In this document: positions 1 through 64,000 of the stretch, one piece after another | Numbering within the stretch: position 1 is the first letter of the stretch | Layout of the letters: each line of letters starts with the position of its first letter | Assembly: GCF_009909205.1 (NCBI RefSeq) | Contig: NZ_JAAAPN010000011.1 | Location: forward strand, 62,001-126,000 | Direction of reading: 5' to 3' | Source of the DNA: Aquabacterium fontiphilum | Lineage (GTDB): Bacteria; Pseudomonadota; Gammaproteobacteria; Burkholderiales; Burkholderiaceae_C | Length of the DNA: 64,000 bases | Made by a program: the position numbers and the translations under genes | Notes under the pieces: generated by a model | Databases searched by the model: none | Seen by the model: the letters and a program-made list of their open reading frames with translations, nothing else | Told to the model about the DNA's origin: nothing

Positions 1-69
1 AGTTTCAGCGACCTCTGCCTCCGGAACCCGCCCGACCCGAGTCGAGCGACAACCAGTACAGCGGGTACG

Positions 70-140
70 CCATCTGCGTAGGCTGGGGTATTAAGCCGGC
101 CGGACGGTACAGCATGTCCGGCTGACGCCTACGGTCTTGG
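70..140 (-). ncRNA. L10 leader of the rplJ-rplL mRNA (left part beyond window)
   Basis: This is the 5' part of the rplA-rplJ spacer, transcribed leftwards. Two nested stems can be read directly: a closing stem CGTAGGC (127-133) with GCCTACG (77-83), and an inner 7-bp stem GCCGGAC/GTCCGGC (99-105 with 116-122). The position and the CCTACGCAGATGGCG segment match the autoregulatory L10 leader, where the L10-L12 complex binds to repress rplJL translation. The rplJ start lies left of base 1, so the 3' end of the leader cannot be seen. The gene order and paired stems are seen; the regulatory role is family knowledge. Confidence 0.7.
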
Positions 141-211
141 ATGACCTGCCACCTTGCGGTGACAGCCCACCAATTCGATCCGGATGACGCGCCAGACTCG
201 CGCGCCACCGG

Positions 212-240
212 CTGCCGCAGACCCGACGGGCCCGCAGCAG
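212..240 (-). other. 13-bp hairpin 10 nt after rplA stop
   Basis: Thirteen base pairs (three of them G-U when read as minus-strand RNA) close a 3-nt loop at 225-227. There is no U tract, so it is not an ordinary intrinsic terminator. It may be a processing site or a partial attenuator between rplKA and rplJL, whose products are needed in different amounts. Confidence 0.5.
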
Positions 241-250
241 GTGTTCACAA

Positions 251-946
251 TCAGGCGGTGATGCTGTTCACATCGACGCGCACGCCCACACCCATGGTGG
301 ACGAGACGGCAACCTTGCGCAGGTACACGCCCTTGCTCGATGCCGGCTTGGCCTTGTTCAGGGCATCCAGCAGCGCAGCCAGGTTGCCCTTGAGCTTGTC
401 GGATTCGAACGAACGCAGACCGATGGTGCCGTGGATGATGCCGGCCTTGTCGACGCGGAACTGGACCTGGCCAGCCTTGGCGTTCTTCACAGCGGTGGCG
501 ACATCGGGCGTGACGGTGCCAACCTTGGGGTTGGGCATCAGGCCGCGGGGACCCAGGATCTGACCCAGCGTACCCACCACGCGCATCGTGTCGGGCGAAG
601 CGATCACGACGTCGAAGTTGATGTTGCCGGCCTTGATCTGCTCGGCCAGGTCTTCCATGCCGACGACGTCCGCACCCGCGGCCTTGGCTTCTTCCGCCTT
701 GGCGCCCTGGGCAAACACGGCCACGCGCTTGGTCTTGCCGGTGCCATTGGGCATCACGACGGCGCCACGCACCACCTGGTCCGACTTCTTGGCGTCCACG
801 CCCAGCTGCACGGCCACGTCGATGGATTCATCAAACTTGGCAGTCGCGCATTCCTTGACGAGGCTCAGCGCTTCTTCGATGGCGTACAGCTTGGTGCTGT
901 CAACCTTGCCCTGCAGGGCCTTTTGCTTCTTGGTCAGCTTAGGCAT
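251..946 (-). CDS. rplA: 50S ribosomal protein L1
   Basis: Ribosomal protein L1, 231 residues, the usual family length. It builds the L1 stalk of the 50S subunit, which contacts the E-site tRNA, and in many bacteria it represses translation of its own L11-L1 mRNA. The ATG at 946 is chosen because a GGAGG lies 9 nt upstream, inside the end of rplK. An in-frame GTG at 955 touches that GGAGG directly and is unlikely. Only one base separates it from the rplK stop, so the two are translationally coupled. The family motif [15 protein letters not shown] is present. Confidence 0.98.
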
Positions 947-947
947 C

Positions 948-1379
948 TCAGACACCCTCCACGATGATGCCCATCGAACGGGCCGAACCGGCGATGGTGC
1001 GCACAGCGGCGTCCAGATCGGCGGCGGTCAGGTCCTTCTGCTTGGTCTTGGCGATCTCTTCGAGCTGCGCACGGGTCAGCTTGCCGACCTTGTCAGCCTG
1101 CGGACGGGCCGAGCCCTTGTCGATCTTGGCAGCCTTCTTCAGCAGCACGGTGGCCGGCGGCGTCTTGAGGATGAAGGTGAAGGACTTGTCTGCGTAGGCG
1201 GTGATCACCACGGGCAGAACCAGACCGGGTTCCATGCCTTGGGTCTGGGCGTTGAACGCCTTGCAGAACTCCATGATATTCAGACCACGCTGACCCAGCG
1301 CGGGACCGACGGGCGGCGACGGGTTCGCCTTGCCAGCCGGGATTTGCAGCTTGATGAAGCCGACAATCTTCTTGGCCAT
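948..1379 (-). CDS. rplK: 50S ribosomal protein L11
   Basis: Ribosomal protein L11, 143 residues. It binds the GTPase-associated centre of 23S rRNA and is needed for stringent RelA activation. The ATG at 1379 follows AAGGAG by 6 nt and gives the canonical start [12 protein letters not shown]; an upstream in-frame start at 1397 has no such site. The Pro-rich motif [13 protein letters not shown] is intact. Normally rplK follows nusG. Here a plus-strand three-gene signalling set lies in between, and rplK has its own promoter about 210 nt upstream. Confidence 0.98.
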
Positions 1380-1587
1380 GTTTTCTCCTTGAACCACCCC
1401 GACGGCCTGTCGATGATGGTCGAGTGCTAACGCCGTACTGGGTTCGCCTGTCCGGTCGGACCGACGCGCTGTTCGGGCTCCTCATGCCGCACCTGACGCG
1501 GGCGGCTGCAGCGGCTTTCCGATCAGAACACCGCGCGCCCCAGTCCAGGACGCCGCGTATTTCAGGGCGGAAAAGCAAAAGCCGATC

Positions 1588-1617
1588 ATTGTAGTCGCGA
1601 AGCACGTTGCTTGGCAA
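1588..1617 (-). promoter_or_regulatory. Sigma-70 promoter of rplK-rplA-rplJ
   Basis: A -35 TTGCCA (1612-1617), an 18-bp spacer and a -10 TACAAT (1588-1593) point towards rplK, with transcription expected to start near 1581 and a leader of about 200 nt. It is the best promoter in the 1380-1750 gap (371 bp). Otherwise that gap holds only the rplK ribosome binding site and a purine-rich AGAGGAG ahead of the kinase at 1751. Because nusG ends at a terminator on the far side of the signalling genes, this promoter probably supplies all ribosomal protein transcription here. Confidence 0.65.
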
Positions 1618-1750
1618 GCCCGTGACAGCCCGAGGCCTTCACCCCTGCGGCAGTGCGTCTTTTGCTCCCGGCCTTTCCACCACCGCAGCCACGTACTAAC
1701 CTGCCATCACATCCTTGACCTGACACAAGAAAACGGAGAGGAGATGGCGC

Positions 1751-3232
1751 ATGGATCTGTCTTTGCCTGCGTCGTCCACGGATGACCGCGCAGACGTCTT
1801 GGCCCAGGCCTTCGACGCAGCGCCCAACGGTTTCGTGCTGATTTCCGAGGACGGCACCATCGCGGCGGTCAATCAGGAGCTGTGCCGCATGTTCGGACAC
1901 GATGCGGACAGCCTTGTCGGGCATTCGGTAGACGGCCTGCTGCCGCAGGCTTTGCGTACCCTGCATGCCGCGCATCGGCGCGCGTTCATGGCCGCGCCCA
2001 GTCGTCGGCGCATGGGTGAGGGCCGTGTGCTCAACGGCCAGCACGCCCTGGGGCATGTCTTTCCGGTCGAGATCGGCCTGACGCCGCTGGTGACGCAGGC
2101 CGGCGACCGCATGGTGCTGGCGTCGGTCGTGGACGTCAGCGACCGGCATGATCTGGCGCTGGCCTTCCAGGGGCTCTTCGACGCGTCGCCCTATGGCCTG
2201 ATGCTGGTCGACGACAACGGCGTGATCGTTCAGAGCAATCCGGCACTGGGCGCGGCGCTCGGCCATGCGCCTGAGGCGCTGCGCGGGCAGCCGCTGAGCC
2301 AACTGGTGCCGGAGCGCTACCAGGCCCAGCATACCGGGCTGATGCAGGGCTACACCCGCACCGGCGGCGCGCGGATGATGGGCCAGGGCCGGGACCTCAC
2401 GGCACTGCATGCAGACGGGACCGAGGTCGCAGTCGAGATCGGGCTGAACCGGGTGCGCTGGCAAGGGCGTGTGATGACGCTGGCAGTCGTGACCGACATC
2501 AGCGCCCGCAAGCGGCTGGAGGCCGACCTGAAGCAGGCCAACGCCGACCTGCAGGAGTTTTCGTACGTTGCCTCACACGACTTGCGCTCCCCGCTGCGCA
2601 GCATTGCCGACCTGGTCGACTGGATCAATCAGGATCTGGCCGACGGCAGGCTCGACGATGTGCGCCGCAATCTCGGCCGGGTTTCGCCGCGCATCCAGCG
2701 CATGGAGTCGCTCATCGACGACCTGCTGCGCTACGCCCGGGCCGGCAAGACAGACAGCGACTACCGCGCCGTCTCGCTGCCGGCCGTCGTGGCCGAGATC
2801 CTCGAGTTGCAGCCACTGCCGCCCCACTTCACGCTGGACACCTCGGCCCTGGACGGGCGCACCTTCCAGGCGGTGCGCACCCCCCTGGCCACAGTGCTGC
2901 GCAACCTGCTGGGCAATGCGGTCAAGCACCATGACCGCGATGTCGGCCTCATCCGGATGGCCGCCCACGGGGATGGCAGCCACATGCTCATCACCGTCAC
3001 AGACGATGGCCCGGGGGTGCCGCCGCAGGCGTCGCGCCGGATCTTCCAGCTGTTCCAGACGCTGTCGTCGAGCCGGCGGGGGGAAACCTCCGGCATCGGG
3101 CTGGCGCTTTGCAAGCGCATGACCGAGACGCACGGGGGCCGCATCGACGTGGTCTCACCGGTCGCCGACGGGCGAGGTGCCCAGTTCCGGGTCTGGTGGC
3201 CGATGTATCCAAGGAGAACCAATGATGACTGA
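1751..3232 (+). CDS. PAS-PAS sensor histidine kinase, soluble
   Basis: 493 residues with no membrane segment, so a cytoplasmic sensor. Two PAS domains (about 15-130 and 135-255) are followed by a HisKA domain with phospho-acceptor His276 in SYVASHDLRSPLRSI, and an ATPase domain (about 370-488) with N box LLGNAVKHH, G1 DDGPGVPP and G2 SGIGLALCK. The ASHDLRSPLR type of H box is shared with phytochrome-like kinases that pair with single-domain regulators. The next gene, overlapping by 11 bp, is exactly such a regulator. The signal sensed by the PAS domains cannot be told. The kinase sits between nusG and rplK, against the direction of that operon. Confidence 0.93.
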   Translation: MDLSLPASSTDDRADVLAQAFDAAPNGFVLISEDGTIAAVNQELCRMFGHDADSLVGHSVDGLLPQALRTLHAAHRRAFMAAPSRRRMGEGRVLNGQHALGHVFPVEIGLTPLVTQAGDRMVLASVVDVSDRHDLALAFQGLFDASPYGLMLVDDNGVIVQSNPALGAALGHAPEALRGQPLSQLVPERYQAQHTGLMQGYTRTGGARMMGQGRDLTALHADGTEVAVEIGLNRVRWQGRVMTLAVVTDISARKRLEADLKQANADLQEFSYVASHDLRSPLRSIADLVDWINQDLADGRLDDVRRNLGRVSPRIQRMESLIDDLLRYARAGKTDSDYRAVSLPAVVAEILELQPLPPHFTLDTSALDGRTFQAVRTPLATVLRNLLGNAVKHHDRDVGLIRMAAHGDGSHMLITVTDDGPGVPPQASRRIFQLFQTLSSSRRGETSGIGLALCKRMTETHGGRIDVVSPVADGRGAQFRVWWPMYPRRTNDD

Positions 3233-3649
3233 CTCTGCCCCCCTGCACGTCCTGCTGGTCGAGGACGACGACGTGGCAGCAGAGGCTGTGATGCGCAGCA
3301 TGCGGCGCGCTGGCATTCCCTGCCCCATCACCTGGGTAGAGGACGGCCAGGCCGCCCTGGACGTGCTGCGCAACGAGGACGCGCAGCGTCAGGCCCCGCG
3401 TCCACGCCTGATCCTGCTGGACCTCAACATGCCCAGGATGAACGGCTTCGAGTTTCTGGAGGCTGTCCGCGCCGATCCACGCCTTCATGAAGAGATCATC
3501 TTTGTGCTCACGACGTCCAGCGCGGACGCCGATCGCAGCCGCGCCTATGACGGAAACGTGGCGGGCTACATGATCAAGTCGGCCGTGGGCCCGCAGTTTG
3601 CCAAGCTGACCCAACTGCTGGCCGGGTATCGAAGCGCCGTACAACTGCC

Positions 3650-3653
<4 letters not shown>
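3222..3653 (+). CDS. Single-domain response regulator (Rcp1/CheY-like)
   Basis: 143 residues made only of a receiver domain: acidic pocket ED at 14-17, phospho-acceptor Asp67 in LILLDLNMP, conserved Thr/Ser in VLTTSS and Lys in YMIKSA. There is no output domain, so it probably acts by protein contact or phosphotransfer. The ATG at 3222 follows AAGGAG by 6 nt and overlaps the kinase stop; a second ATG follows at once. Its own stop overlaps the next start (ATGA at 3650-3653). It is the likely partner of the upstream kinase and may pass phosphate to the hybrid kinase downstream. Confidence 0.92.
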
Positions 3654-6055
<2,402 letters not shown>

Positions 6056-6090
6056 TGCACCGCCGCGCTGCGCAAGAGCGTGAAAGACAA

Positions 6091-6111
6091 AGGGCTCCCT
6101 GAAGGAGCCCT
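6091..6111. terminator. Bidirectional terminator between hybrid kinase and nusG
   Basis: An 8-bp stem (A-GGGCTCC with GGAGCCC-T, loop CTGAA) stands 34 bp from the nusG stop and 36 bp from the kinase stop. Minus-strand transcripts read TTTGTCTTTC after it, and plus-strand transcripts TGTTTC. It closes both the tuf-secE-nusG transcript and the signalling operon, which cuts nusG off from rplK. Confidence 0.75.
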
Positions 6112-6144
6112 GTTTCAGACGGGATACGCTCCCGGACGGCGGTC

Positions 6145-6708
6145 TCAGATCTTCTCGACCTGATGGAAATCGAGTTCGACCGGCGTGGCACGCCCGAAGA
6201 TGGTGACCGACACGCGCAGCTTGGACTTGTCGTAGTTGACCTCCTCGATGCTGCCGTTGAAGTCGGTGAACGGGCCTTCCTTGACACGCACGACTTCGCC
6301 CACTTCCCACTCGACCTTGGGCCGGGGCTTCTCGATGCCTTCCTGCATCTGGTTGACGATCTTCATGACCTCGTCTTCCGAGATGGGGGAAGGACGGTTG
6401 CGGGCGCCCCCCACAAAACCGGTGACCTTGGATGTGTTCTTCACCAAGTGCCAGGTGTCGTCGGACATGACCATCTCGACCAGCACATAGCCCGGGAAGA
6501 AACGGCGTTCGGTGACAGACTTCTTGCCGTTCTTGACCTCGACCACCTCTTCGGTGGGCACGAGGATACGGCCGAACTGGCTTTGCATGCCGGCGCGCTC
6601 GATGCGCTCGCGCAGGTTGCGCTCGACGGCCTTCTCCATGCCGGAATAGGCATGCACCACGTACCAGCGCAGCGGTGCGGTGGTGGGGGTGGTTTGAGCG
6701 TCGCTCAT
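6145..6708 (-). CDS. nusG: Transcription termination/antitermination factor NusG
   Basis: 187 residues. NusG binds RNA polymerase and links it to Rho or to the ribosome through S10. The N-terminal NGN domain spans about 13-125 ([18 protein letters not shown]) and the C-terminal KOW domain about 130-186 ([18 protein letters not shown]). The start at 6708 gives a short Thr-rich lead-in typical of betaproteobacteria, with a weak GAGG 8 nt upstream. It lies 33 bp after secE, in the same transcript. It is the last gene before the inserted kinase block rather than being followed by rplK. Confidence 0.98.
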
Positions 6709-6741
6709 GGGGTCAACCTCGCTTGGTAATCGGGAAAGGGA

Positions 6742-7122
6742 TCACTTCCAGCCCAGGATCAGGCTGTAGAGCACCCACTCCAGGGATTTATCGGTCAGCC
6801 ACAGGAACAGCGCCATGACCACCACGAAGGCGAACACGTACAAGGTCATCTGCGTGGCCTCCTGACGGGCAGGCCAGACCACCTTGCGCAGTTCCTTGGT
6901 CGCGTCCTGACCAAAGGCAATCAATTCCTTGCCCTGGGCAGACGTGAAGAACACGCCCACCGCTGCTGCCATCAGGGCGAGCAGCGCCAGCACGCGCAGC
7001 CACAGGTCCTGCTTGCCCAGCAGATAGAAGACGGCCACCGCGCCGACGACCAGAAGACCAGCCGCGGCCAGCTTGGCCTTGTCGGCACCGGAAGTGACGG
7101 TTTCAATTTGCGGTGAGGACAT
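6742..7122 (-). CDS. secE: Preprotein translocase subunit SecE
   Basis: 126 residues with three membrane segments (about 18-36, 43-60, 92-116), the long SecE form of proteobacteria. It clamps SecY in the SecYEG channel. The conserved cytoplasmic signature ELRKVVWPARQEA precedes the last membrane helix. The start at 7122 (MSSPQIETV) matches the usual family N terminus; an earlier in-frame start at 7185 would add 21 residues running into the tRNA spacer. No strong ribosome binding site is visible. Confidence 0.96.
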   Translation of the reverse strand: MSSPQIETVTSGADKAKLAAAGLLVVGAVAVFYLLGKQDLWLRVLALLALMAAAVGVFFTSAQGKELIAFGQDATKELRKVVWPARQEATQMTLYVFAFVVVMALFLWLTDKSLEWVLYSLILGWK

Positions 7123-7202
7123 GGGGAGAACTTTGAGGCAGCAAAGCCCGCAAGCCTGATGGGCTCTGCGGGCTGCTGTGAACACAGCGAACGGTCAACA
7201 GG

Positions 7203-7278
7203 TGGCAGGGGCAGAGGGAATCGAACCCCCAACCTTCGGTTTTGGAGACCGACGCTCTGCCAATTGAGCTATACCCCT
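7203..7278 (-). tRNA. tRNA-Trp (CCA)
   Basis: A 76-nt cloverleaf with acceptor stem AGGGGTA/TGCCCCT, anticodon loop CTCCAAA (anticodon CCA), a T arm with GGTTCGATTCC, and the 3' CCA encoded. It lies between tuf and secE, the usual place in betaproteobacteria, and must be cut out of the common transcript. Confidence 0.97.
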
Positions 7279-7299
7279 GCTGAAAACCGTTGTCGACGA

Positions 7300-8490
7300 T
7301 CAGTCGAGGATCTTGGCAACCACGCCGGCGCCGACGGTGCGGCCGCCTTCGCGGATGGCGAAGCGCAGACCTTCTTCCATGGCGATCGGGGCGATCAGCT
7401 TGACGGTGATCGACACGTTGTCACCCGGCATCACCATTTCCTTGTCGGCCGGCAGCTCGATCGAGCCGGTCACGTCGGTGGTGCGGAAGTAGAACTGCGG
7501 ACGGTAGTTGTTGAAGAACGGCGTGTGACGGCCGCCTTCGTCCTTGCTCAGCACGTAGATCTCGCCCGTGAAGTGCGTGTGCGGGGTGATCGAACCCGGC
7601 TTGCACAGCACCTGACCACGCTCGACGTCTTCACGCTTGGTGCCGCGCAGCAGGATGCCCACGTTGTCGCCAGCTTGACCTTGGTCCAGCAGCTTGCGGA
7701 ACATTTCCACGCCCGTGCAGGTGGTCTTCTGCGTGGCCTTGATGCCGACGATTTCGATTTCTTCGCCAACCTTGATCACGCCGCGCTCGATACGGCCGGT
7801 CACCACGGTGCCGCGGCCCGAGATCGAGAACACGTCTTCCACAGGCATCAGGAAGGTGCCGTCCACAGCGCGCTCAGGCGTGGGGATGTAGGTGTCCAGT
7901 GCTTCGGCCAGCTTCATGATGGCCTGCTCGCCCAGCTCGCCCTTGTCGCCTTCCAGCGCCAGCTTGGCCGAACCCTTGATGATCGGGGTGTCGTCGCCAG
8001 GGAAGTCGTACTTGCTCAGCAGCTCGCGCACTTCCATTTCCACCAGCTCCAGCAGCTCGGCGTCGTCCACCATGTCAGCCTTGTTCAGGAAGACGATGAT
8101 GTAGGGCACGCCCACCTGGCGGCTCAGCAGGATGTGCTCACGCGTCTGGGGCATCGGGCCGTCAGCGGCCGAGCACACCAGAATGGCGCCGTCCATCTGG
8201 GCGGCACCCGTGATCATGTTCTTCACGTAGTCGGCGTGGCCGGGGCAGTCCACGTGAGCGTAGTGACGGTTGGCCGTCTCGTACTCAACGTGTGCGGTGT
8301 TGATGGTGATGCCACGGGCCTTTTCTTCAGGCGCTGCGTCGATCTGGTCGTACGCCTTGGCTTCGCCGCCGAACTTCGAGGCCAGCACGGTCGCGATCGC
8401 AGCCGTCAGCGTGGTCTTGCCGTGGTCAACGTGACCGATCGTGCCCACGTTCACGTGCGGCTTGGTCCGTTCAAACTTGCCTTTTGCCAT
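7300..8490 (-). CDS. tuf: Elongation factor Tu
   Basis: 396 residues, the standard EF-Tu length. It is the GTPase that carries aminoacyl-tRNA to the ribosomal A site. G1 GHVDHGKT, G3 [12 protein letters not shown] and G4 NKADM are intact, followed by the two beta-barrel domains. The ATG at 8490 follows AGGAG by 8 nt; upstream in-frame codons read into the tRNA-Thr gene. It lies between tRNA-Thr and tRNA-Trp, an arrangement similar to the E. coli tufB operon. Burkholderiales usually carry a second tuf copy elsewhere. Confidence 0.99.
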
Positions 8491-8541
8491 GTTTCTCGCT
8501 CCTAGCGATCCTGAAGTGAGCCGAATGAAAAGAAAGGTGTG

Positions 8542-8616
<75 letters not shown>

Positions 8617-8618
8617 AT

Positions 8619-8679
8619 CGACACGGGTTTGAACGCCGACGTCTTGCAAGATGCTCGCGAGACGCTCAAACCGGTGTCG
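8619..8679 (-). repeat. Long imperfect inverted repeat between tRNA-Gly and tRNA-Thr
   Basis: The arms 8619-8635 and 8663-8679 pair over 17 positions with about two mismatches (CGACAC-x-GGTTTGA-x-CG) around a 27-nt loop. It begins 2 nt from the end of the tRNA-Thr gene, so the RNA stem would present the tRNA 5' leader to RNase P or RNase E. There is no U tract. Confidence 0.55.
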
Positions 8680-8749
8680 ACCAGGTGCTGCGCACCCTGA
8701 TGCGAAGACCGCGACTCTACCACACGGAATGTGTCAGGACCTTGACCTC

Positions 8750-8823
8750 TGGAGCGGGAGACGGGAATCGAACCCGCGTCATTAGCTTGGAAGGCTAAGG
8801 TTCTACCATTGAACTACTCCCGC
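8750..8823 (-). tRNA. tRNA-Gly (TCC)
   Basis: 74 nt with encoded CCA. Acceptor GCGGGAG/CTCCCGC, anticodon loop CTTCCAA (anticodon TCC), T arm GGTTCGATTCC. It is the second tRNA of the tuf transcript. Confidence 0.97.
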
Positions 8824-8854
8824 CCGGGAGTGATCCACATTCCAGATTTCGCGA

Positions 8855-8882
8855 GATGCCCAGCGCACGCGCGCTGGGCATC
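8855..8882 (-). repeat. Perfect 12-bp hairpin between tRNA-Tyr and tRNA-Gly
   Basis: GATGCCCAGCGC at 8855-8866 is exactly complementary to 8871-8882, with a 4-nt loop. No U run follows on the minus strand (CTCGCGAAATC), so it is more likely a processing signal or a partial attenuator than a terminator, because the downstream tRNAs and tuf still need transcription. Confidence 0.6.
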
Positions 8883-8902
8883 CGACGACAATCGGGTTTG
8901 CC

Positions 8903-8988
8903 TGGTGGAGGAGGCTGGATTCGAACCAGCGTAGGCGTAAGCCAACAGATTTACAGTCTGCCCCCTTTAGCCACTCGGGCACCCCTCC
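8903..8988 (-). tRNA. tRNA-Tyr (GTA)
   Basis: 86 nt with encoded CCA and a long variable arm typical of tRNA-Tyr. Acceptor GGAGGGG/CTCCTCC, anticodon loop CTGTAAA (anticodon GTA), T arm GGTTCGAATCC. It is the first gene of the tRNA-tuf-secE-nusG transcript. Confidence 0.97.
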
Positions 8989-9002
8989 AAGGCAAGCCCT
9001 AG

Positions 9003-9032
9003 ACTTTAGCACAGCTTTTTTCGCAAACACAA
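9003..9032 (-). promoter_or_regulatory. Promoter of the tRNA-tuf-secE-nusG transcript
   Basis: -35 TTGTGT (9027-9032), an 18-bp spacer and -10 TAAAGT (9003-9008) lie 15 nt from the mature 5' end of tRNA-Tyr. The discriminator that follows (CTAGGGC) is moderately GC-rich. An A/T-rich stretch precedes the -10. Confidence 0.5.
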
Positions 9033-9195
9033 CGCTCCTTCGCTCATGTGTGTGTTTCTCACCGCAGCGCGGGTGATTTCGGCTACGAAACACCTGCGTC
9101 AGCAGGGATACTCGCGTTGAACGGCGGGCGCGGTTGGCGGCGCCACGTCATTGGTGGCATCACGCCAGACCACACAAGGCAGTTAGGGAGCACTC

Positions 9196-9882
9196 ATGTC
9201 TGCACAACGCATTGCGCTGGCCACGCTGGTCGCGCTGAGTCTGGGATCGTCGGCGTTCGCCCAAACCCAGACAGGACATTCGGACGGCCTGCGGCTTCGG
9301 CCGATGCTGGGCATCGGCTACACCTGGGGTGGAGACACGATCACGCCCGTGACGGTGTATGACCTGGATGACGGCAAGAAGATGTACGACACGGACGTCG
9401 ATGCGGGCGCCGGCTTGGACCTGCGCGCCGGGGTCGAACTGTCACACCCAGGCAGCCCGTTCTCGTTGCAACTGGCCTTGGCCTTCCATGTGGACGGCTA
9501 CGGTGGCAAGAACGGCGCGGCCGGCGAATTCCGCAGAATCCCACTGGAGGCGGTGCTGCGCTGGCGCGCCGCCGATCGCGTGCAGCTGGGCTTTGGCGTC
9601 CGCAAGGCCGCGTACAGCGCTTTCCGCGTGAACGACGAGTCTTGTCCTGAAGAAGAGTGCGGGGGCGGCGGACGCATTCACTATCGAAGCAATGTGGGGC
9701 TGGTGCTGGAAGCCGAGTACGCCCTGACCCCAGACTGGGGCCTGCGAGCACGCTATGTGCGCGAAACCTACAAGGTCAGCAAGGAAGACGCCAGCCTGAC
9801 GGCCAACTTCCCGTGGGCAGAAAAGGGCTACAAGGTGCGCGGCGACCACTTCGGCCTGATGAGCGTCTGGTACTTCCGCTGA
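9196..9882 (+). CDS. Small outer-membrane beta-barrel protein, unknown function
   Basis: 228 residues. A clear signal peptide ends near AFAQ (residue 22-23). The rest alternates hydrophobic and polar residues and ends in VWYFR, an aromatic-rich end compatible with BAM-dependent barrels. Strands of 8-10 residues with Gly/aromatic turns (GIGYTWGGD, LGFGVRKAAYSA, LRARYVRETYKV) suggest an 8- to 10-stranded barrel of the OmpW or opacity type. Two Cys (SCPEEECGG) could form a loop disulfide. AGGGAG lies 7 nt before the ATG. The ligand is not known. Confidence 0.7.
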   Translation: MSAQRIALATLVALSLGSSAFAQTQTGHSDGLRLRPMLGIGYTWGGDTITPVTVYDLDDGKKMYDTDVDAGAGLDLRAGVELSHPGSPFSLQLALAFHVDGYGGKNGAAGEFRRIPLEAVLRWRAADRVQLGFGVRKAAYSAFRVNDESCPEEECGGGGRIHYRSNVGLVLEAEYALTPDWGLRARYVRETYKVSKEDASLTANFPWAEKGYKVRGDHFGLMSVWYFR

Positions 9883-9886
9883 ACGG

Positions 9887-9918
9887 CGGCCCGGCCCGCC
9901 GGCTCGATGACCGGGCCG
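9887..9918. terminator. GC-rich hairpin between convergent genes
   Basis: An 8-bp stem CGGCCCGG/CCGGGCCG with a 16-nt loop lies 4 bp from the barrel gene stop and 5 bp from the ung stop. It lacks a T tract on either strand, so termination would have to be weak or Rho-dependent. Confidence 0.35.
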
Positions 9919-9923
9919 GCCGC

Positions 9924-10748
9924 TCAGGCCAGCGACCAATCGAGCGTGCATCCACGCTGGTGAAAAAAGGCCTGAGCCTGACCAAAGTGCCCGCAGCCCA
10001 CAAAGGGCACGGGACCGCGTGTGGCCGACAGGGGCGAGGGGTGGTTGCTCTGCAGCACCAGCAGCTCGTCGGCAGGCTGCCGCGCCGCCTGGCGGGCCGC
10101 CACCAGCAGGGGCGCCTTGCGCTGGGCGTGGGCGCCCCACAGCATCGCCACCCGCGGGCCCGCGTCGGCTGCCACGGCTTGCGCCAACGCGTCCGTCAGC
10201 GCCTCCCAGCCCCAGCCGGCATGGCTGGCGGCCTGACCCGCCTCGACGGTGAGCACCGTGTTGAGCAGCAGCACCCCGCTCTCTGCCCAGGCCGAAAGGC
10301 TGCCATGCCCCGGCAGCGCCAGCCCGAGGTCGCGCTGCAACTCCTTGCGGATGTTGCGCAAACTGGGCGGAATGGCCACGCCGTGTCGCACGGAAAACGC
10401 CAGGCCGTGGGCCTGGCCGGGGCCGTGATACGGGTCCTGACCCAGGATCAGCACGCGCACATCGGCGCGGCGCGTGAGGTGCAGCGCCTGGAAAACCTGG
10501 TCGGGATAGATGACGGCGCCCGCTGATCGCGCCGCATCCACGCGCTGGATCAGCGCCTGCCCGGCGGCACTGGCCCGAAACGGCTCGGTCACCGCCCGCC
10601 AGTCCTCCGGCACGGCATCGAACAAGGCCGCCAGCGGCCGGCTCAGATGGGGCGCTGCTTCCGCGACCCCTGCGGGTTCGGCACGCCCCGCGCCGGCCTC
10701 GTCAAAGGCGAACGCGGCCTGCTGGCCGGCTTGCGGCTGCCGCGGCAT
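9924..10748 (-). CDS. ung: Uracil-DNA glycosylase, family 1
   Basis: 274 residues. It removes uracil from DNA. The water-activating loop GQDPYHGP carries the catalytic Asp105, and the minor-groove loop HPSPLSATRG is present near the C terminus. An N-terminal extension of about 45 residues, Ala/Gly-rich, precedes the conserved domain. The ATG at 10748 is 5 bp after the trpC stop and follows GAGG, so it is read as the last gene of the trpGDC unit. Why repair and tryptophan synthesis share a transcript is not evident; it may be simple hitch-hiking. Confidence 0.96.
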   Translation of the reverse strand: MPRQPQAGQQAAFAFDEAGAGRAEPAGVAEAAPHLSRPLAALFDAVPEDWRAVTEPFRASAAGQALIQRVDAARSAGAVIYPDQVFQALHLTRRADVRVLILGQDPYHGPGQAHGLAFSVRHGVAIPPSLRNIRKELQRDLGLALPGHGSLSAWAESGVLLLNTVLTVEAGQAASHAGWGWEALTDALAQAVAADAGPRVAMLWGAHAQRKAPLLVAARQAARQPADELLVLQSNHPSPLSATRGPVPFVGCGHFGQAQAFFHQRGCTLDWSLA

Positions 10749-10753
10749 GCGCC

Positions 10754-11554
10754 TCAGGCAAACAGTTGGGCCAGCGCCGCGCCCGGATCGGGCTGGCGCA
10801 TGAAGGCCTCGCCCACCAGGAAGGCGTGCACATTGGCATCGCGCATGCGCTGCACATCGGCTCGCCCCAGGATGCCGGATTCGGTCACCAGCAGGCGGTC
10901 GGCCGGCACGCGGGGCAGCAGGCCCACCGTGGTGTCCAGCGTGACCTCGAAGGTGCGCAGGTTGCGGTTGTTGATGCCGACCAGCGGGGTCTTGAGCTTC
11001 AGGGCGCGGTCGAGTTCGTCGCCGTCGTGCACCTCGACCAGCACGGCCATGCCCAACTCATGGGCCAGGGCTTCGAGGTCGCGCATCTGGGCGTCGTCCA
11101 GGCAGGCGGCAATCAGCAGGATGCAATCGGCGCCCATGGCCCGCGCGTCGTAGACCTGAAAGGCATCGACCATGAAGTCCTTGCGCAGCACGGGCAGGCT
11201 GCAGGCGTCGCGGGCCTGCTTCAGGTAGGCCTCACAGCCCTGGAAGAAGCGCTCATCTGTCAGCACGCTCAGGCAGGCCGCGCCATGCTGTGCGTAGCTG
11301 CGCGCGATGTCGGCCGGCACAAAGTGCTCGCGCAGCACGCCCTTGCTGGGGCTGGCCTTCTTGACCTCGGCGATGACCGCGGCCTGACCGGCGGCCACCT
11401 TGGCGCGCAAGGCACCGACGAAGTCGCGCACGTCGGCAAGCTCACGGTTGCGCGCTTCAGCCTGCGCGCGCACATCGGCCAGCGACCGGGTTTTGAGGGC
11501 CAGCGCGATCTCTTCGTGCTTGACGGCGACGATCTTCTGCAGGATGTCGGACAT
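10754..11554 (-). CDS. trpC: Indole-3-glycerol phosphate synthase
   Basis: 266 residues, monofunctional (no TrpF domain). It closes the indole ring from carboxyphenylaminodeoxyribulose phosphate. Active-site strands of the TIM barrel are all present: [36 protein letters not shown] and TESGI. It lies 18 bp after trpD in the same direction and is followed at once by ung. The upstream ribosome binding site is weak (AGAAAG). Confidence 0.98.
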
Positions 11555-11572
11555 GGGGTCTTTCTGAGGCGG

Positions 11573-12616
11573 TCAGCCTTGAGCGGCAGCCAGGCGCTGG
11601 GTGGTCTGCACGAATGTGGCAAGCTTGTCGGCGGCCCGGCCCGAGGCCAGGGCGTCGCGGGCACGCTCGACGCCATCGGCCAGGCTGTCGGCCACGTTGG
11701 CGGCATAGATGGCTGCCCCGGCGTTCATCAGCACGATGTCGCGCGCCGGGCCGGGCTCGTTGGCCAGCACGCGCTGCAAGATGGCCTGCGACATCTCCCG
11801 GGTCTGGGCCTTGAGCATGGAGCCGTCGTGCTCGCCGATGCCGAACTGGCCCGGGTTGATGCGGTACTCGCGCACCTCGCCATCCTTGAGTTCGGCCACC
11901 AGCGTGTCGCCTGACAGCGTGATCTCATCAAGCCCGTCGGCGCCGTGGACAACCAGCACGTGGTTCGAGCCCAGGCGCTGCAGCACGCGCGCCATGATGC
12001 CGACCAGGTCGGGGTGGAACACGCCCATGAGCTGGTTGGGCGCGCCGGCAGGGTTGGTCAGGGGCCCGAGGATGTTGAACAGCGTGCGCACGCCCAGCTC
12101 CTTGCGCACGGGCGCAGCATGCTTCATGGCGCCATGGTGGTTGGGCGCGAACATGAAGCCGATGCCAACGTCGCTCAAAGCCTGGGCCACGTGGGTCGGC
12201 TGCAGGTTGATGGCGACGCCCAGGGCTTCGAGCACATCGGCGCTGCCGGTCGACGAGGACACCGAGCGCCCGCCATGCTTGGCCACACGCGCACCGGCCG
12301 CAGCGGCCACGAACATCGCCGTGGTGCTGATGTTGAAGGTGTGCGCGCCGTCGCCGCCGGTGCCGCACAGGTCGACGAGATGCGCCCGGTCAGCCAGCTC
12401 GACCGGGGTGGCGAACTCGCGCATGACCTGGGCCGCCGCGGTGATCTCGCCCACGGTTTCCTTCTTGACGCGCAGGCCGGTGATGAGGGCCGCCATCACG
12501 ACGGGCGACATCTCGCCACTCATGATGCGGCGCATCAGGCCCAGCATCTCGTCGTGGAAGATCTCGCGGTGCTCGATGACGCGCTGCAGGGCCTGCTGAT
12601 CGGTGATCTGGGTCAT
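11573..12616 (-). CDS. trpD: Anthranilate phosphoribosyltransferase
   Basis: 347 residues. It joins anthranilate to PRPP, step two of tryptophan synthesis. The PRPP-binding glycine loop [17 protein letters not shown] and the [15 protein letters not shown] loop are intact, as is [12 protein letters not shown]. It is separated from trpG by only 10 bp and from trpC by 18 bp, a compact operon. Confidence 0.98.
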
Positions 12617-12626
12617 CTTGTGGGCC

Positions 12627-13211
12627 TCACATCTTGAGGAAGTTGGCCAGCATGGCGTGGCCGTGCTCGGTCAGGATGGACTCGGGGTGGAACTGCACGC
12701 CCTCCAGTGGGGCGAAATTCGGGTCGGTCAGCGAGCCGGTGTGGCGCACGCCCATGATCTCGCCGTCCTCGGTCTCGGCCGAGATGTGCAGGCACTCGGG
12801 CAAGGTGGCGCGCTCGATGGCCAGCGAGTGGTAGCGGATCACGGTGAACTGCCGGGGCAGGCCGGCGAACACGCCTTGCTCGTCGGTGGTGATGACGCTG
12901 GTCTTGCCGTGCATCTGCTGAGCCGCGCGGATGATCTTGCCACCCAGCGCGGCGCCGATGCTCTGGTGGCCCAGGCAGACGCCCAGGATGGGCAGCTGAC
13001 CGGCAAAGCGCTGCAGCGCGGGCACGCAGATACCGGCTTCAGCAGGCGAGCAGGGGCCGGGTGAGAGCACCAGGCGGTCAGGTTTCATGGCGGCAATCTC
13101 GTCGAGCGTGACCTCGTCGTTGCGCACCACCTTGACTTCTTCACCCAGCTCGCAGAAGTACTGCACGAGGTTGAAGGTGAAGCTGTCGTAGTTGTCGATC
13201 ATCAGCAGCAT
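12627..13211 (-). CDS. trpG: Anthranilate synthase glutamine amidotransferase subunit
   Basis: 194 residues. A class I glutamine amidotransferase that supplies ammonia to TrpE; it may also serve PabB for folate. The catalytic triad is present: Cys79 in GVCLGHQS, and the His and Glu in HPESIL near residue 170. The ATG at 13211 gives [12 protein letters not shown], the family N terminus, after AGAGGA; upstream in-frame starts would run through the attenuator region. TrpE is 2.6 kb away, on the far side of a GGDEF-EAL gene. Confidence 0.98.
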
Positions 13212-13258
13212 GGCGGCATTCCTCTCAGGGCGGGGATCGCAGGGGATCATCATGGGTC

Positions 13259-13304
13259 GCCTGGCGAGACGGGCCAGGCAGGCGCGGGTCAGCAGGACCA
13301 CGCG
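13259..13304 (-). promoter_or_regulatory. Attenuator-type hairpins between trp leader peptide and trpG
   Basis: Two stems follow the leader peptide: 13283-13304 (CGCG-bulge-GGTC/GACC-CGCG, loop of 5) and 13259-13279 (GCCTGGC/GCCAGGC, loop of 7). The second ends 47 nt before the trpG ATG and is not followed by a U run, so it may act through Rho, pausing or translation rather than as a classic terminator. Confidence 0.5.
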
Positions 13305-13325
13305 AGGCGCGGGAGCGGGCAGGCG

Positions 13326-13382
13326 TCAGCGCCACCATCGCACGCGCGTGCGCCAGATTGCCGAGAGGAAAAAGTGCTGCAT
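13326..13382 (-). CDS. trp leader peptide upstream of trpGDC
   Basis: An 18-residue peptide, MQHFFLSAIWRTRVRWWR, with Trp at 10, 16 and 17. Three Trp in 18 residues just upstream of trpG is the hallmark of ribosome-mediated attenuation: low charged tRNA-Trp stalls the ribosome on the tandem Trp codons and changes the downstream fold. The ATG lies 6 nt after a -10 TACAAT, so the mRNA should start at or within a base of the A of ATG (a leaderless peptide), as is known for trpL in Sinorhizobium. The 14-bp palindrome CGCACGCGCGTGCG overlaps the Trp region. Confidence 0.75.
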   Translation of the reverse strand: MQHFFLSAIWRTRVRWWR

Positions 13383-13388
13383 GCGCCC

Positions 13389-13394
13389 ATTGTA
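13389..13394 (-). promoter_or_regulatory. -10 box of the trpGDC leader transcript
   Basis: TACAAT, six bases before the leader peptide ATG. The -35 region 17 bp upstream (TGCGTC) is a poor match, so the promoter may need an activator or be weak. It lies within 45 bp of the end of the GGDEF-EAL gene. Confidence 0.5.
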
Positions 13395-13438
13395 GACAGA
13401 GGCCGCGGCCGGACGCAGACCCGGGGGCTCCCGGTGGC

Positions 13439-15739
13439 TCAGGCGGGCACGTCGAGCGCGTCGAGCTGGGCGACGGGTGGCGCGCGCAGCCAATCGGTGG
13501 CCTGGTCGGCGCCCAGTGGCGCCGCGAACAGATAGCCCTGCAGCACCTGGCAACCCGCCTGGCGCGCGGCCTGGGCATGCTGTTGGGTTTCGACGCCTTC
13601 GGCCACCACATCCAGATGCAGGACAGCCGCGAGCTGGCAGATGGCCGTGACCACCGCGACGGCGTCGGGCTCGGGCATGGGGCTGATGAGGCTGCGGTCG
13701 ATCTTCACCGTGTGCAAAGGCAGGCTGCGCAGCATGTTGAGCGACGAGAAACCGGTGCCGAAGTCGTCCAGCGCCACCTCGACGCCCGCCTCGCGCAACA
13801 GGCGGATCTGCTCATACGCCTGGTCCATGTGGGTGACGGCGGCGCTTTCGGTGATCTCCAGCGTCAGCCATGCAGGAGGCAGCTTGTGCGTCTGCAGGGC
13901 GCCGATCACCGTGTGCGGAAAGCCGGTGTCGAGCAGCTGCAGCGGCGACACATTGACCGCCACCGGCACCACGGGCAGGCCGGCATCGCGCCAGGCGGCC
14001 AGTTGGGCGCAGGCGCGGTGCAGGATCAGGGCCCCCAGCTGCATGATGAGGCCCGTGCGCTCGGCAGCGGGGATGAAGTCCAGCGGGCTGATGCGCCCGT
14101 GGCCGGGCCGGTCCCAGCGCACCAGGGCCTCGAAGCCGATCAGCGCCCGGTCGCTCGAGCGCACCTTGGGCTGGTAGACCAGCGCGAATTCTTCGTTGCG
14201 CAGACCGGCCCTGAGGGCCTGTTCGGCACCGAAACTGGCGGCCAGTTCCTGCCTGATCTGCTCGGCCGCCCACTGCACCGAAGTGCCGGGCAGGCGTTTG
14301 GCCAGGCGCATCGCAGCATTGGCTGCCTGGAGCACCTGCTCGGGCGAGGCGGCCATGCCCGCCGCATGGCAGGCCACGCCCATCGAGACATCGAGGTAGA
14401 AGCGGTGATCGGGCAACACCAGCGGGTCGCGTACCAGGGCGCGGATCGCGTCGGTGACCGTACGAGCGCGCGCCTCCGGCGCCTCGCCACAAACCAGCAG
14501 GGCGAACTCGTCTTCCCCGAGACGCAGCAACTCGGCCTGATCCCCCACCTGGGCCAAAATGGCCTGCGCCAGGGCCTGCAACACAGCATCGCCCACCTCG
14601 TGGCCATGGGCGTCGTTGAACGACTTGAAGCGGTCCACATCCAGCAGGATCAACGCGAACGGATGCGGCCTGGCGGGATCGACCAGCTCGCGCAGGCGCC
14701 GCAACAGGGCGCTGCGGTTGGGCAGGCCGGTCAGCTCGTCGTGGGTGGCCTGCCACCACAGCGCCTGTGCAGCCGCATGCGAGGCCGTTTCGTCCGACAC
14801 CACCACCTGCAGCGCGGGCCGATTGTCCCAGTCGACCTGCCACGCACGAAAGCGCAGATACAACGCCCGGCCATCCAGGCTGATCCGCGGCCCCTCCCAC
14901 TCCGGGTCCTGCACCCGGCCGGCCACCAGGTCGCGCGCACGGCGGTGGGCTGCCTCGCGCACCTCGGGCGGCGTGGTCGCATCCAGCCAGGCAGCCGAGA
15001 ACACCGGCGGTGCCGGGCGCGCGGGATCCATGCCAAAGATGCGCTGGAAGGCCGGGTTGCGGTAAACGGCCTCGGAGCCGCACAGCACGACCACCCCCTG
15101 CTGCGAACGGTCGGTCAGCTCGAAGAAGCGGTCGCGCATGCGGCGGAACTCGCGGCTGGAGCGCGTGAGCGCGCCATACAGCAGGGCCAGCCCCAGCACC
15201 AGGCGCAAGCCGGTGGCCACCACCGTCTGCTGCTGGGTGCCGGCATCGCCCAGGAAGGCATAGGTGAACTGGTTGAGCCCACACAGCACGAGCACCACCG
15301 CACAGAAGCGATCGACCGGCCTGAGGCGCACCATCCAGCGCGCCACAAGCAGCCCCGCAAGCGTGTTGAGCGTGGCAAAACCGCCCTGGGCCAGCTCGCG
15401 TCCGCCCGCGAGCAAAACCCCGTGGAACACGCACAGCGCCAGCAGCCCGAGCGCTCCTTGCCGCCATGTGACACGCCGGCCGGACAGCTGGCCAAAGCCT
15501 GTCAGCAAAAAGGTGACGTAGAGCGAACTGATCAGCACCAGGGCGCCCACGCCGAGGCCGTGCCAGAGCGGCTCGGGCCGCTGCATGGCGAAATAGGCCA
15601 GCGGGCTGAACGAAAAGATGAGGTGCGACAACCCCAGCAGGGCGGTAAAGCCCTGCGTCCGGTCGTGACGCCACACGAGCAGCAAGGCCAGGCCGGTGCT
15701 CAGGGTGACGAGGGTGTACAGGACGAAAATGGGGGACAC
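13439..15739 (-). CDS. Membrane GGDEF-EAL cyclic-di-GMP protein between trpE and trpG
   Basis: 766 residues from the GTG at 15739; another GTG at 15781 is possible, and neither has a good ribosome binding site. The N terminus (1-190) has about six to seven hydrophobic helices, then PAS (about 205-320), GGDEF (330-490) and EAL (505-755). The GGDEF signature is GEDEF (408-412), a variant that makes cyclase activity doubtful. The EAL domain looks active: E537-A-L, N596, E628, D658-D659 in ALDDFGTGFSS, K679 and E714 in AEGVET. It is probably a phosphodiesterase, perhaps GTP-activated. It follows trpE by 119 bp, so trpE transcripts could read into it. Confidence 0.9.
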   Translation of the reverse strand: MSPIFVLYTLVTLSTGLALLLVWRHDRTQGFTALLGLSHLIFSFSPLAYFAMQRPEPLWHGLGVGALVLISSLYVTFLLTGFGQLSGRRVTWRQGALGLLALCVFHGVLLAGGRELAQGGFATLNTLAGLLVARWMVRLRPVDRFCAVVLVLCGLNQFTYAFLGDAGTQQQTVVATGLRLVLGLALLYGALTRSSREFRRMRDRFFELTDRSQQGVVVLCGSEAVYRNPAFQRIFGMDPARPAPPVFSAAWLDATTPPEVREAAHRRARDLVAGRVQDPEWEGPRISLDGRALYLRFRAWQVDWDNRPALQVVVSDETASHAAAQALWWQATHDELTGLPNRSALLRRLRELVDPARPHPFALILLDVDRFKSFNDAHGHEVGDAVLQALAQAILAQVGDQAELLRLGEDEFALLVCGEAPEARARTVTDAIRALVRDPLVLPDHRFYLDVSMGVACHAAGMAASPEQVLQAANAAMRLAKRLPGTSVQWAAEQIRQELAASFGAEQALRAGLRNEEFALVYQPKVRSSDRALIGFEALVRWDRPGHGRISPLDFIPAAERTGLIMQLGALILHRACAQLAAWRDAGLPVVPVAVNVSPLQLLDTGFPHTVIGALQTHKLPPAWLTLEITESAAVTHMDQAYEQIRLLREAGVEVALDDFGTGFSSLNMLRSLPLHTVKIDRSLISPMPEPDAVAVVTAICQLAAVLHLDVVAEGVETQQHAQAARQAGCQVLQGYLFAAPLGADQATDWLRAPPVAQLDALDVPA

Positions 15740-15858
15740 TGGGTTGCAGCCGATCGCTTGTCTGGCAAGAGATCGGCGCACCCGGCCGGAACTTGATCCG
15801 GGCTCACCCGCTCAGGGTCGGCCCGCCCCCCCGCACCCGCCGCAGGCCGCGGCGCGGC

Positions 15859-17337
15859 TCAGAGCCCTTGTTCGGCCATCTCGGCCGCGCGCACCACGGC
15901 ACGGGCCTTGGCCTCGGTTTCCTTCCATTCGAGCTCGGGCACCGAATCGGCGACCACCCCGGCCCCGGCCTGGACGTACAAGGTCTGGTCCTTGATGACA
16001 CCGGTGCGGATGGCAATGGCCACGTCCATGTCGCCCGCGAAGCTCAGGTAGCCCACCGCCCCGCCGTAGACGCCGCGCTGCACGGGCTCGAGCTCGTCGA
16101 TGATCTCCATCGCCCGGATCTTGGGCGCGCCGCTGAGTGTGCCGGCCGGAAAGCTGGCGCGCAGCACATCGAGCCCGCTCATGCCGTCTTTCAGCGTGCC
16201 TTCGACGTTGCTGACGATGTGCATGACATGCGAGTAGCGCTCGATGCCAAAGGCCTCGGTCACCTTCACCGAACCGGTCTTGGCGATGCGGCCGATGTCA
16301 TTGCGCGCCAGGTCGATCAGCATGACGTGCTCGGCGCGCTCCTTGGGGTCGGCCAGCAGCTCTTGCTCGTTGGCCAGGTCGGCCTCGGGCGTGGCGCCGC
16401 GGGGACGGGTGCCGGCAATGGGACGGATCGTCACCGTCTCGCCGCCCTCGGCGTTCTTCTCCTGGCGCACCAGGATCTCGGGACTGGAGCCAACAACATG
16501 GTGGTCGCCCATGTCGTAGTAGTACATGTAGGGGCTCGGGTTGAGCGAGCGCAGCGCACGGTACAGCGTCAGCGGCGAGGCGGTGAAGCGCTTTTGCAGG
16601 CGCTGGCCGATGACCACCTGCATGCAGTCGCCCGCAGCGATGTAGTCCTTGCACTTGCGCACGGCCGCTTCGAAGTCGTCTTTGGCGAAATGGCGCTCGA
16701 CGGGGTGCGACGCGGTGGGCGCAATCGGCGGCACCGGCACGACGGCGTTCAACTGGGCCTGCAACTCGGCGATCCGCGCGGCGGCGCGGTCGTAGGCACC
16801 GGGTTGGGCGGGATCGGCGTAGACGATGAGGTACAGCCGGTCGGCCAGGTTGTCAATGACGGCCAGCTCTTCACACTGCAACAGCAGGATGTCGGGCGTA
16901 CCGATGCCCCCGGGCTTGTGCGTCTTGGCCAGGCGCGGCTCGATGTGGCGCACCGTGTCGTAGCCGAAATAGCCCGCCAGCCCCCCACAGAAACGCGGCA
17001 GCCCTTGCGGCACGGCCGCCTTGAAGCGTGCCTGATAGGCCTCGATGAAATCCAGCGGGTTGGTCTCATGCGTTTCAACGACGGCGCCGTCCGTGACGAC
17101 CTCGATGTGGCGGCCGGTGGCGCGCACCAGCGTACGCGCGGGCAGGCCGACGAAGGAATAGCGGCCGAAGCGCTCGCCGCCCACGACCGACTCGAGCAGA
17201 AAGCTCAGCGACTTGCCCTGCGTGAGCTTGAGGTAGAGCGACAAAGGGGTGTCGAGATCGGCCAGGGCCTGGGCGACCAGGGGGATGCGGTTGTGGCCCT
17301 GCGCGGCCAGGGCCTTGAATTCGGTTTCGGTGATCAT
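15859..17337 (-). CDS. trpE: Anthranilate synthase component I
   Basis: 492 residues. It makes anthranilate from chorismate with TrpG. The N-terminal regulatory part carries the Trp-feedback region with [16 protein letters not shown], and the catalytic part shows [17 protein letters not shown] and the helix [11 protein letters not shown]. The ATG at 17337 follows GGAGG by 9 nt and gives [20 protein letters not shown], the typical betaproteobacterial N terminus. It is preceded at 175 nt by its own Trp-containing leader peptide and separated from trpGDC by the GGDEF-EAL gene. Confidence 0.98.
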
Positions 17338-17408
17338 GATGAAGGGCCTCCAAGCCCGCCGGACGAGGCAGATGCCCCGCACCGGAGATGTGGTTCTCGC
17401 TGCCCTGC

Positions 17409-17501
17409 GGCCCTTCGCGGGCCAGGACCGTCACCAACGCTTACGGTTTTGTGACAGCACAGAGGGCGTCCTGCCGGCCACGGCCGCCTATGATCGCGGC
17501 C
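17409..17501 (-). promoter_or_regulatory. Possible attenuator structures in the trpE leader
   Basis: Between the leader peptide stop (17513) and trpE there are stems GGCCGC/GCGGCC (17482-17487 with 17496-17501) and GGCCC/GGGCC (17409-17413 with 17419-17423, extended by CCT/AGG after a bulge). Neither has a U run. The stretch 17338-17747 holds no other gene besides the leader peptide; 17629-17747 shows nothing convincing beyond a weak promoter-like TTGCAC/AACAAT pair for the next plus-strand gene. Confidence 0.4.
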
Positions 17502-17512
17502 ACGCCGACGCG

Positions 17513-17593
17513 TCAAGCGTGCGCAGGCAGGCTTCGCCAGGGCCAGGCCCCCCGGTCGTGTGCGCCTTTGGTCTGTTTGCGAGGAACGAACAT
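17513..17593 (-). CDS. trp leader peptide upstream of trpE
   Basis: A 26-residue ORF starting MFVPRKQTKG and containing Trp17 and Trp19 (AWPWRS). It begins exactly 6 nt after a -10 TACACT, so the transcript should be leaderless. The geometry is the same as for the trpGDC leader: -10, six bases, ATG. Only two Trp codons are present and the hairpins that follow lack a U tract, so attenuation is inferred from position and composition, not proven. Confidence 0.6.
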   Translation of the reverse strand: MFVPRKQTKGAHDRGAWPWRSLPAHA

Positions 17594-17599
17594 GAAATC

Positions 17600-17628
17600 A
17601 GTGTAGCAGGGGGGCGCCACCCAGTCAG
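17600..17628 (-). promoter_or_regulatory. Promoter of the trpE leader
   Basis: -35 CTGACT (17623-17628), a 17-bp spacer, -10 TACACT (17600-17605). Each box matches consensus at four of six positions. The predicted first base is the A of the leader peptide ATG at 17593. Confidence 0.55.
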
Positions 17629-17747
17629 GGGGGCCGCCTGTCAGGCGTTCGTCCTCGACAAGGGCAAACCCAGGTTGCACGACCCGCCCGTCGCGTAACA
17701 ATCCCAACCTTTCCGGGGCTTCCCGGATTTCGTGACCTGTGACCACC

Positions 17748-18392
17748 ATGAGTCTTGCACTGTGCCGCAGCCGCGCTCCCTGGCGAAACTGGCGGGCCGC
17801 TCTTTTGCTGGCCGCCAGCCTGGGCTGCGCCACCCCGACCCTGGCCGTCAATGCCGATGCCGTCGGGGTGCAGTATCCCGAGACCGTGCGCGTCGAGGGC
17901 CAGACGCTGACGCTCAATGGCACAGGTGTCGCTTACCGCGCGCTGGCCAAGCTCTACACCGTGGGGCTGTACCTGCCCAGCAAGACGACCGACGTCAAGG
18001 CGGTCCTGAACCTGTCCAGCCCGCGCCAACTGCGCTTCGTGATGCTCCAGGGCATGCGGGTGGACGAGATCGGCAAAGTCATCACGCGCGGCATCGAGCT
18101 CAACAGCAGCCGCGCCGACTTCTTCACGCTGATCCCGTCGATCCGCGTGATGGGCGAGCAGTTCGCCGGCATCAAACGGCTCAACGCGGGCGACACCTTC
18201 GTGATCGAGCATGTGCCCAAGCGCGGGACGATGTTCTTCGTCAATGGCCAGCCGGCCGGCCTGCCGATTGCCGAGCCGCTGTTCTACCCGGCCATCCTGC
18301 GCGTGTGGCTGGGGGACAAGCCCGTCACGCAGGACCTCAAGACCGCCTTGCTGGATCAGCAGCCCACGGCCGTGCTCGACGCACTCGATTGA
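17748..18392 (+). CDS. Exported chalcone isomerase-like domain protein
   Basis: 214 residues from the ATG at 17748 (a GTG three codons earlier is possible). The first 37 residues are a signal peptide ending near TLAVNA. The remainder resembles the chalcone-isomerase-like family of bacteria: GVAYRALAKLYTVGLYLPS, then LRFVMLQGMRVDEIGKVITRGIELN, and a C-terminal GLPIAEPLFYPAILRVWLGD. Bacterial members are periplasmic and probably not flavonoid enzymes; a fatty-acid or lipid-binding role is only a guess. It stands alone, in opposite orientation to trpE. Confidence 0.75.
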   Translation: MSLALCRSRAPWRNWRAALLLAASLGCATPTLAVNADAVGVQYPETVRVEGQTLTLNGTGVAYRALAKLYTVGLYLPSKTTDVKAVLNLSSPRQLRFVMLQGMRVDEIGKVITRGIELNSSRADFFTLIPSIRVMGEQFAGIKRLNAGDTFVIEHVPKRGTMFFVNGQPAGLPIAEPLFYPAILRVWLGDKPVTQDLKTALLDQQPTAVLDALD

Positions 18393-18423
18393 GCGCGCTC
18401 AGATAGGGAAATCAGGCGAGGGA

Positions 18424-19155
18424 TCAAGTCGCGGGGCGCAGCCAGCGCGACCAATCCACCGCATCGAGCCGATCCACGTGGGCCAGCGCTGGCACCTCGG
18501 TGATCGGGTGGCCGTGGTTGTAGCCGTAGGTGACCAGCAGCACGCCACAGCCGGCGGCGCGCGCCGCCTGGGCGTCGTTGCTCGAATCGCCCACCATCAA
18601 GGTGGCCGCAGGGGCCACGCCGAGCGCCTCGCAGGTCTTCAACAGCGGCAGGGGGTCGGGCTTCTTGCGGGCAAACGCATCGCCCCCGAACACCTGCGCG
18701 AAATGCCCACGCAAGCCCTTGGCGGCCAGCAGCTGCTCGGCAAAGGCGGTGGGCTTGTTGGTCAGGCAAGCCAGCGGCACACCCTGGGCCGCCACGGCCT
18801 GCAGGCCGGCCACCACGCCGGGGAACGGCTCGGCATGCTGGCCATTGAGCCGCTCGTAGTGGCGCTTGTAATGGGCCCAGGCCTCGGGTACGGCCTCAAC
18901 GGCCTCGGGCGCGTCGTCGGGCAGACCCCAGGCGTGGGCCAGGCTGCGGCGCAACAGGTCTTCGGTGCCCTTGCCCACCGTGAGCGACAGGAAGCCGCGG
19001 TCCACCCGCGCGCACTCGACCGGGTGGCAACCCATGTCGGCTAGGGTGTGATGCAGAACGACGACGAAATCACCCAGGGTGTCGACCAGGGTACCGTCGA
19101 GGTCGATGATGGCGGCGTGGAAGGGGGCAGCAGGCACGAACATGGCGTGCAGCAT
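18424..19155 (-). CDS. gph: Phosphoglycolate phosphatase (HAD family)
   Basis: 243 residues. Hydrolyses 2-phosphoglycolate from DNA repair or photorespiration. HAD motifs: I DLDGTLVDT with the nucleophile Asp, II CLTNKP, III KPDPLP and IV MVGDSSNDAQAA. The ATG at 19155 is chosen because GAGGGG lies 6 nt upstream; a GTG at 19167 overlaps the stop of the upstream ATPase gene, and another ATG is at 19143. Tight spacing indicates cotranscription with that ATPase. In many Burkholderiales gph neighbours trpE and rpe; here trpE lies 1.1 kb away. Confidence 0.9.
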   Translation of the reverse strand: MLHAMFVPAAPFHAAIIDLDGTLVDTLGDFVVVLHHTLADMGCHPVECARVDRGFLSLTVGKGTEDLLRRSLAHAWGLPDDAPEAVEAVPEAWAHYKRHYERLNGQHAEPFPGVVAGLQAVAAQGVPLACLTNKPTAFAEQLLAAKGLRGHFAQVFGGDAFARKKPDPLPLLKTCEALGVAPAATLMVGDSSNDAQAARAAGCGVLLVTYGYNHGHPITEVPALAHVDRLDAVDWSRWLRPAT

Positions 19156-19163
19156 AGCGCCCC

Positions 19164-21074
19164 TCACGCGTTGCTGGCGGCCAGCACCTCGGGCAGGTCG
19201 GTCAGCCCCTGAAGCACCTTGCTGATGCCGTCTTGCCGCAGCGTGCGCAGCCCGCCGGCCAGCGCCGCTTCGAGGATCTCGGTGGCCGAGGCGCGGTGGC
19301 GGATCAGGCGGCGCACCGTGTCGTCGGCCACGAGCAGCTCGTGCACACCCAGCCGGCCCTTGTAGCCATGGTGGTTGCAGGCGTCACAGCCCGGTCCGCG
19401 GCGGCGCAGCCAGATGCGGCCCTGCTCGTCGCCATGCTGCTGGCGCCAGGCGGTGAGCACGGCGGCCACACCGTCGGGGTGCTCGGCATGCGCGCTGCGC
19501 AGATGGTCATGGGCCATGGCGTCCAGCTCGTCGGCCGTGGCCTCGCTGCGCACACCACACTGCGGGCACACGCGCCGCACCAGCCGCTGCGCCAGCACGG
19601 CCAGCAGCGAATCCGAGAAGTTGAACGGATCGAGCCCGATCTCGAGCAGGCGGGTGATGCTCTCGGCGGCCGAGTTGGTGTGCAGGGTGGACAGCACGAG
19701 GTGGCCGGTCAGCGAAGCTTCGATGGCGATGTTGGCCGTCTCGGCGTCGCGCATCTCGCCAATCATGATCACATCGGGGTCGGCGCGCAGAAAGGTGCGC
19801 ATGGCCGCGGCAAACGTCCAGCCGATGCGGGCATTGACCTGTACCTGGCACAGCCCCGGCTGGGTGATCTCGATGGGGTCTTCGGCCGTCCAGATCTTGC
19901 GGTCGCCCTGGTTGAGTTCGCGCAGCACCGAATGCAGCGTGGTGGTCTTGCCGCAGCCCGTGGGCCCGCAGATCAGGATGAGGCCATAGGGCTTGCCGAT
20001 GCGCTCGCGCAGCGTGCTGAGGTTGGCCGGGCTCAGGCCGATGCCATCGAGCGGCAGCGGCTTGGCGCCCGACAACAGCCGCAGCACGACGCCTTCGACG
20101 CCATGGGCCGTGGGCACGGTGACCACGCGCAGCTCCATGGCCTGGTCGGCGAAGCGCGAGAAGTCGATCTTGCCGTCTTGCGGGCGGCGGCGCTCGGCAA
20201 TGTCCAGATCGGACATGATCTTGAGCCGCGCCACCAGGGCCGCCCGGTAATGCGCGGGCAGATCGAGGTAAGGCACGAGGGCGCCGTCGATCCGGAAGCG
20301 GATGCGCACAGGGGCATGGGGCGTGTCGGCCTCGATGTGGATGTCGGACGCGCGCCGCGCAATGGCGTCGGCGATGATGGTGTTGACCAGCCGCACCAGC
20401 GTGCTGCTGGATTCGGTGATGGCCTCCTGCGCGGCGGCATCAGCCTGAGACGGCAGCTCGCCGGCGAGGCTGGCGGCCAGCTGGTGGACGTCGTCGTGGC
20501 CGTTGGCGTGGCGTTGGCTCTGCAACGCCGCATAGACGCGCTGCTGGGCTGGCGCCAAGGTACCGGGCAGGGCCATGACCGGAGCGATGCGCAGGTTGGT
20601 GACAAAAGCCAGTTCATCGAGCGTGGTCCGACACCAGGGGTCGTCCATGGCCACCAGCAAGGTATTGCCGCGCTGCATGAGGGGCAGCACCTGATCGCGC
20701 TGGGCCGTGGCGTGGGGCACCAGCTGCACGGCCTCGGTCTGGGGCGCCAGCGCCATGCAATCCACCACCGCCATGCCCGCCAGCGAGGCAAGCGCGATCT
20801 GCAGCTGCGCCTCGGTTACCAGACCGCGCGCCAGCAGGATCTGACCCAGCAGCTCTCGGTGTGGCGACGCGCGCTGTGCGTCCAGCGCCTGATGCAGGGC
20901 GGACTGGGTGACGAACCCGTGCAGCAGCAGCATGTCGCCAAGGCGGTAGCGCGTGCGCAGCGTGCGGTCGGCCGTCGCAGCCTGCCAGGCCCGCTCCACC
21001 GACCGCAGGATCAGGGGATTGCCGGCAGGCGTGGCGTCTTCTGAAGAGGTGGGTTCACGCGCGCCCATGGTCAT
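19164..21074 (-). CDS. GspE/PilB-type secretion ATPase, orphan
   Basis: 636 residues. An N-terminal MshEN-type domain (about 40-180, RLGDMLLLHGFVTQSAL and LLGQILLARGLVTEAQL) precedes the bilobed ATPase: SSSTLVRLVNTII, DIHIEAD, Walker A GPTGCGKTT (370-378), Walker B region VIMIGEMRDAET, and a His box STLHTNSAAESITRL. A tetracysteine zinc site is formed by CPQC and CDAC. These ATPases power type II secretion or type IV pilus assembly. No other pilus or secretion gene is in the window, so its machine must be encoded elsewhere. Paired with gph through overlapping ends. Confidence 0.9.
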   Translation of the reverse strand: MTMGAREPTSSEDATPAGNPLILRSVERAWQAATADRTLRTRYRLGDMLLLHGFVTQSALHQALDAQRASPHRELLGQILLARGLVTEAQLQIALASLAGMAVVDCMALAPQTEAVQLVPHATAQRDQVLPLMQRGNTLLVAMDDPWCRTTLDELAFVTNLRIAPVMALPGTLAPAQQRVYAALQSQRHANGHDDVHQLAASLAGELPSQADAAAQEAITESSSTLVRLVNTIIADAIARRASDIHIEADTPHAPVRIRFRIDGALVPYLDLPAHYRAALVARLKIMSDLDIAERRRPQDGKIDFSRFADQAMELRVVTVPTAHGVEGVVLRLLSGAKPLPLDGIGLSPANLSTLRERIGKPYGLILICGPTGCGKTTTLHSVLRELNQGDRKIWTAEDPIEITQPGLCQVQVNARIGWTFAAAMRTFLRADPDVIMIGEMRDAETANIAIEASLTGHLVLSTLHTNSAAESITRLLEIGLDPFNFSDSLLAVLAQRLVRRVCPQCGVRSEATADELDAMAHDHLRSAHAEHPDGVAAVLTAWRQQHGDEQGRIWLRRRGPGCDACNHHGYKGRLGVHELLVADDTVRRLIRHRASATEILEAALAGGLRTLRQDGISKVLQGLTDLPEVLAASNA

Positions 21075-21150
21075 GCACTGGAAGCTGAGGACACTCGTTT
21101 ATCGGCCGCCCGGGCCTCGGACTGTAGACGCCCGACCGCCGGCGCCTCGT

Positions 21151-21187
21151 GACAAAAGAAAGGCCAGCCAGGATAACCTGACCGGCC
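21151..21187 (-). terminator. Rho-independent terminator with no gene upstream
   Basis: An 11-bp stem with two G-U pairs (21177-21187 with 21162-21172), loop TTAT, followed on the minus strand by TTTCTTTTGTC. The nearest minus-strand gene upstream already ends at its own terminator (21420-21444), so this one probably ends a short non-coding transcript or attenuates the ATPase gene starting at 21074. Confidence 0.7.
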
Positions 21188-21306
21188 CGACGCGGGCATG
21201 CCCGCAGCGCTGTGTGTGTTGCCCTTCCTGTTTTGTGTGTCGTTGTGCCTGCCTTGTTTCTTCTTGACTGGTCTGGCCCGGCGGCGCACAGCATCGCCCC
21301 CGGACT
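21152..21306 (-). ncRNA. Candidate small RNA or ATPase leader RNA
   Basis: Lying between two intrinsic terminators, this minus-strand stretch starts about 7 nt after a -10 TATAGT (21313-21318; the -35 CGATGG is poor) and ends at a strong terminator. It contains an A/C-rich single-stranded tract (reading AAGAAGAAACAAGG and GGAAGGG) and a hairpin GCGGGC-AT-GCCCGC (21193-21206). The layout, unpaired purine-rich tract then hairpin then U tail, is that of a trans-acting sRNA. A cis attenuator for the ATPase gene is the main alternative. The surrounding 21075-21466 has no coding potential that I would support. Confidence 0.4.
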
Positions 21307-21419
21307 CAAGCGACTATAGGCGGCGGGACACCAGACCATCGCCCCTCTGAAGGGGGAGAGGCTTGTAAGCATTCGCAAGCGCGCCCCGGCAAGCGCTGCA
21401 TGCTGATCTGCATCAAGTG

Positions 21420-21444
21420 AAAAAAGGGCGCCCGAAGGCGCCCT
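21420..21444 (-). terminator. Rho-independent terminator of the monooxygenase gene
   Basis: Stem A-GGGCGCC/GGCGCCC-T, with a stable TTCG-type tetraloop (21433-21436) and six T on the minus strand. It lies 23 bp after the monooxygenase stop at 21467. Confidence 0.88.
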
Positions 21445-21466
21445 GCAACACAGGAGACAACCGAAC

Positions 21467-23047
21467 TCAGCGGGCGGCGGCGCGGGCCATGGCCTGCTCG
21501 GGCGCCACCGCAGCGGGGACCGCTGCCGAGGCACCGCTCTGCCCCGCCAGGCGCGCGCCACATTGGCGGAAGACGTAGTCGCCTTCGATGACATGGCGGG
21601 TGCGCAGCCAGTACTTCCAGGTCGACCACGGCCAGATGGCGAAGTTGATGCCATCGGCGGTCTGATACCAGCTCTTGCAACCCGAGTTCCACACCGTGCC
21701 CTGCAGGGCCTCGGTCACTTCACCCAGGAAGCGGGTCATGGCCTCAGGCTTGACGTCGATGTAATCGGCGCCCTTGTCCTTGACCAGCTTCATGCACTGG
21801 ATGATGTACTCCACCTGCGCCTCGATCATGAAGATGATGGAGTTGTGGCCCAGGCCGGTGTGCGGGCCGACCAGCTGGTACATGTTGGGGTAGTTGGCCG
21901 TGGTGATGCCCAGGTAGCTGGTGGGGCTGGTCTTCCAGTCTTCTTGTACCGTGTGGCCGTTGAGCCCGCGCAGCTCGAAGCTCTTCATGTAGATCCGCGG
22001 GTCGACGATGAAGCCGGTTCCCAGAATCACGCAGTCGAGTTCGCGTGTCTTGCCATCCTTGGTGACGATGCCGGTTTCGGTGAAATGCGAGATGGCATCG
22101 GTCACCAGCTCCACATTGGGGCGGTTGAAGGTCGGGTACCACTTGTTGGAAATCAGGATGCGCTTGCAGCCCAGCGTGTAATCGGGCGTGAGCTTCTTGA
22201 CCAGGGCCGGATCCTTCACCTGCATCGAGATGAACTTCTTCAGGAAGAACTCGCCCACCTTGGCCAGCGGTGGATTCATGATGGGCCACACGCGGGACTC
22301 GTTCGTCCAGTAGCAGCGCCAGCGGTGCAGCGTGCGCGTGAAGGGCATGGCAGCGAACAGCCACTTGCGGAAGGCCGAGTAGCTGCGCTCGTCGCGCGGG
22401 ATGACCCACGCCGGCGTGCGCTGGAACACATGCAGCTGGCCGACCTTGGGCGCGATCTCGGGCACATACTGGATGGCCGAGCCGCCGGTGCCCAGCGAGG
22501 CCACCTTCTTGCCGCTGAGGTCGTAGCTGTGGTCCCACTCGGCCGAGTGCATGACCTTGCCCTTGAAGCTCGCCAGCCCCTTGATGTCGGGGACGGCCGG
22601 CACGTGCAGCGGGCCCGAGGCGAGCACCCAGTGGCGCGCCATGATGGTCTCACCGCCGGCGGTCTTGATCACCCACTTGCCGATGCCCTCGTTGAACACC
22701 GCGCTGACCACTTCCTGATTGAAGTGGATCTTGGGCCGCAGGTTGTGCTTCTTGACCGTCTCCAGAATGTACTGCTGGATCTCGTGCCACGGCGCATAGC
22801 GCTTGGACCAGTCGGCCTTGGTCTCAAACGAGTAGGAGTACATGTGCGACTGCACGTCGCAGGCGGCGCCCGGGTAGTGGTTGTCGCGCCAGGCGCCCCC
22901 GACCTCGCCCTTCTTCTCGAGGATGAGGAAGTCCTGGATACCGTGCTTCTGCAACTGGATGGCCATGCACAGGCCGCCGAAGCCGGCGCCGGCAATGGCC
23001 ACTTCGACGTGGCGGACGGTTTGCGAAGCGGTGGTGTTGTTGCTCAT
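21467..23047 (-). CDS. Type I Baeyer-Villiger flavin monooxygenase
   Basis: 526 residues. FAD- and NADPH-dependent oxidation of a ketone to an ester or lactone is the family reaction. FAD Rossmann motif GAGFGG (20-25), the Baeyer-Villiger fingerprint FKGKVMHSAEWD (161-172), and a second dinucleotide motif GTGGSA (186-191). The ATG at 23047 follows AGAGGTG by 8 nt; in-frame starts up to 23227 would overlap the promoter region and the regulator. Divergent from an AraC-family regulator, which probably controls it. The substrate may be a cyclic ketone, alkyl ketone or steroid; the sequence does not decide. Ends at a strong terminator. Confidence 0.93.
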   Translation of the reverse strand: MSNNTTASQTVRHVEVAIAGAGFGGLCMAIQLQKHGIQDFLILEKKGEVGGAWRDNHYPGAACDVQSHMYSYSFETKADWSKRYAPWHEIQQYILETVKKHNLRPKIHFNQEVVSAVFNEGIGKWVIKTAGGETIMARHWVLASGPLHVPAVPDIKGLASFKGKVMHSAEWDHSYDLSGKKVASLGTGGSAIQYVPEIAPKVGQLHVFQRTPAWVIPRDERSYSAFRKWLFAAMPFTRTLHRWRCYWTNESRVWPIMNPPLAKVGEFFLKKFISMQVKDPALVKKLTPDYTLGCKRILISNKWYPTFNRPNVELVTDAISHFTETGIVTKDGKTRELDCVILGTGFIVDPRIYMKSFELRGLNGHTVQEDWKTSPTSYLGITTANYPNMYQLVGPHTGLGHNSIIFMIEAQVEYIIQCMKLVKDKGADYIDVKPEAMTRFLGEVTEALQGTVWNSGCKSWYQTADGINFAIWPWSTWKYWLRTRHVIEGDYVFRQCGARLAGQSGASAAVPAAVAPEQAMARAAAR

Positions 23048-23160
23048 GGGTTGCACCTCTGGGTCTGGCTCTGTGGCGCCGCGGCGGGGCTGCCGTGGCG
23101 TGTCTCCGAACATGGGTGCATGGTGCCGACGGTGAACAGGGCGGGCCATGCTAGATTCGA

Positions 23161-23234
23161 CCAACAATTGATCGTTTCGGCCACTTCGCGGGTTTACGCG
23201 TGGGGTGAGCTGCCAACTAATTGACAAAAGTCAA
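23161..23234. promoter_or_regulatory. Repeated AraC-type operator candidates in divergent spacer
   Basis: Two near-identical direct elements, CCAACAATTGA (23161-23171) and CCAACTAATTGA (23213-23224), are 52 bp apart, about five helical turns. The second runs into the inverted repeat TTGAC-AAAA-GTCAA (23221-23234), which ends at the regulator ATG. The spacing fits looping or dual binding by the AraC protein controlling both the monooxygenase and itself. Confidence 0.45.
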
Positions 23235-24236
23235 ATGAGCACGCGTTCCGTCCTCGGGTTGATCTACCTGGTGCAAGGCCTCAAGCAACTCGGCGAACAG
23301 CCCGAGGCGGTGCTCGCACGCCACGGGCTGAGCCTGGACAAGCTCGACCCGAGCACGCGCATCGAGCGCTCGCGCGAGCTGCGCATCTATGCCGACCTGG
23401 CCGAGGCCGTGCGCGACCCGCTCACGGGCCTGCGGCTGGGCGGCTTCTACGGCCTGGCGGGCTACGGGCCGCTGGTGATGTTGCTGATGACCTGCGGCAG
23501 CGCCTACGAGGCCATCCAGACCGGCGTCCGCTACCAGCGGCTGACCTACCTGTTCGGCACCCTGCGTTTCGAGCCGGGCGACAAGCTCAGTGCGCTGGTG
23601 CTCACGCCGATGGCGATGGAAGCCCGGGCGTTTCGCTTTCGGGTCGACGGCGAGGTCTCGGGCACCTACAAGATGGTGCGCGACATGCAGGTGAGCCTGG
23701 GGCTGGACATCCACGCCGAGCGCATCGACATGCCCTACCCGCGCCCGCCCGAGGCGCTGGAGTACGAACGCTACTTTGGCTGCCCCGTGCGCTTTGGCGA
23801 GGCAGAGGCCCGCTTCTGGATGCGCAACGAGCACCTGCAGCTCAAGCTGCCCTCCGCCGACCCGAACGCCCACGCGATGTACCGCACCATGTGCGACCAG
23901 CAGCTGGTGGCCCAGGAGGCCAGCAGCGAAACCCTCAAGGACCGGGTGCTGACGCACCTCGGCCTCTTCAGTGGCAGCTACCCCGGTGCCGAAGAGGTGG
24001 CCAAGGCGCTGGGCCTGTCGGAGCGCACGCTGCGGCGGCAACTGGGCGAGGAAGGCACCAACTTCCGCGACCTGCTGGCCGAGGCGCGCTATGCCAAGGC
24101 CCGCCATCTGCTCAAACACACCGCCCTGCCCATCGAGGCAATTGCCCAGCAACTGGGCTACGCCGAATCCGCCGCCTTCATTCACGCCTTCCAGCGCTGG
24201 GCAGGCACGAGCCCCTCGGCTTTTCGCGGCCGATGA
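23235..24236 (+). CDS. AraC-family transcriptional regulator
   Basis: 333 residues. The N-terminal domain (about 15-200) is of the arabinose-binding-like regulator type (SRELRIYADLAEAVRDPLTG), and the C-terminal double HTH (about 230-330) reads GAEEVAKALGLSERTLRRQL and AIAQQLGYAESAAFIHAFQRW. Similar regulators control monooxygenase and hydrolase operons (the OruR/MmoR-like group). The ATG at 23235 is chosen because it begins the conserved part; an in-frame start at 23205 would cross the operator. Divergent from the Baeyer-Villiger monooxygenase. Confidence 0.92.
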   Translation: MSTRSVLGLIYLVQGLKQLGEQPEAVLARHGLSLDKLDPSTRIERSRELRIYADLAEAVRDPLTGLRLGGFYGLAGYGPLVMLLMTCGSAYEAIQTGVRYQRLTYLFGTLRFEPGDKLSALVLTPMAMEARAFRFRVDGEVSGTYKMVRDMQVSLGLDIHAERIDMPYPRPPEALEYERYFGCPVRFGEAEARFWMRNEHLQLKLPSADPNAHAMYRTMCDQQLVAQEASSETLKDRVLTHLGLFSGSYPGAEEVAKALGLSERTLRRQLGEEGTNFRDLLAEARYAKARHLLKHTALPIEAIAQQLGYAESAAFIHAFQRWAGTSPSAFRGR

Positions 24237-24294
24237 CCGCTTTCGCCACCTTCACCGCCCCCCCCCGCGCCCCCTCTTTCCTGATTGACGCTGC

Positions 24295-25614
24295 ATGACC
24301 TTTTGCGCCATTGACTTCGGCACATCCAACTCGGCCATCGCCATTCCTGCTTCCGACGCCAAGGGAATGCGGCTGGTGCCACTCGAGGCCGACCACCTGA
24401 CCATGCCGACCGCGGTGTTCTATGCGACCGACCGGCATGATCTGCCCCAGGGCGCCGTGCCCGGCCCGACGGCCGACGATGCGCTGCCCCGTTGCCACGG
24501 CCGCGCGGCCATCCAGGCCTACATCGAGGGCTACGAGGGCCGGCTGATGCGCTCGATGAAGAGCGTGCTGGGCACCGCGCTGGCCGATCAGACCACCGAG
24601 GTGGGCCAAGGCCACGGCGTGAAGTACCTGGACATCATCAGCGCCTATCTGCGCCACCTGCGGCTCAAGGCCGAGCAGGCCGGCGGCCAGCCGCTGACGC
24701 GCGTGGTCATGGGGCGCCCCGTGTTCTTTGTGGACGACGACCCGGCCCGCGACGCGGCGGCCCAGGCCTCATTGGAGGCGGCCGCCCGCAGCGTGGGCTT
24801 CGACGAGGTGGCGTTTCAGTTCGAACCGATCGCCGCCGCCTTCGACCATGAGCAGCACATCACGCAAGAGCAGACAGTGCTGGTGGCCGACATCGGCGGT
24901 GGCACCTCGGACTTCTCGGTGGTGCGGGTGGGCCCTGCACGCGCGGCGCGGCTGGAACGGCGGGACGACATCCTGGCCAACCACGGCGTGCACGTGGCGG
25001 GCACCGACTTCGACCGCCACCTCTCGCTGCACAGCATCATGCCCACACTGGGTCTGGGCGCCTTCGGCCCCAGCATCGGGGGGCAGCCACCGCGGCCCGT
25101 GCCCAGCCGCGTGTACTTCGACCTGGCGACCTGGCACCTGATCAACACCGTCTACCAGCCTGCGCGGGTGGCCGAGCTGCGCGGCATGGGCGACTTCTAC
25201 GGTGACCCGCGCCACCATGCACGGTTGATGAAGGTGATCAAGGACCGCCTGGGCCACGCGCTGGTGGGCCTGGCCGAGGCCGCCAAGATCGAGACGGCCG
25301 AGGGCCAGGACACGGTGTTGAACCTGGCGCTGATCGAAGCCGGGTTGCAGGCGGCGCTGGGTGGCGCCGAAGCCGAAGGCGCGCTGGACAGCGACCTGCA
25401 GCGCATCGTGGCGTGCGCGCATGAGACCGTGCGCCTGGCCGGCCTGCAAGACACGCAGATCGACGCGCTGTACTTCACGGGCGGCTCCACGGGCTTGCGC
25501 GCGCTCACGCAGCGGCTGCAGGCGGCGTTTCCGCACGCGGCGGCCGTGCGCGGCGACCGGCTGGCCTCGGTGGCCACGGGCCTGGGCCTGCACGCGGCGC
25601 GCCGGTTTGCCTGA
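24295..25614 (+). CDS. yegD: Hsp70-family chaperone-like ATPase (YegD type)
   Basis: 439 residues, close to E. coli YegD. An actin/Hsp70 nucleotide fold: phosphate 1 DFGTSNSAIAI at the N terminus, phosphate 2 VADIGGGTSDFSVV near 198-211, and adenosine motif YFTGGSTGLRAL near 397-408. The canonical substrate-binding domain of DnaK is missing, so a chaperone role is uncertain. It follows the AraC gene by 58 bp in the same direction and converges with the exopolysaccharide operon, leaving 24 bp between stops. Confidence 0.88.
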   Translation: MTFCAIDFGTSNSAIAIPASDAKGMRLVPLEADHLTMPTAVFYATDRHDLPQGAVPGPTADDALPRCHGRAAIQAYIEGYEGRLMRSMKSVLGTALADQTTEVGQGHGVKYLDIISAYLRHLRLKAEQAGGQPLTRVVMGRPVFFVDDDPARDAAAQASLEAAARSVGFDEVAFQFEPIAAAFDHEQHITQEQTVLVADIGGGTSDFSVVRVGPARAARLERRDDILANHGVHVAGTDFDRHLSLHSIMPTLGLGAFGPSIGGQPPRPVPSRVYFDLATWHLINTVYQPARVAELRGMGDFYGDPRHHARLMKVIKDRLGHALVGLAEAAKIETAEGQDTVLNLALIEAGLQAALGGAEAEGALDSDLQRIVACAHETVRLAGLQDTQIDALYFTGGSTGLRALTQRLQAAFPHAAAVRGDRLASVATGLGLHAARRFA

Positions 25615-25638
25615 CGGCGCGGCGCGCGCTCGACCGCG

Positions 25639-26853
25639 TCACCCGGCGGGCCGGCCCGGCGAAGCGGCAGCAGCACGGGCATCGGGCGTGACCATCGCAC
25701 CGGGCAGGGCTGCGGCCAGCGACTGCAGCAGCACGCGGGCGGAAGAGGCCCAGTCGAACGCGAGGGCGCGCGCCAGGCCCTGCGCAATGCGCGCCTGACG
25801 CGCGGCGTCGTCTTCTGCCAGCGCGCGGGCCATGACCTGCGCCAGCTGGGCCGGGTCATGCGGGTCAGCCAGCCAGGCCACACCTTCTGCCACCTCTTGC
25901 AGCGCGGTGCCGCGCGAGGTGACCACCGGCACGCCACAGGCCATGGCCTCCAGCACCGGCATGCCGAAGCCCTCGGCCCAGCTGGGGTAGACAAACAGGC
26001 GGGCATGGGCCAGCACGGCCCCCAGTTCGGCATCGGAGACGCGCTCGAGGAAGCGCACCTCGTCCTGCAGGCCCAGCTGCTGCACGAGCTTGAACACCTC
26101 GGCGTACGCGAAATCGCGCTGGCCGACGATGACCAGTGGCGGGCGCTGGCCCGCGGGCAGACGCGCATAGGCCTGAACCAGGCCCACATGGTTCTTGCGC
26201 GGCTCCAGTCGGCCGACGCAGCACAGGTAGCCGCCTGGCGTCAGACCCAGGGCCTGCAGCGGCGTGGGGTCGATGTCGGGCCGGAAGCGGGCCAGGTCGA
26301 CGCCGTTGTGCGTGACCTGGATGCGCGAGGGTGCCACGCCGTAATGGCGCGCCAACTCGGCCTGCGAGTACGCGCTCACGGTGAGCAGCGCGCGCGCGCG
26401 GCGAACCGCATCGCGGCTGCTCCAGCGCGCCAGCCAGGTGAAGGGCCGCGAGAAGAACTGCGGGTGGCTCTCGAACAGCACGTCGTGGATGGTGCAGGCA
26501 TACGGGCCCTCGCCCCACCACGGCAGCCGGTACTGCAGGTGCAGCAGGTCCAGCTGCAGCTCACGACGCAGCAGCGGCAGCTGCCAGGCCAGGCGCACCG
26601 GACCGGCAGCATGCGGCATGCGTGTGGGATGCACATTGGGCCGGTCGAACACGGGGTGATCGCGGCACAGGGCCTGCGGGTCGTCCAGCAGCAGGAAGAA
26701 GTCCCAATGCGGAGCCAGCTGCACGGCCTGCCCGTACAGGCCCAGCAGGTGCGAGCGACTGCCCTGAAAGATGCCGTCGAAGGTGTGGAAATCGACGCCG
26801 ATGCGCGGACGTCGGCTGGGGCGGCTCATGTGCGGTGACATAGACGGACTCAC
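25639..26853 (-). CDS. Family 4 glycosyltransferase, last gene of EPS operon
   Basis: 404 residues with a GT-B fold. N-terminal acceptor domain begins PRIGVDFHTFDGIFQGSRSH; donor domain has VGRLEPRKN and the EX7E motif EGFGMPVLE followed by MACGVPVV. Retaining, probably using a nucleotide-mannose or similar donor, on the cytoplasmic face. A GTG start at 26853 overlaps the stop of the upstream gene (GTGA) after a GAGGCGA site; ATGs at 26841 and 26829 are alternatives without a site. It ends the 15-gene operon. Confidence 0.88.
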   Translation of the reverse strand: MSPSMSPHMSRPSRRPRIGVDFHTFDGIFQGSRSHLLGLYGQAVQLAPHWDFFLLLDDPQALCRDHPVFDRPNVHPTRMPHAAGPVRLAWQLPLLRRELQLDLLHLQYRLPWWGEGPYACTIHDVLFESHPQFFSRPFTWLARWSSRDAVRRARALLTVSAYSQAELARHYGVAPSRIQVTHNGVDLARFRPDIDPTPLQALGLTPGGYLCCVGRLEPRKNHVGLVQAYARLPAGQRPPLVIVGQRDFAYAEVFKLVQQLGLQDEVRFLERVSDAELGAVLAHARLFVYPSWAEGFGMPVLEAMACGVPVVTSRGTALQEVAEGVAWLADPHDPAQLAQVMARALAEDDAARQARIAQGLARALAFDWASSARVLLQSLAAALPGAMVTPDARAAAASPGRPAG

Positions 26854-28508
26854 GGCGTCGCCTCGCGCTGCAACACCAACAGGCCGATGCTGGCCGGCGG
26901 CAGCGCCACGGATTCCGTCGGCGCGGCCAGCTCGGTGATCTCGGCGCGCAACAGCGCTGGCACCTCACGCCGGTCGAACAGGTCGTCGGCATGCAACGTG
27001 TGCAGACGCACGGCACGCCAGCCCGCGGGCAACGCGCCCACGCTCACGCGCATGGGCTGTGATGGATGTTTGTGCACCAGCCACACACGCGCCACATCGC
27101 CGTCCTGGCTGCCCAGCGCTTCCAACAAGGGCAGGTCGGCCACCGGCGCGCTGCCGCCCACCGATGCCGTGGCCACCTGTGGGGCCGTCACGCTCGCCCC
27201 CATCTGCCGGCCCTGCCAGGCCTGCGCGAACAGCGCCATCACCTGCGCGGCCGGGCGCGCCGTGGCGTCGTCGCGCAGCGCCCCGAAATGCCAGTTGCCG
27301 CTGAGCGACCAGTGATGGGCCGCCACCACGTCGGGCGTCTGGGCGAACACGCGCAGCAGATCGGCCAGCACCACGGCGCCGGCCGGCGAGCGGATCAGCG
27401 CATCGCTGTCACCTCGGCCCAGCGTGAACAGCGGGCCGTGTTCGGTGATGGCCAGCGGCATGCTGCGGCCCGGCCAGGTCGGGGCCAGGCGGCGGCGCAC
27501 CTCCGCCACATCGGCCGCGAACGCCCGTGCGCCGGCCATGCCGCCCCAGTACAGCGCCTGCTCGCTGTGGCGGGCCTCCATGCCAAAGGGCGCATAGGCG
27601 TTGTGCAGGCTGATGGCATCGACATCGGGCGCGCCCCCCGCCAGCACGGTGTCGATGAAGTCGACATCCTGGTAAGCCGTCACCGGAAAGCCGTTGCGCG
27701 TGTTCAGGCTCAGCGGCAGGATCAGGCGGATGTCCGGGTCGGCGGCGCGCATGGCCTGAGCAAACGCGCGCACGCGCTGGGCAAACACCTCGGGCCGCGT
27801 CCACAGCGTGGGCTCGCCGTCGATCTTCAAATGGGGCTCGTTGCCCAGCTCCCAGTCGCGCACCGCCGGCAGCGGCTGGCCGGTGCGCCGAGAGGTCAGC
27901 CCGGTGACATTGACCTGGCGCACCCAGGCCGCCGCCTCTTCTGGCGTGCCGGTCGCGATGTTGACGGTGATCAGCGGCGCAGCGCCCACGGCCTCGCACA
28001 GCTCCAGAAACTCCTGCGTGCCCATCAGCGTGCGCTGCTCGGTGTGGCTGTGCACGTGGCGGTTCAGGCCACGGCTGGCCAGCGGTCCCATGCCGCGCTC
28101 CCAGCGGTAGGCATCGGCCAGCGCGCCTCCGGGGTAGCGCAGGCTGCGCACGCCCATGGCGCGCACGGCCTGCAGCATGTCCTCACGCAAGCGGCCTTGT
28201 GCATCCAAAAGGCCATCGCCCCGGTCGACCCACTGCACATTGCTACCCAGGATGGCCGGGTTGACCGGCTCGCCGGGCGCGTCCAGCGCCAGCGTCAGCG
28301 TGGCCTCGGTCGGCCCGGCGGGCAGGCCCTGCACAGGCTCGGTGGGGCCGGGTGGCAGGCGGTCTGCCGCATCGCTGCTGCCTCCGCCGCCGCCTCCGCC
28401 GCCGCCACAAGCGAACAGCAGGCCAGCGACTGCCGCGGCCACCAGCAGGGCCAGCCACAGGCGCACGCCGCCTCGGGCAGGACGATGCGGATGCACGGGC
28501 GTGCTCAT
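26850..28508 (-). CDS. Glycoside hydrolase lipoprotein in EPS operon
   Basis: 552 residues. Lipoprotein signal with lipobox LFAC (Cys34) followed at once by nine Gly, a flexible tether. The rest is a clan A TIM-barrel hydrolase resembling arabinofuranosidase/xylosidase-type families: acid/base Glu224 in WELGNEP and nucleophile Glu356 in AITEHGP, then a beta-sandwich end. It would sit in the periplasm or on the outer membrane and trim or release polysaccharide. The ATG at 28508 follows AGGAGC and overlaps the upstream stop (ATGA). The exact substrate is unknown. Confidence 0.8.
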   Translation of the reverse strand: MSTPVHPHRPARGGVRLWLALLVAAAVAGLLFACGGGGGGGGGSSDAADRLPPGPTEPVQGLPAGPTEATLTLALDAPGEPVNPAILGSNVQWVDRGDGLLDAQGRLREDMLQAVRAMGVRSLRYPGGALADAYRWERGMGPLASRGLNRHVHSHTEQRTLMGTQEFLELCEAVGAAPLITVNIATGTPEEAAAWVRQVNVTGLTSRRTGQPLPAVRDWELGNEPHLKIDGEPTLWTRPEVFAQRVRAFAQAMRAADPDIRLILPLSLNTRNGFPVTAYQDVDFIDTVLAGGAPDVDAISLHNAYAPFGMEARHSEQALYWGGMAGARAFAADVAEVRRRLAPTWPGRSMPLAITEHGPLFTLGRGDSDALIRSPAGAVVLADLLRVFAQTPDVVAAHHWSLSGNWHFGALRDDATARPAAQVMALFAQAWQGRQMGASVTAPQVATASVGGSAPVADLPLLEALGSQDGDVARVWLVHKHPSQPMRVSVGALPAGWRAVRLHTLHADDLFDRREVPALLRAEITELAAPTESVALPPASIGLLVLQREATP

Positions 28509-29446
28509 CCGTGGCTCCTGCGGATGCGCCAGGCGCGCCCCATCAGGTCGCGGCTCGACGCCGCACGCGGGGCCCACGCCGGCCGGATCCACGCGCCCGC
28601 GCTGAACGCCAGCCACCGCAGGCCGAAGCCCAAAATCGTGAACAGGTCGAACACCCAGACGCGGTCGGCACCGCGCATCTGCGCATAGAACTGGCGCGGG
28701 CCTTTCAAGGCCGACAGCAGCACATCACCCTGCTGTTGCTTCATGCTCTCGCCCTGGTAATGGATGATGGACGCCCTCGGCGAGTACACCACGCGGTGGC
28801 CAGCCAGCTTGAGGCGGTGACACAGCTCCATGTCTTCGCCGTACATGAAGAAGGCGGGATCGAACAGCTTGCCTTGCAGGGCGTCGGTGCGCAGCATCAT
28901 GTAGGCGCCACAGATCCAGTCGACATCGATCTCGTCGTCCACATCGCGGTCAAGAAACAGCGGCATGGGCCGCCATGCCCGCGGCAGCAGGCGATCCAGA
29001 AAGAGGTAGTGGTTGGCCAGGTTGCACGCGCGGGGGAAGGCCCCGCCCGTCCAGCGCTGCAGGCTGCCATCGGCGTTGAGCAAGCGGCAGCCCATCACCG
29101 CCACATCGGGCAGCGCGTCCATGCGCGCCACCGTGCGCGCAATCGCGCCATCGAGCACCACGGTATCCGGGTTGAGCAGCAGGATGTAGCGCCCCCGGCA
29201 GGCGTCGAGCACCTGGTTGTTGGCCCGTCCAAAGCCCACGTTGTCGGCGTTGGCCGTCAGATGCACCTCGGGGAACTCGGTCCGCACCATGTCGACGCTG
29301 CCGTCGTGCGAGGCGTTGTCGACGACGAAGACCTCCTGCTGGTCGGGCGCCAGGCCGGATGCGGTGCGCACCGATTGCAGGCAGGCGCGCAGCAACTCAC
29401 GTACGTTCCAGTTGACCACGATGATGGACACGATGGGCTGGCTCAT
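28505..29446 (-). CDS. Family 2 glycosyltransferase (rhamnosyltransferase-like)
   Basis: 313 residues with a GT-A fold. Nucleotide-binding start SIIVVNWNVRELL, then VVDNASHDGS, the DXD-equivalent LLLNPDTVV, and ICGAYMMLR followed by FFMYGEDMELCHRL with the catalytic ED. The C-terminal 40 residues hold a hydrophobic segment. It resembles WbbL-type dTDP-rhamnosyl transferases. Overlaps both neighbours by 4 bp. Adds a sugar to the undecaprenyl-linked repeat in the cytoplasm. Confidence 0.88.
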   Translation of the reverse strand: MSQPIVSIIVVNWNVRELLRACLQSVRTASGLAPDQQEVFVVDNASHDGSVDMVRTEFPEVHLTANADNVGFGRANNQVLDACRGRYILLLNPDTVVLDGAIARTVARMDALPDVAVMGCRLLNADGSLQRWTGGAFPRACNLANHYLFLDRLLPRAWRPMPLFLDRDVDDEIDVDWICGAYMMLRTDALQGKLFDPAFFMYGEDMELCHRLKLAGHRVVYSPRASIIHYQGESMKQQQGDVLLSALKGPRQFYAQMRGADRVWVFDLFTILGFGLRWLAFSAGAWIRPAWAPRAASSRDLMGRAWRIRRSHG

Positions 29447-30048
29447 GCGACGTCCTCCTGTTGCGAAGCCGCGGACGGGGCGGGCGCCACATCTGGCGGC
29501 GGCTTGATCACAGCCCGCGGCCCGTACACGCGGCTGCCGGCGGGCACGTCGACAAACACATTGGCATCAGGGCCGAGGTGCGCGCCATCGCCCACCCGAA
29601 CCGGGCCGAACACCTTTGCGCCCCAACCGAGGAAGACGTCATCACCCACGACCGGGTAGCCTGGCCCGCCGCCGATGTCCAGCGGTTGCACGCCACCGCC
29701 TGTGCCACCCCCACCCATCACCGACACGTTGCGGCCGAGCTTGCCGAACAGCACCACGCCGGTGGCATGTGCGATCAGCAGGCCTTCGCCGATGTCGGCC
29801 GTGGGCGGGATCTCGACCCGCGTCATGTAGAGCTTCACCAGAAAGATGAGCCGGGCCGTGTTGCGCCAGCCGTTGACGTAGAGGTAGCGCGCAATGCGAT
29901 ACCAGAAGATGGCCTGGAAGTTGGGCTGCAGGCTCCAGTAGGCCTTCTGTGCGAGGCCGCCGCCGCCCAGCCAGTCGGCCAGCCGGTGGAAGTCGCTTCG
30001 GATCAGCCGCCAGGTCTCGGCCCAGCGCAAAGGGGTGGGGGGTGTCAT
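29443..30048 (-). CDS. Serine acetyltransferase-like hexapeptide acyltransferase
   Basis: 201 residues. An N-terminal helical part (1-75) precedes a left-handed beta-helix (about 78-175) with hexapeptide turns: IPPTADIGEGLLIAHATGVVL, VVGDDVFLGWGAKVFG and IGDGAHLGPDANVF-like steps. Close to CysE/WcaB-type O-acetyltransferases that modify polysaccharide sugars with acetyl-CoA. The ATG at 30048 after AAGGA overlaps the PIG-L stop (ATGA); a longer open frame upstream is the shadow of the PIG-L gene. A Gly-rich insertion (GGGGTGGG) sits in the helix. Confidence 0.85.
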   Translation of the reverse strand: MTPPTPLRWAETWRLIRSDFHRLADWLGGGGLAQKAYWSLQPNFQAIFWYRIARYLYVNGWRNTARLIFLVKLYMTRVEIPPTADIGEGLLIAHATGVVLFGKLGRNVSVMGGGGTGGGVQPLDIGGGPGYPVVGDDVFLGWGAKVFGPVRVGDGAHLGPDANVFVDVPAGSRVYGPRAVIKPPPDVAPAPSAASQQEDVA

Positions 30049-30905
30049 GCAGCGTCCTTGTCCTGCGGGTCGGCCGGCCTGGAAGGCAGCGCCCGCCACA
30101 GCGCGCGCCAGGCCGGCACCGAGCCCTCGAAGAAGGCCTCGGCGCGACCTTGGCCCGTGCGGGGCAGCATCATCGCGCGCCAGGTGTTGAGCCCGTCGAT
30201 GCAGCGGCGGTAATCCACATCGCGCAGCTGCGAGCGATACAGCCCCAGCAGCGCCTGCTTGCGCTCGGCCACCACGGTGATGTCGAGCACGCGGTTGGCC
30301 ACCACCGGCGCCCACACCTCGTAGCCGCGCAGCCGCACGCGACGGGCCCACGCGCCACAGCGCATCAAGGCCGCATCGAGCAGGCGATTGGTCTGCCAGT
30401 GATCTTCCAGCAAGTCCATCACAAACGGCAGGTAGATGAGCTCGGGGGCGCATTCGTCGAGGTGCTGCGCCAGGCGCCTCACGGCCGCCTCGTCGGGGCG
30501 CACGCCGCCGTCGGGCAGCGCCAGAAAGCCCACTTGGCAACCGGCACCCTCGGCCCAGGCGCGGGCTTCGGCTTCGCGCTCGGCCATCAGGGCCTGCTGC
30601 ATGGCGGCCCGGGCTTCGGGCGCCAACGCAGGATCGTGCAGCCGGCGGTCGCCCCAGCGACCGTCGGCAATGTGGATCACACTGACCTGAGCGCCCGCCG
30701 CCACATGGCACAGCACGGCACCGCCACAGCCGATGGCCTCGTCGTCCGGATGGGGCGACAAGACCACCACACGCTGCTCCGAGCAGGATTCGATCGGCCG
30801 CGGCCAGCGGTCGTGCTCGGCCAACATCAGCGCCACAGCCAACGAGTTGCGGGCATCGGGCCGCAGAAAGCGCCGGTAGGCCCAGCGCACAAGGCGGTTG
30901 ATCAT
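30045..30905 (-). CDS. PIG-L family zinc deacetylase
   Basis: 286 residues. LmbE/PIG-L N-deacetylase fold with the zinc motif SPHPDDEAIG (His52, Asp55) and a later His in LLEDHWQTN. Members remove N-acetyl from GlcNAc-linked lipids, mycothiol precursors or sugars. In this operon the likely target is an N-acetylated sugar of the repeat unit or its lipid carrier form, leaving a free amine that could then accept another acyl group. Overlaps both neighbours by 4 bp. Confidence 0.87.
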   Translation of the reverse strand: MINRLVRWAYRRFLRPDARNSLAVALMLAEHDRWPRPIESCSEQRVVVLSPHPDDEAIGCGGAVLCHVAAGAQVSVIHIADGRWGDRRLHDPALAPEARAAMQQALMAEREAEARAWAEGAGCQVGFLALPDGGVRPDEAAVRRLAQHLDECAPELIYLPFVMDLLEDHWQTNRLLDAALMRCGAWARRVRLRGYEVWAPVVANRVLDITVVAERKQALLGLYRSQLRDVDYRRCIDGLNTWRAMMLPRTGQGRAEAFFEGSVPAWRALWRALPSRPADPQDKDAA

Positions 30906-32029
30906 GCGGGCTCCTTGCGGCGCGCGTGGGCGTGGCGCTCGCGCAGTTGCTCGTAGAAGGCGAGCTGCTGGGCCGTGACCGCATCCCAGTTGTAGCGGCG
31001 CGCATGGGCGCGGTCGACCTCGCCGCGGCGCGCCAGCTCAGCATCGGGCGCCGCCATGGCGGCCTGCATGGCGGCGGCCAGTGCCACAACATCTTCCGGC
31101 TGTACCCGCCAGCCCCCCGGCCCGACCACCTCGTTCATCGGTGGGCGGTTCCACACGATGACCGGCCGCCCTGCTGCGTTGGCCTCGGCAATCACCATCC
31201 CGAAGGTCTCCCAGCGCGAGGGCATGACCAGCGCCCGGCAGGCCTGCAGCAGTTGCACACGCCCGGCCGCGTCGTAGGGGCCGCGCACATCGACCCACGC
31301 CCGCGTACCGGTTCGGTCGAGCCAGTGGGCCAACGCATCGGCATCCTGCACATTGCCGGCCAGCACCAGGCGCGGGCGGCGCTGCTCGGGAATGGCCGCC
31401 AGCGCCTGCAGCAAGAGGTCGATGCCCTTGGCCTCGACTTCGACGCGGCCCAGGTACAGCAGGTGATCGCCCGGGCTGATCGGGATGTCAAACAGCTCGT
31501 CGGGCACGCCATTGGGAATGACCTCGACACGGCCTCGCGGGTGACGCGCCAGCATGCGCTGACGCATGTCGTCGGACAACACGATCAGGTTGGGGTACAG
31601 CCGCACGCCGTACTCTTCGCCCCAGTGAAAAGGCAGCTTGAGCCATTCGGTGTAGCGCCGCGCCGAGAACCACTGAACCACGCCCACGAACGGCTTGCTT
31701 CGCCGGCGGAACAGCGGCGTCCAGGTGGCCGAGGCGGGCGGCATGAAGTCTTCGACCAGCAGGTCGTAATCGAACTGGCGCACCGCCCGCGGCAAGCTGG
31801 CCAGAAAAGTGATGTGGTGCGACGAGCCATGGTCGCGGATCTTGCGTCCCAGGCGCACGTAGCGCACGCCATCGCGCACCAGCTCGGGCGTCGAGCCCGG
31901 AAAAGTGGGCGTCAGCACGGTGACCTCGTGCTGGCGCGCCAGACGCCGACAGATCTCGAAGGTGCGCAACGGCCCGCCGCCCGCCAGCGGGTTGCCCAGG
32001 TCATCGGGGTCGAGGTGGAGGATCCTCAT
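30902..32029 (-). CDS. Family 4 glycosyltransferase
   Basis: 375 residues with a GT-B fold. N-terminal domain starts MRILHLDPDDLGNPLAGGG; the donor domain has LYLGRVEVEAKGIDLLLQAL and the EX7E region SRWETFGMVIAEANAAGRPV. The ATG at 32029 follows GGAGG by 6 nt and overlaps the flippase stop (ATGA). Retaining transfer to the lipid-linked repeat in the cytoplasm is the family expectation; donor unknown. Confidence 0.88.
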   Translation of the reverse strand: MRILHLDPDDLGNPLAGGGPLRTFEICRRLARQHEVTVLTPTFPGSTPELVRDGVRYVRLGRKIRDHGSSHHITFLASLPRAVRQFDYDLLVEDFMPPASATWTPLFRRRSKPFVGVVQWFSARRYTEWLKLPFHWGEEYGVRLYPNLIVLSDDMRQRMLARHPRGRVEVIPNGVPDELFDIPISPGDHLLYLGRVEVEAKGIDLLLQALAAIPEQRRPRLVLAGNVQDADALAHWLDRTGTRAWVDVRGPYDAAGRVQLLQACRALVMPSRWETFGMVIAEANAAGRPVIVWNRPPMNEVVGPGGWRVQPEDVVALAAAMQAAMAAPDAELARRGEVDRAHARRYNWDAVTAQQLAFYEQLRERHAHARRKEPA

Positions 32030-33471
32030 GCCGCCCCTCCCTGCCGGCGCGCGCGCCACCATTGGCCAGCGGCACGGCAGTCTTCGGCATGCCAGCGCGT
32101 CCAGCCGCCCACCAGGGGCAGCGCCGCGGCGTAGGCCAGCGTGCCCAGCAGCAGGGCGATGAGCACGCCATGCGGTGCCTGCGCCCAGGCGAAGACGCCC
32201 AATGCGGCGGCGGCCGCGACGAGGCAGCGCCCGGCCAGCGCCAGCAGGCCATCGACCGGCAGCGCGCGCTGCGCCCACGCCAGACGCGCCAGCACGCGCA
32301 AGGTCAGCGCCAGCACCAGCGCGGCAGCCGCACCGGGCGCGCCCTGCCACAGAGACAGGCCCACCAGCAGCGGCACCAGCGCCCCCAGGCCCACCAGCAT
32401 GCAGCGCAGGTCAGCCCGCTGCGCCTGCGCGGCCAGCATCGCAGTCGACAGCAGTTGATCCAGCGTCATCCACCAGGCGGCCAGCAGCAGCACCTGCAGC
32501 ACCGGCGCAGCGCCCTGCAGGTCAGGCGGGTACAGCCAGCTCACCACCCACGGCGCCAGCGCCATGCCGATGAGGGCGGCCGGCACCCCCAGCACCAGCG
32601 CCCAGCGCAGGGTGCGCGCCATCAGCGTCAGAAAGCGGGCACGGTCGTGCACGAACCAGCGCGACAACACCGGGAACACGACCACCAGCATCATTGTGGA
32701 GGCCAGCAACGCCGCATCGTTGACCCGTGCGGCCGCGGCATACACGCCCGCCGCGCCCACGCCGACCAGCGAGGGCAGCACCAGCAAGTCGAGCCGGGTG
32801 GCCAGCGCCGTCACCAACGTGATGGCCAGAAACGTGGGCGTGTGGGTGGCCAGCGCCTGCACGGCCGCCCAGCGCGCCGGCCGCCAGGCACCGCGCAGCA
32901 CGGGATGCAGCGCGTAGGCGACCGCCGCCAGCCAGCGCCCGGCGCAGAAGCAGGCCATGAAGGCATCCAGATCGGCATCACCAGCCACCAGCCAGATGGC
33001 CGCCAGCACGCGCCAGGCCGATTCAGCCAGGTTCACGCCGACCACCGCCCGCAGCAGTTCGCGGCCCACGAGCACGGCCTCGGCCGCCAGCGTCCACACC
33101 GTGGGCACCAGCGCCAGCGCCAGCCAGCTCAAGGCCACCTGCCAGCGCGGCTCACCCGCCCACAGCGCGTAGCCCACCACCGCTGCAGCCAGCGCCACCC
33201 CGGGCATCAAGCCGAACCACAAGGCCGCGCGCGCCATCCCGCCGGCTTCTCCTGGCTGCGCTGCCACGCTGCGGGTCAGATGGGGCTGCAGCCCCAGCAG
33301 CGGCAAGGCCTGCAGCAGAAAGAACAGGTTCATCGCCCACGCAAAGCCGCCCAGCGCGCTCACCCCGAGGCGATGCGACATCACCCAGAAGAGCCCGAAA
33401 TTCAGCATGGCGATGCCCACGCGCATCACCGTGACCGACAGAAAGCGCTGCACCAGCGCGCGGGCGCTCAT
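32026..33471 (-). CDS. Wzx-type polysaccharide flippase
   Basis: 481 residues with about 12-14 hydrophobic helices, of the MATE-like polysaccharide transporter group. N terminus FLSVTVMRVGIAMLNFGLFWVMSHRLG is typical. It flips undecaprenyl-linked repeat units to the periplasm. The ATG at 33471 follows GAGGGG and overlaps the polymerase/ligase stop (ATGA). Adjacent to the Wzy-like gene, as in many Wzx/Wzy clusters. Confidence 0.86.
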   Translation of the reverse strand: MSARALVQRFLSVTVMRVGIAMLNFGLFWVMSHRLGVSALGGFAWAMNLFFLLQALPLLGLQPHLTRSVAAQPGEAGGMARAALWFGLMPGVALAAAVVGYALWAGEPRWQVALSWLALALVPTVWTLAAEAVLVGRELLRAVVGVNLAESAWRVLAAIWLVAGDADLDAFMACFCAGRWLAAVAYALHPVLRGAWRPARWAAVQALATHTPTFLAITLVTALATRLDLLVLPSLVGVGAAGVYAAAARVNDAALLASTMMLVVVFPVLSRWFVHDRARFLTLMARTLRWALVLGVPAALIGMALAPWVVSWLYPPDLQGAAPVLQVLLLAAWWMTLDQLLSTAMLAAQAQRADLRCMLVGLGALVPLLVGLSLWQGAPGAAAALVLALTLRVLARLAWAQRALPVDGLLALAGRCLVAAAAALGVFAWAQAPHGVLIALLLGTLAYAAALPLVGGWTRWHAEDCRAAGQWWRARRQGGAA

Positions 33472-34964
33472 GGCCGCCCCTCGCCTGTCGGCCGCAAGCG
33501 GCACAGGGCCTGAAGCAGCCCGGCCGTCAGCCACAGCATGAACACGCGCACATCAGCGTAGTAGTTGTCTGACGCCAGAAACAACATCTGGCTGACCAGC
33601 GCACCCACCAGCCCGACGGCCAGGGCCTGTGTGCCCGGATCGCGCCAGCGCGACAGCGGCCAAGCCTGGCGCACCCAGCGCCACATCAGGTAGACCCAGA
33701 ACAGCATGGCTGGCACACCCAGCTCGGCAGCCAGCAGCAGGTAATGGTTGTGCACCACCAGTTCGAGCAGCTGCTTTTGGTAGTCCTCAGAAATGGTGGC
33801 GAACGAAGGCGGGATGTGCTCATGCGCGGCCCGGCTGTACTGGCCAAAACCCACGCCGGTCAGGGGCTGCGCGCGGATGATGGTGAGCGCCTGGTCGTTG
33901 AGCACCAATCGGGATTCCGTGGAGCGGTCGTCCGGCTGCGTCAGCCGCCACAGCACCTGCGGGTAGGCCACCAGAATGGCGCCGAGCAGGGCCACACCGG
34001 CCAGCGCGCCAGCCACCAGGTGGGTCGGCCCGATCACGCGCAGCCGCCAGTACAGCGCGGCGATCACCAGCACGGCCAGCGCAAACGCCGCCCAGCCGCC
34101 CCGAGACAGCGTGGCCAGGAGCATCACACCGGCCACCCCCAACACGCCAAGCGCCACCCACCATACCCGCGCGGCAATGCGTTGCGGCCCCATGAGCACG
34201 AAGGCCAGCGCAGGCGCCAGCAGCAGCGTGAGGTAGTCGGCCAGGGCGTTGGGATGATCGAAGGCGCCAATGGGCCGAAAGGCCGCGGCCTCCAGCCCCC
34301 CGAAGTTGACCGTGCCCACGGCCATCGGCACCTTGGCACCCGGCAGCGTCACGTAGCTGCTGGTGGCCATCTGCGCGAGCACGAGCAGGAACTGCAGGCC
34401 CAGCGCCCACGGCAGCACCGCCAGGACGGCACGCACATCGGCCTCGTCCTCGATGGCATGCGAGACCACGTAGTAGCCCAGCACGCACAGTGAGTAGGTG
34501 ATGCCGGTGGCCACCGTCAGCAAGGACACCGTGGGTGAAGCGAGGATGGTCACCCAGATCCACGCGAGAAAGCACAGCGCCAGCCGGTCCAGCGCCGTCA
34601 GCGGCAGGGGCCGTCGCGCGATCCACAGCCGGGAGGCCACCCAGCCGCCCGCCAGGACGAACAGCACCACGTGCGAGACCGAGAGATACCAACCGGGCGA
34701 ATAGAACACATCGAGCGGCGGCACCAGGGCCTTGCTCAGACTGAAAGGCGCCGTGAAGAACAGCAGGCCCAGCCACAGCCTGCGCTTGTTGCCGCGGTGC
34801 CAGGCCAGGCCCGCGCCGCCCGCCAGCGCCACCACGATCAGCAGCGGCAGGCTGGCCTTGTCCTGCAGGCTGGCCACGATCATCCACCCCACCAGTGCGG
34901 CCACGGCCAGCCCCATGGCCCACCAAGGCCAGGCGCGCGCGGCGGCACGGGTGTGGGTGGACAT
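33468..34964 (-). CDS. O-antigen polymerase/ligase family membrane protein (Wzy/WaaL)
   Basis: 498 residues with 11-12 membrane helices and a large periplasmic loop (about 345-415) containing LTGVGFGQYSRAAHEH and HNHYLLLAAELGVPAM, the O-antigen ligase signature region. It polymerises repeat units or ligates the chain. Since Wzz and Wza are present, polymerase is more likely. It overlaps the CpsD-like ATPase by one base (TGATG). Confidence 0.88.
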   Translation of the reverse strand: MSTHTRAAARAWPWWAMGLAVAALVGWMIVASLQDKASLPLLIVVALAGGAGLAWHRGNKRRLWLGLLFFTAPFSLSKALVPPLDVFYSPGWYLSVSHVVLFVLAGGWVASRLWIARRPLPLTALDRLALCFLAWIWVTILASPTVSLLTVATGITYSLCVLGYYVVSHAIEDEADVRAVLAVLPWALGLQFLLVLAQMATSSYVTLPGAKVPMAVGTVNFGGLEAAAFRPIGAFDHPNALADYLTLLLAPALAFVLMGPQRIAARVWWVALGVLGVAGVMLLATLSRGGWAAFALAVLVIAALYWRLRVIGPTHLVAGALAGVALLGAILVAYPQVLWRLTQPDDRSTESRLVLNDQALTIIRAQPLTGVGFGQYSRAAHEHIPPSFATISEDYQKQLLELVVHNHYLLLAAELGVPAMLFWVYLMWRWVRQAWPLSRWRDPGTQALAVGLVGALVSQMLFLASDNYYADVRVFMLWLTAGLLQALCRLRPTGEGRP

Positions 34965-35563
34965 CAGAGCGCCCGTCGATAGAGCCAGGCCGGCACATAG
35001 CTGGGCCGGCGGTTGAGCACCACCCCCAGCATGCGCTCGGACGCCACGGGATGGGCCTGCAGCGCACCTTGTACGACCTCACGGCGCGTCTCGCCTGCGT
35101 CCACGACCAGCAGCACGCCGTCGACGGCTTGCAACAGCGCGCCACAGGCGGCCAGCGGCCCGCCATCGACCACGGTCATCGCGCAACGCGCGCGCAGCGC
35201 CGCCAGGGCCTGTTGCACGCCGTGCGGCTGAAACAGCCGTTGTGCGGCCGGTCGCGTGCCTGGCCCCAGTGTGTGAACCCCATCGGTGACGCGGCCCAGC
35301 ATGGCCTCATCCAACGCATGCCCCTGCAGCAGCTCGGCCCAGCCTGCGGCCGCCTCGGCGTGCATGCTGCCAGCGTCCACCCAGGCCACCGGCCCGGTGC
35401 ACTGCTCGACCAATGCCTGCGCCAGGCGCCGCGACACCAGCGTCTTGCCCTCGCCCGCCCGCGCGCTGCTCACCAGCACGACCTGGCCGGCATCCGAGGC
35501 GGGCAGCCGACTGAGCACCTGCAATCCCAGGCTGTGAAAACCGGCTTCGTTCAGTGGGCTCAT
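34964..35563 (-). CDS. CpsD/Wzc-like P-loop ATPase, short form
   Basis: 199 residues. Walker A SARAGEGKT, a weak A' motif VAWVDAGS, and Walker B VVDGGPLA place it with bacterial tyrosine kinases of the CpsD/Wzc group. The C terminus has only two Tyr (YVPAWLYRR), not the usual cluster, so kinase regulation may be reduced. It partners the separate Wzz-like membrane protein encoded just upstream (overlap of 4 bp), a split arrangement like CpsC/CpsD. Confidence 0.82.
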   Translation of the reverse strand: MSPLNEAGFHSLGLQVLSRLPASDAGQVVLVSSARAGEGKTLVSRRLAQALVEQCTGPVAWVDAGSMHAEAAAGWAELLQGHALDEAMLGRVTDGVHTLGPGTRPAAQRLFQPHGVQQALAALRARCAMTVVDGGPLAACGALLQAVDGVLLVVDAGETRREVVQGALQAHPVASERMLGVVLNRRPSYVPAWLYRRAL

Positions 35564-36930
35564 GCGCGCTCCTTACCCGACAGCACCGGCACCACGCCCA
35601 GCGTGTCCAGACCCAGATAACGCTGCACCTCGTCGGCCGACTGCAGCCGGTGGTCGAAGTAAGCGCGCAGGCCTGCCAGCATCAGGCCCAGCATCAGGCC
35701 CGCCACCGGCCCCAGGGCCGCCAGCAGGATCTTCTTTTTCTGTTGCGCCTTCGTGGGGGCCATGGCGGGATGCAACTGCACCCGTGTGGCCGCCTCGTCC
35801 GGCACCGACGCCAGGTACAGCTCGATCTGGTCCATGCGGCGGCGCAACTCACCGTAGCGCTCCTGCGCGAGCAGGCGCGCGCGTTCAAGCTGCTGGATCT
35901 GGGCGTCGATCTGGGCGCCAGCCAACACGCTGCGTTTGAGGCGTCCTTCGAGCTGGCCCAGCTGACGGCGCGCGCTCTGCACGGGTTCGGCCTCGTCGGT
36001 GTAGACCTGACGCAGTTCCTCGACCTTGCTCTGCAGCGCCAGGGCCTGGCCCTTCATCAAGGCGGCGGTCGATTCGCCCCCCACCCGCGCGCTGCCCAGC
36101 ACCGTGTCCATGCGCAGCCCCGAGGCCTCGTCGGCCAGGGCCAGGCGGCTGCCAGCGGCCGCAGGCGAGGGCACATCCAGCCGGCTACCGCGCTGCACCA
36201 TCAGGTTGAGCAGGCGGGCGTCGAGCTCATCGAGCTCCTGCCGTGTTTCGTCGACTTTCTGCTGGATCAAGTCGAACGAGGCCGCCCCCTGGCGCCGATT
36301 GAGTTCCACACCGAACTGCTGGTAGGCCTGCACCAGCGCGTTGAGCGCGCGCGCAGACAGCGCCGGATCGCGCGTCTCCAGCTGCACCTCCAGCAGGTTG
36401 GAAGTGGTGTCGGCCGTCTTCGAGCGCGCGGGGCTCACCTTGAGCGCCTGCAGGAACAGGTCGACCGTGTCCTGCAGCTCGCGCTCGGCCTCCACCGGTT
36501 CGCGCCGCGACCGCAGCCACGATACCGCCGGGCTGTCCATCAGGTAGCTCATCGGCGTGTCCACCAGTTGCGCCTTGCGGATGCCCAGCTGCCGCACCAC
36601 CGCCTCGACGTTGGCGCGCGAGGTCAGCAGCTGCTGCTCGGTTTCCAGCTTGCGGTTGGCCGGATCGGGCATTTGCGCGTCGCGGTAGGCCGCCACACCG
36701 GACAGGAAAGACGGCGAGCCCTGCTGGTCGGTCTTGATCCAGACCTTGGTCTCGGCCACATAGGCGGCCGGTTGCACCCACGCCGCCAGGCCGACGATGG
36801 CCGTGACCACCACAAACGCCAGCAGGATGAGCCCGCCGTGCTTGAAACCCTGGCGCCACAGGTCACGGCCAGTGAAGCCATGGCCGGCTGCGGGCGGCTG
36901 AGCAGGATAAAGCGCTGCCATGCCTTGCAT
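35560..36930 (-). CDS. Wzz-type chain length determinant (EPS transport)
   Basis: 456 residues. First membrane helix near 33-52 (GGLILLAFVVVTAIVGL), Wzz domain to about 150, long coiled-coil middle (about 180-370) with a Gln/Arg-rich helix, and a second membrane helix near 390-415 (ILLAALGPVAGLMLGLML). It sets chain length and bridges Wza and the CpsD-like ATPase. The ATG at 36930 follows AAGGA by 7 nt, a site that overlaps the stop of the Wza-like gene; a second ATG is three codons later. Confidence 0.88.
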   Translation of the reverse strand: MQGMAALYPAQPPAAGHGFTGRDLWRQGFKHGGLILLAFVVVTAIVGLAAWVQPAAYVAETKVWIKTDQQGSPSFLSGVAAYRDAQMPDPANRKLETEQQLLTSRANVEAVVRQLGIRKAQLVDTPMSYLMDSPAVSWLRSRREPVEAERELQDTVDLFLQALKVSPARSKTADTTSNLLEVQLETRDPALSARALNALVQAYQQFGVELNRRQGAASFDLIQQKVDETRQELDELDARLLNLMVQRGSRLDVPSPAAAGSRLALADEASGLRMDTVLGSARVGGESTAALMKGQALALQSKVEELRQVYTDEAEPVQSARRQLGQLEGRLKRSVLAGAQIDAQIQQLERARLLAQERYGELRRRMDQIELYLASVPDEAATRVQLHPAMAPTKAQQKKKILLAALGPVAGLMLGLMLAGLRAYFDHRLQSADEVQRYLGLDTLGVVPVLSGKERA

Positions 36931-36933
36931 CGG

Positions 36934-37971
36934 TCAGTCCTTCACATTCAGGTCATACACAAAGCCGAACGAGCTGTTGCGCAATGGGGGCAGGATCTTG
37001 AACAGGTACTGATCCAGGCGCTGACCCAGCTCGGCGATGCGGCTGGGCGGCAGCAGCACGATGTCAAACGGCTGCAGCACCACATCGCGGTCGGGCGCAG
37101 ACAGGTAGCGCGACGACAGCTGCGGGCGAATGACCTCGGCCTGGCCGCCGGCACCACGGCGCACCACGACCAGCTGGCTGACATCGGCGGTGGGCAAGTG
37201 GCCGCCCGCCTGCGCCAGCGCCTGCATCAGCGTCATGCCGGGCAGATGCGGCAACATGCCCGGGCGCGCGGCCTCGCCGGTCACGAACACCTGCGGCGAC
37301 TGGAAGGCGCGCACCATCACCACCGGCTCCAGCCGCGACAGGCCGGCCCGGCCGGGGCCTGCGTCGGTCTGCACCATCTGCGAACTGGCGCTGCGCAGGA
37401 TGACGCTGAGCTCAGGCACACGCAGGTGCTGCGCATACCGCTTGCGCAGCTCGTCGCGCAGCGCTTCAGGGCTCAGGCCCTCGGCCTGCACGGTGCCAAT
37501 CAGTTGCAGCTGGATCTTGCCGTCTGGCCGCACACGCAGCTGCTCGTTGAAGGCCGGCTGATACGGGAACTTGATGTCGATCTCGTCGTTGGCCTGCAGC
37601 AAATACTCGCGGCGCTGCTGGCCGCCCGCAGCCCGCGCATACCGCTCACGCACCTCGGCCTGCACGTCCTCCGGGCTGCGCCCCTGCACGTGCACCGTGC
37701 CAATGACCTGCAGGGCCACTTTGCCATCCGGCCGCACGCGCACGATCTGGTCGTACAAGGGGGCGTCGGGCACCTTGAGCTCCAGCTCGTCACCGGGCAT
37801 CAGCGCAAAGGCCACGGGCGCACTCGCCGCCGGCGCCACCGGCAGGCTGGCCAACTCGGGCCCGGCGGGCGTGCCAGCGCAGCCGACCAACACCAGCGAC
37901 ACCCAGGCAGCCATCGCGCGCATCCACCATGCACTCGCCCACGTCCACCCACTCGTTCGACCTGCCTTCAT
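36934..37971 (-). CDS. Wza-like polysaccharide export lipoprotein
   Basis: 345 residues. Lipobox LVGC after a Trp-rich signal peptide. It contains two Poly_export units (VAFALMPGDELELKVPD and EYLLQANDEIDIKFPY), each followed by the repeated block VRVRPDGKV/I-ALQVIGTVHVQG, and a SLBB part (VFVTGEAARPGML). It would form the outer-membrane export channel. The ATG at 37971 yields a proper signal peptide after a purine-rich site; another at 37989 overlaps the upstream stop but lacks a site. Confidence 0.9.
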   Translation of the reverse strand: MKAGRTSGWTWASAWWMRAMAAWVSLVLVGCAGTPAGPELASLPVAPAASAPVAFALMPGDELELKVPDAPLYDQIVRVRPDGKVALQVIGTVHVQGRSPEDVQAEVRERYARAAGGQQRREYLLQANDEIDIKFPYQPAFNEQLRVRPDGKIQLQLIGTVQAEGLSPEALRDELRKRYAQHLRVPELSVILRSASSQMVQTDAGPGRAGLSRLEPVVMVRAFQSPQVFVTGEAARPGMLPHLPGMTLMQALAQAGGHLPTADVSQLVVVRRGAGGQAEVIRPQLSSRYLSAPDRDVVLQPFDIVLLPPSRIAELGQRLDQYLFKILPPLRNSSFGFVYDLNVKD

Positions 37972-37985
37972 GCCTTCCCTGCTCC

Positions 37986-39167
37986 TCATGACACGGTGTG
38001 CCGACGCCAGTCTGGATGGCCCACCCGCTCGCCGGCCGGGGCACGCTCGCGGCGCGCCATGGCCTGCAGCGTGTCCGTGTAGCTGCCCAGCACCTGCTGC
38101 CAGTCGAATACCTCGCGCACGCGCGCCTGGTTGGCCCGCCCCATCGCAGCCCAGTCGATCTGGGCCATCTGATCGAACAGACGCTCGCAACCTGCGCGGT
38201 CGCGGAAATACACCGCCCCGGCCCCGGCCACCCACCGGTTGAAGGGATTATCGTGGGCCAGCACGGCATTGCCCGCGCCCATGGCCTCAAGCAGCGACGG
38301 ATTGGTGCCACCCACGCGGTGACCATGCACATACAGGCGGCAGTGTCGGCGCAGCGCCTGCACCACTGCGGCGTCATAGATGGCCCCGACAAAGCGCACA
38401 TCCGGGCTGGCCGCCTGCAGCACCGCGCGGTGAAAGGGCGAGGCGTCTGGCGCGTAATGCCCCAGCACCACCAGCGGGTGCGGGCGCGGCCGGGCCGAGT
38501 AGGCCCGCACCACTTCCAGCACCGAGTTCTCCGGCTCGGGCCGAGCGATCAGCGTGAGGTACTCCCCCGGCGCCAGGCCCAGCCGTTCCAGATGACGCAC
38601 ATCGGCCCGCTCGATCAGCTCGCCCCCATACGGAATGGTCGCGATCTTGCGGGGCGACACGCGTGTGGCCAGGTGGCGGGCGATGTGGGGGTGATCGGCC
38701 ACCAGATGGTGGCCCAGCCAGCAGCCCATGCGCTCGTTCAGATACAGCCAGGCCTTGGCAGCGGGGCCCCACTTGGCGCGGCTCCACTCAATGCCGTCCA
38801 TGTTGATCAGCGTCGGGATCCCGGCCAGGCGCAGGCGCGCCGTGAAGGCCGCCGTGTTGTAGCCCAGCACCAGCGCCACATCCGGGCGATCGCGCACGGT
38901 TTCGGTGATCGCATGCCAGTCAAAGCGCATGCTGGCCACGGGGGTGTCGTCCCCTACGCGGATGTGCACGCGCTGCACGCCCTGCCAGTGGCTGCGTCGC
39001 CGCGGGCCCTGACCGCCCTCCTGGCAGTACACGGTGACGCGCCAGCCCTGCTCGACCAGGTGGGGAGCCAGGCGCTCGGCAAAGCTCTCGAAGCCGCCGT
39101 GGGCGGCAGGCAGCCCGCGGATGCCGAGGATGGCCACGTGCGGGGTGCGGCGGTGTGCGGCGCTCAT
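37986..39167 (-). CDS. DUF1972-type glycosyltransferase (rhamnosyltransferase-like)
   Basis: 393 residues with a GT-B fold. The N terminus HVAILGIRGLPAAHGGFESFAERLA is the DUF1972 signature found in rhamnosyltransferases such as Cps2T. The donor domain has TLIARPEPENSVLEVVRAYS and GTNPSLLEAMGAGNAV. These enzymes often add the second sugar of a repeat unit. Overlaps the hydrolase gene by 4 bp. No initiating sugar-phosphate transferase is seen in the window, so the first sugar must be added by an enzyme encoded elsewhere. Confidence 0.88.
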   Translation of the reverse strand: MSAAHRRTPHVAILGIRGLPAAHGGFESFAERLAPHLVEQGWRVTVYCQEGGQGPRRRSHWQGVQRVHIRVGDDTPVASMRFDWHAITETVRDRPDVALVLGYNTAAFTARLRLAGIPTLINMDGIEWSRAKWGPAAKAWLYLNERMGCWLGHHLVADHPHIARHLATRVSPRKIATIPYGGELIERADVRHLERLGLAPGEYLTLIARPEPENSVLEVVRAYSARPRPHPLVVLGHYAPDASPFHRAVLQAASPDVRFVGAIYDAAVVQALRRHCRLYVHGHRVGGTNPSLLEAMGAGNAVLAHDNPFNRWVAGAGAVYFRDRAGCERLFDQMAQIDWAAMGRANQARVREVFDWQQVLGSYTDTLQAMARRERAPAGERVGHPDWRRHTVS

Positions 39168-41029
39168 GCGGCCTCCCGGGTGCTGGCTCCTGAAGCCGCG
39201 GACACGCGACCGCCGGCAGGACTGTGGACATCCAATGCCAGCGCGGCATCCACCGCATCGAACAGGCGCTGCTGCATGGCCTGCTGCGTGAAGGTGTGGT
39301 CCGTCTCGGGCAGCACGGTCACCCCGACGTGGCCGCGGGTCTGCGCCTGGCGCAGGGCACGGCCGCCTTGCTCGCGCAGCATCACCAGACCTGGCTCGCC
39401 GGCCGAGAACACCCAGTGCACACGGGTGCCACGCGCTGCAAGCTGTCGCAGCACCGTGGGCAGGTCGTTCGTCAACGGCCAGCCCGTCGCGCGCAGCAGC
39501 GACCGCCCCAGGGCGACCGCGCGCTGCCAGCCGCGGCGCGCCACCGCACCCAGGATCAACCCCACGCGTACTTCACCGCGCATCAGCTTGCGCCACCGCG
39601 CCGGGTCGCGCAGCGCACGGCCTGCACCGGCCGCCACCGCGACGGCCACGGCGTCACGGGCTTCGCCGAGCAAAGGCATCTTGTCCTGCCAGAAGTACAC
39701 CATCTGGTTGATCGGCGTGACGGACTGAAAGGGCACGTCTTCCACCGCCGCCGTGAATGCATGAAACGCGCCAGAGCACAGCCCGACAAGATGCAGTGTC
39801 GGGATGCCATGTTGCTGGCGCAGCCACACGCAGATGGCGCGCAGGTCTTCCACCGCGTAGGCGTTGTGCACATGGTTGGCGTGGCCACGCCGGTGTGGCG
39901 GGCTGTTGCCCAGGCCGGAAAGATCAACACGCAGCGCCGCGCAGCCCCGCCGCGCCCAATGCCGCGCCCAGCCCACGTACATGCGGTTGCTGCCCACGCG
40001 GTGTTCGGCGCCCGTGTTGATCATGACCACGGCACGATCGGGCATGCCTTGTGTAGGCAAGGTCAGCACGCCGCGCAGCGCGATGCCGCCGGCCGGCACG
40101 GCCACGGCGTGTTCCACCACGTCGCCACCCGACAGCCGCACAGCTCCCCGCAGCATCTCACCCGCGGGTGTGGCCTTCGGCGCGACCGGCAGGCGGCCCA
40201 CCCAGGCACACACGGCTGCCACCGCCTGCGCGGGCACCTGCGCAAAGTGGGGCACCTGCATCAGCGCGTCATAACCCTCAAAGGGCTGGATCGACCAGGC
40301 CTCGCTGTTGTGGCCGTCGAACCAGGGCAAGGACTGCACGGCGTCTGTCTGGTCCGGACGCGCCAGCACCAGACCATGCGGGGCCGGGCGGGCGAGATCC
40401 GGCAAGGCCAGTGCCGACAGCGCGGCCACGTCGTTGGCGCTCAGCCGGAAGCCACCTGCCTCGATGGCGCCCGCCGGCGCGCCCGCAGCGCCCAGCCCGG
40501 TGCGGGCTTGTGTTGCCAGCCCCAGTGCCTTGCATTCGCGCACCATCTGGCGCCCGCGCAGCACGGGGGCCATGGCCACCCATCCGAGCACGTCCGACCG
40601 GCCCTGCGCAGCCTGGGCCGCCATCAGCGCCCCCAGCCTCAACCCCACGAGCACGATGGCCGCGCCGCCCAACACCATCTGCAGGTGGTCCATGGCCGAC
40701 ACGATGGCCGCTGGCCAGGCGGCCATGGCGGCACCACCGTCGTGCCCAGGTGGATCGGCCGAGTCGCCCGTCCCCGGGGGATCAAAGCGCAGACACACGT
40801 GCCCGGCTTCAGCCAGCGCATCAGCCAGCTCACGGAACAGGCGATGGCTGGACATGGCCTCATACCCGAAGGGTGGGCACAAGACCACCGCGCGGCCCGA
40901 CCACGCCTCGACCGCCGGGCGGTGCAGGTGCGCGAACAGTGGCGTGTCAGCCGGCCCGAAGTAGCCGGCGCTCACACACACGGGCCCGCCAGGTCGTTCC
41001 ACACCAGCGCGTTTGGCACCGGCGCTCAT
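39164..41029 (-). CDS. Double alpha/beta hydrolase with Arg and Cys at the nucleophile sites
   Basis: 621 residues formed by two alpha/beta hydrolase domains (about 15-285 and 300-600). The first has GLRLG (129-133), with Arg131 where the Ser should be, and is probably non-catalytic or structural. The second has GLCSG (416-420) with Cys418 as likely nucleophile, and His578 in ETDHTF. The two halves recall the exosortase-associated hydrolase pair, here fused. Cys-type hydrolase folds such as CmaE and SyrC shuttle aminoacyl groups between carrier proteins, which fits the aminoacyl-carrier ligase encoded just upstream (overlap of 4 bp). Transfer to the polysaccharide is inference. Confidence 0.75.
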   Translation of the reverse strand: MSAGAKRAGVERPGGPVCVSAGYFGPADTPLFAHLHRPAVEAWSGRAVVLCPPFGYEAMSSHRLFRELADALAEAGHVCLRFDPPGTGDSADPPGHDGGAAMAAWPAAIVSAMDHLQMVLGGAAIVLVGLRLGALMAAQAAQGRSDVLGWVAMAPVLRGRQMVRECKALGLATQARTGLGAAGAPAGAIEAGGFRLSANDVAALSALALPDLARPAPHGLVLARPDQTDAVQSLPWFDGHNSEAWSIQPFEGYDALMQVPHFAQVPAQAVAAVCAWVGRLPVAPKATPAGEMLRGAVRLSGGDVVEHAVAVPAGGIALRGVLTLPTQGMPDRAVVMINTGAEHRVGSNRMYVGWARHWARRGCAALRVDLSGLGNSPPHRRGHANHVHNAYAVEDLRAICVWLRQQHGIPTLHLVGLCSGAFHAFTAAVEDVPFQSVTPINQMVYFWQDKMPLLGEARDAVAVAVAAGAGRALRDPARWRKLMRGEVRVGLILGAVARRGWQRAVALGRSLLRATGWPLTNDLPTVLRQLAARGTRVHWVFSAGEPGLVMLREQGGRALRQAQTRGHVGVTVLPETDHTFTQQAMQQRLFDAVDAALALDVHSPAGGRVSAASGASTREAA

Positions 41030-41946
41030 GCCGGCGCCCCCGGCCACAGAAGGGCCTGAAGGTCGGCCGGCCAACCCGAGGGGACGAAGCCGTGGTGACG
41101 GAACAGCGCCATCGCCAGGCGCTCCATGCCGAAGCCCACGCACGCCGAGTGCGCCACCCGCCCGTCTGGCAGCCGGATGTCAAAGGCCTGGCCAAACTTG
41201 TCCTGGTGGTAGTTAAAGGAGCACAGAGCGGTGGGCTGGTCGGTAGACCACACCGGCACCACCAGCTCGAACTTCAACTTTTGATCGCGCTGGGACGCCG
41301 CCATGACCTTGCCGCCGCGCCCGAAAAACGGGTCGGACGCCACCTCTTCGGTGACCGGCAGCCCCAGCTGGCGCAGCATCTGATGACCGCGCGCCAGCCA
41401 CATCTCCCGCCAGGCGAGGATGGCATCGGGGTCGCCCAGCTTGACATACTCGCGCATGCGAAACGACATCAGCCGCGTGGGCTCGGGCGAAGGCTCGTGG
41501 CGAAACACCCAGTTGTAGATGGTCACCAGTCGCCCGCTGTCGGGCAGCGTGCCGGTGAACATGGGATAGACGCCATAACAGGCCGATGGGCTGAGCACCA
41601 CCTCGGTCTGCTCCAGGTGAGGCGCCCACGGCTCGCCGGCGGCGGCCGCTTCGGCAAACCGCAAAGCCGCCAGCCCATTGCCCATGAAGCTGTGGACCGA
41701 GCCACACAGGTGCGGGAAACCATCCAGGTAGCGCACCTTCTGCAGCACGGCCCGGCTCATCACCGGCGGGTGGTTCACCACCACCGCACCGTCGCCCCGC
41801 GCGCTGCGGGTGATGAAGGTGGTCAGCGCGTCCATCACCTGCTCGAAGCGCTCGCCCCGACCAAAGACACCGGGCACCCCCGTGGGCACGATCAGCCCAT
41901 GGCCCACCAGCCCCTCGTGCAGGGCCTGCATCGCATCACCGGCCAT
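41026..41946 (-). CDS. Amino acid:[carrier protein] ligase (stand-alone SerRS homolog)
   Basis: 306 residues, about the length of the Bradyrhizobium enzymes. It is a class II synthetase core without the tRNA-binding arm. Motif 2 region SFRMREYVKLG, motif 3 VGFGMERLAMALF, and the expected zinc ligands Cys123 (SACYGVYP), Glu166 (MREYV) and Cys269 (HSACVGFG). Family members activate Gly or Ala with ATP and load it on the phosphopantetheine of a dedicated carrier protein instead of tRNA. A carrier and a phosphopantetheinyl transferase are encoded divergently 2 kb away. The ATG at 41946 follows AAGGAG by 8 nt, 2 bp after the dehydrogenase stop. Confidence 0.9.
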   Translation of the reverse strand: MAGDAMQALHEGLVGHGLIVPTGVPGVFGRGERFEQVMDALTTFITRSARGDGAVVVNHPPVMSRAVLQKVRYLDGFPHLCGSVHSFMGNGLAALRFAEAAAAGEPWAPHLEQTEVVLSPSACYGVYPMFTGTLPDSGRLVTIYNWVFRHEPSPEPTRLMSFRMREYVKLGDPDAILAWREMWLARGHQMLRQLGLPVTEEVASDPFFGRGGKVMAASQRDQKLKFELVVPVWSTDQPTALCSFNYHQDKFGQAFDIRLPDGRVAHSACVGFGMERLAMALFRHHGFVPSGWPADLQALLWPGAPA

Positions 41947-41948
41947 GC

Positions 41949-43136
41949 TCACAGCTCCTTGAGGACAGCCAGCATGTCGGCGTTCTTGCCGAGAATGCGC
42001 TCGTTGGCAATCATCATCGACGCCGACAACACATCGCGGTAATGCCGACCGAGGCTGTAAGGCGAGCGGTTCTTGTAGCCGGCAATGCCGACGATCTGAA
42101 CCGCATCGTGGACGATGGCCTGGGCCTGGGTCGAGGCGCCGATCTTGAGGTTGTTGAACCGCAGCGCCCAACGCATGCCATGCAGCGCCTGCCGGCCCTC
42201 GGGCTGCGCTTCCAGCGCATCGACCTCGTCGGCCACGCTGCGCCAGTGCGCGGCCAGCGCCTCTTGCGTCACCAGCACCTCGGCCAGACGGCGCGCGCTG
42301 GGCAGCTGCACGCCCGGCTGTTTGCGAGCGGCAGCGCGCACGAATGTGGCGGCGCGCGACACGGCGCCACGTGCAATGCCCCACCACAACGCGGCCCACA
42401 GCACATGCGAATACGGCACCATGGACTCGGCCGCGATGTCGGCAAACGGCACCGGCAACACCTGCTCGGCGGCGCCCTGAGAACGCAGCACGAAGCCGGG
42501 GCTGCAGGTGCCGCGCATGCCCAGCGTGTCCCAGTCGCCCTCCTGTTCCAGTTGCGCATCGCTGCGGCGCACCACCACCAAGGCCTGATCGTTGGCCGCG
42601 GCGTCGGGATGGCGCCGACAGGTCACGAGAATGGCGTCGGCATGCGCGCAATACGAACCCGTGGTCGCGTGCTTGTCGAGCGCGAAACGCTCACCCGCGA
42701 TCGTGACGGCGCAGATGCTGCTGCGCGTATCGCCGAACGTGCCCTCTTCAGAGGTCATCGACGCCAGCAGCCACTCGTTGGCGGCCACCTCTTGCAGGAA
42801 GCGGCCCGCGAAAACCGACCCTTGCGCATGGCGCACCAGACAGGCCAGCTGGTTGAAGTGCATGGCCAGCACCATGCCACTGGCACCGCAGGCTGCCCCC
42901 AGTTCGGCGCACAACTCGGCCTGCTGCCGCAGGTTCAGGCCAGCGCCGCCCCACTCGACCGGCACGCCGGCAGACAGCACGCGTGCCGCACGCAAGGCCG
43001 CAAACGTCTCTTGGGGAAATCGGGCTTCGGTGTCCACCGCATCAGCGGTGGCTGCAGCCACCGTGCGGGCAATCTCGCGCACGGTCTGTGCCAATGGCTC
43101 GCATGCGTCGTGCATGATCGGAGGGTTCGCAGTCAT
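41949..43136 (-). CDS. Acyl-CoA dehydrogenase-family flavoprotein, head of EPS operon
   Basis: 395 residues. N-terminal helical domain, middle beta domain (SMTSEEGTFGDTRSSI, near the flavin), and C-terminal helices ending with YKNRSPYSLGRHYRDVLSASMMIANERIL. Relatives act on acyl-CoA, but carrier-bound substrates are known (prolyl-carrier dehydrogenases). Placed directly before the aminoacyl carrier ligase (2 bp), it may oxidise the loaded aminoacyl thioester. It is the first gene of the 15-gene operon. The start at 43136 has no strong ribosome binding site; an ATG at 43115 is an alternative. Confidence 0.85.
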   Translation of the reverse strand: MTANPPIMHDACEPLAQTVREIARTVAAATADAVDTEARFPQETFAALRAARVLSAGVPVEWGGAGLNLRQQAELCAELGAACGASGMVLAMHFNQLACLVRHAQGSVFAGRFLQEVAANEWLLASMTSEEGTFGDTRSSICAVTIAGERFALDKHATTGSYCAHADAILVTCRRHPDAAANDQALVVVRRSDAQLEQEGDWDTLGMRGTCSPGFVLRSQGAAEQVLPVPFADIAAESMVPYSHVLWAALWWGIARGAVSRAATFVRAAARKQPGVQLPSARRLAEVLVTQEALAAHWRSVADEVDALEAQPEGRQALHGMRWALRFNNLKIGASTQAQAIVHDAVQIVGIAGYKNRSPYSLGRHYRDVLSASMMIANERILGKNADMLAVLKEL

Positions 43137-43364
43137 CGTGTGGTCAGCATGTGCCCCGAGCCAAGCAGCACACGCGCATCAAAAGAGCAGTTGGGGGAAG
43201 GATCGCAGCCAAGGGATACGACCAATTGACTATAGCTTTCACCGCTTGCGCAGTGGTGACACATCAGCCATTTGGCCCCCCGCGTTTGGGCTACGCAAAT
43301 GCGGGGGATCAACCCGCCACGGACATCCCAGTCCGCTTGCGCCTCTGCAACTCATATGCAATTC
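43137..43364. promoter_or_regulatory. Divergent promoter region of the EPS operon and acpS-acp
   Basis: A 228-bp spacer. A 12-bp inverted repeat (43277-43288 with 43296-43307, one G-T pair, 7-nt loop) stands between two copies of the 10-mer CCGCTTGCGC (43242-43251 and 43333-43342). A -10 TATAGT on the minus strand (at about 43230-43235) could serve the EPS operon, with no good -35, suggesting an activator. No sigma-54 signature was found. Confidence 0.45.
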
Positions 43365-43844
43365 ATGCCGCCTGACACCCATCGACCATCGCTCAACGCA
43401 CCGCATGTCACGCCACCAACAGGATGGCGTGTGGGCGTCGACCTCGCCAACGTGGCGACCGTGCGCGAGGCTTTGGCACAGTTCGATCGGCGCTACGTCG
43501 ATCGCATCTACACCGCGCAGGAGCAGCGCGATGCGGCTGCGCGGCCGCCCCCCCACGACGCTGACGCACTGGCCGCCCGCTGGGCCGCCAAGGAAGCGGC
43601 CCTCAAGGCCCTCGATCTGTGTGACAGCGGTGTGAACCTACGCGACATCGAGGTGCATCGCGCGCCCGACGGCGCGCCCACCTTGCTGTTGCACGGCCGC
43701 GCCGCGGAGACCGCCAGGATGCGGGGGTGGCAGCCCGCGTCGCTCAGCCTCAGTCATGATGCGGGTTTCGCCATTGCCGTGGTGCTGGCCCGCCCATGGC
43801 CGACATCCGAACCGACCGACTCATTCCATGCCACAAGCAAGTGA
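43365..43844 (+). CDS. AcpS-type 4'-phosphopantetheinyl transferase
   Basis: 159 residues. Transfers phosphopantetheine from CoA to a carrier-protein serine. AcpS signatures: GVDLANV with metal-binding Asp26 and RWAAKEAALKAL with Glu77. It is longer than housekeeping AcpS and lies next to its likely substrate carrier, overlapping that gene by 17 bp. It is probably a pathway-specific enzyme, with a house AcpS encoded elsewhere. ATG at 43356 is an alternative start; neither has a clear ribosome binding site. Confidence 0.88.
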   Translation: MPPDTHRPSLNAPHVTPPTGWRVGVDLANVATVREALAQFDRRYVDRIYTAQEQRDAAARPPPHDADALAARWAAKEAALKALDLCDSGVNLRDIEVHRAPDGAPTLLLHGRAAETARMRGWQPASLSLSHDAGFAIAVVLARPWPTSEPTDSFHATSK

Positions 43845-44085
43845 TTTCCATGGCGCCATCCGCGAGGTGCTGCAGGCCCACGGCAAGCTGGCCGTCGATG
43901 CGTCGACGCTGCCGCCCGAAGCCAGCCTGTACGACGCTGGCATGAGCTCGCATGCCAGTGTCAATGTGATGCTCGCGCTGGAGGCGCGGTTCGACGCCGA
44001 ATTTCCGGACGAGATGCTGACGCGCCAGACCTTTCAGTCCATCGCCCAGATCGCGCAGGCGCTGGCCCAACTCGTCGGCCGCTGA
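43828..44085 (+). CDS. Dedicated acyl/aminoacyl carrier protein
   Basis: 85 residues, four-helix carrier size. The modified serine is probably Ser41 in DAGMSSHASV, where classical carriers have DSL; the preceding Asp is replaced by Ser and the following Leu by His. Variants of this kind (AGxSS/TS-x-ASV) occur in carriers served by amino acid:carrier ligases. Overlaps acpS by 17 bp, and its stop is 1 bp from the convergent binding-protein gene. With the ligase, dehydrogenase and Cys-hydrolase it completes a carrier-bound amino acid pathway. Confidence 0.88.
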   Translation: MPQASDFHGAIREVLQAHGKLAVDASTLPPEASLYDAGMSSHASVNVMLALEARFDAEFPDEMLTRQTFQSIAQIAQALAQLVGR

Positions 44086-44086
44086 A

Positions 44087-45142
44087 CTACTCCCAGACTT
44101 CTTCCGAGCGCGTCGCGCAGTCGGGGTCGCCTGCGTGTACATGGCATCGGATGCGCTTGAGCACCTTCAGCCCCCGCTGGTCGTACAAGCCCTGGCGCGC
44201 CAGATCAATGCGCGCATCGCGCAGCAACTGTGTGTAGCGCACCGCCTCGGCCGCGTCGATGTCGACCCAGGTCTGCGGCGGTACCGACGCGTCGGCGCGA
44301 TGGATGAGCTGGCGCGCACGGTCGAACTGCGTCACCCAGTAGGCGCGCGATTGGTGGCCAAAATCGGGGGGAAATCGACTGCGGTTGAGCACCAGCTGGT
44401 AGGACACGATCATCAGCGGAAAGCGCACGATGCCACCCTTGGTGCCAAGCCCACGCTCGAGCTCCAGCGGCTTGTAGGCCATCGTGGGCGCCGCCATCAT
44501 GTCCACCGCACCGCGGTTGAACAAGTGGTGGAAGGTGCCAATGTCGGCTGCCACCGGCCGGCCGCCGATGCGCTGGATCATCGCGGCCTGCGCAGGGTCG
44601 TAATCGAATGCCGCAATCCGTTTGCTGGCCAGCGACTCGACTGTGTTGAGCCGACGGTCATTGACGAACGGGTAAGCCGCTCCCACCGGAATGATGCCGG
44701 CCACCTCGTGCTGGCCGCTCACCATCAGGCGCGTGACAGCGGGCGAGGGCGCCGCGTAGGTCTGCACCAGTTTGCGGAACACCTCGTAGGTGGCCGGCAC
44801 ATCGACCTTGCCATTGCGCACCACCGTGGTGGCTCCCAGCGAATCGATCGAAGCCGCCGCAGCGTTGAACGCCCGCGTGCGGAAAGCCGTGGCCATCACC
44901 GCATCGCATCGCCCCTGCTGATAGGCCGTCACGGCAGCCGCTTCGTCGTTGAAGGCCCGCAACTGCAGCTCGACGCCGTGGCGCTGCATGGCCAGCGCGT
45001 AGTCGCGCACCATGCCGAAGAGGTCACCCGAGGCCCCCAGAAAATCGAACGCACAGAACACCGGCGTGGGTGATGGACTGGCCTGGCTGGCCAAGGGCAC
45101 CAGGCCCATCGCAGCAACCAGCAAATGGCGGAACCCGCGCAT
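44087..45142 (-). CDS. Periplasmic solute-binding-like protein, substrate unknown
   Basis: 351 residues with a signal peptide (1-22, ending SQA). The remainder looks like a two-lobed binding protein of the TRAP or PhnD general type (FDFLGASGDLFGMVRDYALAMQRHG, then GRCDAVMATAFRTRAFN and LASKRIAAFDYDPAQAAMIQ). The final part has two Cys (RCHVHAGDPDC) that could form a disulfide. No transporter subunit is adjacent. It is convergent with the carrier-protein gene, and 16 bp separate its start from the aminotransferase stop, so it may be cotranscribed with the latter. Confidence 0.65.
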   Translation of the reverse strand: MRGFRHLLVAAMGLVPLASQASPSPTPVFCAFDFLGASGDLFGMVRDYALAMQRHGVELQLRAFNDEAAAVTAYQQGRCDAVMATAFRTRAFNAAAASIDSLGATTVVRNGKVDVPATYEVFRKLVQTYAAPSPAVTRLMVSGQHEVAGIIPVGAAYPFVNDRRLNTVESLASKRIAAFDYDPAQAAMIQRIGGRPVAADIGTFHHLFNRGAVDMMAAPTMAYKPLELERGLGTKGGIVRFPLMIVSYQLVLNRSRFPPDFGHQSRAYWVTQFDRARQLIHRADASVPPQTWVDIDAAEAVRYTQLLRDARIDLARQGLYDQRGLKVLKRIRCHVHAGDPDCATRSEEVWE

Positions 45143-45158
45143 GGCGGCCCTCCCGTGA

Positions 45159-46316
45159 TCAGAGCCGGGTCAGCCGCTCCAGCGCCTGCTCCAGCGTGGT
45201 GGCCGACTTGGCGAAGCAGAATCGGATGACACGGTGGTCATCCCCGTTGGGGTACAACGCAGACACCGGGATCGCCGCCACACCGTGCTCACGAATGAGC
45301 CGCTCGACAAAGGCCCGGTCGCCTTCGTCGCTGATGGCTGCGTACTTCACGCACTGAAAATAGGTGCCCTGACACGGCAGCAACTCGAACCGTGAACTGG
45401 CCAGGGCCTGCCGGAAAATGTCGCGCTTGCCCTGATACAGCGCGCGCAGCTGCTCGTACCAGCCGGGACGGGCCATGAATGTCGCCAGCGCCACCTGAGA
45501 GGGCGTGTGCACCGTGAACACATTGAACTGGTGCACCTTGCGGAACTCGGCCATCAGCTCGCGCGGTGCGAGCGCGTAGCCGATCTTCCAGCCGGTGATG
45601 TGATAGGTCTTGCCAAAGCTGGAGACCACCACGGCGCGCTCGGCCAGCGCCGGATGGCGCATGACGCTTTCATGGCGCCCGCCATCGAACACCATGTGCT
45701 CGTAGACCTCGTCGCTGAGCACGATGATGTCCGTGTCGCGCACCAGCTCGGCCAGGGCGGTCATGTCATCCGGCGTCCACACTGCCCCGCTGGGGTTGTG
45801 AGGGGTGTTGATGATGACCATGCGCGTGCGCGGTGTGATCAGCGCGCGCACCGCCTCCCAGTCTGGCCGGTAGGCCGGCGGCGCCAGATCGGCATACACC
45901 ATGCGCCCGCCCTGCAGCGCGACTGACGGCGCGTAGCTGTCGTAGACCGGCGTGAAGGCAATGACCTCGTCGCCCGGCCGCACCAGCGCAGCAATGGCCG
46001 TAAACAGCGCCTGGGTGGCACCGGCTGTCACGGTGATCTCGTCGGCCGCGTCATAGCTCGCGCCATACAGCGCCTGCACCTTGGCGGCGATCGCTTCGCG
46101 CAACACGGGCACCCCGCCCATGGGCGCGTACTGATTGTGGCCGCCACGCGCCGCTTGCGCGAGCAGGTCGATCAGTTCGCCCGGCGCATCGAAATCCGGG
46201 AAGCCCTGCGACAGGTTGATCGCCCCATGCTGCTGCGCCAGCGCCGACATCACCGTGAAGATGGTGGTGCCGACCTCAGGCAGGCGGGATGGCAAAGGGC
46301 GGGGGTACGAAGGCAT
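45159..46316 (-). CDS. PLP aminotransferase, class I (methionine/kynurenine type)
   Basis: 385 residues, fold type I. N terminus INLSQGFPDFDAP, PLP-binding GATQALFTAIAAL, NTPHNPSG, Asp in VLSDEVYEHM, and the Schiff-base Lys in SSFGKTYHITGWKIGY. It is closest to YbdL-like methionine aminotransferases and kynurenine-oxoglutarate transaminases, which take bulky hydrophobic amino acids. The ATG at 46316 begins the conserved part; upstream in-frame codons overlap the divergent gene. A role in supplying or draining the amino acid used by the nearby carrier pathway is possible but unsupported. Confidence 0.9.
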   Translation of the reverse strand: MPSYPRPLPSRLPEVGTTIFTVMSALAQQHGAINLSQGFPDFDAPGELIDLLAQAARGGHNQYAPMGGVPVLREAIAAKVQALYGASYDAADEITVTAGATQALFTAIAALVRPGDEVIAFTPVYDSYAPSVALQGGRMVYADLAPPAYRPDWEAVRALITPRTRMVIINTPHNPSGAVWTPDDMTALAELVRDTDIIVLSDEVYEHMVFDGGRHESVMRHPALAERAVVVSSFGKTYHITGWKIGYALAPRELMAEFRKVHQFNVFTVHTPSQVALATFMARPGWYEQLRALYQGKRDIFRQALASSRFELLPCQGTYFQCVKYAAISDEGDRAFVERLIREHGVAAIPVSALYPNGDDHRVIRFCFAKSATTLEQALERLTRL

Positions 46317-46429
46317 GGGTCGCAAGCATAGCGGCTGGGCTGGCGCCATTTCTGTCAGCAAACGCAACAGGCCGCACGGGCGCGCCGTTTGCTGGTGCGC
46401 GGGACCTTCTTGCCAGAAAAGGAGCCGCC

Positions 46430-46903
46430 ATGTCGAGCCACCACGACCGCATCCGCCAGCACACCGCGCAAGACGTGCTTCGGCGCCTGGATGCCGACAC
46501 CGAGAGCCATCTGCGCGCGTTGGCCGACGCGCCGCCGGAACAGTCCGCACGCAGGCTGGGCGAGCTGGCCCACGAGTGGGACACCGACCGCGTGCTGGAA
46601 ACCGAGGCCGCCACCATGGGCCTGGTCGGCTTGGCCCTTGGGTTGGCGCTGGATCGCCGTCTGCTGGCCGTTCCAGCCCTGGTCGCTGCGGCCATGCTGA
46701 CGCACGCGCTCACGGGCCGCTACCCGTTGATGCCGCTGTTTCGCCGGCTGGGTGTGCGTACGGCGTCTGAAGTTGCCCGCGAGCGCCACGCCGTCAAGGC
46801 GCTTCGGGGCGATTTTGACCAGATGGGACAGGCCTCGGCGGACGCCGAGCGCGCTGGCACCGCCGAGATGCCCAACCCCCTGCGCCACGCAGACCTGCAC
46901 TGA
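46430..46903 (+). CDS. DUF2892-like small membrane protein, copy 1
   Basis: 157 residues. An acidic, helical N-terminal half (1-60) is followed by two short hydrophobic helices (about 65-100) ending in HALTGRYPLMPLFRRLGVRT, similar to the DUF2892/YgaP membrane tail, then RERHAVKALRGDFD. The ATG at 46430 follows AAAAGGAG by 6 nt. It is 27% to 40% similar by eye to the next gene over the last 90 residues, so the pair arose by tandem duplication. Function unknown. Confidence 0.7.
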   Translation: MSSHHDRIRQHTAQDVLRRLDADTESHLRALADAPPEQSARRLGELAHEWDTDRVLETEAATMGLVGLALGLALDRRLLAVPALVAAAMLTHALTGRYPLMPLFRRLGVRTASEVARERHAVKALRGDFDQMGQASADAERAGTAEMPNPLRHADLH

Positions 46904-46915
46904 TGGAGGCCCGCC

Positions 46916-47395
46916 ATGCTGAACAGCCGACACCTTCCCCCGACCATCACCCGCGTCGCCCGGCACACCTCGATCGACGTCAATGCCCAGATCCGTGCGC
47001 GAACCGATGCCGCGGTGGCCCAGATGGAGCGCGCCTCGCCGGCAGAACTTACCCAGCGCATCGCCCTGCTCGACCGGGAGTGGGACATCGAACGCGTGCT
47101 GCAAGCGAACGCCGCCACGCTCGCGCTGACCGGCGTGCTGCTGGGCCGGCGCGTCCACCCGCGCTTTCTGCTGTTGTCAGCCGGCGTCTTCGGCTTCCTG
47201 CTGCAGCACGCATTGCAGGGCTGGTGCCCCCCGTTGCCGGTGCTGCGGCGGCTGGGCGTGCGCACGGCCGCCGAGATTGAGCGCGAGCGGTACGCACTCA
47301 AGGCCCTGCGCGGCGACTTCGATGAGCTGCCGACGCCCGATCAGGCCGATGGTGGCACACGCGTGCGGGCGGCGCTTCGGGCAGTGGACGCCTGA
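46916..47395 (+). CDS. DUF2892-like small membrane protein, copy 2
   Basis: 159 residues. Same layout as the gene before it: helical N terminus, two hydrophobic helices (about 62-98), then HALQGWCPPLPVLRRLGVRT and RERYALKALRGDFDELP. The spacing between genes is 12 bp and GGAGG lies 7 nt before the ATG, so the two are one operon. The GWCP motif is nearer to the DUF2892 consensus than that of copy 1. Possibly the two form a hetero-oligomer in the inner membrane. Confidence 0.7.
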   Translation: MLNSRHLPPTITRVARHTSIDVNAQIRARTDAAVAQMERASPAELTQRIALLDREWDIERVLQANAATLALTGVLLGRRVHPRFLLLSAGVFGFLLQHALQGWCPPLPVLRRLGVRTAAEIERERYALKALRGDFDELPTPDQADGGTRVRAALRAVDA

Positions 47396-47412
47396 GCGCT
47401 GGGCGGTACACG

Positions 47413-47823
47413 TCAAGTCACGTCCTGACCCCGCAGCCGGCCCCGATTCGCCTTGACGCCAGCCCGGGCCTGCTTGCCGCTCAAGCGGCGCTGCTGCGAG
47501 GCCAGCGTGGGCCGCGTCGGTCGGCGCAAGGGGTGCTCGTGCGCGGCCTCGGCAATGAGCTCATGCAAACGCGCTACCGCTTCGACCTTGTTCTGGTCGC
47601 GGCTGCGCGATGACTGCGCCTTGATCACCACCACACCGTCTTTGGTGATGCGCTGGTCGTGGCTGGCCAGCAAGCGAGCCTTGATGCGCTCGGGCAGGGA
47701 GGAGCCTGCAATGTCGAAGCGCAGGTGCACCGCGCTGGAGACCTTGTTGACATGCTGCCCGCCCGGCCCCTGCGCGCGCACGGCCGTAAACGAGATCTCG
47801 CGTGGGTGGACAGTCCAGGACAT
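47413..47823 (-). CDS. arfB: Alternative ribosome-rescue peptidyl-tRNA hydrolase ArfB
   Basis: 136 residues. A codon-independent release factor for stalled ribosomes. The catalytic GGQ lies in RAQGPGGQHVNKV, and the basic C-terminal tail that enters the mRNA channel is clear (RRPTRPTLASQQRRLSGKQARAG). The ATG at 47823 gives MSWTVHPREIS, which matches family N termini; an ATG three codons upstream is an alternative. A long in-frame extension further upstream is only the antisense of mltB. Divergent from mltB. Confidence 0.93.
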   Translation of the reverse strand: MSWTVHPREISFTAVRAQGPGGQHVNKVSSAVHLRFDIAGSSLPERIKARLLASHDQRITKDGVVVIKAQSSRSRDQNKVEAVARLHELIAEAAHEHPLRRPTRPTLASQQRRLSGKQARAGVKANRGRLRGQDVT

Positions 47824-47877
47824 GCCGGTCATTTCACCAGATTTCGTGCGGTATGACGGGCGTGGCATGCTTTCGGA

Positions 47878-49218
47878 ATGAACGCCCACTTCAACACGCG
47901 CCCCCTTGCCCATCGCACCGGGCTGGCCGTGGTGCTGGCCGCCGCGCTGGCTGGCTGTGCCACCTCGCCCCAGCCACCCGAACCCGCGTCGCCCAAGACC
48001 ACGGCACCTCACGCGCAACCCCATGCTCAAGCGTCCGCCGAGCCTGCGGCCCCGCCAGCTGCCGTCGTGCCACACGCGGCGGCACCATCCGACGAGGCCG
48101 CCCGCTTCGCCGCCTGGCTGGCAGCCTTCCGCGCCGAGGCCCGCGCGGCCGGCATCCGCGAAGCCACGCTGCAAGCCGCGCTGGACCCGGCCCAGCTGCG
48201 CCCGCGCACCATCGAGCTCGACCGCAACCAGGCCGAGTTCACGCGCGCCATCTGGGATTACCTCGACACTGCCGTCTCGCCCACGCGGGTGGCCAACGGC
48301 CAGGCGCGGCTGGCCCAGGTGCAGCGCGAGGCCGATGCCGCGAGCGCACGCTATGGGGTGCCGGTGGCCGTGCTGATGGCCGTGTGGGGCATGGAGAGCA
48401 ACTACGGCAGCAACTACGGCGATGTGCCCGTGGTGGATGCCCTGGCCACGCTGGCCTTCGAAGGCCGGCGCGAAGCCTGGGCACGCCAGGAGTTGCTGAC
48501 CGCCCTGCGCATCATCGACCAGGGCCACATCGACCGAGCCCACATGATCGGCTCGTGGGCGGGCGCCATGGGCCAGACGCAGTTCATGCCGTCGTCTTTC
48601 ATGGCCCACGCCGTGGACGCCGATGGCGACGGTCGCCGCGACATCTGGCGCAGCATGGCCGACGTGCTGGCCTCCACCGCCAACTACTTGCACAAGGCCG
48701 GCTGGCGGTCGGGCGAGCCCTGTGCGCACGAAGTCGTGCTGCCGCCCGGCTTCGACCCGGAGCGGGCTGACCCGGCCGTCCGGCAAGCCACATCGCAATG
48801 GGCGCAAGAAGGCGTCCGCAGCGTCACTGGCGACAGGCTTCCCGACATGGCCGACGCCGCCATCCTGCAGCCTGCCGGCGTGCATGGACCCGCATTCCTC
48901 GCAGGCGCCAACTTTCGCGCCGTGCTGCGCTACAACAACGCCACCAGCTACGCTTTGGGCGTGTGCCATCTGGCGCACCGCATCGCAGGCGGTGGGCCCA
49001 TCTCGGCCCCATGGCCCCGCGACCAGCGGCCGCTGAGCCGCAGCGAGGTGCAGGCCCTGCAGACCGCGCTGGCGCGGCGCGGCCTCAACCCGGGTGCCGC
49101 CGATGGCGTGATGGGCCCGGCCACACGCTCGGCCGTGCGCGCATTTCAGCGCAGCGTGGGCCTGCCGGCGGACGGCTTCGCCACCGCGACCTTGCTGGAG
49201 CGGGCCATGACGCCGTGA
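47878..49218 (+). CDS. mltB: Membrane-bound lytic murein transglycosylase B
   Basis: 446 residues. Lipoprotein with lipobox LAGC (Cys27), a Pro/Ala-rich linker (30-72), the MltB catalytic domain with Glu173 in WGMESNYGSNYG and the AMGQTQFMPSSFM signature, and a C-terminal peptidoglycan-binding domain (about 380-440, LQTALARRGLNPGAADGVMG). It cleaves glycan strands to 1,6-anhydro ends from the outer-membrane inner face. Converges with the M48 protease gene. Confidence 0.93.
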   Translation: MNAHFNTRPLAHRTGLAVVLAAALAGCATSPQPPEPASPKTTAPHAQPHAQASAEPAAPPAAVVPHAAAPSDEAARFAAWLAAFRAEARAAGIREATLQAALDPAQLRPRTIELDRNQAEFTRAIWDYLDTAVSPTRVANGQARLAQVQREADAASARYGVPVAVLMAVWGMESNYGSNYGDVPVVDALATLAFEGRREAWARQELLTALRIIDQGHIDRAHMIGSWAGAMGQTQFMPSSFMAHAVDADGDGRRDIWRSMADVLASTANYLHKAGWRSGEPCAHEVVLPPGFDPERADPAVRQATSQWAQEGVRSVTGDRLPDMADAAILQPAGVHGPAFLAGANFRAVLRYNNATSYALGVCHLAHRIAGGGPISAPWPRDQRPLSRSEVQALQTALARRGLNPGAADGVMGPATRSAVRAFQRSVGLPADGFATATLLERAMTP

Positions 49219-49252
49219 GGCATGGAGATGGCGGCACCCGCGGAAGCGGGGC

Positions 49253-51151
49253 TCACACCTCGACGTTCTGCAAACGCTTGAGCGACTTGGCAATCGGCTT
49301 GTTGCTGCCGGTCAGCGAACACACGAACAGGGGGAGGGGCCAGGGCTGCTCAGCGAGTCGCTGCAGGATGGCGCTCTGCTGGCCCCGCCGCTGCGCCCAC
49401 CAGGTGAGCGTCACACCCAGGACATACGTTTGCGCCGTGGGGTCGGCCGGGATCACGCGACGCGCCAGATAAAGCCGGCGAACGCCCTTGCGGTCCAGCT
49501 TCTGAAGCAGCGCACGCAACTGCGCTGCCGTCTCGCTGTCGAGCTGCGGCGCCTCCAGCGGATGCGTCGGGTCCAGCCTGTTGAGCTGGGCAGCACGCTC
49601 CTCCTCAAAGGCATGGCGTGCCTGCCAACGCTGCGCGTAAGTCTGCGCGCGCGCCTCGTCCCCGTGTGCCGACAGGTAGGCGTGCGCCCGCTCACAGCAG
49701 GGCTTCGTCGACTCGGCATCCAGGGCCATGACGCGCTCCAGCAGCGCCAACCCGACCTCGTCTCCGCGGTCCAGACGCAAGCAAGCCTCCAGGTACAAGG
49801 CGGCCGGCCGGTCCGGGTGCGCCGCATTGAGGTCGACCACGGATGTCAGGCTGTCGACATCGGGCTCGAGCTGCACCTGCAACCGCAGAAGCTCGTACTG
49901 GTCGTCCCACCCGAGTGGGTCGGTTTCCGCCATCTGTCGCAGCTGCGCAAGACGGGCGCGGTTCGCCTGGATCTCGCGATGGCGCTGTGCCCACGGCTCG
50001 GCGACGCGCTCCGCCCATTCACCCTGAAAGCGCGCGCGCATGGCCGGCAACAGGCTGCCTAGCCAGCGCACCGCTGCGGATTCGCCCACCCGAGCGGGCG
50101 GCATGGCCGCCATGTCGTCCCCCGACAAGGCCAGGGCCGCCAGGCGCGCTCGCAGCGTAGGATGGGTGTCCAGCGCCTGTGGCGGACGGTCCAGAGCCTC
50201 ATCGAGCCACCGTCGGCCATCGGCTTCCGTCACGGTGTCCGCCGCTGCGGCCCAGCCCATGGCCAAGTCCTGCGGAGGGGCGGGCAGCTGCGCGATCCGG
50301 TCGAACGTCTGCCCGATGAACTGCTGATAGTGTGGGCCTGCCAGGTTCACGCGCTTGAGTGCATGCGACACGACAGCCGGCCCGACGAGCTCCGCCGATG
50401 CCCGGTCTGCCTGGTACTCCTGAGCGCGGGCCAGCACAAAAGTGTAGGCATTGAAGTAGGGTGCATACCATTGCACCAGGCGACGCAGCACCTTGCCGAC
50501 CCACCCTTCCCACTGGTCGGCATAGGCGGCGATCGTGGCCCATGTAAGTCGCAGCCGATAAATGAACGCGCCAAAACGCCCGTGTGACCCCGCCAGATGG
50601 CCGTACTCGTGAGCCACCACGGCCAGCGCTTCCTCTGGGCTCATGCTCTCCAGCAAGGGCAGGCCCAGCAGCAGGTAGTTGCGCGGCAGCCCGAAAAGCC
50701 CCAGCAGCGGGCGCTGCACCACCGCTGCATTGACATCGTCCACCAGCAGCACATGGTGGAAGCGCGGCCCCCGCATGCGGCGCCGCATGTCGTCCATCGC
50801 TGCAAACAACTCCGGCGCCTGCTGCCGTGTCAGCTCTACGCCTTGCGGTGCAGGAAGCCTCACCAGCAGTGCGCGGAATGACGACTTGATCAGATACCAG
50901 AGCGGGACAGCCAGCAGCACCAGCGCCTTGCCGAACTTGGCCAGCAGCAACACCGCAGCGCCGCCCTTGACCATCACAAGCAGCAGCCCCACGACCAAGA
51001 AGATGCCCAGGCCAGCCAGGCCCATGACCAGCAACAGTACCCCGAATCCCAGCAGCGCCAGCATCGCCACCTTGAATTGGTAAGCCGCTTGAGACCGGGC
51101 ACTCTCGCGCTCAAGGCGCGCGACCATCAGTTGGAACCGCTCTTCGTTCAT
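49253..51151 (-). CDS. M48-family membrane metalloprotease with long C-terminal region
   Basis: 632 residues. Two or three membrane helices (about 27-65 and 68-90), then the M48 catalytic domain with HEYGH (181-185) and the third zinc ligand Glu in QEYQADRASAEL. The C-terminal 260 residues are helical with tetratricopeptide-like composition (QVQLEPDVDSLTSVVDLNAAHPD). HtpX-like enzymes degrade membrane proteins; a TPR-like tail recalls BepA. The ATG at 51151 follows GGGAGGG by 5 nt. Divergent from the NMT1-type binding protein. Confidence 0.88.
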   Translation of the reverse strand: MNEERFQLMVARLERESARSQAAYQFKVAMLALLGFGVLLLVMGLAGLGIFLVVGLLLVMVKGGAAVLLLAKFGKALVLLAVPLWYLIKSSFRALLVRLPAPQGVELTRQQAPELFAAMDDMRRRMRGPRFHHVLLVDDVNAAVVQRPLLGLFGLPRNYLLLGLPLLESMSPEEALAVVAHEYGHLAGSHGRFGAFIYRLRLTWATIAAYADQWEGWVGKVLRRLVQWYAPYFNAYTFVLARAQEYQADRASAELVGPAVVSHALKRVNLAGPHYQQFIGQTFDRIAQLPAPPQDLAMGWAAAADTVTEADGRRWLDEALDRPPQALDTHPTLRARLAALALSGDDMAAMPPARVGESAAVRWLGSLLPAMRARFQGEWAERVAEPWAQRHREIQANRARLAQLRQMAETDPLGWDDQYELLRLQVQLEPDVDSLTSVVDLNAAHPDRPAALYLEACLRLDRGDEVGLALLERVMALDAESTKPCCERAHAYLSAHGDEARAQTYAQRWQARHAFEEERAAQLNRLDPTHPLEAPQLDSETAAQLRALLQKLDRKGVRRLYLARRVIPADPTAQTYVLGVTLTWWAQRRGQQSAILQRLAEQPWPLPLFVCSLTGSNKPIAKSLKRLQNVEV

Positions 51152-51344
51152 CTTTTCCCTCCCGACTCTGTTTTGCACCCAGTTTAGCCGGCTTGGCACG
51201 TACCTTGCGTCAACGACTCCGACGGAGTAGAAGCGTTCAGCGTGGTGCATCTGACGGTTGCCGCCAGCCCACGCGGGGAATTGCTCCATGCGGTGGCTGC
51301 GCCCTGGCGTGGCCGGATCGTGTGTTGACATCAGCGAGCCCCTC

Positions 51345-52442
51345 ATGAACCTTGCGTACCCTGGCCGCTCGGACGGCCACCTGTTCTCTCTGCCCCCCCT
51401 GCGCCTCGTCTCCCGCTCCGTCGTCGGCCGCTTGCGCCATGCCGTGGCGCGCATCGGCCTGGCGGGCACCCATGCCGTCGCATCGGCCGTCGTTGCCGGG
51501 CTGTGTACCGCGCCAGCCGCCGTCCATGCCCAGCCTCTAGAGAAGCTGACCTTTCTGACAAGCTGGTACGCTCAGGCCGAGCACGGCGGCTTCTACCAGG
51601 CGCTGGCCACAGGGCTGTACAAGCAGGCCGGGCTGGACGTGACCATCAAGATGGGCGGCCCCCAGGTCAACGGCATGCAGCTGCTGGCCGCGGGCGCGGC
51701 TGATCTGATCATCGGGTATGACTTCCAAGTGCTCTCAGGCATTGAGCGCGGCGTGCCGGCTGTCACCGTGGCCGCCAGCTTCCAGAAGGATCTGCAGGGC
51801 ATGCTGACGCATGCCGATGTGAAGTCGCTGGCCGATGTGAAGAACAAGACCATCCTGGTGGCCAACAACAACCGCACCAGCTGGTGGCCCTGGCTCAAGG
51901 CCAAGTACGACCTGAGCGAGTCGCAGGCACGCCCGTACACCTTCAACCTGCAGCCCTTTTTCGCTGACACCAATGTGGTGCAGCAGGCCTACCCCTCGTC
52001 GGAGCCCTTCCAGGCCCAGCAGCGCGGTGTGCCCACGCGCTTCTTCCTGTTTGCCGATGACGGCTACCCGCCTTACGGCACCTCCATCGTCACCACCCAG
52101 GCATTGCTCAAGGCCAAGCCCGATGTGGTCAAGCGCTTTGTGGAGGCGTCGATGAAGGGCTGGGTCAGCTACCTCAAGGACCCGGCACCGGCCAACGCGC
52201 TGATCAAGAAAGACAACCCCAACATGACCGACGCGCAGATCGCCTTTGGCATCAGCCAGCTCAAGGCGCTGAAGGTGCTCGACAGCGGTGACGCGGCCAC
52301 GCAGGGCGTGGGCACCATGACCGAGGCGCGCTGGAAGGCGACCCGCGATTACATGGTCAAGGAAGGGCTGCTCAAGGCGGACACCCCCTGGCAGCAGGCC
52401 TTCACACTGGACATCGTGCGCCAGATGCGGGTGATGCCCTGA
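51345..52442 (+). CDS. ABC transporter substrate-binding protein, NMT1/THI5-like, orphan
   Basis: 365 residues. A long N terminus leads into a signal peptide ending at VHAQ (about residue 62-65), then the binding protein: LTFLTSWYAQAEHGGFYQALATGLYKQAGLDV. Such proteins bind pyrimidine precursors of thiamine, sulfonates, taurine or nitrate analogues. GGPQVNGMQLLAAGAADLIIGYD is the usual ligand loop. No permease or ATPase follows, so a partner must lie elsewhere or it acts as a sensor component. An upstream in-frame start at 51258 is possible. Confidence 0.85.
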   Translation: MNLAYPGRSDGHLFSLPPLRLVSRSVVGRLRHAVARIGLAGTHAVASAVVAGLCTAPAAVHAQPLEKLTFLTSWYAQAEHGGFYQALATGLYKQAGLDVTIKMGGPQVNGMQLLAAGAADLIIGYDFQVLSGIERGVPAVTVAASFQKDLQGMLTHADVKSLADVKNKTILVANNNRTSWWPWLKAKYDLSESQARPYTFNLQPFFADTNVVQQAYPSSEPFQAQQRGVPTRFFLFADDGYPPYGTSIVTTQALLKAKPDVVKRFVEASMKGWVSYLKDPAPANALIKKDNPNMTDAQIAFGISQLKALKVLDSGDAATQGVGTMTEARWKATRDYMVKEGLLKADTPWQQAFTLDIVRQMRVMP

Positions 52443-52518
52443 GGCACGGGGGCCGGCCCCTACAATCCGGCCCCTTGTCCTGCCATCGGGGCGCGCGCGT
52501 GGCGTGCCCGCCTGCGCC

Positions 52519-53382
52519 ATGTCCATCATCGTCAGCGAAGAACTCAAGGCCTACATCGACCCGCTCACGCCGGAAGAACACGACGCGCTGGAGCGCAGCC
52601 TGCTGGCTGAAGGCTGCCGCGACGCGCTGGTGCTGTGGGGCGACCTGCTGATCGACGGACACAACCGCTATGGCATCTGCCAGAAGCACGGCATCCCGTT
52701 CCAGACGGTGCAGCACCCCCACTTCAAGACGATGGACGACGTGCACCTGTGGATGATCGACCAGCATCTGGGGCGGCGCAGCGTGTCGGATTTCCAGCGC
52801 GGTGTGCTGGCGCTGCGCAAGCGCGAGATCCTGGCGCAGCGGCAGGCTCAGACGCAAACCCAGACGCACGGGCAGCCGACCGCGCCGCGTGCATCCGAAA
52901 CCGCCAGCGACGGCCAGCCGCTGGCACCCACGCGGCCCGATGAGGTGGCATCTGTCGCGACCTCATCACCGCTCAAGAGCCGCGCCGACATTGCACGTGC
53001 CGCGCGGCTGAGCGCCAACCAGGTGGTGCTGATCGAGAAGATCCAGACCCAGGCGGTGCCGGAGCTGGTCGCGGCCGTCAAACAAGGCACCATCAGCATC
53101 AACGCGGCTGCGGCCGTGGCCACCCTGCCGGCCGACGAGCAGAAGGCCGCCGCCATCGCCGGCAAGGACGAACTCAAGCAGCTCGCCAAGCGGGTGCGCG
53201 AAGTCAAGCGCAAGCCGTCGCCGGCTCAGGATACCGACGGGGCGACGGGCGAGACAGCAGCGCCGGAAGCCTCGGCGGCCGATGACCTGCTCACCCTGCG
53301 TGCGCAAGTGGCGGCGCTACGCGCGGAGAATGCAGCCTTGCGGGCCGAGCTGGCCGCGTTGAAGGCGCAAGCGGGCGTCTGA
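52519..53382 (+). CDS. ParB-like nuclease-domain protein with C-terminal coiled coil
   Basis: 287 residues. A ParB/RepB-like N-terminal domain (1-95) holds LLIDGHNRYGICQKHGIPF, the DGHxR box. A low-complexity Gln/Thr linker (105-150) follows, then an HTH-like helical region (SRADIARAARLSANQVVLIEK, about 155-215) and a heptad coiled coil at the end (LRAQVAALRAENAALRAELA). It resembles plasmid-type replication/partition regulators, but stands alone among housekeeping genes with neither ParA nor origin iterons. Start at ATG 52519; a GTG at 52504 is possible. Confidence 0.7.
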   Translation: MSIIVSEELKAYIDPLTPEEHDALERSLLAEGCRDALVLWGDLLIDGHNRYGICQKHGIPFQTVQHPHFKTMDDVHLWMIDQHLGRRSVSDFQRGVLALRKREILAQRQAQTQTQTHGQPTAPRASETASDGQPLAPTRPDEVASVATSSPLKSRADIARAARLSANQVVLIEKIQTQAVPELVAAVKQGTISINAAAAVATLPADEQKAAAIAGKDELKQLAKRVREVKRKPSPAQDTDGATGETAAPEASAADDLLTLRAQVAALRAENAALRAELAALKAQAGV

Positions 53383-53434
53383 AGACGTCCGAGCAGAGCG
53401 GCCACAAGCGGCCGCACCATGAGGCGACGGCCGT

Positions 53435-54130
53435 TCAGCGCGCCAGCTCGGCGCGCATGGCCTCGATCACGGCCTGATAGCTGGGCTGACCGAAGATGGC
53501 CGAGCCAGCCACGAAGGTGTCGGCCCCGGCGTCGGCCACGCGGCGGATGTTGTCGACCTTGATGCCGCCGTCGATTTCCAGGCGGATGTCCCGTCCTGTC
53601 TCTCGGTGATGTGCGTCGATGAGCTTGCGCACCTTCTCGCACTTGCGCAGCGTGCTGTCGATGAAGCTCTGGCCACCGAAGCCGGGGTTCACGCTCATCA
53701 GCAGCACCACATCGACCTTGTCGATCACCCACTCGAGCACGTCCACCGGTGTCGCCGGGTTGAACACCAGCCCGGCCTGGATGCCTTCGGCCTTGATGAG
53801 CTGCAGCGTGCGGTCGACGTGAGTGGAGGCGTCGGGGTGGAAGGTGACGATGTCCGCACCCGACTTGGCAAAGGCGGTGGCCAGCGCGTCGACCGGTTGC
53901 ACCATCAGGTGCACGTCAATGGGCACCGGCGTGCCGTCGGCCTTGACGCTGTGCTTGCGCAGCGCCTGGCACACCATGGGGCCGAAGGTCAGGTTGGGCA
54001 CGTAATGGTTGTCCATCACGTCGAAGTGGATCCAGTCGGCGCCCGCGTCGATCACGTTGCGCACCTCTTCGCCCAGACGGGCGAAGTCGGCAGAGAGGAT
54101 GCTGGGGGCGATGCGATAGGTGCGAGACAT
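53435..54130 (-). CDS. rpe: Ribulose-phosphate 3-epimerase
   Basis: 231 residues, TIM barrel. It interconverts ribulose-5-phosphate and xylulose-5-phosphate. Signatures: [17 protein letters not shown] at the N terminus, [17 protein letters not shown] with metal His and Asp, HLMV, and the phosphate loop GGIKVDN. The start at 54130 is the only sensible one. A hairpin and a -10 TAAAAT precede it. It follows phoD by 85 bp in the same direction. Confidence 0.97.
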
Positions 54131-54157
54131 GGACGAGCCTGCGAAATGCCAAGTGGG

Positions 54158-54209
54158 GCCGCCTGGGCGGCAAACCCCGCATTTTAGGAAAGTCCGGCCG
54201 ACCGCGCCA
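54158..54209 (-). promoter_or_regulatory. rpe promoter and 5' hairpin
   Basis: -10 TAAAAT (54181-54186), with a weak -35 TGGCGC (54204-54209) 17 bp upstream. The transcript would begin with a stem GCCGCC/GGCGGC (54158-54163 with 54166-54171), extended by GGG/CCC after a small bulge, probably protecting the 5' end. Confidence 0.45.
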
Positions 54210-54215
54210 CGCGCG

Positions 54216-55976
54216 TCAGTACCCTTGCGTGCTGTGCGACACGATCCACGGCAGGTAACGGGACTTGCGCTGCCGCGCGATGCAGCGGCGCGCCGTGGCC
54301 GGATCGGGGTTGTTCTTGTTCACCGCGTAGGCCACCCACTCGGCGTGGCTGTCGGTCAGCTCCAGCGTGGAGTAGCCCTGACGGTCGCTGTCGAAGAACT
54401 GCACATGGGGGTTGTTGACCCGCACGGCCGGCGCCGCCAGCCCTTGCATGAGGATCTGGCGCTGTGTCGGGTCGAGCTTGGCCGCCAGCATCTCGCCCAG
54501 GTTGGACGAGGTCACCGACGGCGTCATGAACTCGGCGCCCACGTAGTTGCCCAGATCCAGCGGGTTGAGGTTGGCGTAGTCGTGCTTGATGTGGCTGGAC
54601 ATGTAGGTGTGCAGGTCGCCCGTGACGACGACGAAGTCCTTGACCTTCGCCTCGCGCAAGGCCGCCGTCAGTGCACGCCGCTCGGCCGTGAAGCCGTCCC
54701 AGGCGTCGATGTTGAGCGGCGCAATCTGCGCGCCCAGAAAGGTGACAGCCAGACGCCCGAAAAAGGTCTGGTTGCCCAGGAGCTTCCAGCTGGCGCGCGA
54801 CTGTGTCAGGCCCTCGATCAGCCAGTCGCGCTGGCGCGCACCCAGCATGGTCTGCATCGGACCGTTGTAGCGCGTGCAGCCCAGGGGCACGTAGCGCTGG
54901 AAGACATCGCCCTCGCCGCAGGCGTGCGCGCTGCGGTAAGTGCGGTTGTCGATCATGAACAGATCCAGAAAGCCGCCGAACTGGAAGCGCCGATAGACCG
55001 ACAGCGCGTCGTGCGGGTGTGTCGCCTGGGCATTGAAGCGCACGCGCGCGGGCACATACTCGGACCAGGCTCGCTGCGAATCCAGCTTGAGCTGGCGCAG
55101 CAGCGCGGGGCTGTTGCCGTACTGCGGGTCGGTGGTGTAGGGGTGATCGGGTGCACCCAGCGTGTCACGGGCCGCGTCCCAATAGCTGTCGTTGGCGGTC
55201 TCGTGGTCATCGGGCACGCAGATGAAGGTGTGCCGCTCCATCGCCGCTTGCAGGTTCGGGTCGCTGCGGTAGCGGCGGTAGATGAAGCGGTAGTCGGCCA
55301 CGTCGAACGCCACCGTGCCGCCCGAGGGCAGCACCATGGTGCGATCGGCAAAGGGCAGGCTCTGGAAGCGCGGATCGCCAGCGGTTTCGTAGATGAAGTC
55401 GCCCAGGTGCAGCACGTAGTCAATGCTGTCGTCCTGCGCCAGGTGGCGCAGTGCGGCGTAGTAGCCGTTGGTGTAGTCCTGACACGTCAGCAGGCCGAAC
55501 TTCAGGCGGCGCAGCGCGTTGCTGGCTTGGGGCAGCGTGCGGCAACGACCGGTGCGGCTGACGGTGCCGTCGTAGATGAAGCGGTAGTGATAAGGCCCGC
55601 CCGACAGCGTCTCGGGCAGGTGACCGTCGAGGTCGATCTTGATGGTGTGGTCGCGCTCGGGTGTGATCTCGTGCGGCTCGATGCGGGCTTGCAGCAGCAA
55701 GGTCTGAAAGCCGGCATCGAGGGCCACCTGCACAAACAGCGGCTCGCCGGGCCGCACGGCATCGGGGCTCAGGTGCGTCCACAGGATCACCCCCGTGGCG
55801 CTGGGGTCGCCCGAGGCCACGGACAGGTCGAACACGCGGGCCGAGTCGGTGCGCAGGCCGCGGGTGTCCAGGGGCTGGCGCCCCAGGTTGAGCCATTCAA
55901 CGGCCTGGGCATGCCAGGTGACGAACAGGCCGCTGGCAGCGGTGCCAGCAGCGGTAAGAAATCGACGGCGGTCCAT
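54216..55976 (-). CDS. phoD: PhoD-type alkaline phosphatase, Tat-exported
   Basis: 586 residues. Twin-arginine signal [16 protein letters not shown], then the PhoD N-terminal Ig-like domain and the metallophosphatase domain: [18 protein letters not shown], and [14 protein letters not shown] near the C terminus. PhoD enzymes are calcium- and iron-dependent phosphodi- and monoesterases in the periplasm. The ATG at 55976 follows GAGGAG by 7 nt and gives the Tat motif at the right distance; an in-frame start at 56015 would bury it. No Pho box was recognised upstream. Confidence 0.92.
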
Positions 55977-56131
55977 GGGGTGTCTCCTCGGTGATCGGGG
56001 CTTCAGCCGTGCCACAGCGGGTTGCAGCGGGGTTGCGGCCGCCCGCGATGGTGGCGACCTTGCATGACATCCCCATGAAGCGCTGGGGTATGCACGTCGT
56101 CGTTTCAGACCATTTGCCTAGAATGCACTGG

Positions 56132-56506
56132 ATGAGCCAAGCCAGATTCAGCTGCTCGGTGCAGCCCAGTTACCTCGAAGAACAGAGCAACCCGGCCGCG
56201 AACGAGTACGCGTTTGCCTACACGGTCACCATCGTCAATGCCGGCGAGGTGCCGGCCCAGCTCGTCGGCCGGCACTGGGTGATCACCGACAGCGCCGGCC
56301 AGGTGCAGGAAGTGCGTGGCCTGGGCGTTGTGGGTAAACAGCCCTTCCTGAAGCCCGGCGAGCGCTTCGAGTACACCAGCTGGACCCGTCTGGCCACGCC
56401 CCACGGCGTCATGGAAGGCACCTATTTCTGCATGACCGAAGATGCGCGCGCCTTCGAGACCCCGATCGCGCCCTTCGTGCTGGGCCGCCCCCAGTCGCTG
56501 CACTGA
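56132..56506 (+). CDS. apaG: ApaG protein
   Basis: 124 residues, a single fibronectin III-like beta sandwich. Typical features: EYAFAYTVTIVNAGEVPAQLVGRHWVITD, VRGLGVVGKQPFLKPGERFEYTSW and VMEGTYFCM. Its absence in E. coli affects cobalt resistance and magnesium efflux, but the molecular role is unclear. Start at 56132 (MSQARFS) matches family N termini; many in-frame ATGs upstream give no conserved sequence. Two bp from the gcr start, so cotranscribed with it. Confidence 0.93.
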   Translation: MSQARFSCSVQPSYLEEQSNPAANEYAFAYTVTIVNAGEVPAQLVGRHWVITDSAGQVQEVRGLGVVGKQPFLKPGERFEYTSWTRLATPHGVMEGTYFCMTEDARAFETPIAPFVLGRPQSLH

Positions 56507-56508
56507 GC

Positions 56509-58671
56509 ATGGGGTACCTGACCCGCTGGCTGGCGCCGCTGACGCGCCGCCCCTGGTGGCCGCGCCCGGGCAACGGTCTGGCCCTGGAGCCGTTTCTCGA
56601 CGAAGCCGAGCGCTGCGACTGCCAGGTCGAACGCCACATCTGGCTGATCCGTCTGATCGACTGGATCCGCCGGGGCGAACCCACCAGCGGCACGCAGCTG
56701 GTGCTGCGGCTGCTGGAGCAGCATCCCGAGCGCAGGGCACGCGTCGTGCGGCTGCTGGCCGAATTCTGGCGCGAGGTCGATGTGGCGGCCCTGCTGGCCG
56801 ACTATGGCTTCCCTCCGCGCACCGCCTTTCTGAACGAGTTGGGCGAACGGCTGCGGCGGCGCATGCTGCCGATGACACCCGAAACCATGGACCTGGGTGC
56901 GCTGTTCCACCAATTGTTCGGCGACCCTGACGACGCGCAATGGCTCAGCGCACTGGATGACGACACCCTGGCCAGGCTGACTGCGCTGTGGCAGGAGGTG
57001 ATGGACGCGGTGGCGCAGCATGAGCGCGTCGATCAGCCGCTGGGCTGGCGCGAGCCGTTCTTCGATGCCATGTTCTACCTGGCCACGCAGATCCGCGGCA
57101 CCGGCTTCTCCCCTGCCTTCCGCTCGCGCATGGGCATGCGACTGGATGCCGACTTCGAGGCGGAGCTGCTGGCTGCCGAGCGCCGATCGCACGACGAAAG
57201 CGTGCGCCAGGCCTTTCGGCAGCTCGGCCAGGTGACCGAGCGCGTGCACGACATCGCGCTGGCCCATGTGCAGGCAGGTGGCCGCGCCGGCCACTGGCCC
57301 ACAGCCCTGCTGCATGAAGCCCAGTACCTGCGCCTGCTGCTGGACCGCTGTGCCCAAGGCGCACGTGGCCTGCATGGCCACCTGGAAGAGCACGGCATCT
57401 CGGTGGACCTCGTGTTCCAGATCGACCAGCTGTGCGAGCGCTGTCGGCGGCTGGAGATGCTGCTGGACGTGGCCCTGGCGCCTCAACCCGGGGGCGCCCT
57501 GCGCCATCTGCTGATCGTGCTGGTCGAGGTGGGCGAACGCCGCCGAAGCGTACGGGCGTTGTTCCGCCAGCACACCTCGCAGCTGGCCCGCAAGGTGGCC
57601 GAACGCAGTGCAGAAACCGGCGAGCAGTACATCACCCGCACGCGGGCCGAGTACACGACCATGCTCAAGCGGGCCTGCGGCGGCGGCGCGGTGATGGCGG
57701 TCACCACCTACCTGAAGTTCGGCATCGCCGCACTGGCCTTGTCGCCCTTCTGGCTGGGCATGGCGGCAGGCCTGAACTATGCGACCAGCTTCGTGCTGAT
57801 CCAGCTGCTGCACTTCACAGTGGCAACCAAGCAGCCTGCCATGACGGCACCGGCCATGGCCGCGCGGCTGTCCAACCTGCATGAGGACGAGGCAGTGGAG
57901 AGGTTTGTCGATGAAGTGGCCAACCTCATCCGATCTCAGGTCGCCGGCATCGTGGGCAACATGGTGGCCGTGGCGCCCCTCGTGTTCGGGGCGCAGTGGC
58001 TGAGCTGGTGGCTGACGGACGCCCCCGCCATCAGCGCGGAAACGGCCCGCTACGTGCTGAACAACCTGACGCTGCTGGGCCCCACGCTGTTCTTTGCCGC
58101 CTTCACCGGCGTGCTGCTGTTTGCCTCCAGCATGATTGCCGGCTGGACGGAGAACGCCTTCGTGCTGCACAAGCTCGACAGCGCGCTGCGCTGGAATCCC
58201 CACATCCGCGCCTGGGTGGGCGTGGCGCGGGCCACGCGCTGGGCACAGTGGTGGCGCAAGAACATTTCCGGCTTGGCTGCCAACATCTCGCTGGGGTTCA
58301 TGCTGGGGGTGGTGCCCGTGGTGGCCAGCTTCCTGGCGCTGCCGCTGGATGTGCGCCACGTGACGCTGTCGACCGGCCAGGTGGCGGCCGCGCTGGGCGC
58401 ACTCGGTTGGGACGTGCTCCACCAACCGGGCTTCTGGTGGTGTGTCGTGGCCTTGCCGCTGACGGGGCTGCTCAACGTGGCTGTGAGCTTCACGCTGGCG
58501 CTGCGCGTGGCCATGCGTTCGCGCGGTGTCAAGGTCAAGGATCGGGCCCGGTTGCGCGCCGCCATCTGGCGCCGGGCACGGCGTCAGCCCTTCAGCTTCG
58601 TGTGGCCGCCGCGCTCGGCGCCTTCGTCCGTCGAGGCGGTGCCGCCGTCGGGGCCGTCTTCATCGGCCTGA
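56509..58671 (+). CDS. Gcr-family protein annotated as site-specific recombinase
   Basis: 720 residues. The family (site-specific recombinase, Gcr) is common in betaproteobacteria, commonly after apaG as here. The N-terminal 330 residues are helical and soluble, the remainder has about six hydrophobic helices (e.g. YLKFGIAALALSPFWLGMAAG, FFAAFTGVLLFASSMIAG and SLGFMLGVVPVVASFLAL). I see no tyrosine- or serine-recombinase catalytic motif, so the family name should not be taken as a function. A membrane protein of unknown role is the safer reading. Start ATG follows the apaG stop by 2 bp. Confidence 0.85.
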   Translation: MGYLTRWLAPLTRRPWWPRPGNGLALEPFLDEAERCDCQVERHIWLIRLIDWIRRGEPTSGTQLVLRLLEQHPERRARVVRLLAEFWREVDVAALLADYGFPPRTAFLNELGERLRRRMLPMTPETMDLGALFHQLFGDPDDAQWLSALDDDTLARLTALWQEVMDAVAQHERVDQPLGWREPFFDAMFYLATQIRGTGFSPAFRSRMGMRLDADFEAELLAAERRSHDESVRQAFRQLGQVTERVHDIALAHVQAGGRAGHWPTALLHEAQYLRLLLDRCAQGARGLHGHLEEHGISVDLVFQIDQLCERCRRLEMLLDVALAPQPGGALRHLLIVLVEVGERRRSVRALFRQHTSQLARKVAERSAETGEQYITRTRAEYTTMLKRACGGGAVMAVTTYLKFGIAALALSPFWLGMAAGLNYATSFVLIQLLHFTVATKQPAMTAPAMAARLSNLHEDEAVERFVDEVANLIRSQVAGIVGNMVAVAPLVFGAQWLSWWLTDAPAISAETARYVLNNLTLLGPTLFFAAFTGVLLFASSMIAGWTENAFVLHKLDSALRWNPHIRAWVGVARATRWAQWWRKNISGLAANISLGFMLGVVPVVASFLALPLDVRHVTLSTGQVAAALGALGWDVLHQPGFWWCVVALPLTGLLNVAVSFTLALRVAMRSRGVKVKDRARLRAAIWRRARRQPFSFVWPPRSAPSSVEAVPPSGPSSSA

Positions 58672-58781
58672 GGCTCGTCGACCACCGGCTCGCCGTTGCG
58701 GCGACCCGAGAACATCGTCCACCAGACCAGGAACAGCAGAACGGCCAACGCGGCCATGGCTTCCAGCACAATCAACCACAT
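58584..58781 (-). CDS. Possible small single-pass membrane protein, antisense to gcr end
   Basis: 65 residues: one membrane helix (WLIVLEAMAALAVLLFLVWW) followed by a basic spot (SGRRNGE) and an acidic tail (DEPQADEDGPDG), a plausible small-protein plan. It overlaps the last 88 bp of gcr on the other strand. Its ATG and the mltA ATG share the same CATG (58779-58782), head to head, so one of them may start elsewhere. No strong ribosome binding site (GGAAAG is 14 nt off). Coding status uncertain. Confidence 0.45.
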   Translation of the reverse strand: MWLIVLEAMAALAVLLFLVWWTMFSGRRNGEPVVDEPQADEDGPDGGTASTDEGAERGGHTKLKG

Positions 58782-60039
58782 GACGTCTGTCGATCTTTCC
58801 AGCAACGGGTTGGCCGGCCTGCGCCGGTTTGCGGGCCTCGCGGCCATGTTGGCGATTGTAGGAATGCTGCACGGCTGCGGCAGCATGATGCCCCCACCAC
58901 CACCACCTGAATTGCCCCGCACCGCACCAGCCCCCGTGCCAGCGCCTGCACCGAGCGCGAGCAGCACCACCGTGCAGCGACCCAAGTCGCAGTGGGTGGC
59001 TGTGGACTGGCAGGATCTGCCCGGCTGGGACATTGATGCCGCCGGCGACTGGTGGCCCGCGCTGCACCGTGGCTGCGTCCGACCCGCCGCGGCCTGGCAA
59101 GGCCTGTGCGCAGAGGTGCGCCGGCTCGGGTCAGATTGGGGTGCCAAGGTGGGCGACGGTTTCGTCCGGCAATGGCTGCAGAGCCAGTTGCGGCCGTGGC
59201 GCGTGGTGGGGCTGGAAGGTCAGCCCACGGGCTTGCTGACAGGCTACTTTGAGCCCTTGCTGGACGGCCGCCGCCAGCCCGGCGGTCGACACATCCATCC
59301 GCTTTACCGGGCACCGGCAGATTTGCAGACCCGTCGCCCCCACTACACCCGCGCGGAAGTCGAAACCCTGCCCGAAGCGCGGGCGGCGGTTCTGGGGCGT
59401 GAGATCGTCTACCTCGCTGACCCGCTGGACGTGCTGCTCATCCAGGTACAGGGATCGGGCCGGATCCGGCTGCTCGACGAACCGGATGCACGGGGCCAGC
59501 CGCGCGTGGTGCGCATGGCCTTTGGCGGGCACAACGACCAGCCCTATGTGTCGGTCGCGCGGTGGCTGGTGGACCAGGGGGCGTTCACGCTGGAGCAGGC
59601 GTCCTGGCAGGCGATCCGGGCGTGGGCGGACCAGAACCCAGGCCGCGTGGCCGAGATGATGCGCGCCAACCCCCGCATGGTGTACTTCCGTGAAGAAGCC
59701 CTGACGGACCCCGAGGCCGGCCCCAGCGGGGCACAAGGTGTCCCGCTGACCCCCACGCGCTCGATTGCCGTGGACCGCGACAGCATCCCGCTGGGGACAC
59801 CTGTGTGGCTGGACAGCACGCTGCCCCAGCCCTGGACTGCGGTCGCGCAGGCACCCAGGCCACTGCGTCGGCTGGTCATGGCACAGGACACGGGCGGCGC
59901 CATCCTGGGCGCGGTGCGGGCCGATTTCTTCTGGGGTTGGGGCGACGACGCACTGGCTTCGGCAGGTCGCACCAAGCAGCCGCTGGCCATGTGGGCCCTG
60001 TGGCCAGCCGGCAGCATGCCGCCCGGCCAGCTGCGTTGA
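58780..60039 (+). CDS. mltA: Membrane-bound lytic murein transglycosylase A
   Basis: 419 residues. Lipoprotein with lipobox LHGC near residue 34, a Pro-rich linker (PPPPPP), then the MltA domain with GLLTGYFEPLLDG and IQVQGSGRIRL, and a C-terminal 3D domain with the catalytic Asp in MAQDTGGAILGAVRADFF. It cleaves peptidoglycan glycan strands. The start is not certain: ATG 58780 or 58756, neither with a good site. Confidence 0.92.
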   Translation: MTSVDLSSNGLAGLRRFAGLAAMLAIVGMLHGCGSMMPPPPPPELPRTAPAPVPAPAPSASSTTVQRPKSQWVAVDWQDLPGWDIDAAGDWWPALHRGCVRPAAAWQGLCAEVRRLGSDWGAKVGDGFVRQWLQSQLRPWRVVGLEGQPTGLLTGYFEPLLDGRRQPGGRHIHPLYRAPADLQTRRPHYTRAEVETLPEARAAVLGREIVYLADPLDVLLIQVQGSGRIRLLDEPDARGQPRVVRMAFGGHNDQPYVSVARWLVDQGAFTLEQASWQAIRAWADQNPGRVAEMMRANPRMVYFREEALTDPEAGPSGAQGVPLTPTRSIAVDRDSIPLGTPVWLDSTLPQPWTAVAQAPRPLRRLVMAQDTGGAILGAVRADFFWGWGDDALASAGRTKQPLAMWALWPAGSMPPGQLR

Positions 60040-60058
60040 CTGTCCGACGGCCGCGCTG

Positions 60059-60100
60059 TCATGTTCTGTTCATGCAGGCCTGCGCGTGGGTCTGGATAAT
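60059..60100 (+). promoter_or_regulatory. Promoter of the two-component operon with two 11-bp-phased TCATG repeats
   Basis: TCATG at 60059 and again at 60070, exactly 11 bp apart, the second overlapping the place of the -35. The -10 is GATAAT (60095-60100), five bases before the kinase ATG at 60106, so the mRNA may be leaderless. The TCATG core matches four of the six phased units upstream of the secreted protein gene at 63003 only in part (two exact), suggesting the same regulator. Confidence 0.5.
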
Positions 60101-60105
60101 GGGCC

Positions 60106-61716
60106 ATGTTCCGTCGTCGTCTGCACCTGGCCCTGGGTAGTCTGGCTGTGGCCGCCTTGCTGCAAGGTGGTGTGAGCTGGTGGGCCATTCGCGAGGCAGG
60201 CCAACAGGTCGTACGCGGGCGCGTGGCCGCAGACATCCAGAACGGCTTTCTGGCCCTGTCGGCGGCGAAGGCACGCCTGCGCGTCTGGGCCGCAGAAGCC
60301 ACGCTCGACGGCTCGGCCGATCCGCAACGCCGTGTGCAGCTGCTGCAAGAGATGCACCGCATCCTTCAGGACCTGCAAACCCTCACCGAGACGGCGCAGA
60401 ACATGCTGCCCGATGATGCCGAATCGGCCGCAGAGCAACGCGCCCGCCGCGAGACGCTGCAGGTGCTCGCGCTGCATCTGGTCAGACTCAAACAGGTGGT
60501 GGATGATCCGGTCGAGCCAGGCAGCGCGATGGATCGGCGCGCGACCTGGCACCGACTCAACCAGGCCTTCGACACGGTCGAAGGCCGCGACCTGCGGGCC
60601 GTTCTGGCACAGGGGGTCCAGCGTGAACGCGAGGCGGTCGAGCGCAAGCGAGCCGCTGCCGACCGCTCACTGATGCTGGTTCAGACCTTCGCCACCGGTG
60701 CCACGCTCGCGCTCGCGCTGGCCGCCATGCTGGCCAGCGTGGCCTTCAGCCGAGGGCTGCGACGGCCGCTCGATGCGCTCAAGGCAGGCGCCACCGCGCT
60801 GGAGAGCGGCGACCTCCGCCATCGTGTGGCCTACCAGCACAACGACGAGTTCGGCGAGTTTGCGCGCACCATGAACCGCTTGGCCGAAGAGCTGGAGCGC
60901 CACCGCGCGCGCGAGTTGCATGCGCGGCACGAGCTTGAAGAGCAGGTTCAGGAGCGCACGTCCGCGCTGCAGGACGCCTTGCAGGCCGTCCAGCGCTCGG
61001 ACGCACGCCGCCGCCAGTTGCTGGCCGACGTGAGCCACGAGCTGCGCACCCCCGCCACCGCGATTCGCGGTGAAGCCGAGATCGCGCTACGGGGCGCGAC
61101 CAAATCCGCCGACGACTACCGCGAAGCACTGCGCCAGATTGCCGACGCAGCCACCCACTTGGGCAAGGTGATCGATGACCTCCTGACGCTGGCCAGAGTG
61201 GAAACCGACAACCTGCCGCTGCGCAGCACGCCTGTGGATGCGTGCCGGCCGCTGGACGAGGCCTGCGACCAAGCGCGGGCCGCAGCCGAGCGCCGCGGCA
61301 TCCGGCTGAGACGCAGCGGCGCCGTCACATCGGCGCCCGTCCTGGGCGATGCATCCAGATTGCGCCAGGTGTTTTCCATCCTGCTGGACAACGCCGTGCA
61401 GTACAGCCAGTCGGGCACCACCGTCGACGTGATGCTGCACGCGGTGGCCCTGCCAGATGGGCACCAGGGCTGGGAGGTGCGCATACAGGATCAAGGCATC
61501 GGCATCTCGCCACAGGAGTTGCCGCACGTGATGAGTCGACACTTCCGGGGTGAAGACGCAGCAAGGATGGCCGCCGGCGGGCTGGGCCTGGGATTGAGTC
61601 TGGCGCAAGGCATCGTACGCGCGCACGGCGGGTGGCTGGATCTGGACAGCACGCCGGGCAGCGGCACCGAGGCGCGCGTCATCCTGCCCGGCTTGCAGGA
61701 GGGGCGAGCGACATGA
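60106..61716 (+). CDS. Membrane sensor histidine kinase with HAMP domain
   Basis: 536 residues. Two membrane helices (about 8-28 and 190-213) enclose a helical periplasmic sensor of about 160 residues. HAMP (215-270), a short coiled coil, HisKA with His311 in LLADVSHELRTPATAI, and the ATPase domain (about 405-530) with LLDNAVQYSQ, DQGIGIS and GGLGLGLSLAQGIV. It overlaps the regulator gene by 4 bp (ATGA). Its signal is unknown. Repeats shared with the gene at 62437-63003 suggest that the latter is a target. Confidence 0.93.
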   Translation: MFRRRLHLALGSLAVAALLQGGVSWWAIREAGQQVVRGRVAADIQNGFLALSAAKARLRVWAAEATLDGSADPQRRVQLLQEMHRILQDLQTLTETAQNMLPDDAESAAEQRARRETLQVLALHLVRLKQVVDDPVEPGSAMDRRATWHRLNQAFDTVEGRDLRAVLAQGVQREREAVERKRAAADRSLMLVQTFATGATLALALAAMLASVAFSRGLRRPLDALKAGATALESGDLRHRVAYQHNDEFGEFARTMNRLAEELERHRARELHARHELEEQVQERTSALQDALQAVQRSDARRRQLLADVSHELRTPATAIRGEAEIALRGATKSADDYREALRQIADAATHLGKVIDDLLTLARVETDNLPLRSTPVDACRPLDEACDQARAAAERRGIRLRRSGAVTSAPVLGDASRLRQVFSILLDNAVQYSQSGTTVDVMLHAVALPDGHQGWEVRIQDQGIGISPQELPHVMSRHFRGEDAARMAAGGLGLGLSLAQGIVRAHGGWLDLDSTPGSGTEARVILPGLQEGRAT

Positions 61717-62417
61717 TCCACGTACTGGTCATTGAAGATGACCGTCGCGTGTCCGACTTCCTGTCGCGGGGCCTGCGCGCGGAAGGGCACCAGGTCGAGG
61801 TCTGCCATGACGCTGCGACGGGTCTGCAACGCGCCTGCGCGTGGGCCAGCGACATGGCGGACCAAGCCAGCGTCGTGCTGTTGGACCGCATGCTGCCCGG
61901 AACGGATGGCGCGGCCCTGTGCAGCGCGCTGCGTGAGCGCGGCGTCACCCTGCCGATTCTGATGCTGACCGCCCTGGGCAGCACGGACGACAAGGTGCAT
62001 GGTCTGCGCGCAGGTGCCGACGACTACCTCGTCAAACCATTTGCATTCGACGAGCTGCTGGCCCGCATCGAGGCGCTCGCACGCCGCAGCCGGACCACGC
62101 TCCAGGCACCGGACCCGGTGCTGCAGATCGCCGATCTGGTGCTGCATCGCGACACCATGCGTGTCACCCGCGCAGGCCAGCCGCTCAACCTCACGGCCCG
62201 GGAGCTGGCTTTGCTGGAGCTGCTCATGTCATCGCCTGGCAAGCTGCTGAGCCGTGAGCGCATTCTGTCGCGTGTGTGGGGCGCCCACGCGGACCCGCTG
62301 ACCAATGTCGTCGATGTCTACATCCGGCGCCTGCGGGTCAAGGTGGATGAGGGGCGGGAGCCACCACTCATCCACACCGTGCGCGGGCTGGGCTACCGGC
62401 TGGAGCCACCCGCCTGA
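61713..62417 (+). CDS. OmpR-family response regulator
   Basis: 234 residues. Receiver (1-118): ED at 8-9, Asp58 in VVLLDRMLPG, Thr in MLTALGS, Lys in YLVKPF. C-terminal winged helix (about 130-232) with LTARELALLELLMSSPGKLLSRE and VDVYIRRLRVKVDEG. It binds tandem repeats as a dimer. The ATG at 61713 follows AGGAGGGG and overlaps the kinase stop. Probable binding sites of 11-bp period lie upstream of its own operon and of the secreted protein gene to the right. Confidence 0.95.
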   Translation: MIHVLVIEDDRRVSDFLSRGLRAEGHQVEVCHDAATGLQRACAWASDMADQASVVLLDRMLPGTDGAALCSALRERGVTLPILMLTALGSTDDKVHGLRAGADDYLVKPFAFDELLARIEALARRSRTTLQAPDPVLQIADLVLHRDTMRVTRAGQPLNLTARELALLELLMSSPGKLLSRERILSRVWGAHADPLTNVVDVYIRRLRVKVDEGREPPLIHTVRGLGYRLEPPA

Positions 62418-62436
62418 GGCCCGCGCCACACCCGCC

Positions 62437-63003
62437 TCACTTGGGCGCGTAAGGCAGCGAAGAATGGTGCAGGACGATGCGCAGCTTGCCCGCGTCATCC
62501 TTCTTGAACTGCCAGGTCTTGTCGACCGTGGTCTGCTGGCCTTGCCGATCCGTCAGCGTCACCTTGCCCATCGTGGTGGCCACATCCCCATGGATGTGGA
62601 TGCCTGCATTCTGGATGTCGACCTTGCGCCAGCCTTTGAGCGCAAAGCCCGTGTCCTGCGGGAAGCGGGCGTCGTCGCCGACGAAGTAAGCCAGCGCGCC
62701 CTCGCGCGTGAGCCGGAAAGTCTGAGGCGCCTGGGTCAGCGTCGGCTTGAACAGCACGGGCCCCATCTGGTACGCGTAGGCCGCGTCGATGATGGCCGCC
62801 GCCGTGGCCTTGGCCTTTTTGAGACCACCTTGCTCGTGGTCCTGGCTGATGCGCACCAGCGCTTCGCCCCAGGCCTGCTGCGCCGCGATCACCTCGGCCT
62901 CGGTGACGGTGGTGTTGACCACCGGGGCCGTGGCCATGACGCCGCCCGAGGCGACGGCAAACAGAGCAGCAAATCCGAGGCGGCGTGCGATGTGGGTGTT
63001 CAT
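62437..63003 (-). CDS. Secreted SnoaL/NTF2-like protein, likely target of the adjacent two-component system
   Basis: 188 residues with a signal peptide (1-25, ending VMATA). The mature part is of the small cone-fold type: EVIAAQQAWGEALVRISQDHEQGG, AYAYQMGPVLFKPTLT, FRLTREGALAYFVGDD and LRIVLHHSSLPY. Homologs are sometimes labelled phosphoribosyl-AMP cyclohydrolase, but no HisI metal motif is visible. The ATG follows a full AGGAGGT. Six 11-bp units lie upstream (63040-63105). Function unknown. Confidence 0.8.
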   Translation of the reverse strand: MNTHIARRLGFAALFAVASGGVMATAPVVNTTVTEAEVIAAQQAWGEALVRISQDHEQGGLKKAKATAAAIIDAAYAYQMGPVLFKPTLTQAPQTFRLTREGALAYFVGDDARFPQDTGFALKGWRKVDIQNAGIHIHGDVATTMGKVTLTDRQGQQTTVDKTWQFKKDDAGKLRIVLHHSSLPYAPK

Positions 63004-63030
63004 GGATACCTCCTGTGAATGAACACCCTC

Positions 63031-63105
63031 ATTGCAGCAAATCGGGCTGAAGCTGCCCTGACGTCCGCATGAGCACAGCCTGACGCCCGCATGAACGTCA
63101 GATGA
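63031..63105 (-). promoter_or_regulatory. Six tandem 11-bp repeat units upstream of the secreted protein gene
   Basis: On the plus strand, six successive 11-mers from 63040 to 63105 all end in TGA (63048-63050, 63059-61, 63070-72, 63081-83, 63092-94, 63103-105); read on the minus strand each begins TCA. Units three and five are nearly identical (CGTCCGCATGA, CGCCCGCATGA). An 11-bp period is typical of OmpR/PhoB-family binding. A possible -10 TGCAAT is at 63031-63036, with no -35 consensus, as expected for an activated promoter. Confidence 0.65.
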
Positions 63106-63133
63106 CAGCCGCGCGGGTCAGCACGCCATGAGG

Positions 63134-63577
63134 TCAGTACGTCTTGTACGGCAGGAACTTGCCCGACATCACGATGCTGACGCGGTCGCCGGCCGGGTTG
63201 GGCTCGCGCTGCAGGTCCATCTTGAAGTCGATGGCGCTCATGATGCCGTCACCGAACTCTTCGTGGATCAGGGCTTTGAAGGTTGTGCCATAGACGCTGA
63301 CCAGCTCATAGAAGCGGTAGATCAGCGGATCGGTGGGCACGCTGGTGGGCAGCGAGCCCTTGTAAGGCACTTCCTGCAGCCACAGGCGGGCCGCGGCGGG
63401 CAGATCGAAGATGTCGCCCACGATGGCAGCCTGCTCGGGCGTCAGCGTCATCTGTCCCAGGCAGGCGGCCGTCACCCACTCCTTGCTCAGGCCCACCTTG
63501 GTGGCCACGTCGGCCCACTTGATGCCCTTCTTGACCTTGGCTTCGATGATCAGGTCGGTCACGTCTTCGCGGTTCAT
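63134..63577 (-). CDS. cynS: Cyanate hydratase (cyanase)
   Basis: 147 residues. It converts cyanate and bicarbonate to ammonia and carbon dioxide. Catalytic residues Arg88, Glu91 (IYRFYELVSVYG) and Ser114 (GIMSAIDF) are present, corresponding to Arg96, Glu99 and Ser122 of the E. coli enzyme. The N terminus is an HTH-like helical domain. The ATG at 63577 follows GAAGGAG by 7 nt; an earlier in-frame start at 63601 overlaps the DUF1348 stop. No cyanate transporter or carbonic anhydrase gene is in the window. Confidence 0.97.
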   Translation of the reverse strand: MNREDVTDLIIEAKVKKGIKWADVATKVGLSKEWVTAACLGQMTLTPEQAAIVGDIFDLPAAARLWLQEVPYKGSLPTSVPTDPLIYRFYELVSVYGTTFKALIHEEFGDGIMSAIDFKMDLQREPNPAGDRVSIVMSGKFLPYKTY

Positions 63578-63597
63578 GTCGTTCTCCTTCAAAAAAC

Positions 63598-64000
63598 TCA
63601 CTTGAATTGCCGATCCGCTTCCTGGATCGGAACGTCGTTGATGGACGCCTCGCGCCGGGCCATCAGGCCACGTTCATCGAAGGTCCAGTTCTCGTTGCCG
63701 TAGGCCCGCCACCACTGGCCGGCGTCGTCGTGGTACTCGTACTCGAAGCACACCGAGATGCGGTTGCCGTGGAAGGCGAACAGGCGCTTCTTCAGACGGT
63801 AGCTGTGCTCCCGGGCCCACTTGCGGGTCAGGAAGGCCTTGATGGCCTCACGCCCCTGGAAGAACTCGCTGCGGTTGCGCCACCACGCGTCTTCAGTGTA
63901 GGCGGCCGCGCAGCGTTCGGGGTCCTTGCTGTTCCACGCGTCTTCGGCCATCTGCACCTTCAGGCGCGCCGTCTCTTCGGTGAAAGGCGGCAGCGGGGGG
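63598..64000 (-). CDS. DUF1348 family NTF2-like protein, start beyond window
   Basis: At least 133 codons; the frame is open to base 64000 and the start is a few codons further. Recognised by [55 protein letters not shown] and the Trp-rich centre [20 protein letters not shown]. Cone-fold proteins of unknown reaction. The reading just upstream ([15 protein letters not shown]) agrees with family N termini. 20 bp ahead of cynS, so cotranscribed. Confidence 0.9.

What the first reader, a model, noticed from the sequence alone, without database searches (positions are those of the whole stretch)
39164..44085. Carrier-bound amino acid pathway wired into an exopolysaccharide operon
Seen: an amino acid:[carrier protein] ligase (class II core, zinc ligands Cys123, Glu166, Cys269), an acyl-CoA dehydrogenase-like protein, a double hydrolase with a Cys nucleophile, a dedicated AcpS-type transferase and a variant carrier protein lie around the head of a Wzx/Wzy operon, the first three cotranscribed with it. 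Known: such ligases load Gly or Ala onto carrier phosphopantetheine; acyl-CoA dehydrogenase relatives oxidise carrier-bound amino acids; CmaE/SyrC-type Cys hydrolases move aminoacyl groups between carriers. Inference: an amino acid or an oxidised derivative is transferred to a sugar amine freed by the PIG-L deacetylase, giving an aminoacylated polysaccharide. The end use of these ligases is, as far as I know, undescribed.
Basis: partly seen in the sequence, partly recalled or inferred. Interest (0 to 1): 0.88.

Follow-up and report, generated by a model that had tools for sequence, protein, structure and literature searches.

The report
Carrier-loaded amino acid feeding exopolysaccharide operon
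A bacterial exopolysaccharide operon carries its own enzymes for loading an amino acid onto a carrier protein, probably to decorate the sugar polymer, and the pattern recurs in related bacteria even though the enzyme thought to attach the amino acid is missing here.

Summary
The genes are as described: a class II amino acid:[carrier protein] ligase over its family cut-off with intact zinc ligands, carrier, dedicated AcpS-type transferase, acyl-CoA-dehydrogenase-like flavoprotein and a Cys-nucleophile double hydrolase, overlapping into a Wza/Wzz/Wzy/Wzx operon. The tie is more than chance: family genomes with a close Wzy relative carry the ligase in 5 of 6, others in 26 of 393 (p = 1e-5). Aquabacterium lacunae has ligase, carrier and transferase on the same operon, without flavoprotein, hydrolase or DUF1839. 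That such ligases serve a cell-surface sugar was predicted in print in 2010. New here: DUF1839, partner in the usual cluster, has the predicted fold of CcbD, which joins carrier-bound amino acids to amino sugars. DUF1839 and the usual glycosidase have no match in this genome, and this ligase belongs to a diverged clade. So this is a stripped variant tied to exopolysaccharide, its transferase unidentified (hexapeptide acyltransferase or hydrolase are candidates). PIG-L is in only 3 of 8 such operons; the flavoprotein lacks the usual catalytic Glu and is dispensable. Amino acid, acceptor and linkage are untested.

The parts
41026..41946 (-). amino acid:[carrier protein] ligase (class II aaRS-like), diverged clade A
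   Evidence: NF005479 394.7 bits > 357; Bll0957 structures match E 6e-70; zinc ligands invariant
43828..44085 (+). aminoacyl carrier protein
   Evidence: NF005480 96.4 > 72; best PDB match is 4h2w chain C, the aminoacyl carrier protein in the same entry as the ligase
43356..43844 (+). dedicated AcpS-type phosphopantetheinyl transferase
   Evidence: PF01648 63.7 bits; overlaps the carrier gene
41949..43136 (-). acyl-CoA-dehydrogenase-like flavoprotein, perhaps oxygenase-like
   Evidence: PF02771/PF00441; best PDB match DnmZ; Val/Ile instead of Glu at the catalytic-base position in 63 of 63 aligned
39164..41029 (-). tandem alpha/beta hydrolase: Arg at nucleophile position in first half, Cys in second
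   Evidence: related to TIGR03101 and TIGR03100 below their cut-offs
37986..39167 (-). family 4 glycosyltransferase (DUF1972), head of the exopolysaccharide genes
   Evidence: 57-66% identical copies at the head of the other operons
36934..37989 (-). Wza-type export protein
   Evidence: PF02563 113 bits; ATGA overlap with the gene before
35560..36930 (-). Wzz-type chain length protein
   Evidence: PF02706 24.7 bits, just under its cut-off of 25.5
34964..35563 (-). Wzc-type kinase domain
   Evidence: TIGR01007/TIGR03018 below cut-off
33468..34964 (-). Wzy polymerase (used as marker of this operon type)
   Evidence: PF04932 67 bits
32026..33534 (-). Wzx flippase
   Evidence: PF13440 35 bits
30902..32350 (-). 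family 4 glycosyltransferase; true start uncertain
30045..30905 (-). PIG-L deacetylase (found in 3 of 8 operons of this type)
   Evidence: PF02585
29443..30048 (-). CysE-like hexapeptide acyltransferase, candidate aminoacyl transferase
   Evidence: cysE model 85 bits, below cut-off; weak Hexapep, below cut-off; relatives found in 7 of 8 operons, the window included
28505..29446 (-). family 2 glycosyltransferase
26850..28616 (-). glycosidase-like protein (arabinofuranosidase ASD1 domain); true start uncertain
25639..26853 (-). family 4 glycosyltransferase, end of operon

Best explanation
A dedicated aminoacyl-carrier module serves a Wzx/Wzy exopolysaccharide. The ligase activates a small amino acid (Gly or Ala by family precedent, inferred) and loads it onto the carrier made holo by the adjacent AcpS-type enzyme. 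In the cytoplasm the aminoacyl group is moved from the carrier to a sugar of the repeat unit before Wzx flips it; Wzy, Wzz and Wza then polymerise and export the decorated chain. In the usual version of the cluster the transfer is made by DUF1839, a papain-like enzyme of CcbD fold. Here that enzyme and the cluster's glycosidase are missing, the ligase has diverged, and transfer is done by another protein: most likely the CysE-like hexapeptide acyltransferase (shared with A. lacunae) or the Cys half of the hydrolase. The flavoprotein and hydrolase are accessories. Shown: genes, order, no DUF1839 or glycosidase match in the draft genome, co-occurrence, fold of DUF1839 (predicted model). Inferred: substrate, acceptor, transferase, linkage.
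Against: No transferase is identified, and the known candidate is absent. Lack of DUF1839 is not peculiar to operon-linked ligases: G542, G260 and two more genomes with a ligase have no match either. In S. hippei both systems are present but apart, and G411 has the operon fragment without a ligase match (80% complete genome). Few of the mapped ligase loci lie beside this operon. On the ligase tree the operon label needs 5 changes against 5.9 in shuffles (32 of 500 as low), so linkage is hardly clustered. Neither PIG-L nor the hexapeptide acyltransferase is in every operon. Nothing shows which polymer, if any, receives the amino acid.
Confidence: 0.55

Rival explanations
1. The module makes a separate small aminoacylated sugar or glycolipid and the exopolysaccharide operon is a frequent neighbour that is co-inherited and co-regulated, not the acceptor.
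For: Few of the mapped ligase loci show this operon; in S. hippei, and for the ligase in G813, the two are apart; ligase clusters also occur in Myxococcota and other groups; linkage is hardly clustered on the ligase tree.
Against: Translational overlap, co-occurrence across six genera, and A. lacunae, where ligase, carrier and transferase sit on this operon without DUF1839, flavoprotein or hydrolase.
Confidence: 0.25
2. One reading: PIG-L frees a sugar amine, and a carrier-bound, possibly oxidised, amino acid is joined to it.
For: PIG-L lies in the window operon, in I. paludis and in S. hippei; CcbD, the fold relative of DUF1839, acylates an amino sugar amine (PMC12945683, passages).
Against: PIG-L was not found in 5 of 8 operons; the flavoprotein has no match in A. 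lacunae and lacks the catalytic Glu; DUF1839 is absent here.
Confidence: 0.15
3. A decaying remnant: the usual cluster was placed beside the operon, lost DUF1839 and the glycosidase, and the rest is drifting.
For: Two core genes missing here and further ones in A. lacunae; G813 keeps only carrier and hydrolase at the operon.
Against: All frames intact, zinc ligands invariant in the 10-member clade A, an 87% identical relative P0002, tight gene overlaps; ligase, carrier and transferase kept in both genomes. No selection test at codon level was made.
Confidence: 0.12
4. The flavoprotein acts on the amino sugar (N-oxidation as in DnmZ), not on the carrier-bound amino acid, so the product is an N-oxidised or otherwise altered amino sugar plus an amino acid.
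For: Best PDB match is DnmZ, E 1e-13; no Glu at the dehydrogenase position in 63 of 63 and invariant Ser243-His244. The function of DnmZ as an amino-sugar nitrososynthase is recalled.
Against: True acyl-CoA dehydrogenases score almost as well; Rv1679/FadE16 is the best NCBIfam match, far below its cut-off.
Confidence: 0.2

Closest known systems
Amino acid:[carrier protein] ligase with its carrier (Bll0957 and partners; Mocibob 2010/2013, papers not held or not asked for, seen through PMC9437257 passages and PDB molecule names)
   Same: Ligase and carrier families met above cut-off; zinc ligands and core conserved
   Different: Clade A changes at four near-fixed positions (F41L, F59H, P125G/S, Q160M in 8 of 10); overlaps into a Wzx/Wzy operon
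Usual DUF1839 cluster (flavoprotein, ligase, DUF1839, GH2-like, carrier, transferase, hydrolase; cell-surface sugar aminoacylation predicted in PMC2922099)
   Same: Five of seven gene types present
   Different: No match for DUF1839 or the GH2-like glycosidase in the genome
CcbD/LmbD step of lincosamide biosynthesis (PMC12945683, passages)
   Same: Logic: carrier-bound amino acid joined to an amino sugar; DUF1839 of the usual cluster shares the fold
   Different: DUF1839 not in this genome; polymer rather than antibiotic
Dlt D-alanylation and AlmEFG lipid A glycylation (PMC12930378, passages)
   Same: Ligase plus carrier feeding a surface glycan or lipid
   Different: Their ligases are AMP-binding-domain adenylating enzymes (recalled), not class II aaRS-like; transfer there is outside the cytoplasm (recalled)
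XrtA/PEP-CTERM exopolysaccharide loci (TIGR03100, TIGR03101 hydrolases)
   Same: The double hydrolase resembles both hydrolases fused; an operon with export genes
   Different: Scores below cut-offs; no exosortase was looked for

Membership tests
Amino acid:[carrier protein] ligase | NCBIfam NF005479 above cut-off, no tRNA-binding domain, zinc ligands | tested here: met
   394.7 > 357, 306 aa core only; Cys123, Glu166, Cys269
Amino acid:[carrier protein] ligase | Loads an amino acid onto the cognate carrier | not testable with these tools
   needs biochemistry
Usual DUF1839 cluster | DUF1839 (PF08893) present | tested here: not met
   0 matches in G000; the same call found it in 20 of 30 genomes, one of them weak and with a stop
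Usual DUF1839 cluster | GH2-like glycosidase present | tested here: not met
   0 matches in G000; the same protein finds it at 43-51% identity in G421 and G719 stretches by tblastn
Usual DUF1839 cluster | ligase, carrier, AcpS-type transferase, flavoprotein, double hydrolase together | tested here: met
Wzx/Wzy-dependent exopolysaccharide operon | Wzx, Wzy, Wzz, Wza genes in one operon | tested here: met
   PF04932, PF02563 and PF13440 over cut-off; Wzz 24.7 against 25.5
Carrier-bound amino acid dehydrogenase (acyl-CoA dehydrogenase mechanism) | catalytic Glu in the C-terminal helix (position recalled) | tested here: not met
   Ile376; Val or Ile in 63 of 63; position carried over without a gap from the RD motif, since the printed alignments end about there
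XrtA-associated hydrolases 1 and 2 | TIGR03100/TIGR03101 above cut-off | tested here: not met
   87.6 < 168; 90.5 < 203
BtrH-type transferase in this genome | PF14399 match | tested here: inconclusive
   0 of 4 genomes; of 14 controls only B. subtilis rings, below cut-off, so sensitivity is unproven
CcbD-fold amide synthase (for DUF1839 of the usual cluster) | same fold with invariant Cys and His | tested here: met

The most novel reading that the evidence does not exclude
A new way to aminoacylate a Wzx/Wzy polysaccharide: a class II aaRS-derived ligase with its own carrier feeds a cytoplasmic transferase that is not DUF1839, DltB or AlmG, and the ligase clade has shifted its pocket to a different amino acid for this use. 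A. lacunae shows the leanest form found: three genes plus the operon.
Probability: 0.35. Interest if true: 0.8.

Novelty: new variant of a known kind. Interest (0 to 1): 0.62.

Why it matters
As far as the searches here show, the purpose of aaRS-derived carrier ligases has stayed open since their biochemistry was described. This locus and A. lacunae tie them to one polymer operon with few other genes, so the end product becomes testable by comparing one polysaccharide with and without the ligase. The CcbD fold of DUF1839 gives the usual cluster a concrete mechanism for a step predicted in 2010.

Tried and rejected
PIG-L as the conserved provider of the acceptor amine: rejected as general, 3 of 8 operons.

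The hexapeptide acyltransferase as a substitute that appears where DUF1839 is lost: not supported, since it is also in operons of genomes with DUF1839; I. paludis has a GNAT protein in that stretch and no hexapeptide match. It stays a candidate only because it is the one acyltransferase-type gene that I see in both the window and the A. lacunae operon.

The hydrolase as the obligatory transferase: weakened, no match at E <= 1e-10 in A. lacunae or PBB6.

Absence of DUF1839 as a mark of the operon-linked type: rejected.

A BtrH-type replacement: no match, with little control. A Wzy cut of 1e-100 was set after seeing the list, at the gap between 3e-103 and 4e-37.

Literature: the 2010 paper on these ligases is not held; the 2013 one was not asked for; both were seen through PMC9437257 passages. 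Searches (all 18 and 6 titles listed; 15 of 112 listed; 25 of 43 listed; none) showed no title about an experiment that ties these ligases to a polysaccharide. Two listed papers that name Bll0957 or Atu2573 (PMC10888616, PMC11941606) were not opened. One search (15 of 146 listed) on exosortase hydrolases with carrier proteins gave nothing usable. Only the open-licence library was searched.

Statistics with caveats: 41 of 103 against 1 of 40 uses some profiles seeded from ligase loci; with window-seeded profiles it is 26 of 103 against 1 of 40, p 0.0014, and for Wza, Wzz and Wzy alone 10 of 103 against 0 of 40, p 0.06. 103 is the 106 deduplicated loci without the window, less L154-L156 with only distant ligase relatives. 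The control stretches were placed by hand at round coordinates in own-family genomes that carry a ligase.

A structure of the hydrolase was not obtained, nor a Foldseek search of the DUF1839 model. One structure job, for DUF1839, was run.
Full report
WHAT IS THERE. On the minus strand a flavoprotein (41949-43136), the ligase (41026-41946), a tandem hydrolase (39164-41029) and a family 4 glycosyltransferase (37986-39167) follow one another with gaps of 2, -4 and -4 bases, and Wza follows with -4. Then come Wzz, a Wzc-type kinase, Wzy, Wzx, a glycosyltransferase, a PIG-L deacetylase, a CysE-like hexapeptide acyltransferase, a family 2 glycosyltransferase, a glycosidase-like protein and a last glycosyltransferase. 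On the plus strand, divergent from the flavoprotein, the AcpS-type transferase overlaps the carrier gene. The ligase and carrier score over their NCBIfam cut-offs and the transferase over its Pfam cut-off.

WHERE IT IS. The window lies in a draft genome of 3.65 Mb in 37 contigs, rated 100% complete. One genome of its genus, G787, has the ligase on a contig of the same length and position as Aquabacterium lacunae KMB7, so the genus is probably Aquabacterium (inference).

THE USUAL CLUSTER. A scan of named genomes gave 224 stretches with a relative, of which the best 80 were kept; searches of 369 class members and 399 family members found ligases over cut-off in 4 and 31 genomes, the window's included. 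After removal of duplicates, 107 loci including the window were clustered by gene: flavoprotein in 93, ligase in 93 (all loci were fetched by a ligase or distant relative; the gene picker lost some, the window's among them), a GH2-like protein of about 846 residues in 81, carrier in 75, a 336-residue protein in 70, the double hydrolase in 67, AcpS-type transferase in 49, an esterase in 17. These are lower bounds, as contigs end and short frames are missed. One member of the 336-residue family is DUF1839 (PF08893, 297 bits) and one of the large family has GH2/mannosidase-type domains.

WHAT THE WINDOW LACKS. DUF1839 has no match in the window genome, while the same search finds it in 20 of 30 chosen genomes. 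The GH2-like protein has no match either; the same query finds relatives at 43-51% identity in stretches of G421 and G719. A. lacunae also has no DUF1839, no flavoprotein at E <= 1e-30 and no hydrolase at E <= 1e-10; its genome was not searched for the GH2-like protein, which is not in the stretches read. Its ligase, carrier and transferase lie on the same exopolysaccharide operon. Lack of DUF1839 is not confined to operon-linked ligases: G542, G260, G771 and G774 have no match either.

IS THE TIE TO THE OPERON REAL. Using Wzy as marker, 6 of 399 family genomes have a match below 1e-100; the next is at 4e-37. Five of these six have the ligase over cut-off, against 26 of the other 393 (Fisher 1.2e-5, or 1.3e-4 without the window genome). 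The six are in six genera. The sixth, G411, is 80% complete and its Wzy contig is 4 kb. Of the 17 genomes with weaker Wzy matches 2 have the ligase over cut-off; strong against weak gives p 0.003. In the genus, 3 of 42 have the Wzy and all 3 have the ligase, against 5 of 39 (p 0.005, or 0.026 without the window genome).

Physical linkage in the eight operons mapped (with gene orders): window (flavoprotein, ligase, hydrolase, transferase, carrier), A. lacunae (ligase, transferase, carrier), I. paludis (full cluster), PBB6 (full but for the hydrolase and a detected transferase), G421 (full, hydrolase near the far end of the operon), G719 (GH2-like and hydrolase at the operon; ligase, flavoprotein and DUF1839 on a 7 kb contig), G813 (carrier and hydrolase at the operon, ligase and DUF1839 with a usual cluster elsewhere; this assembly has 9% contamination), Sphaerotilus hippei (apart). 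I. paludis, PBB6 and A. lacunae were first found through their ligase, so the unbiased figures are those drawn by Wzy.

WIDER SETTING. Polysaccharide genes lie within about 10 kb of the ligase in 41 of 103 loci against 1 of 40 control stretches, or 26 of 103 with window-seeded profiles only, p 0.0014; for export genes alone the difference is not significant.

THE LIGASE HAS DIVERGED. In the tree of 120 rows the window groups with P0002-P0008, P0069 and A. lacunae (100/100, stem 0.62), near the ligases of usual Aquabacterium clusters (that join has 89/86 support only); the ligases of I. paludis, PBB6, G421 and G719 lie in another clade (100/99) with two rows not known to be linked. The label 'beside the operon' needs 5 changes on the tree against a shuffled mean of 5.9, with 32 of 500 shuffles as low, so linkage arose or was lost several times; six labelled rows are few. 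Clade A differs at F41L, F59H, P125G/S (10 of 10 each) and Q160M (8 of 10, else V or L), where the 106 rows outside clade A and the four linked rows of the other clade have the first letter in 97, 99, 104 and 105. P125 is two residues from zinc ligand Cys123 and Q160 six from Glu166. A changed substrate or carrier contact is a fair guess, untested.

THE FLAVOPROTEIN. Its best solved relative is DnmZ (E 1e-13), closely followed by true acyl-CoA dehydrogenases. At the position of the usual catalytic Glu all 63 aligned relatives have Val or Ile, and Ser243-His244 are invariant; the position is carried over from the RD motif and the role of Glu there is recalled. It may be an oxygenase-like enzyme rather than a dehydrogenase, and could act on the amino acid or on an amino sugar.

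HOW IT MOST LIKELY WORKS. Ligase and AcpS-type enzyme make aminoacyl-carrier; a transferase attaches the group to a sugar before export. The transferase here is unknown. The CysE-like protein is the only acyltransferase-type gene that I see in both the window and A. lacunae operons; the hydrolase Cys domain is the second candidate in the window but has no match in A. lacunae. PIG-L in 3 of 8 operons cannot be the general source of the amine. The family's amino acids, Gly, Ala or Ser, are taken from a table in PMC9437257 (passages).

NOVELTY. The general idea is in print as a prediction. New here, as far as I can tell, are the exopolysaccharide-specific co-occurrence, the CcbD fold of DUF1839, and the stripped, diverged variant. 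The searches made (some lists capped) showed no experiment on the end product; the held library lacks most subscription papers.

Noticed in passing
L200 (G813:C23) 2373-4756: A related operon keeps carrier and double hydrolase at its head but no ligase; the genome's only ligase match lies in a usual cluster on another contig, so the carrier may be loaded in trans.
   Followed up: partly
L169 7843-8943: In I. paludis a GNAT protein lies in the operon between PIG-L and the family 2 glycosyltransferase, where no hexapeptide acyltransferase was found.
   Followed up: partly
L121 (G525): A second double hydrolase and a protein of the acyltransferase-3 group extend the usual cluster; that gene group is near the ligase in 13 of 107 loci, one member confirmed as Acyl_transf_3.
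   Followed up: no
L058, L059, L064, L067, L068, L075, L078: Seven Undibacterium clusters end beside an opposite-strand protein of about 433 residues; the one scanned (L075) has no Pfam match. I took it by eye for a possible flippase and used that copy as a Wzx seed.
   Followed up: no
window 39164-41029: The double hydrolase looks like a fusion of relatives of the two hydrolases of XrtA exopolysaccharide loci, which are recalled to sit with a carrier and an AMP-forming ligase; the two systems may share an acyl-carrier step.
   Followed up: no
L154-L156 (G758, G323, G207): More distant ligase relatives (125-152 bits, under the cut-off) lie in stretches where none of the other cluster genes was picked up.
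   Followed up: no
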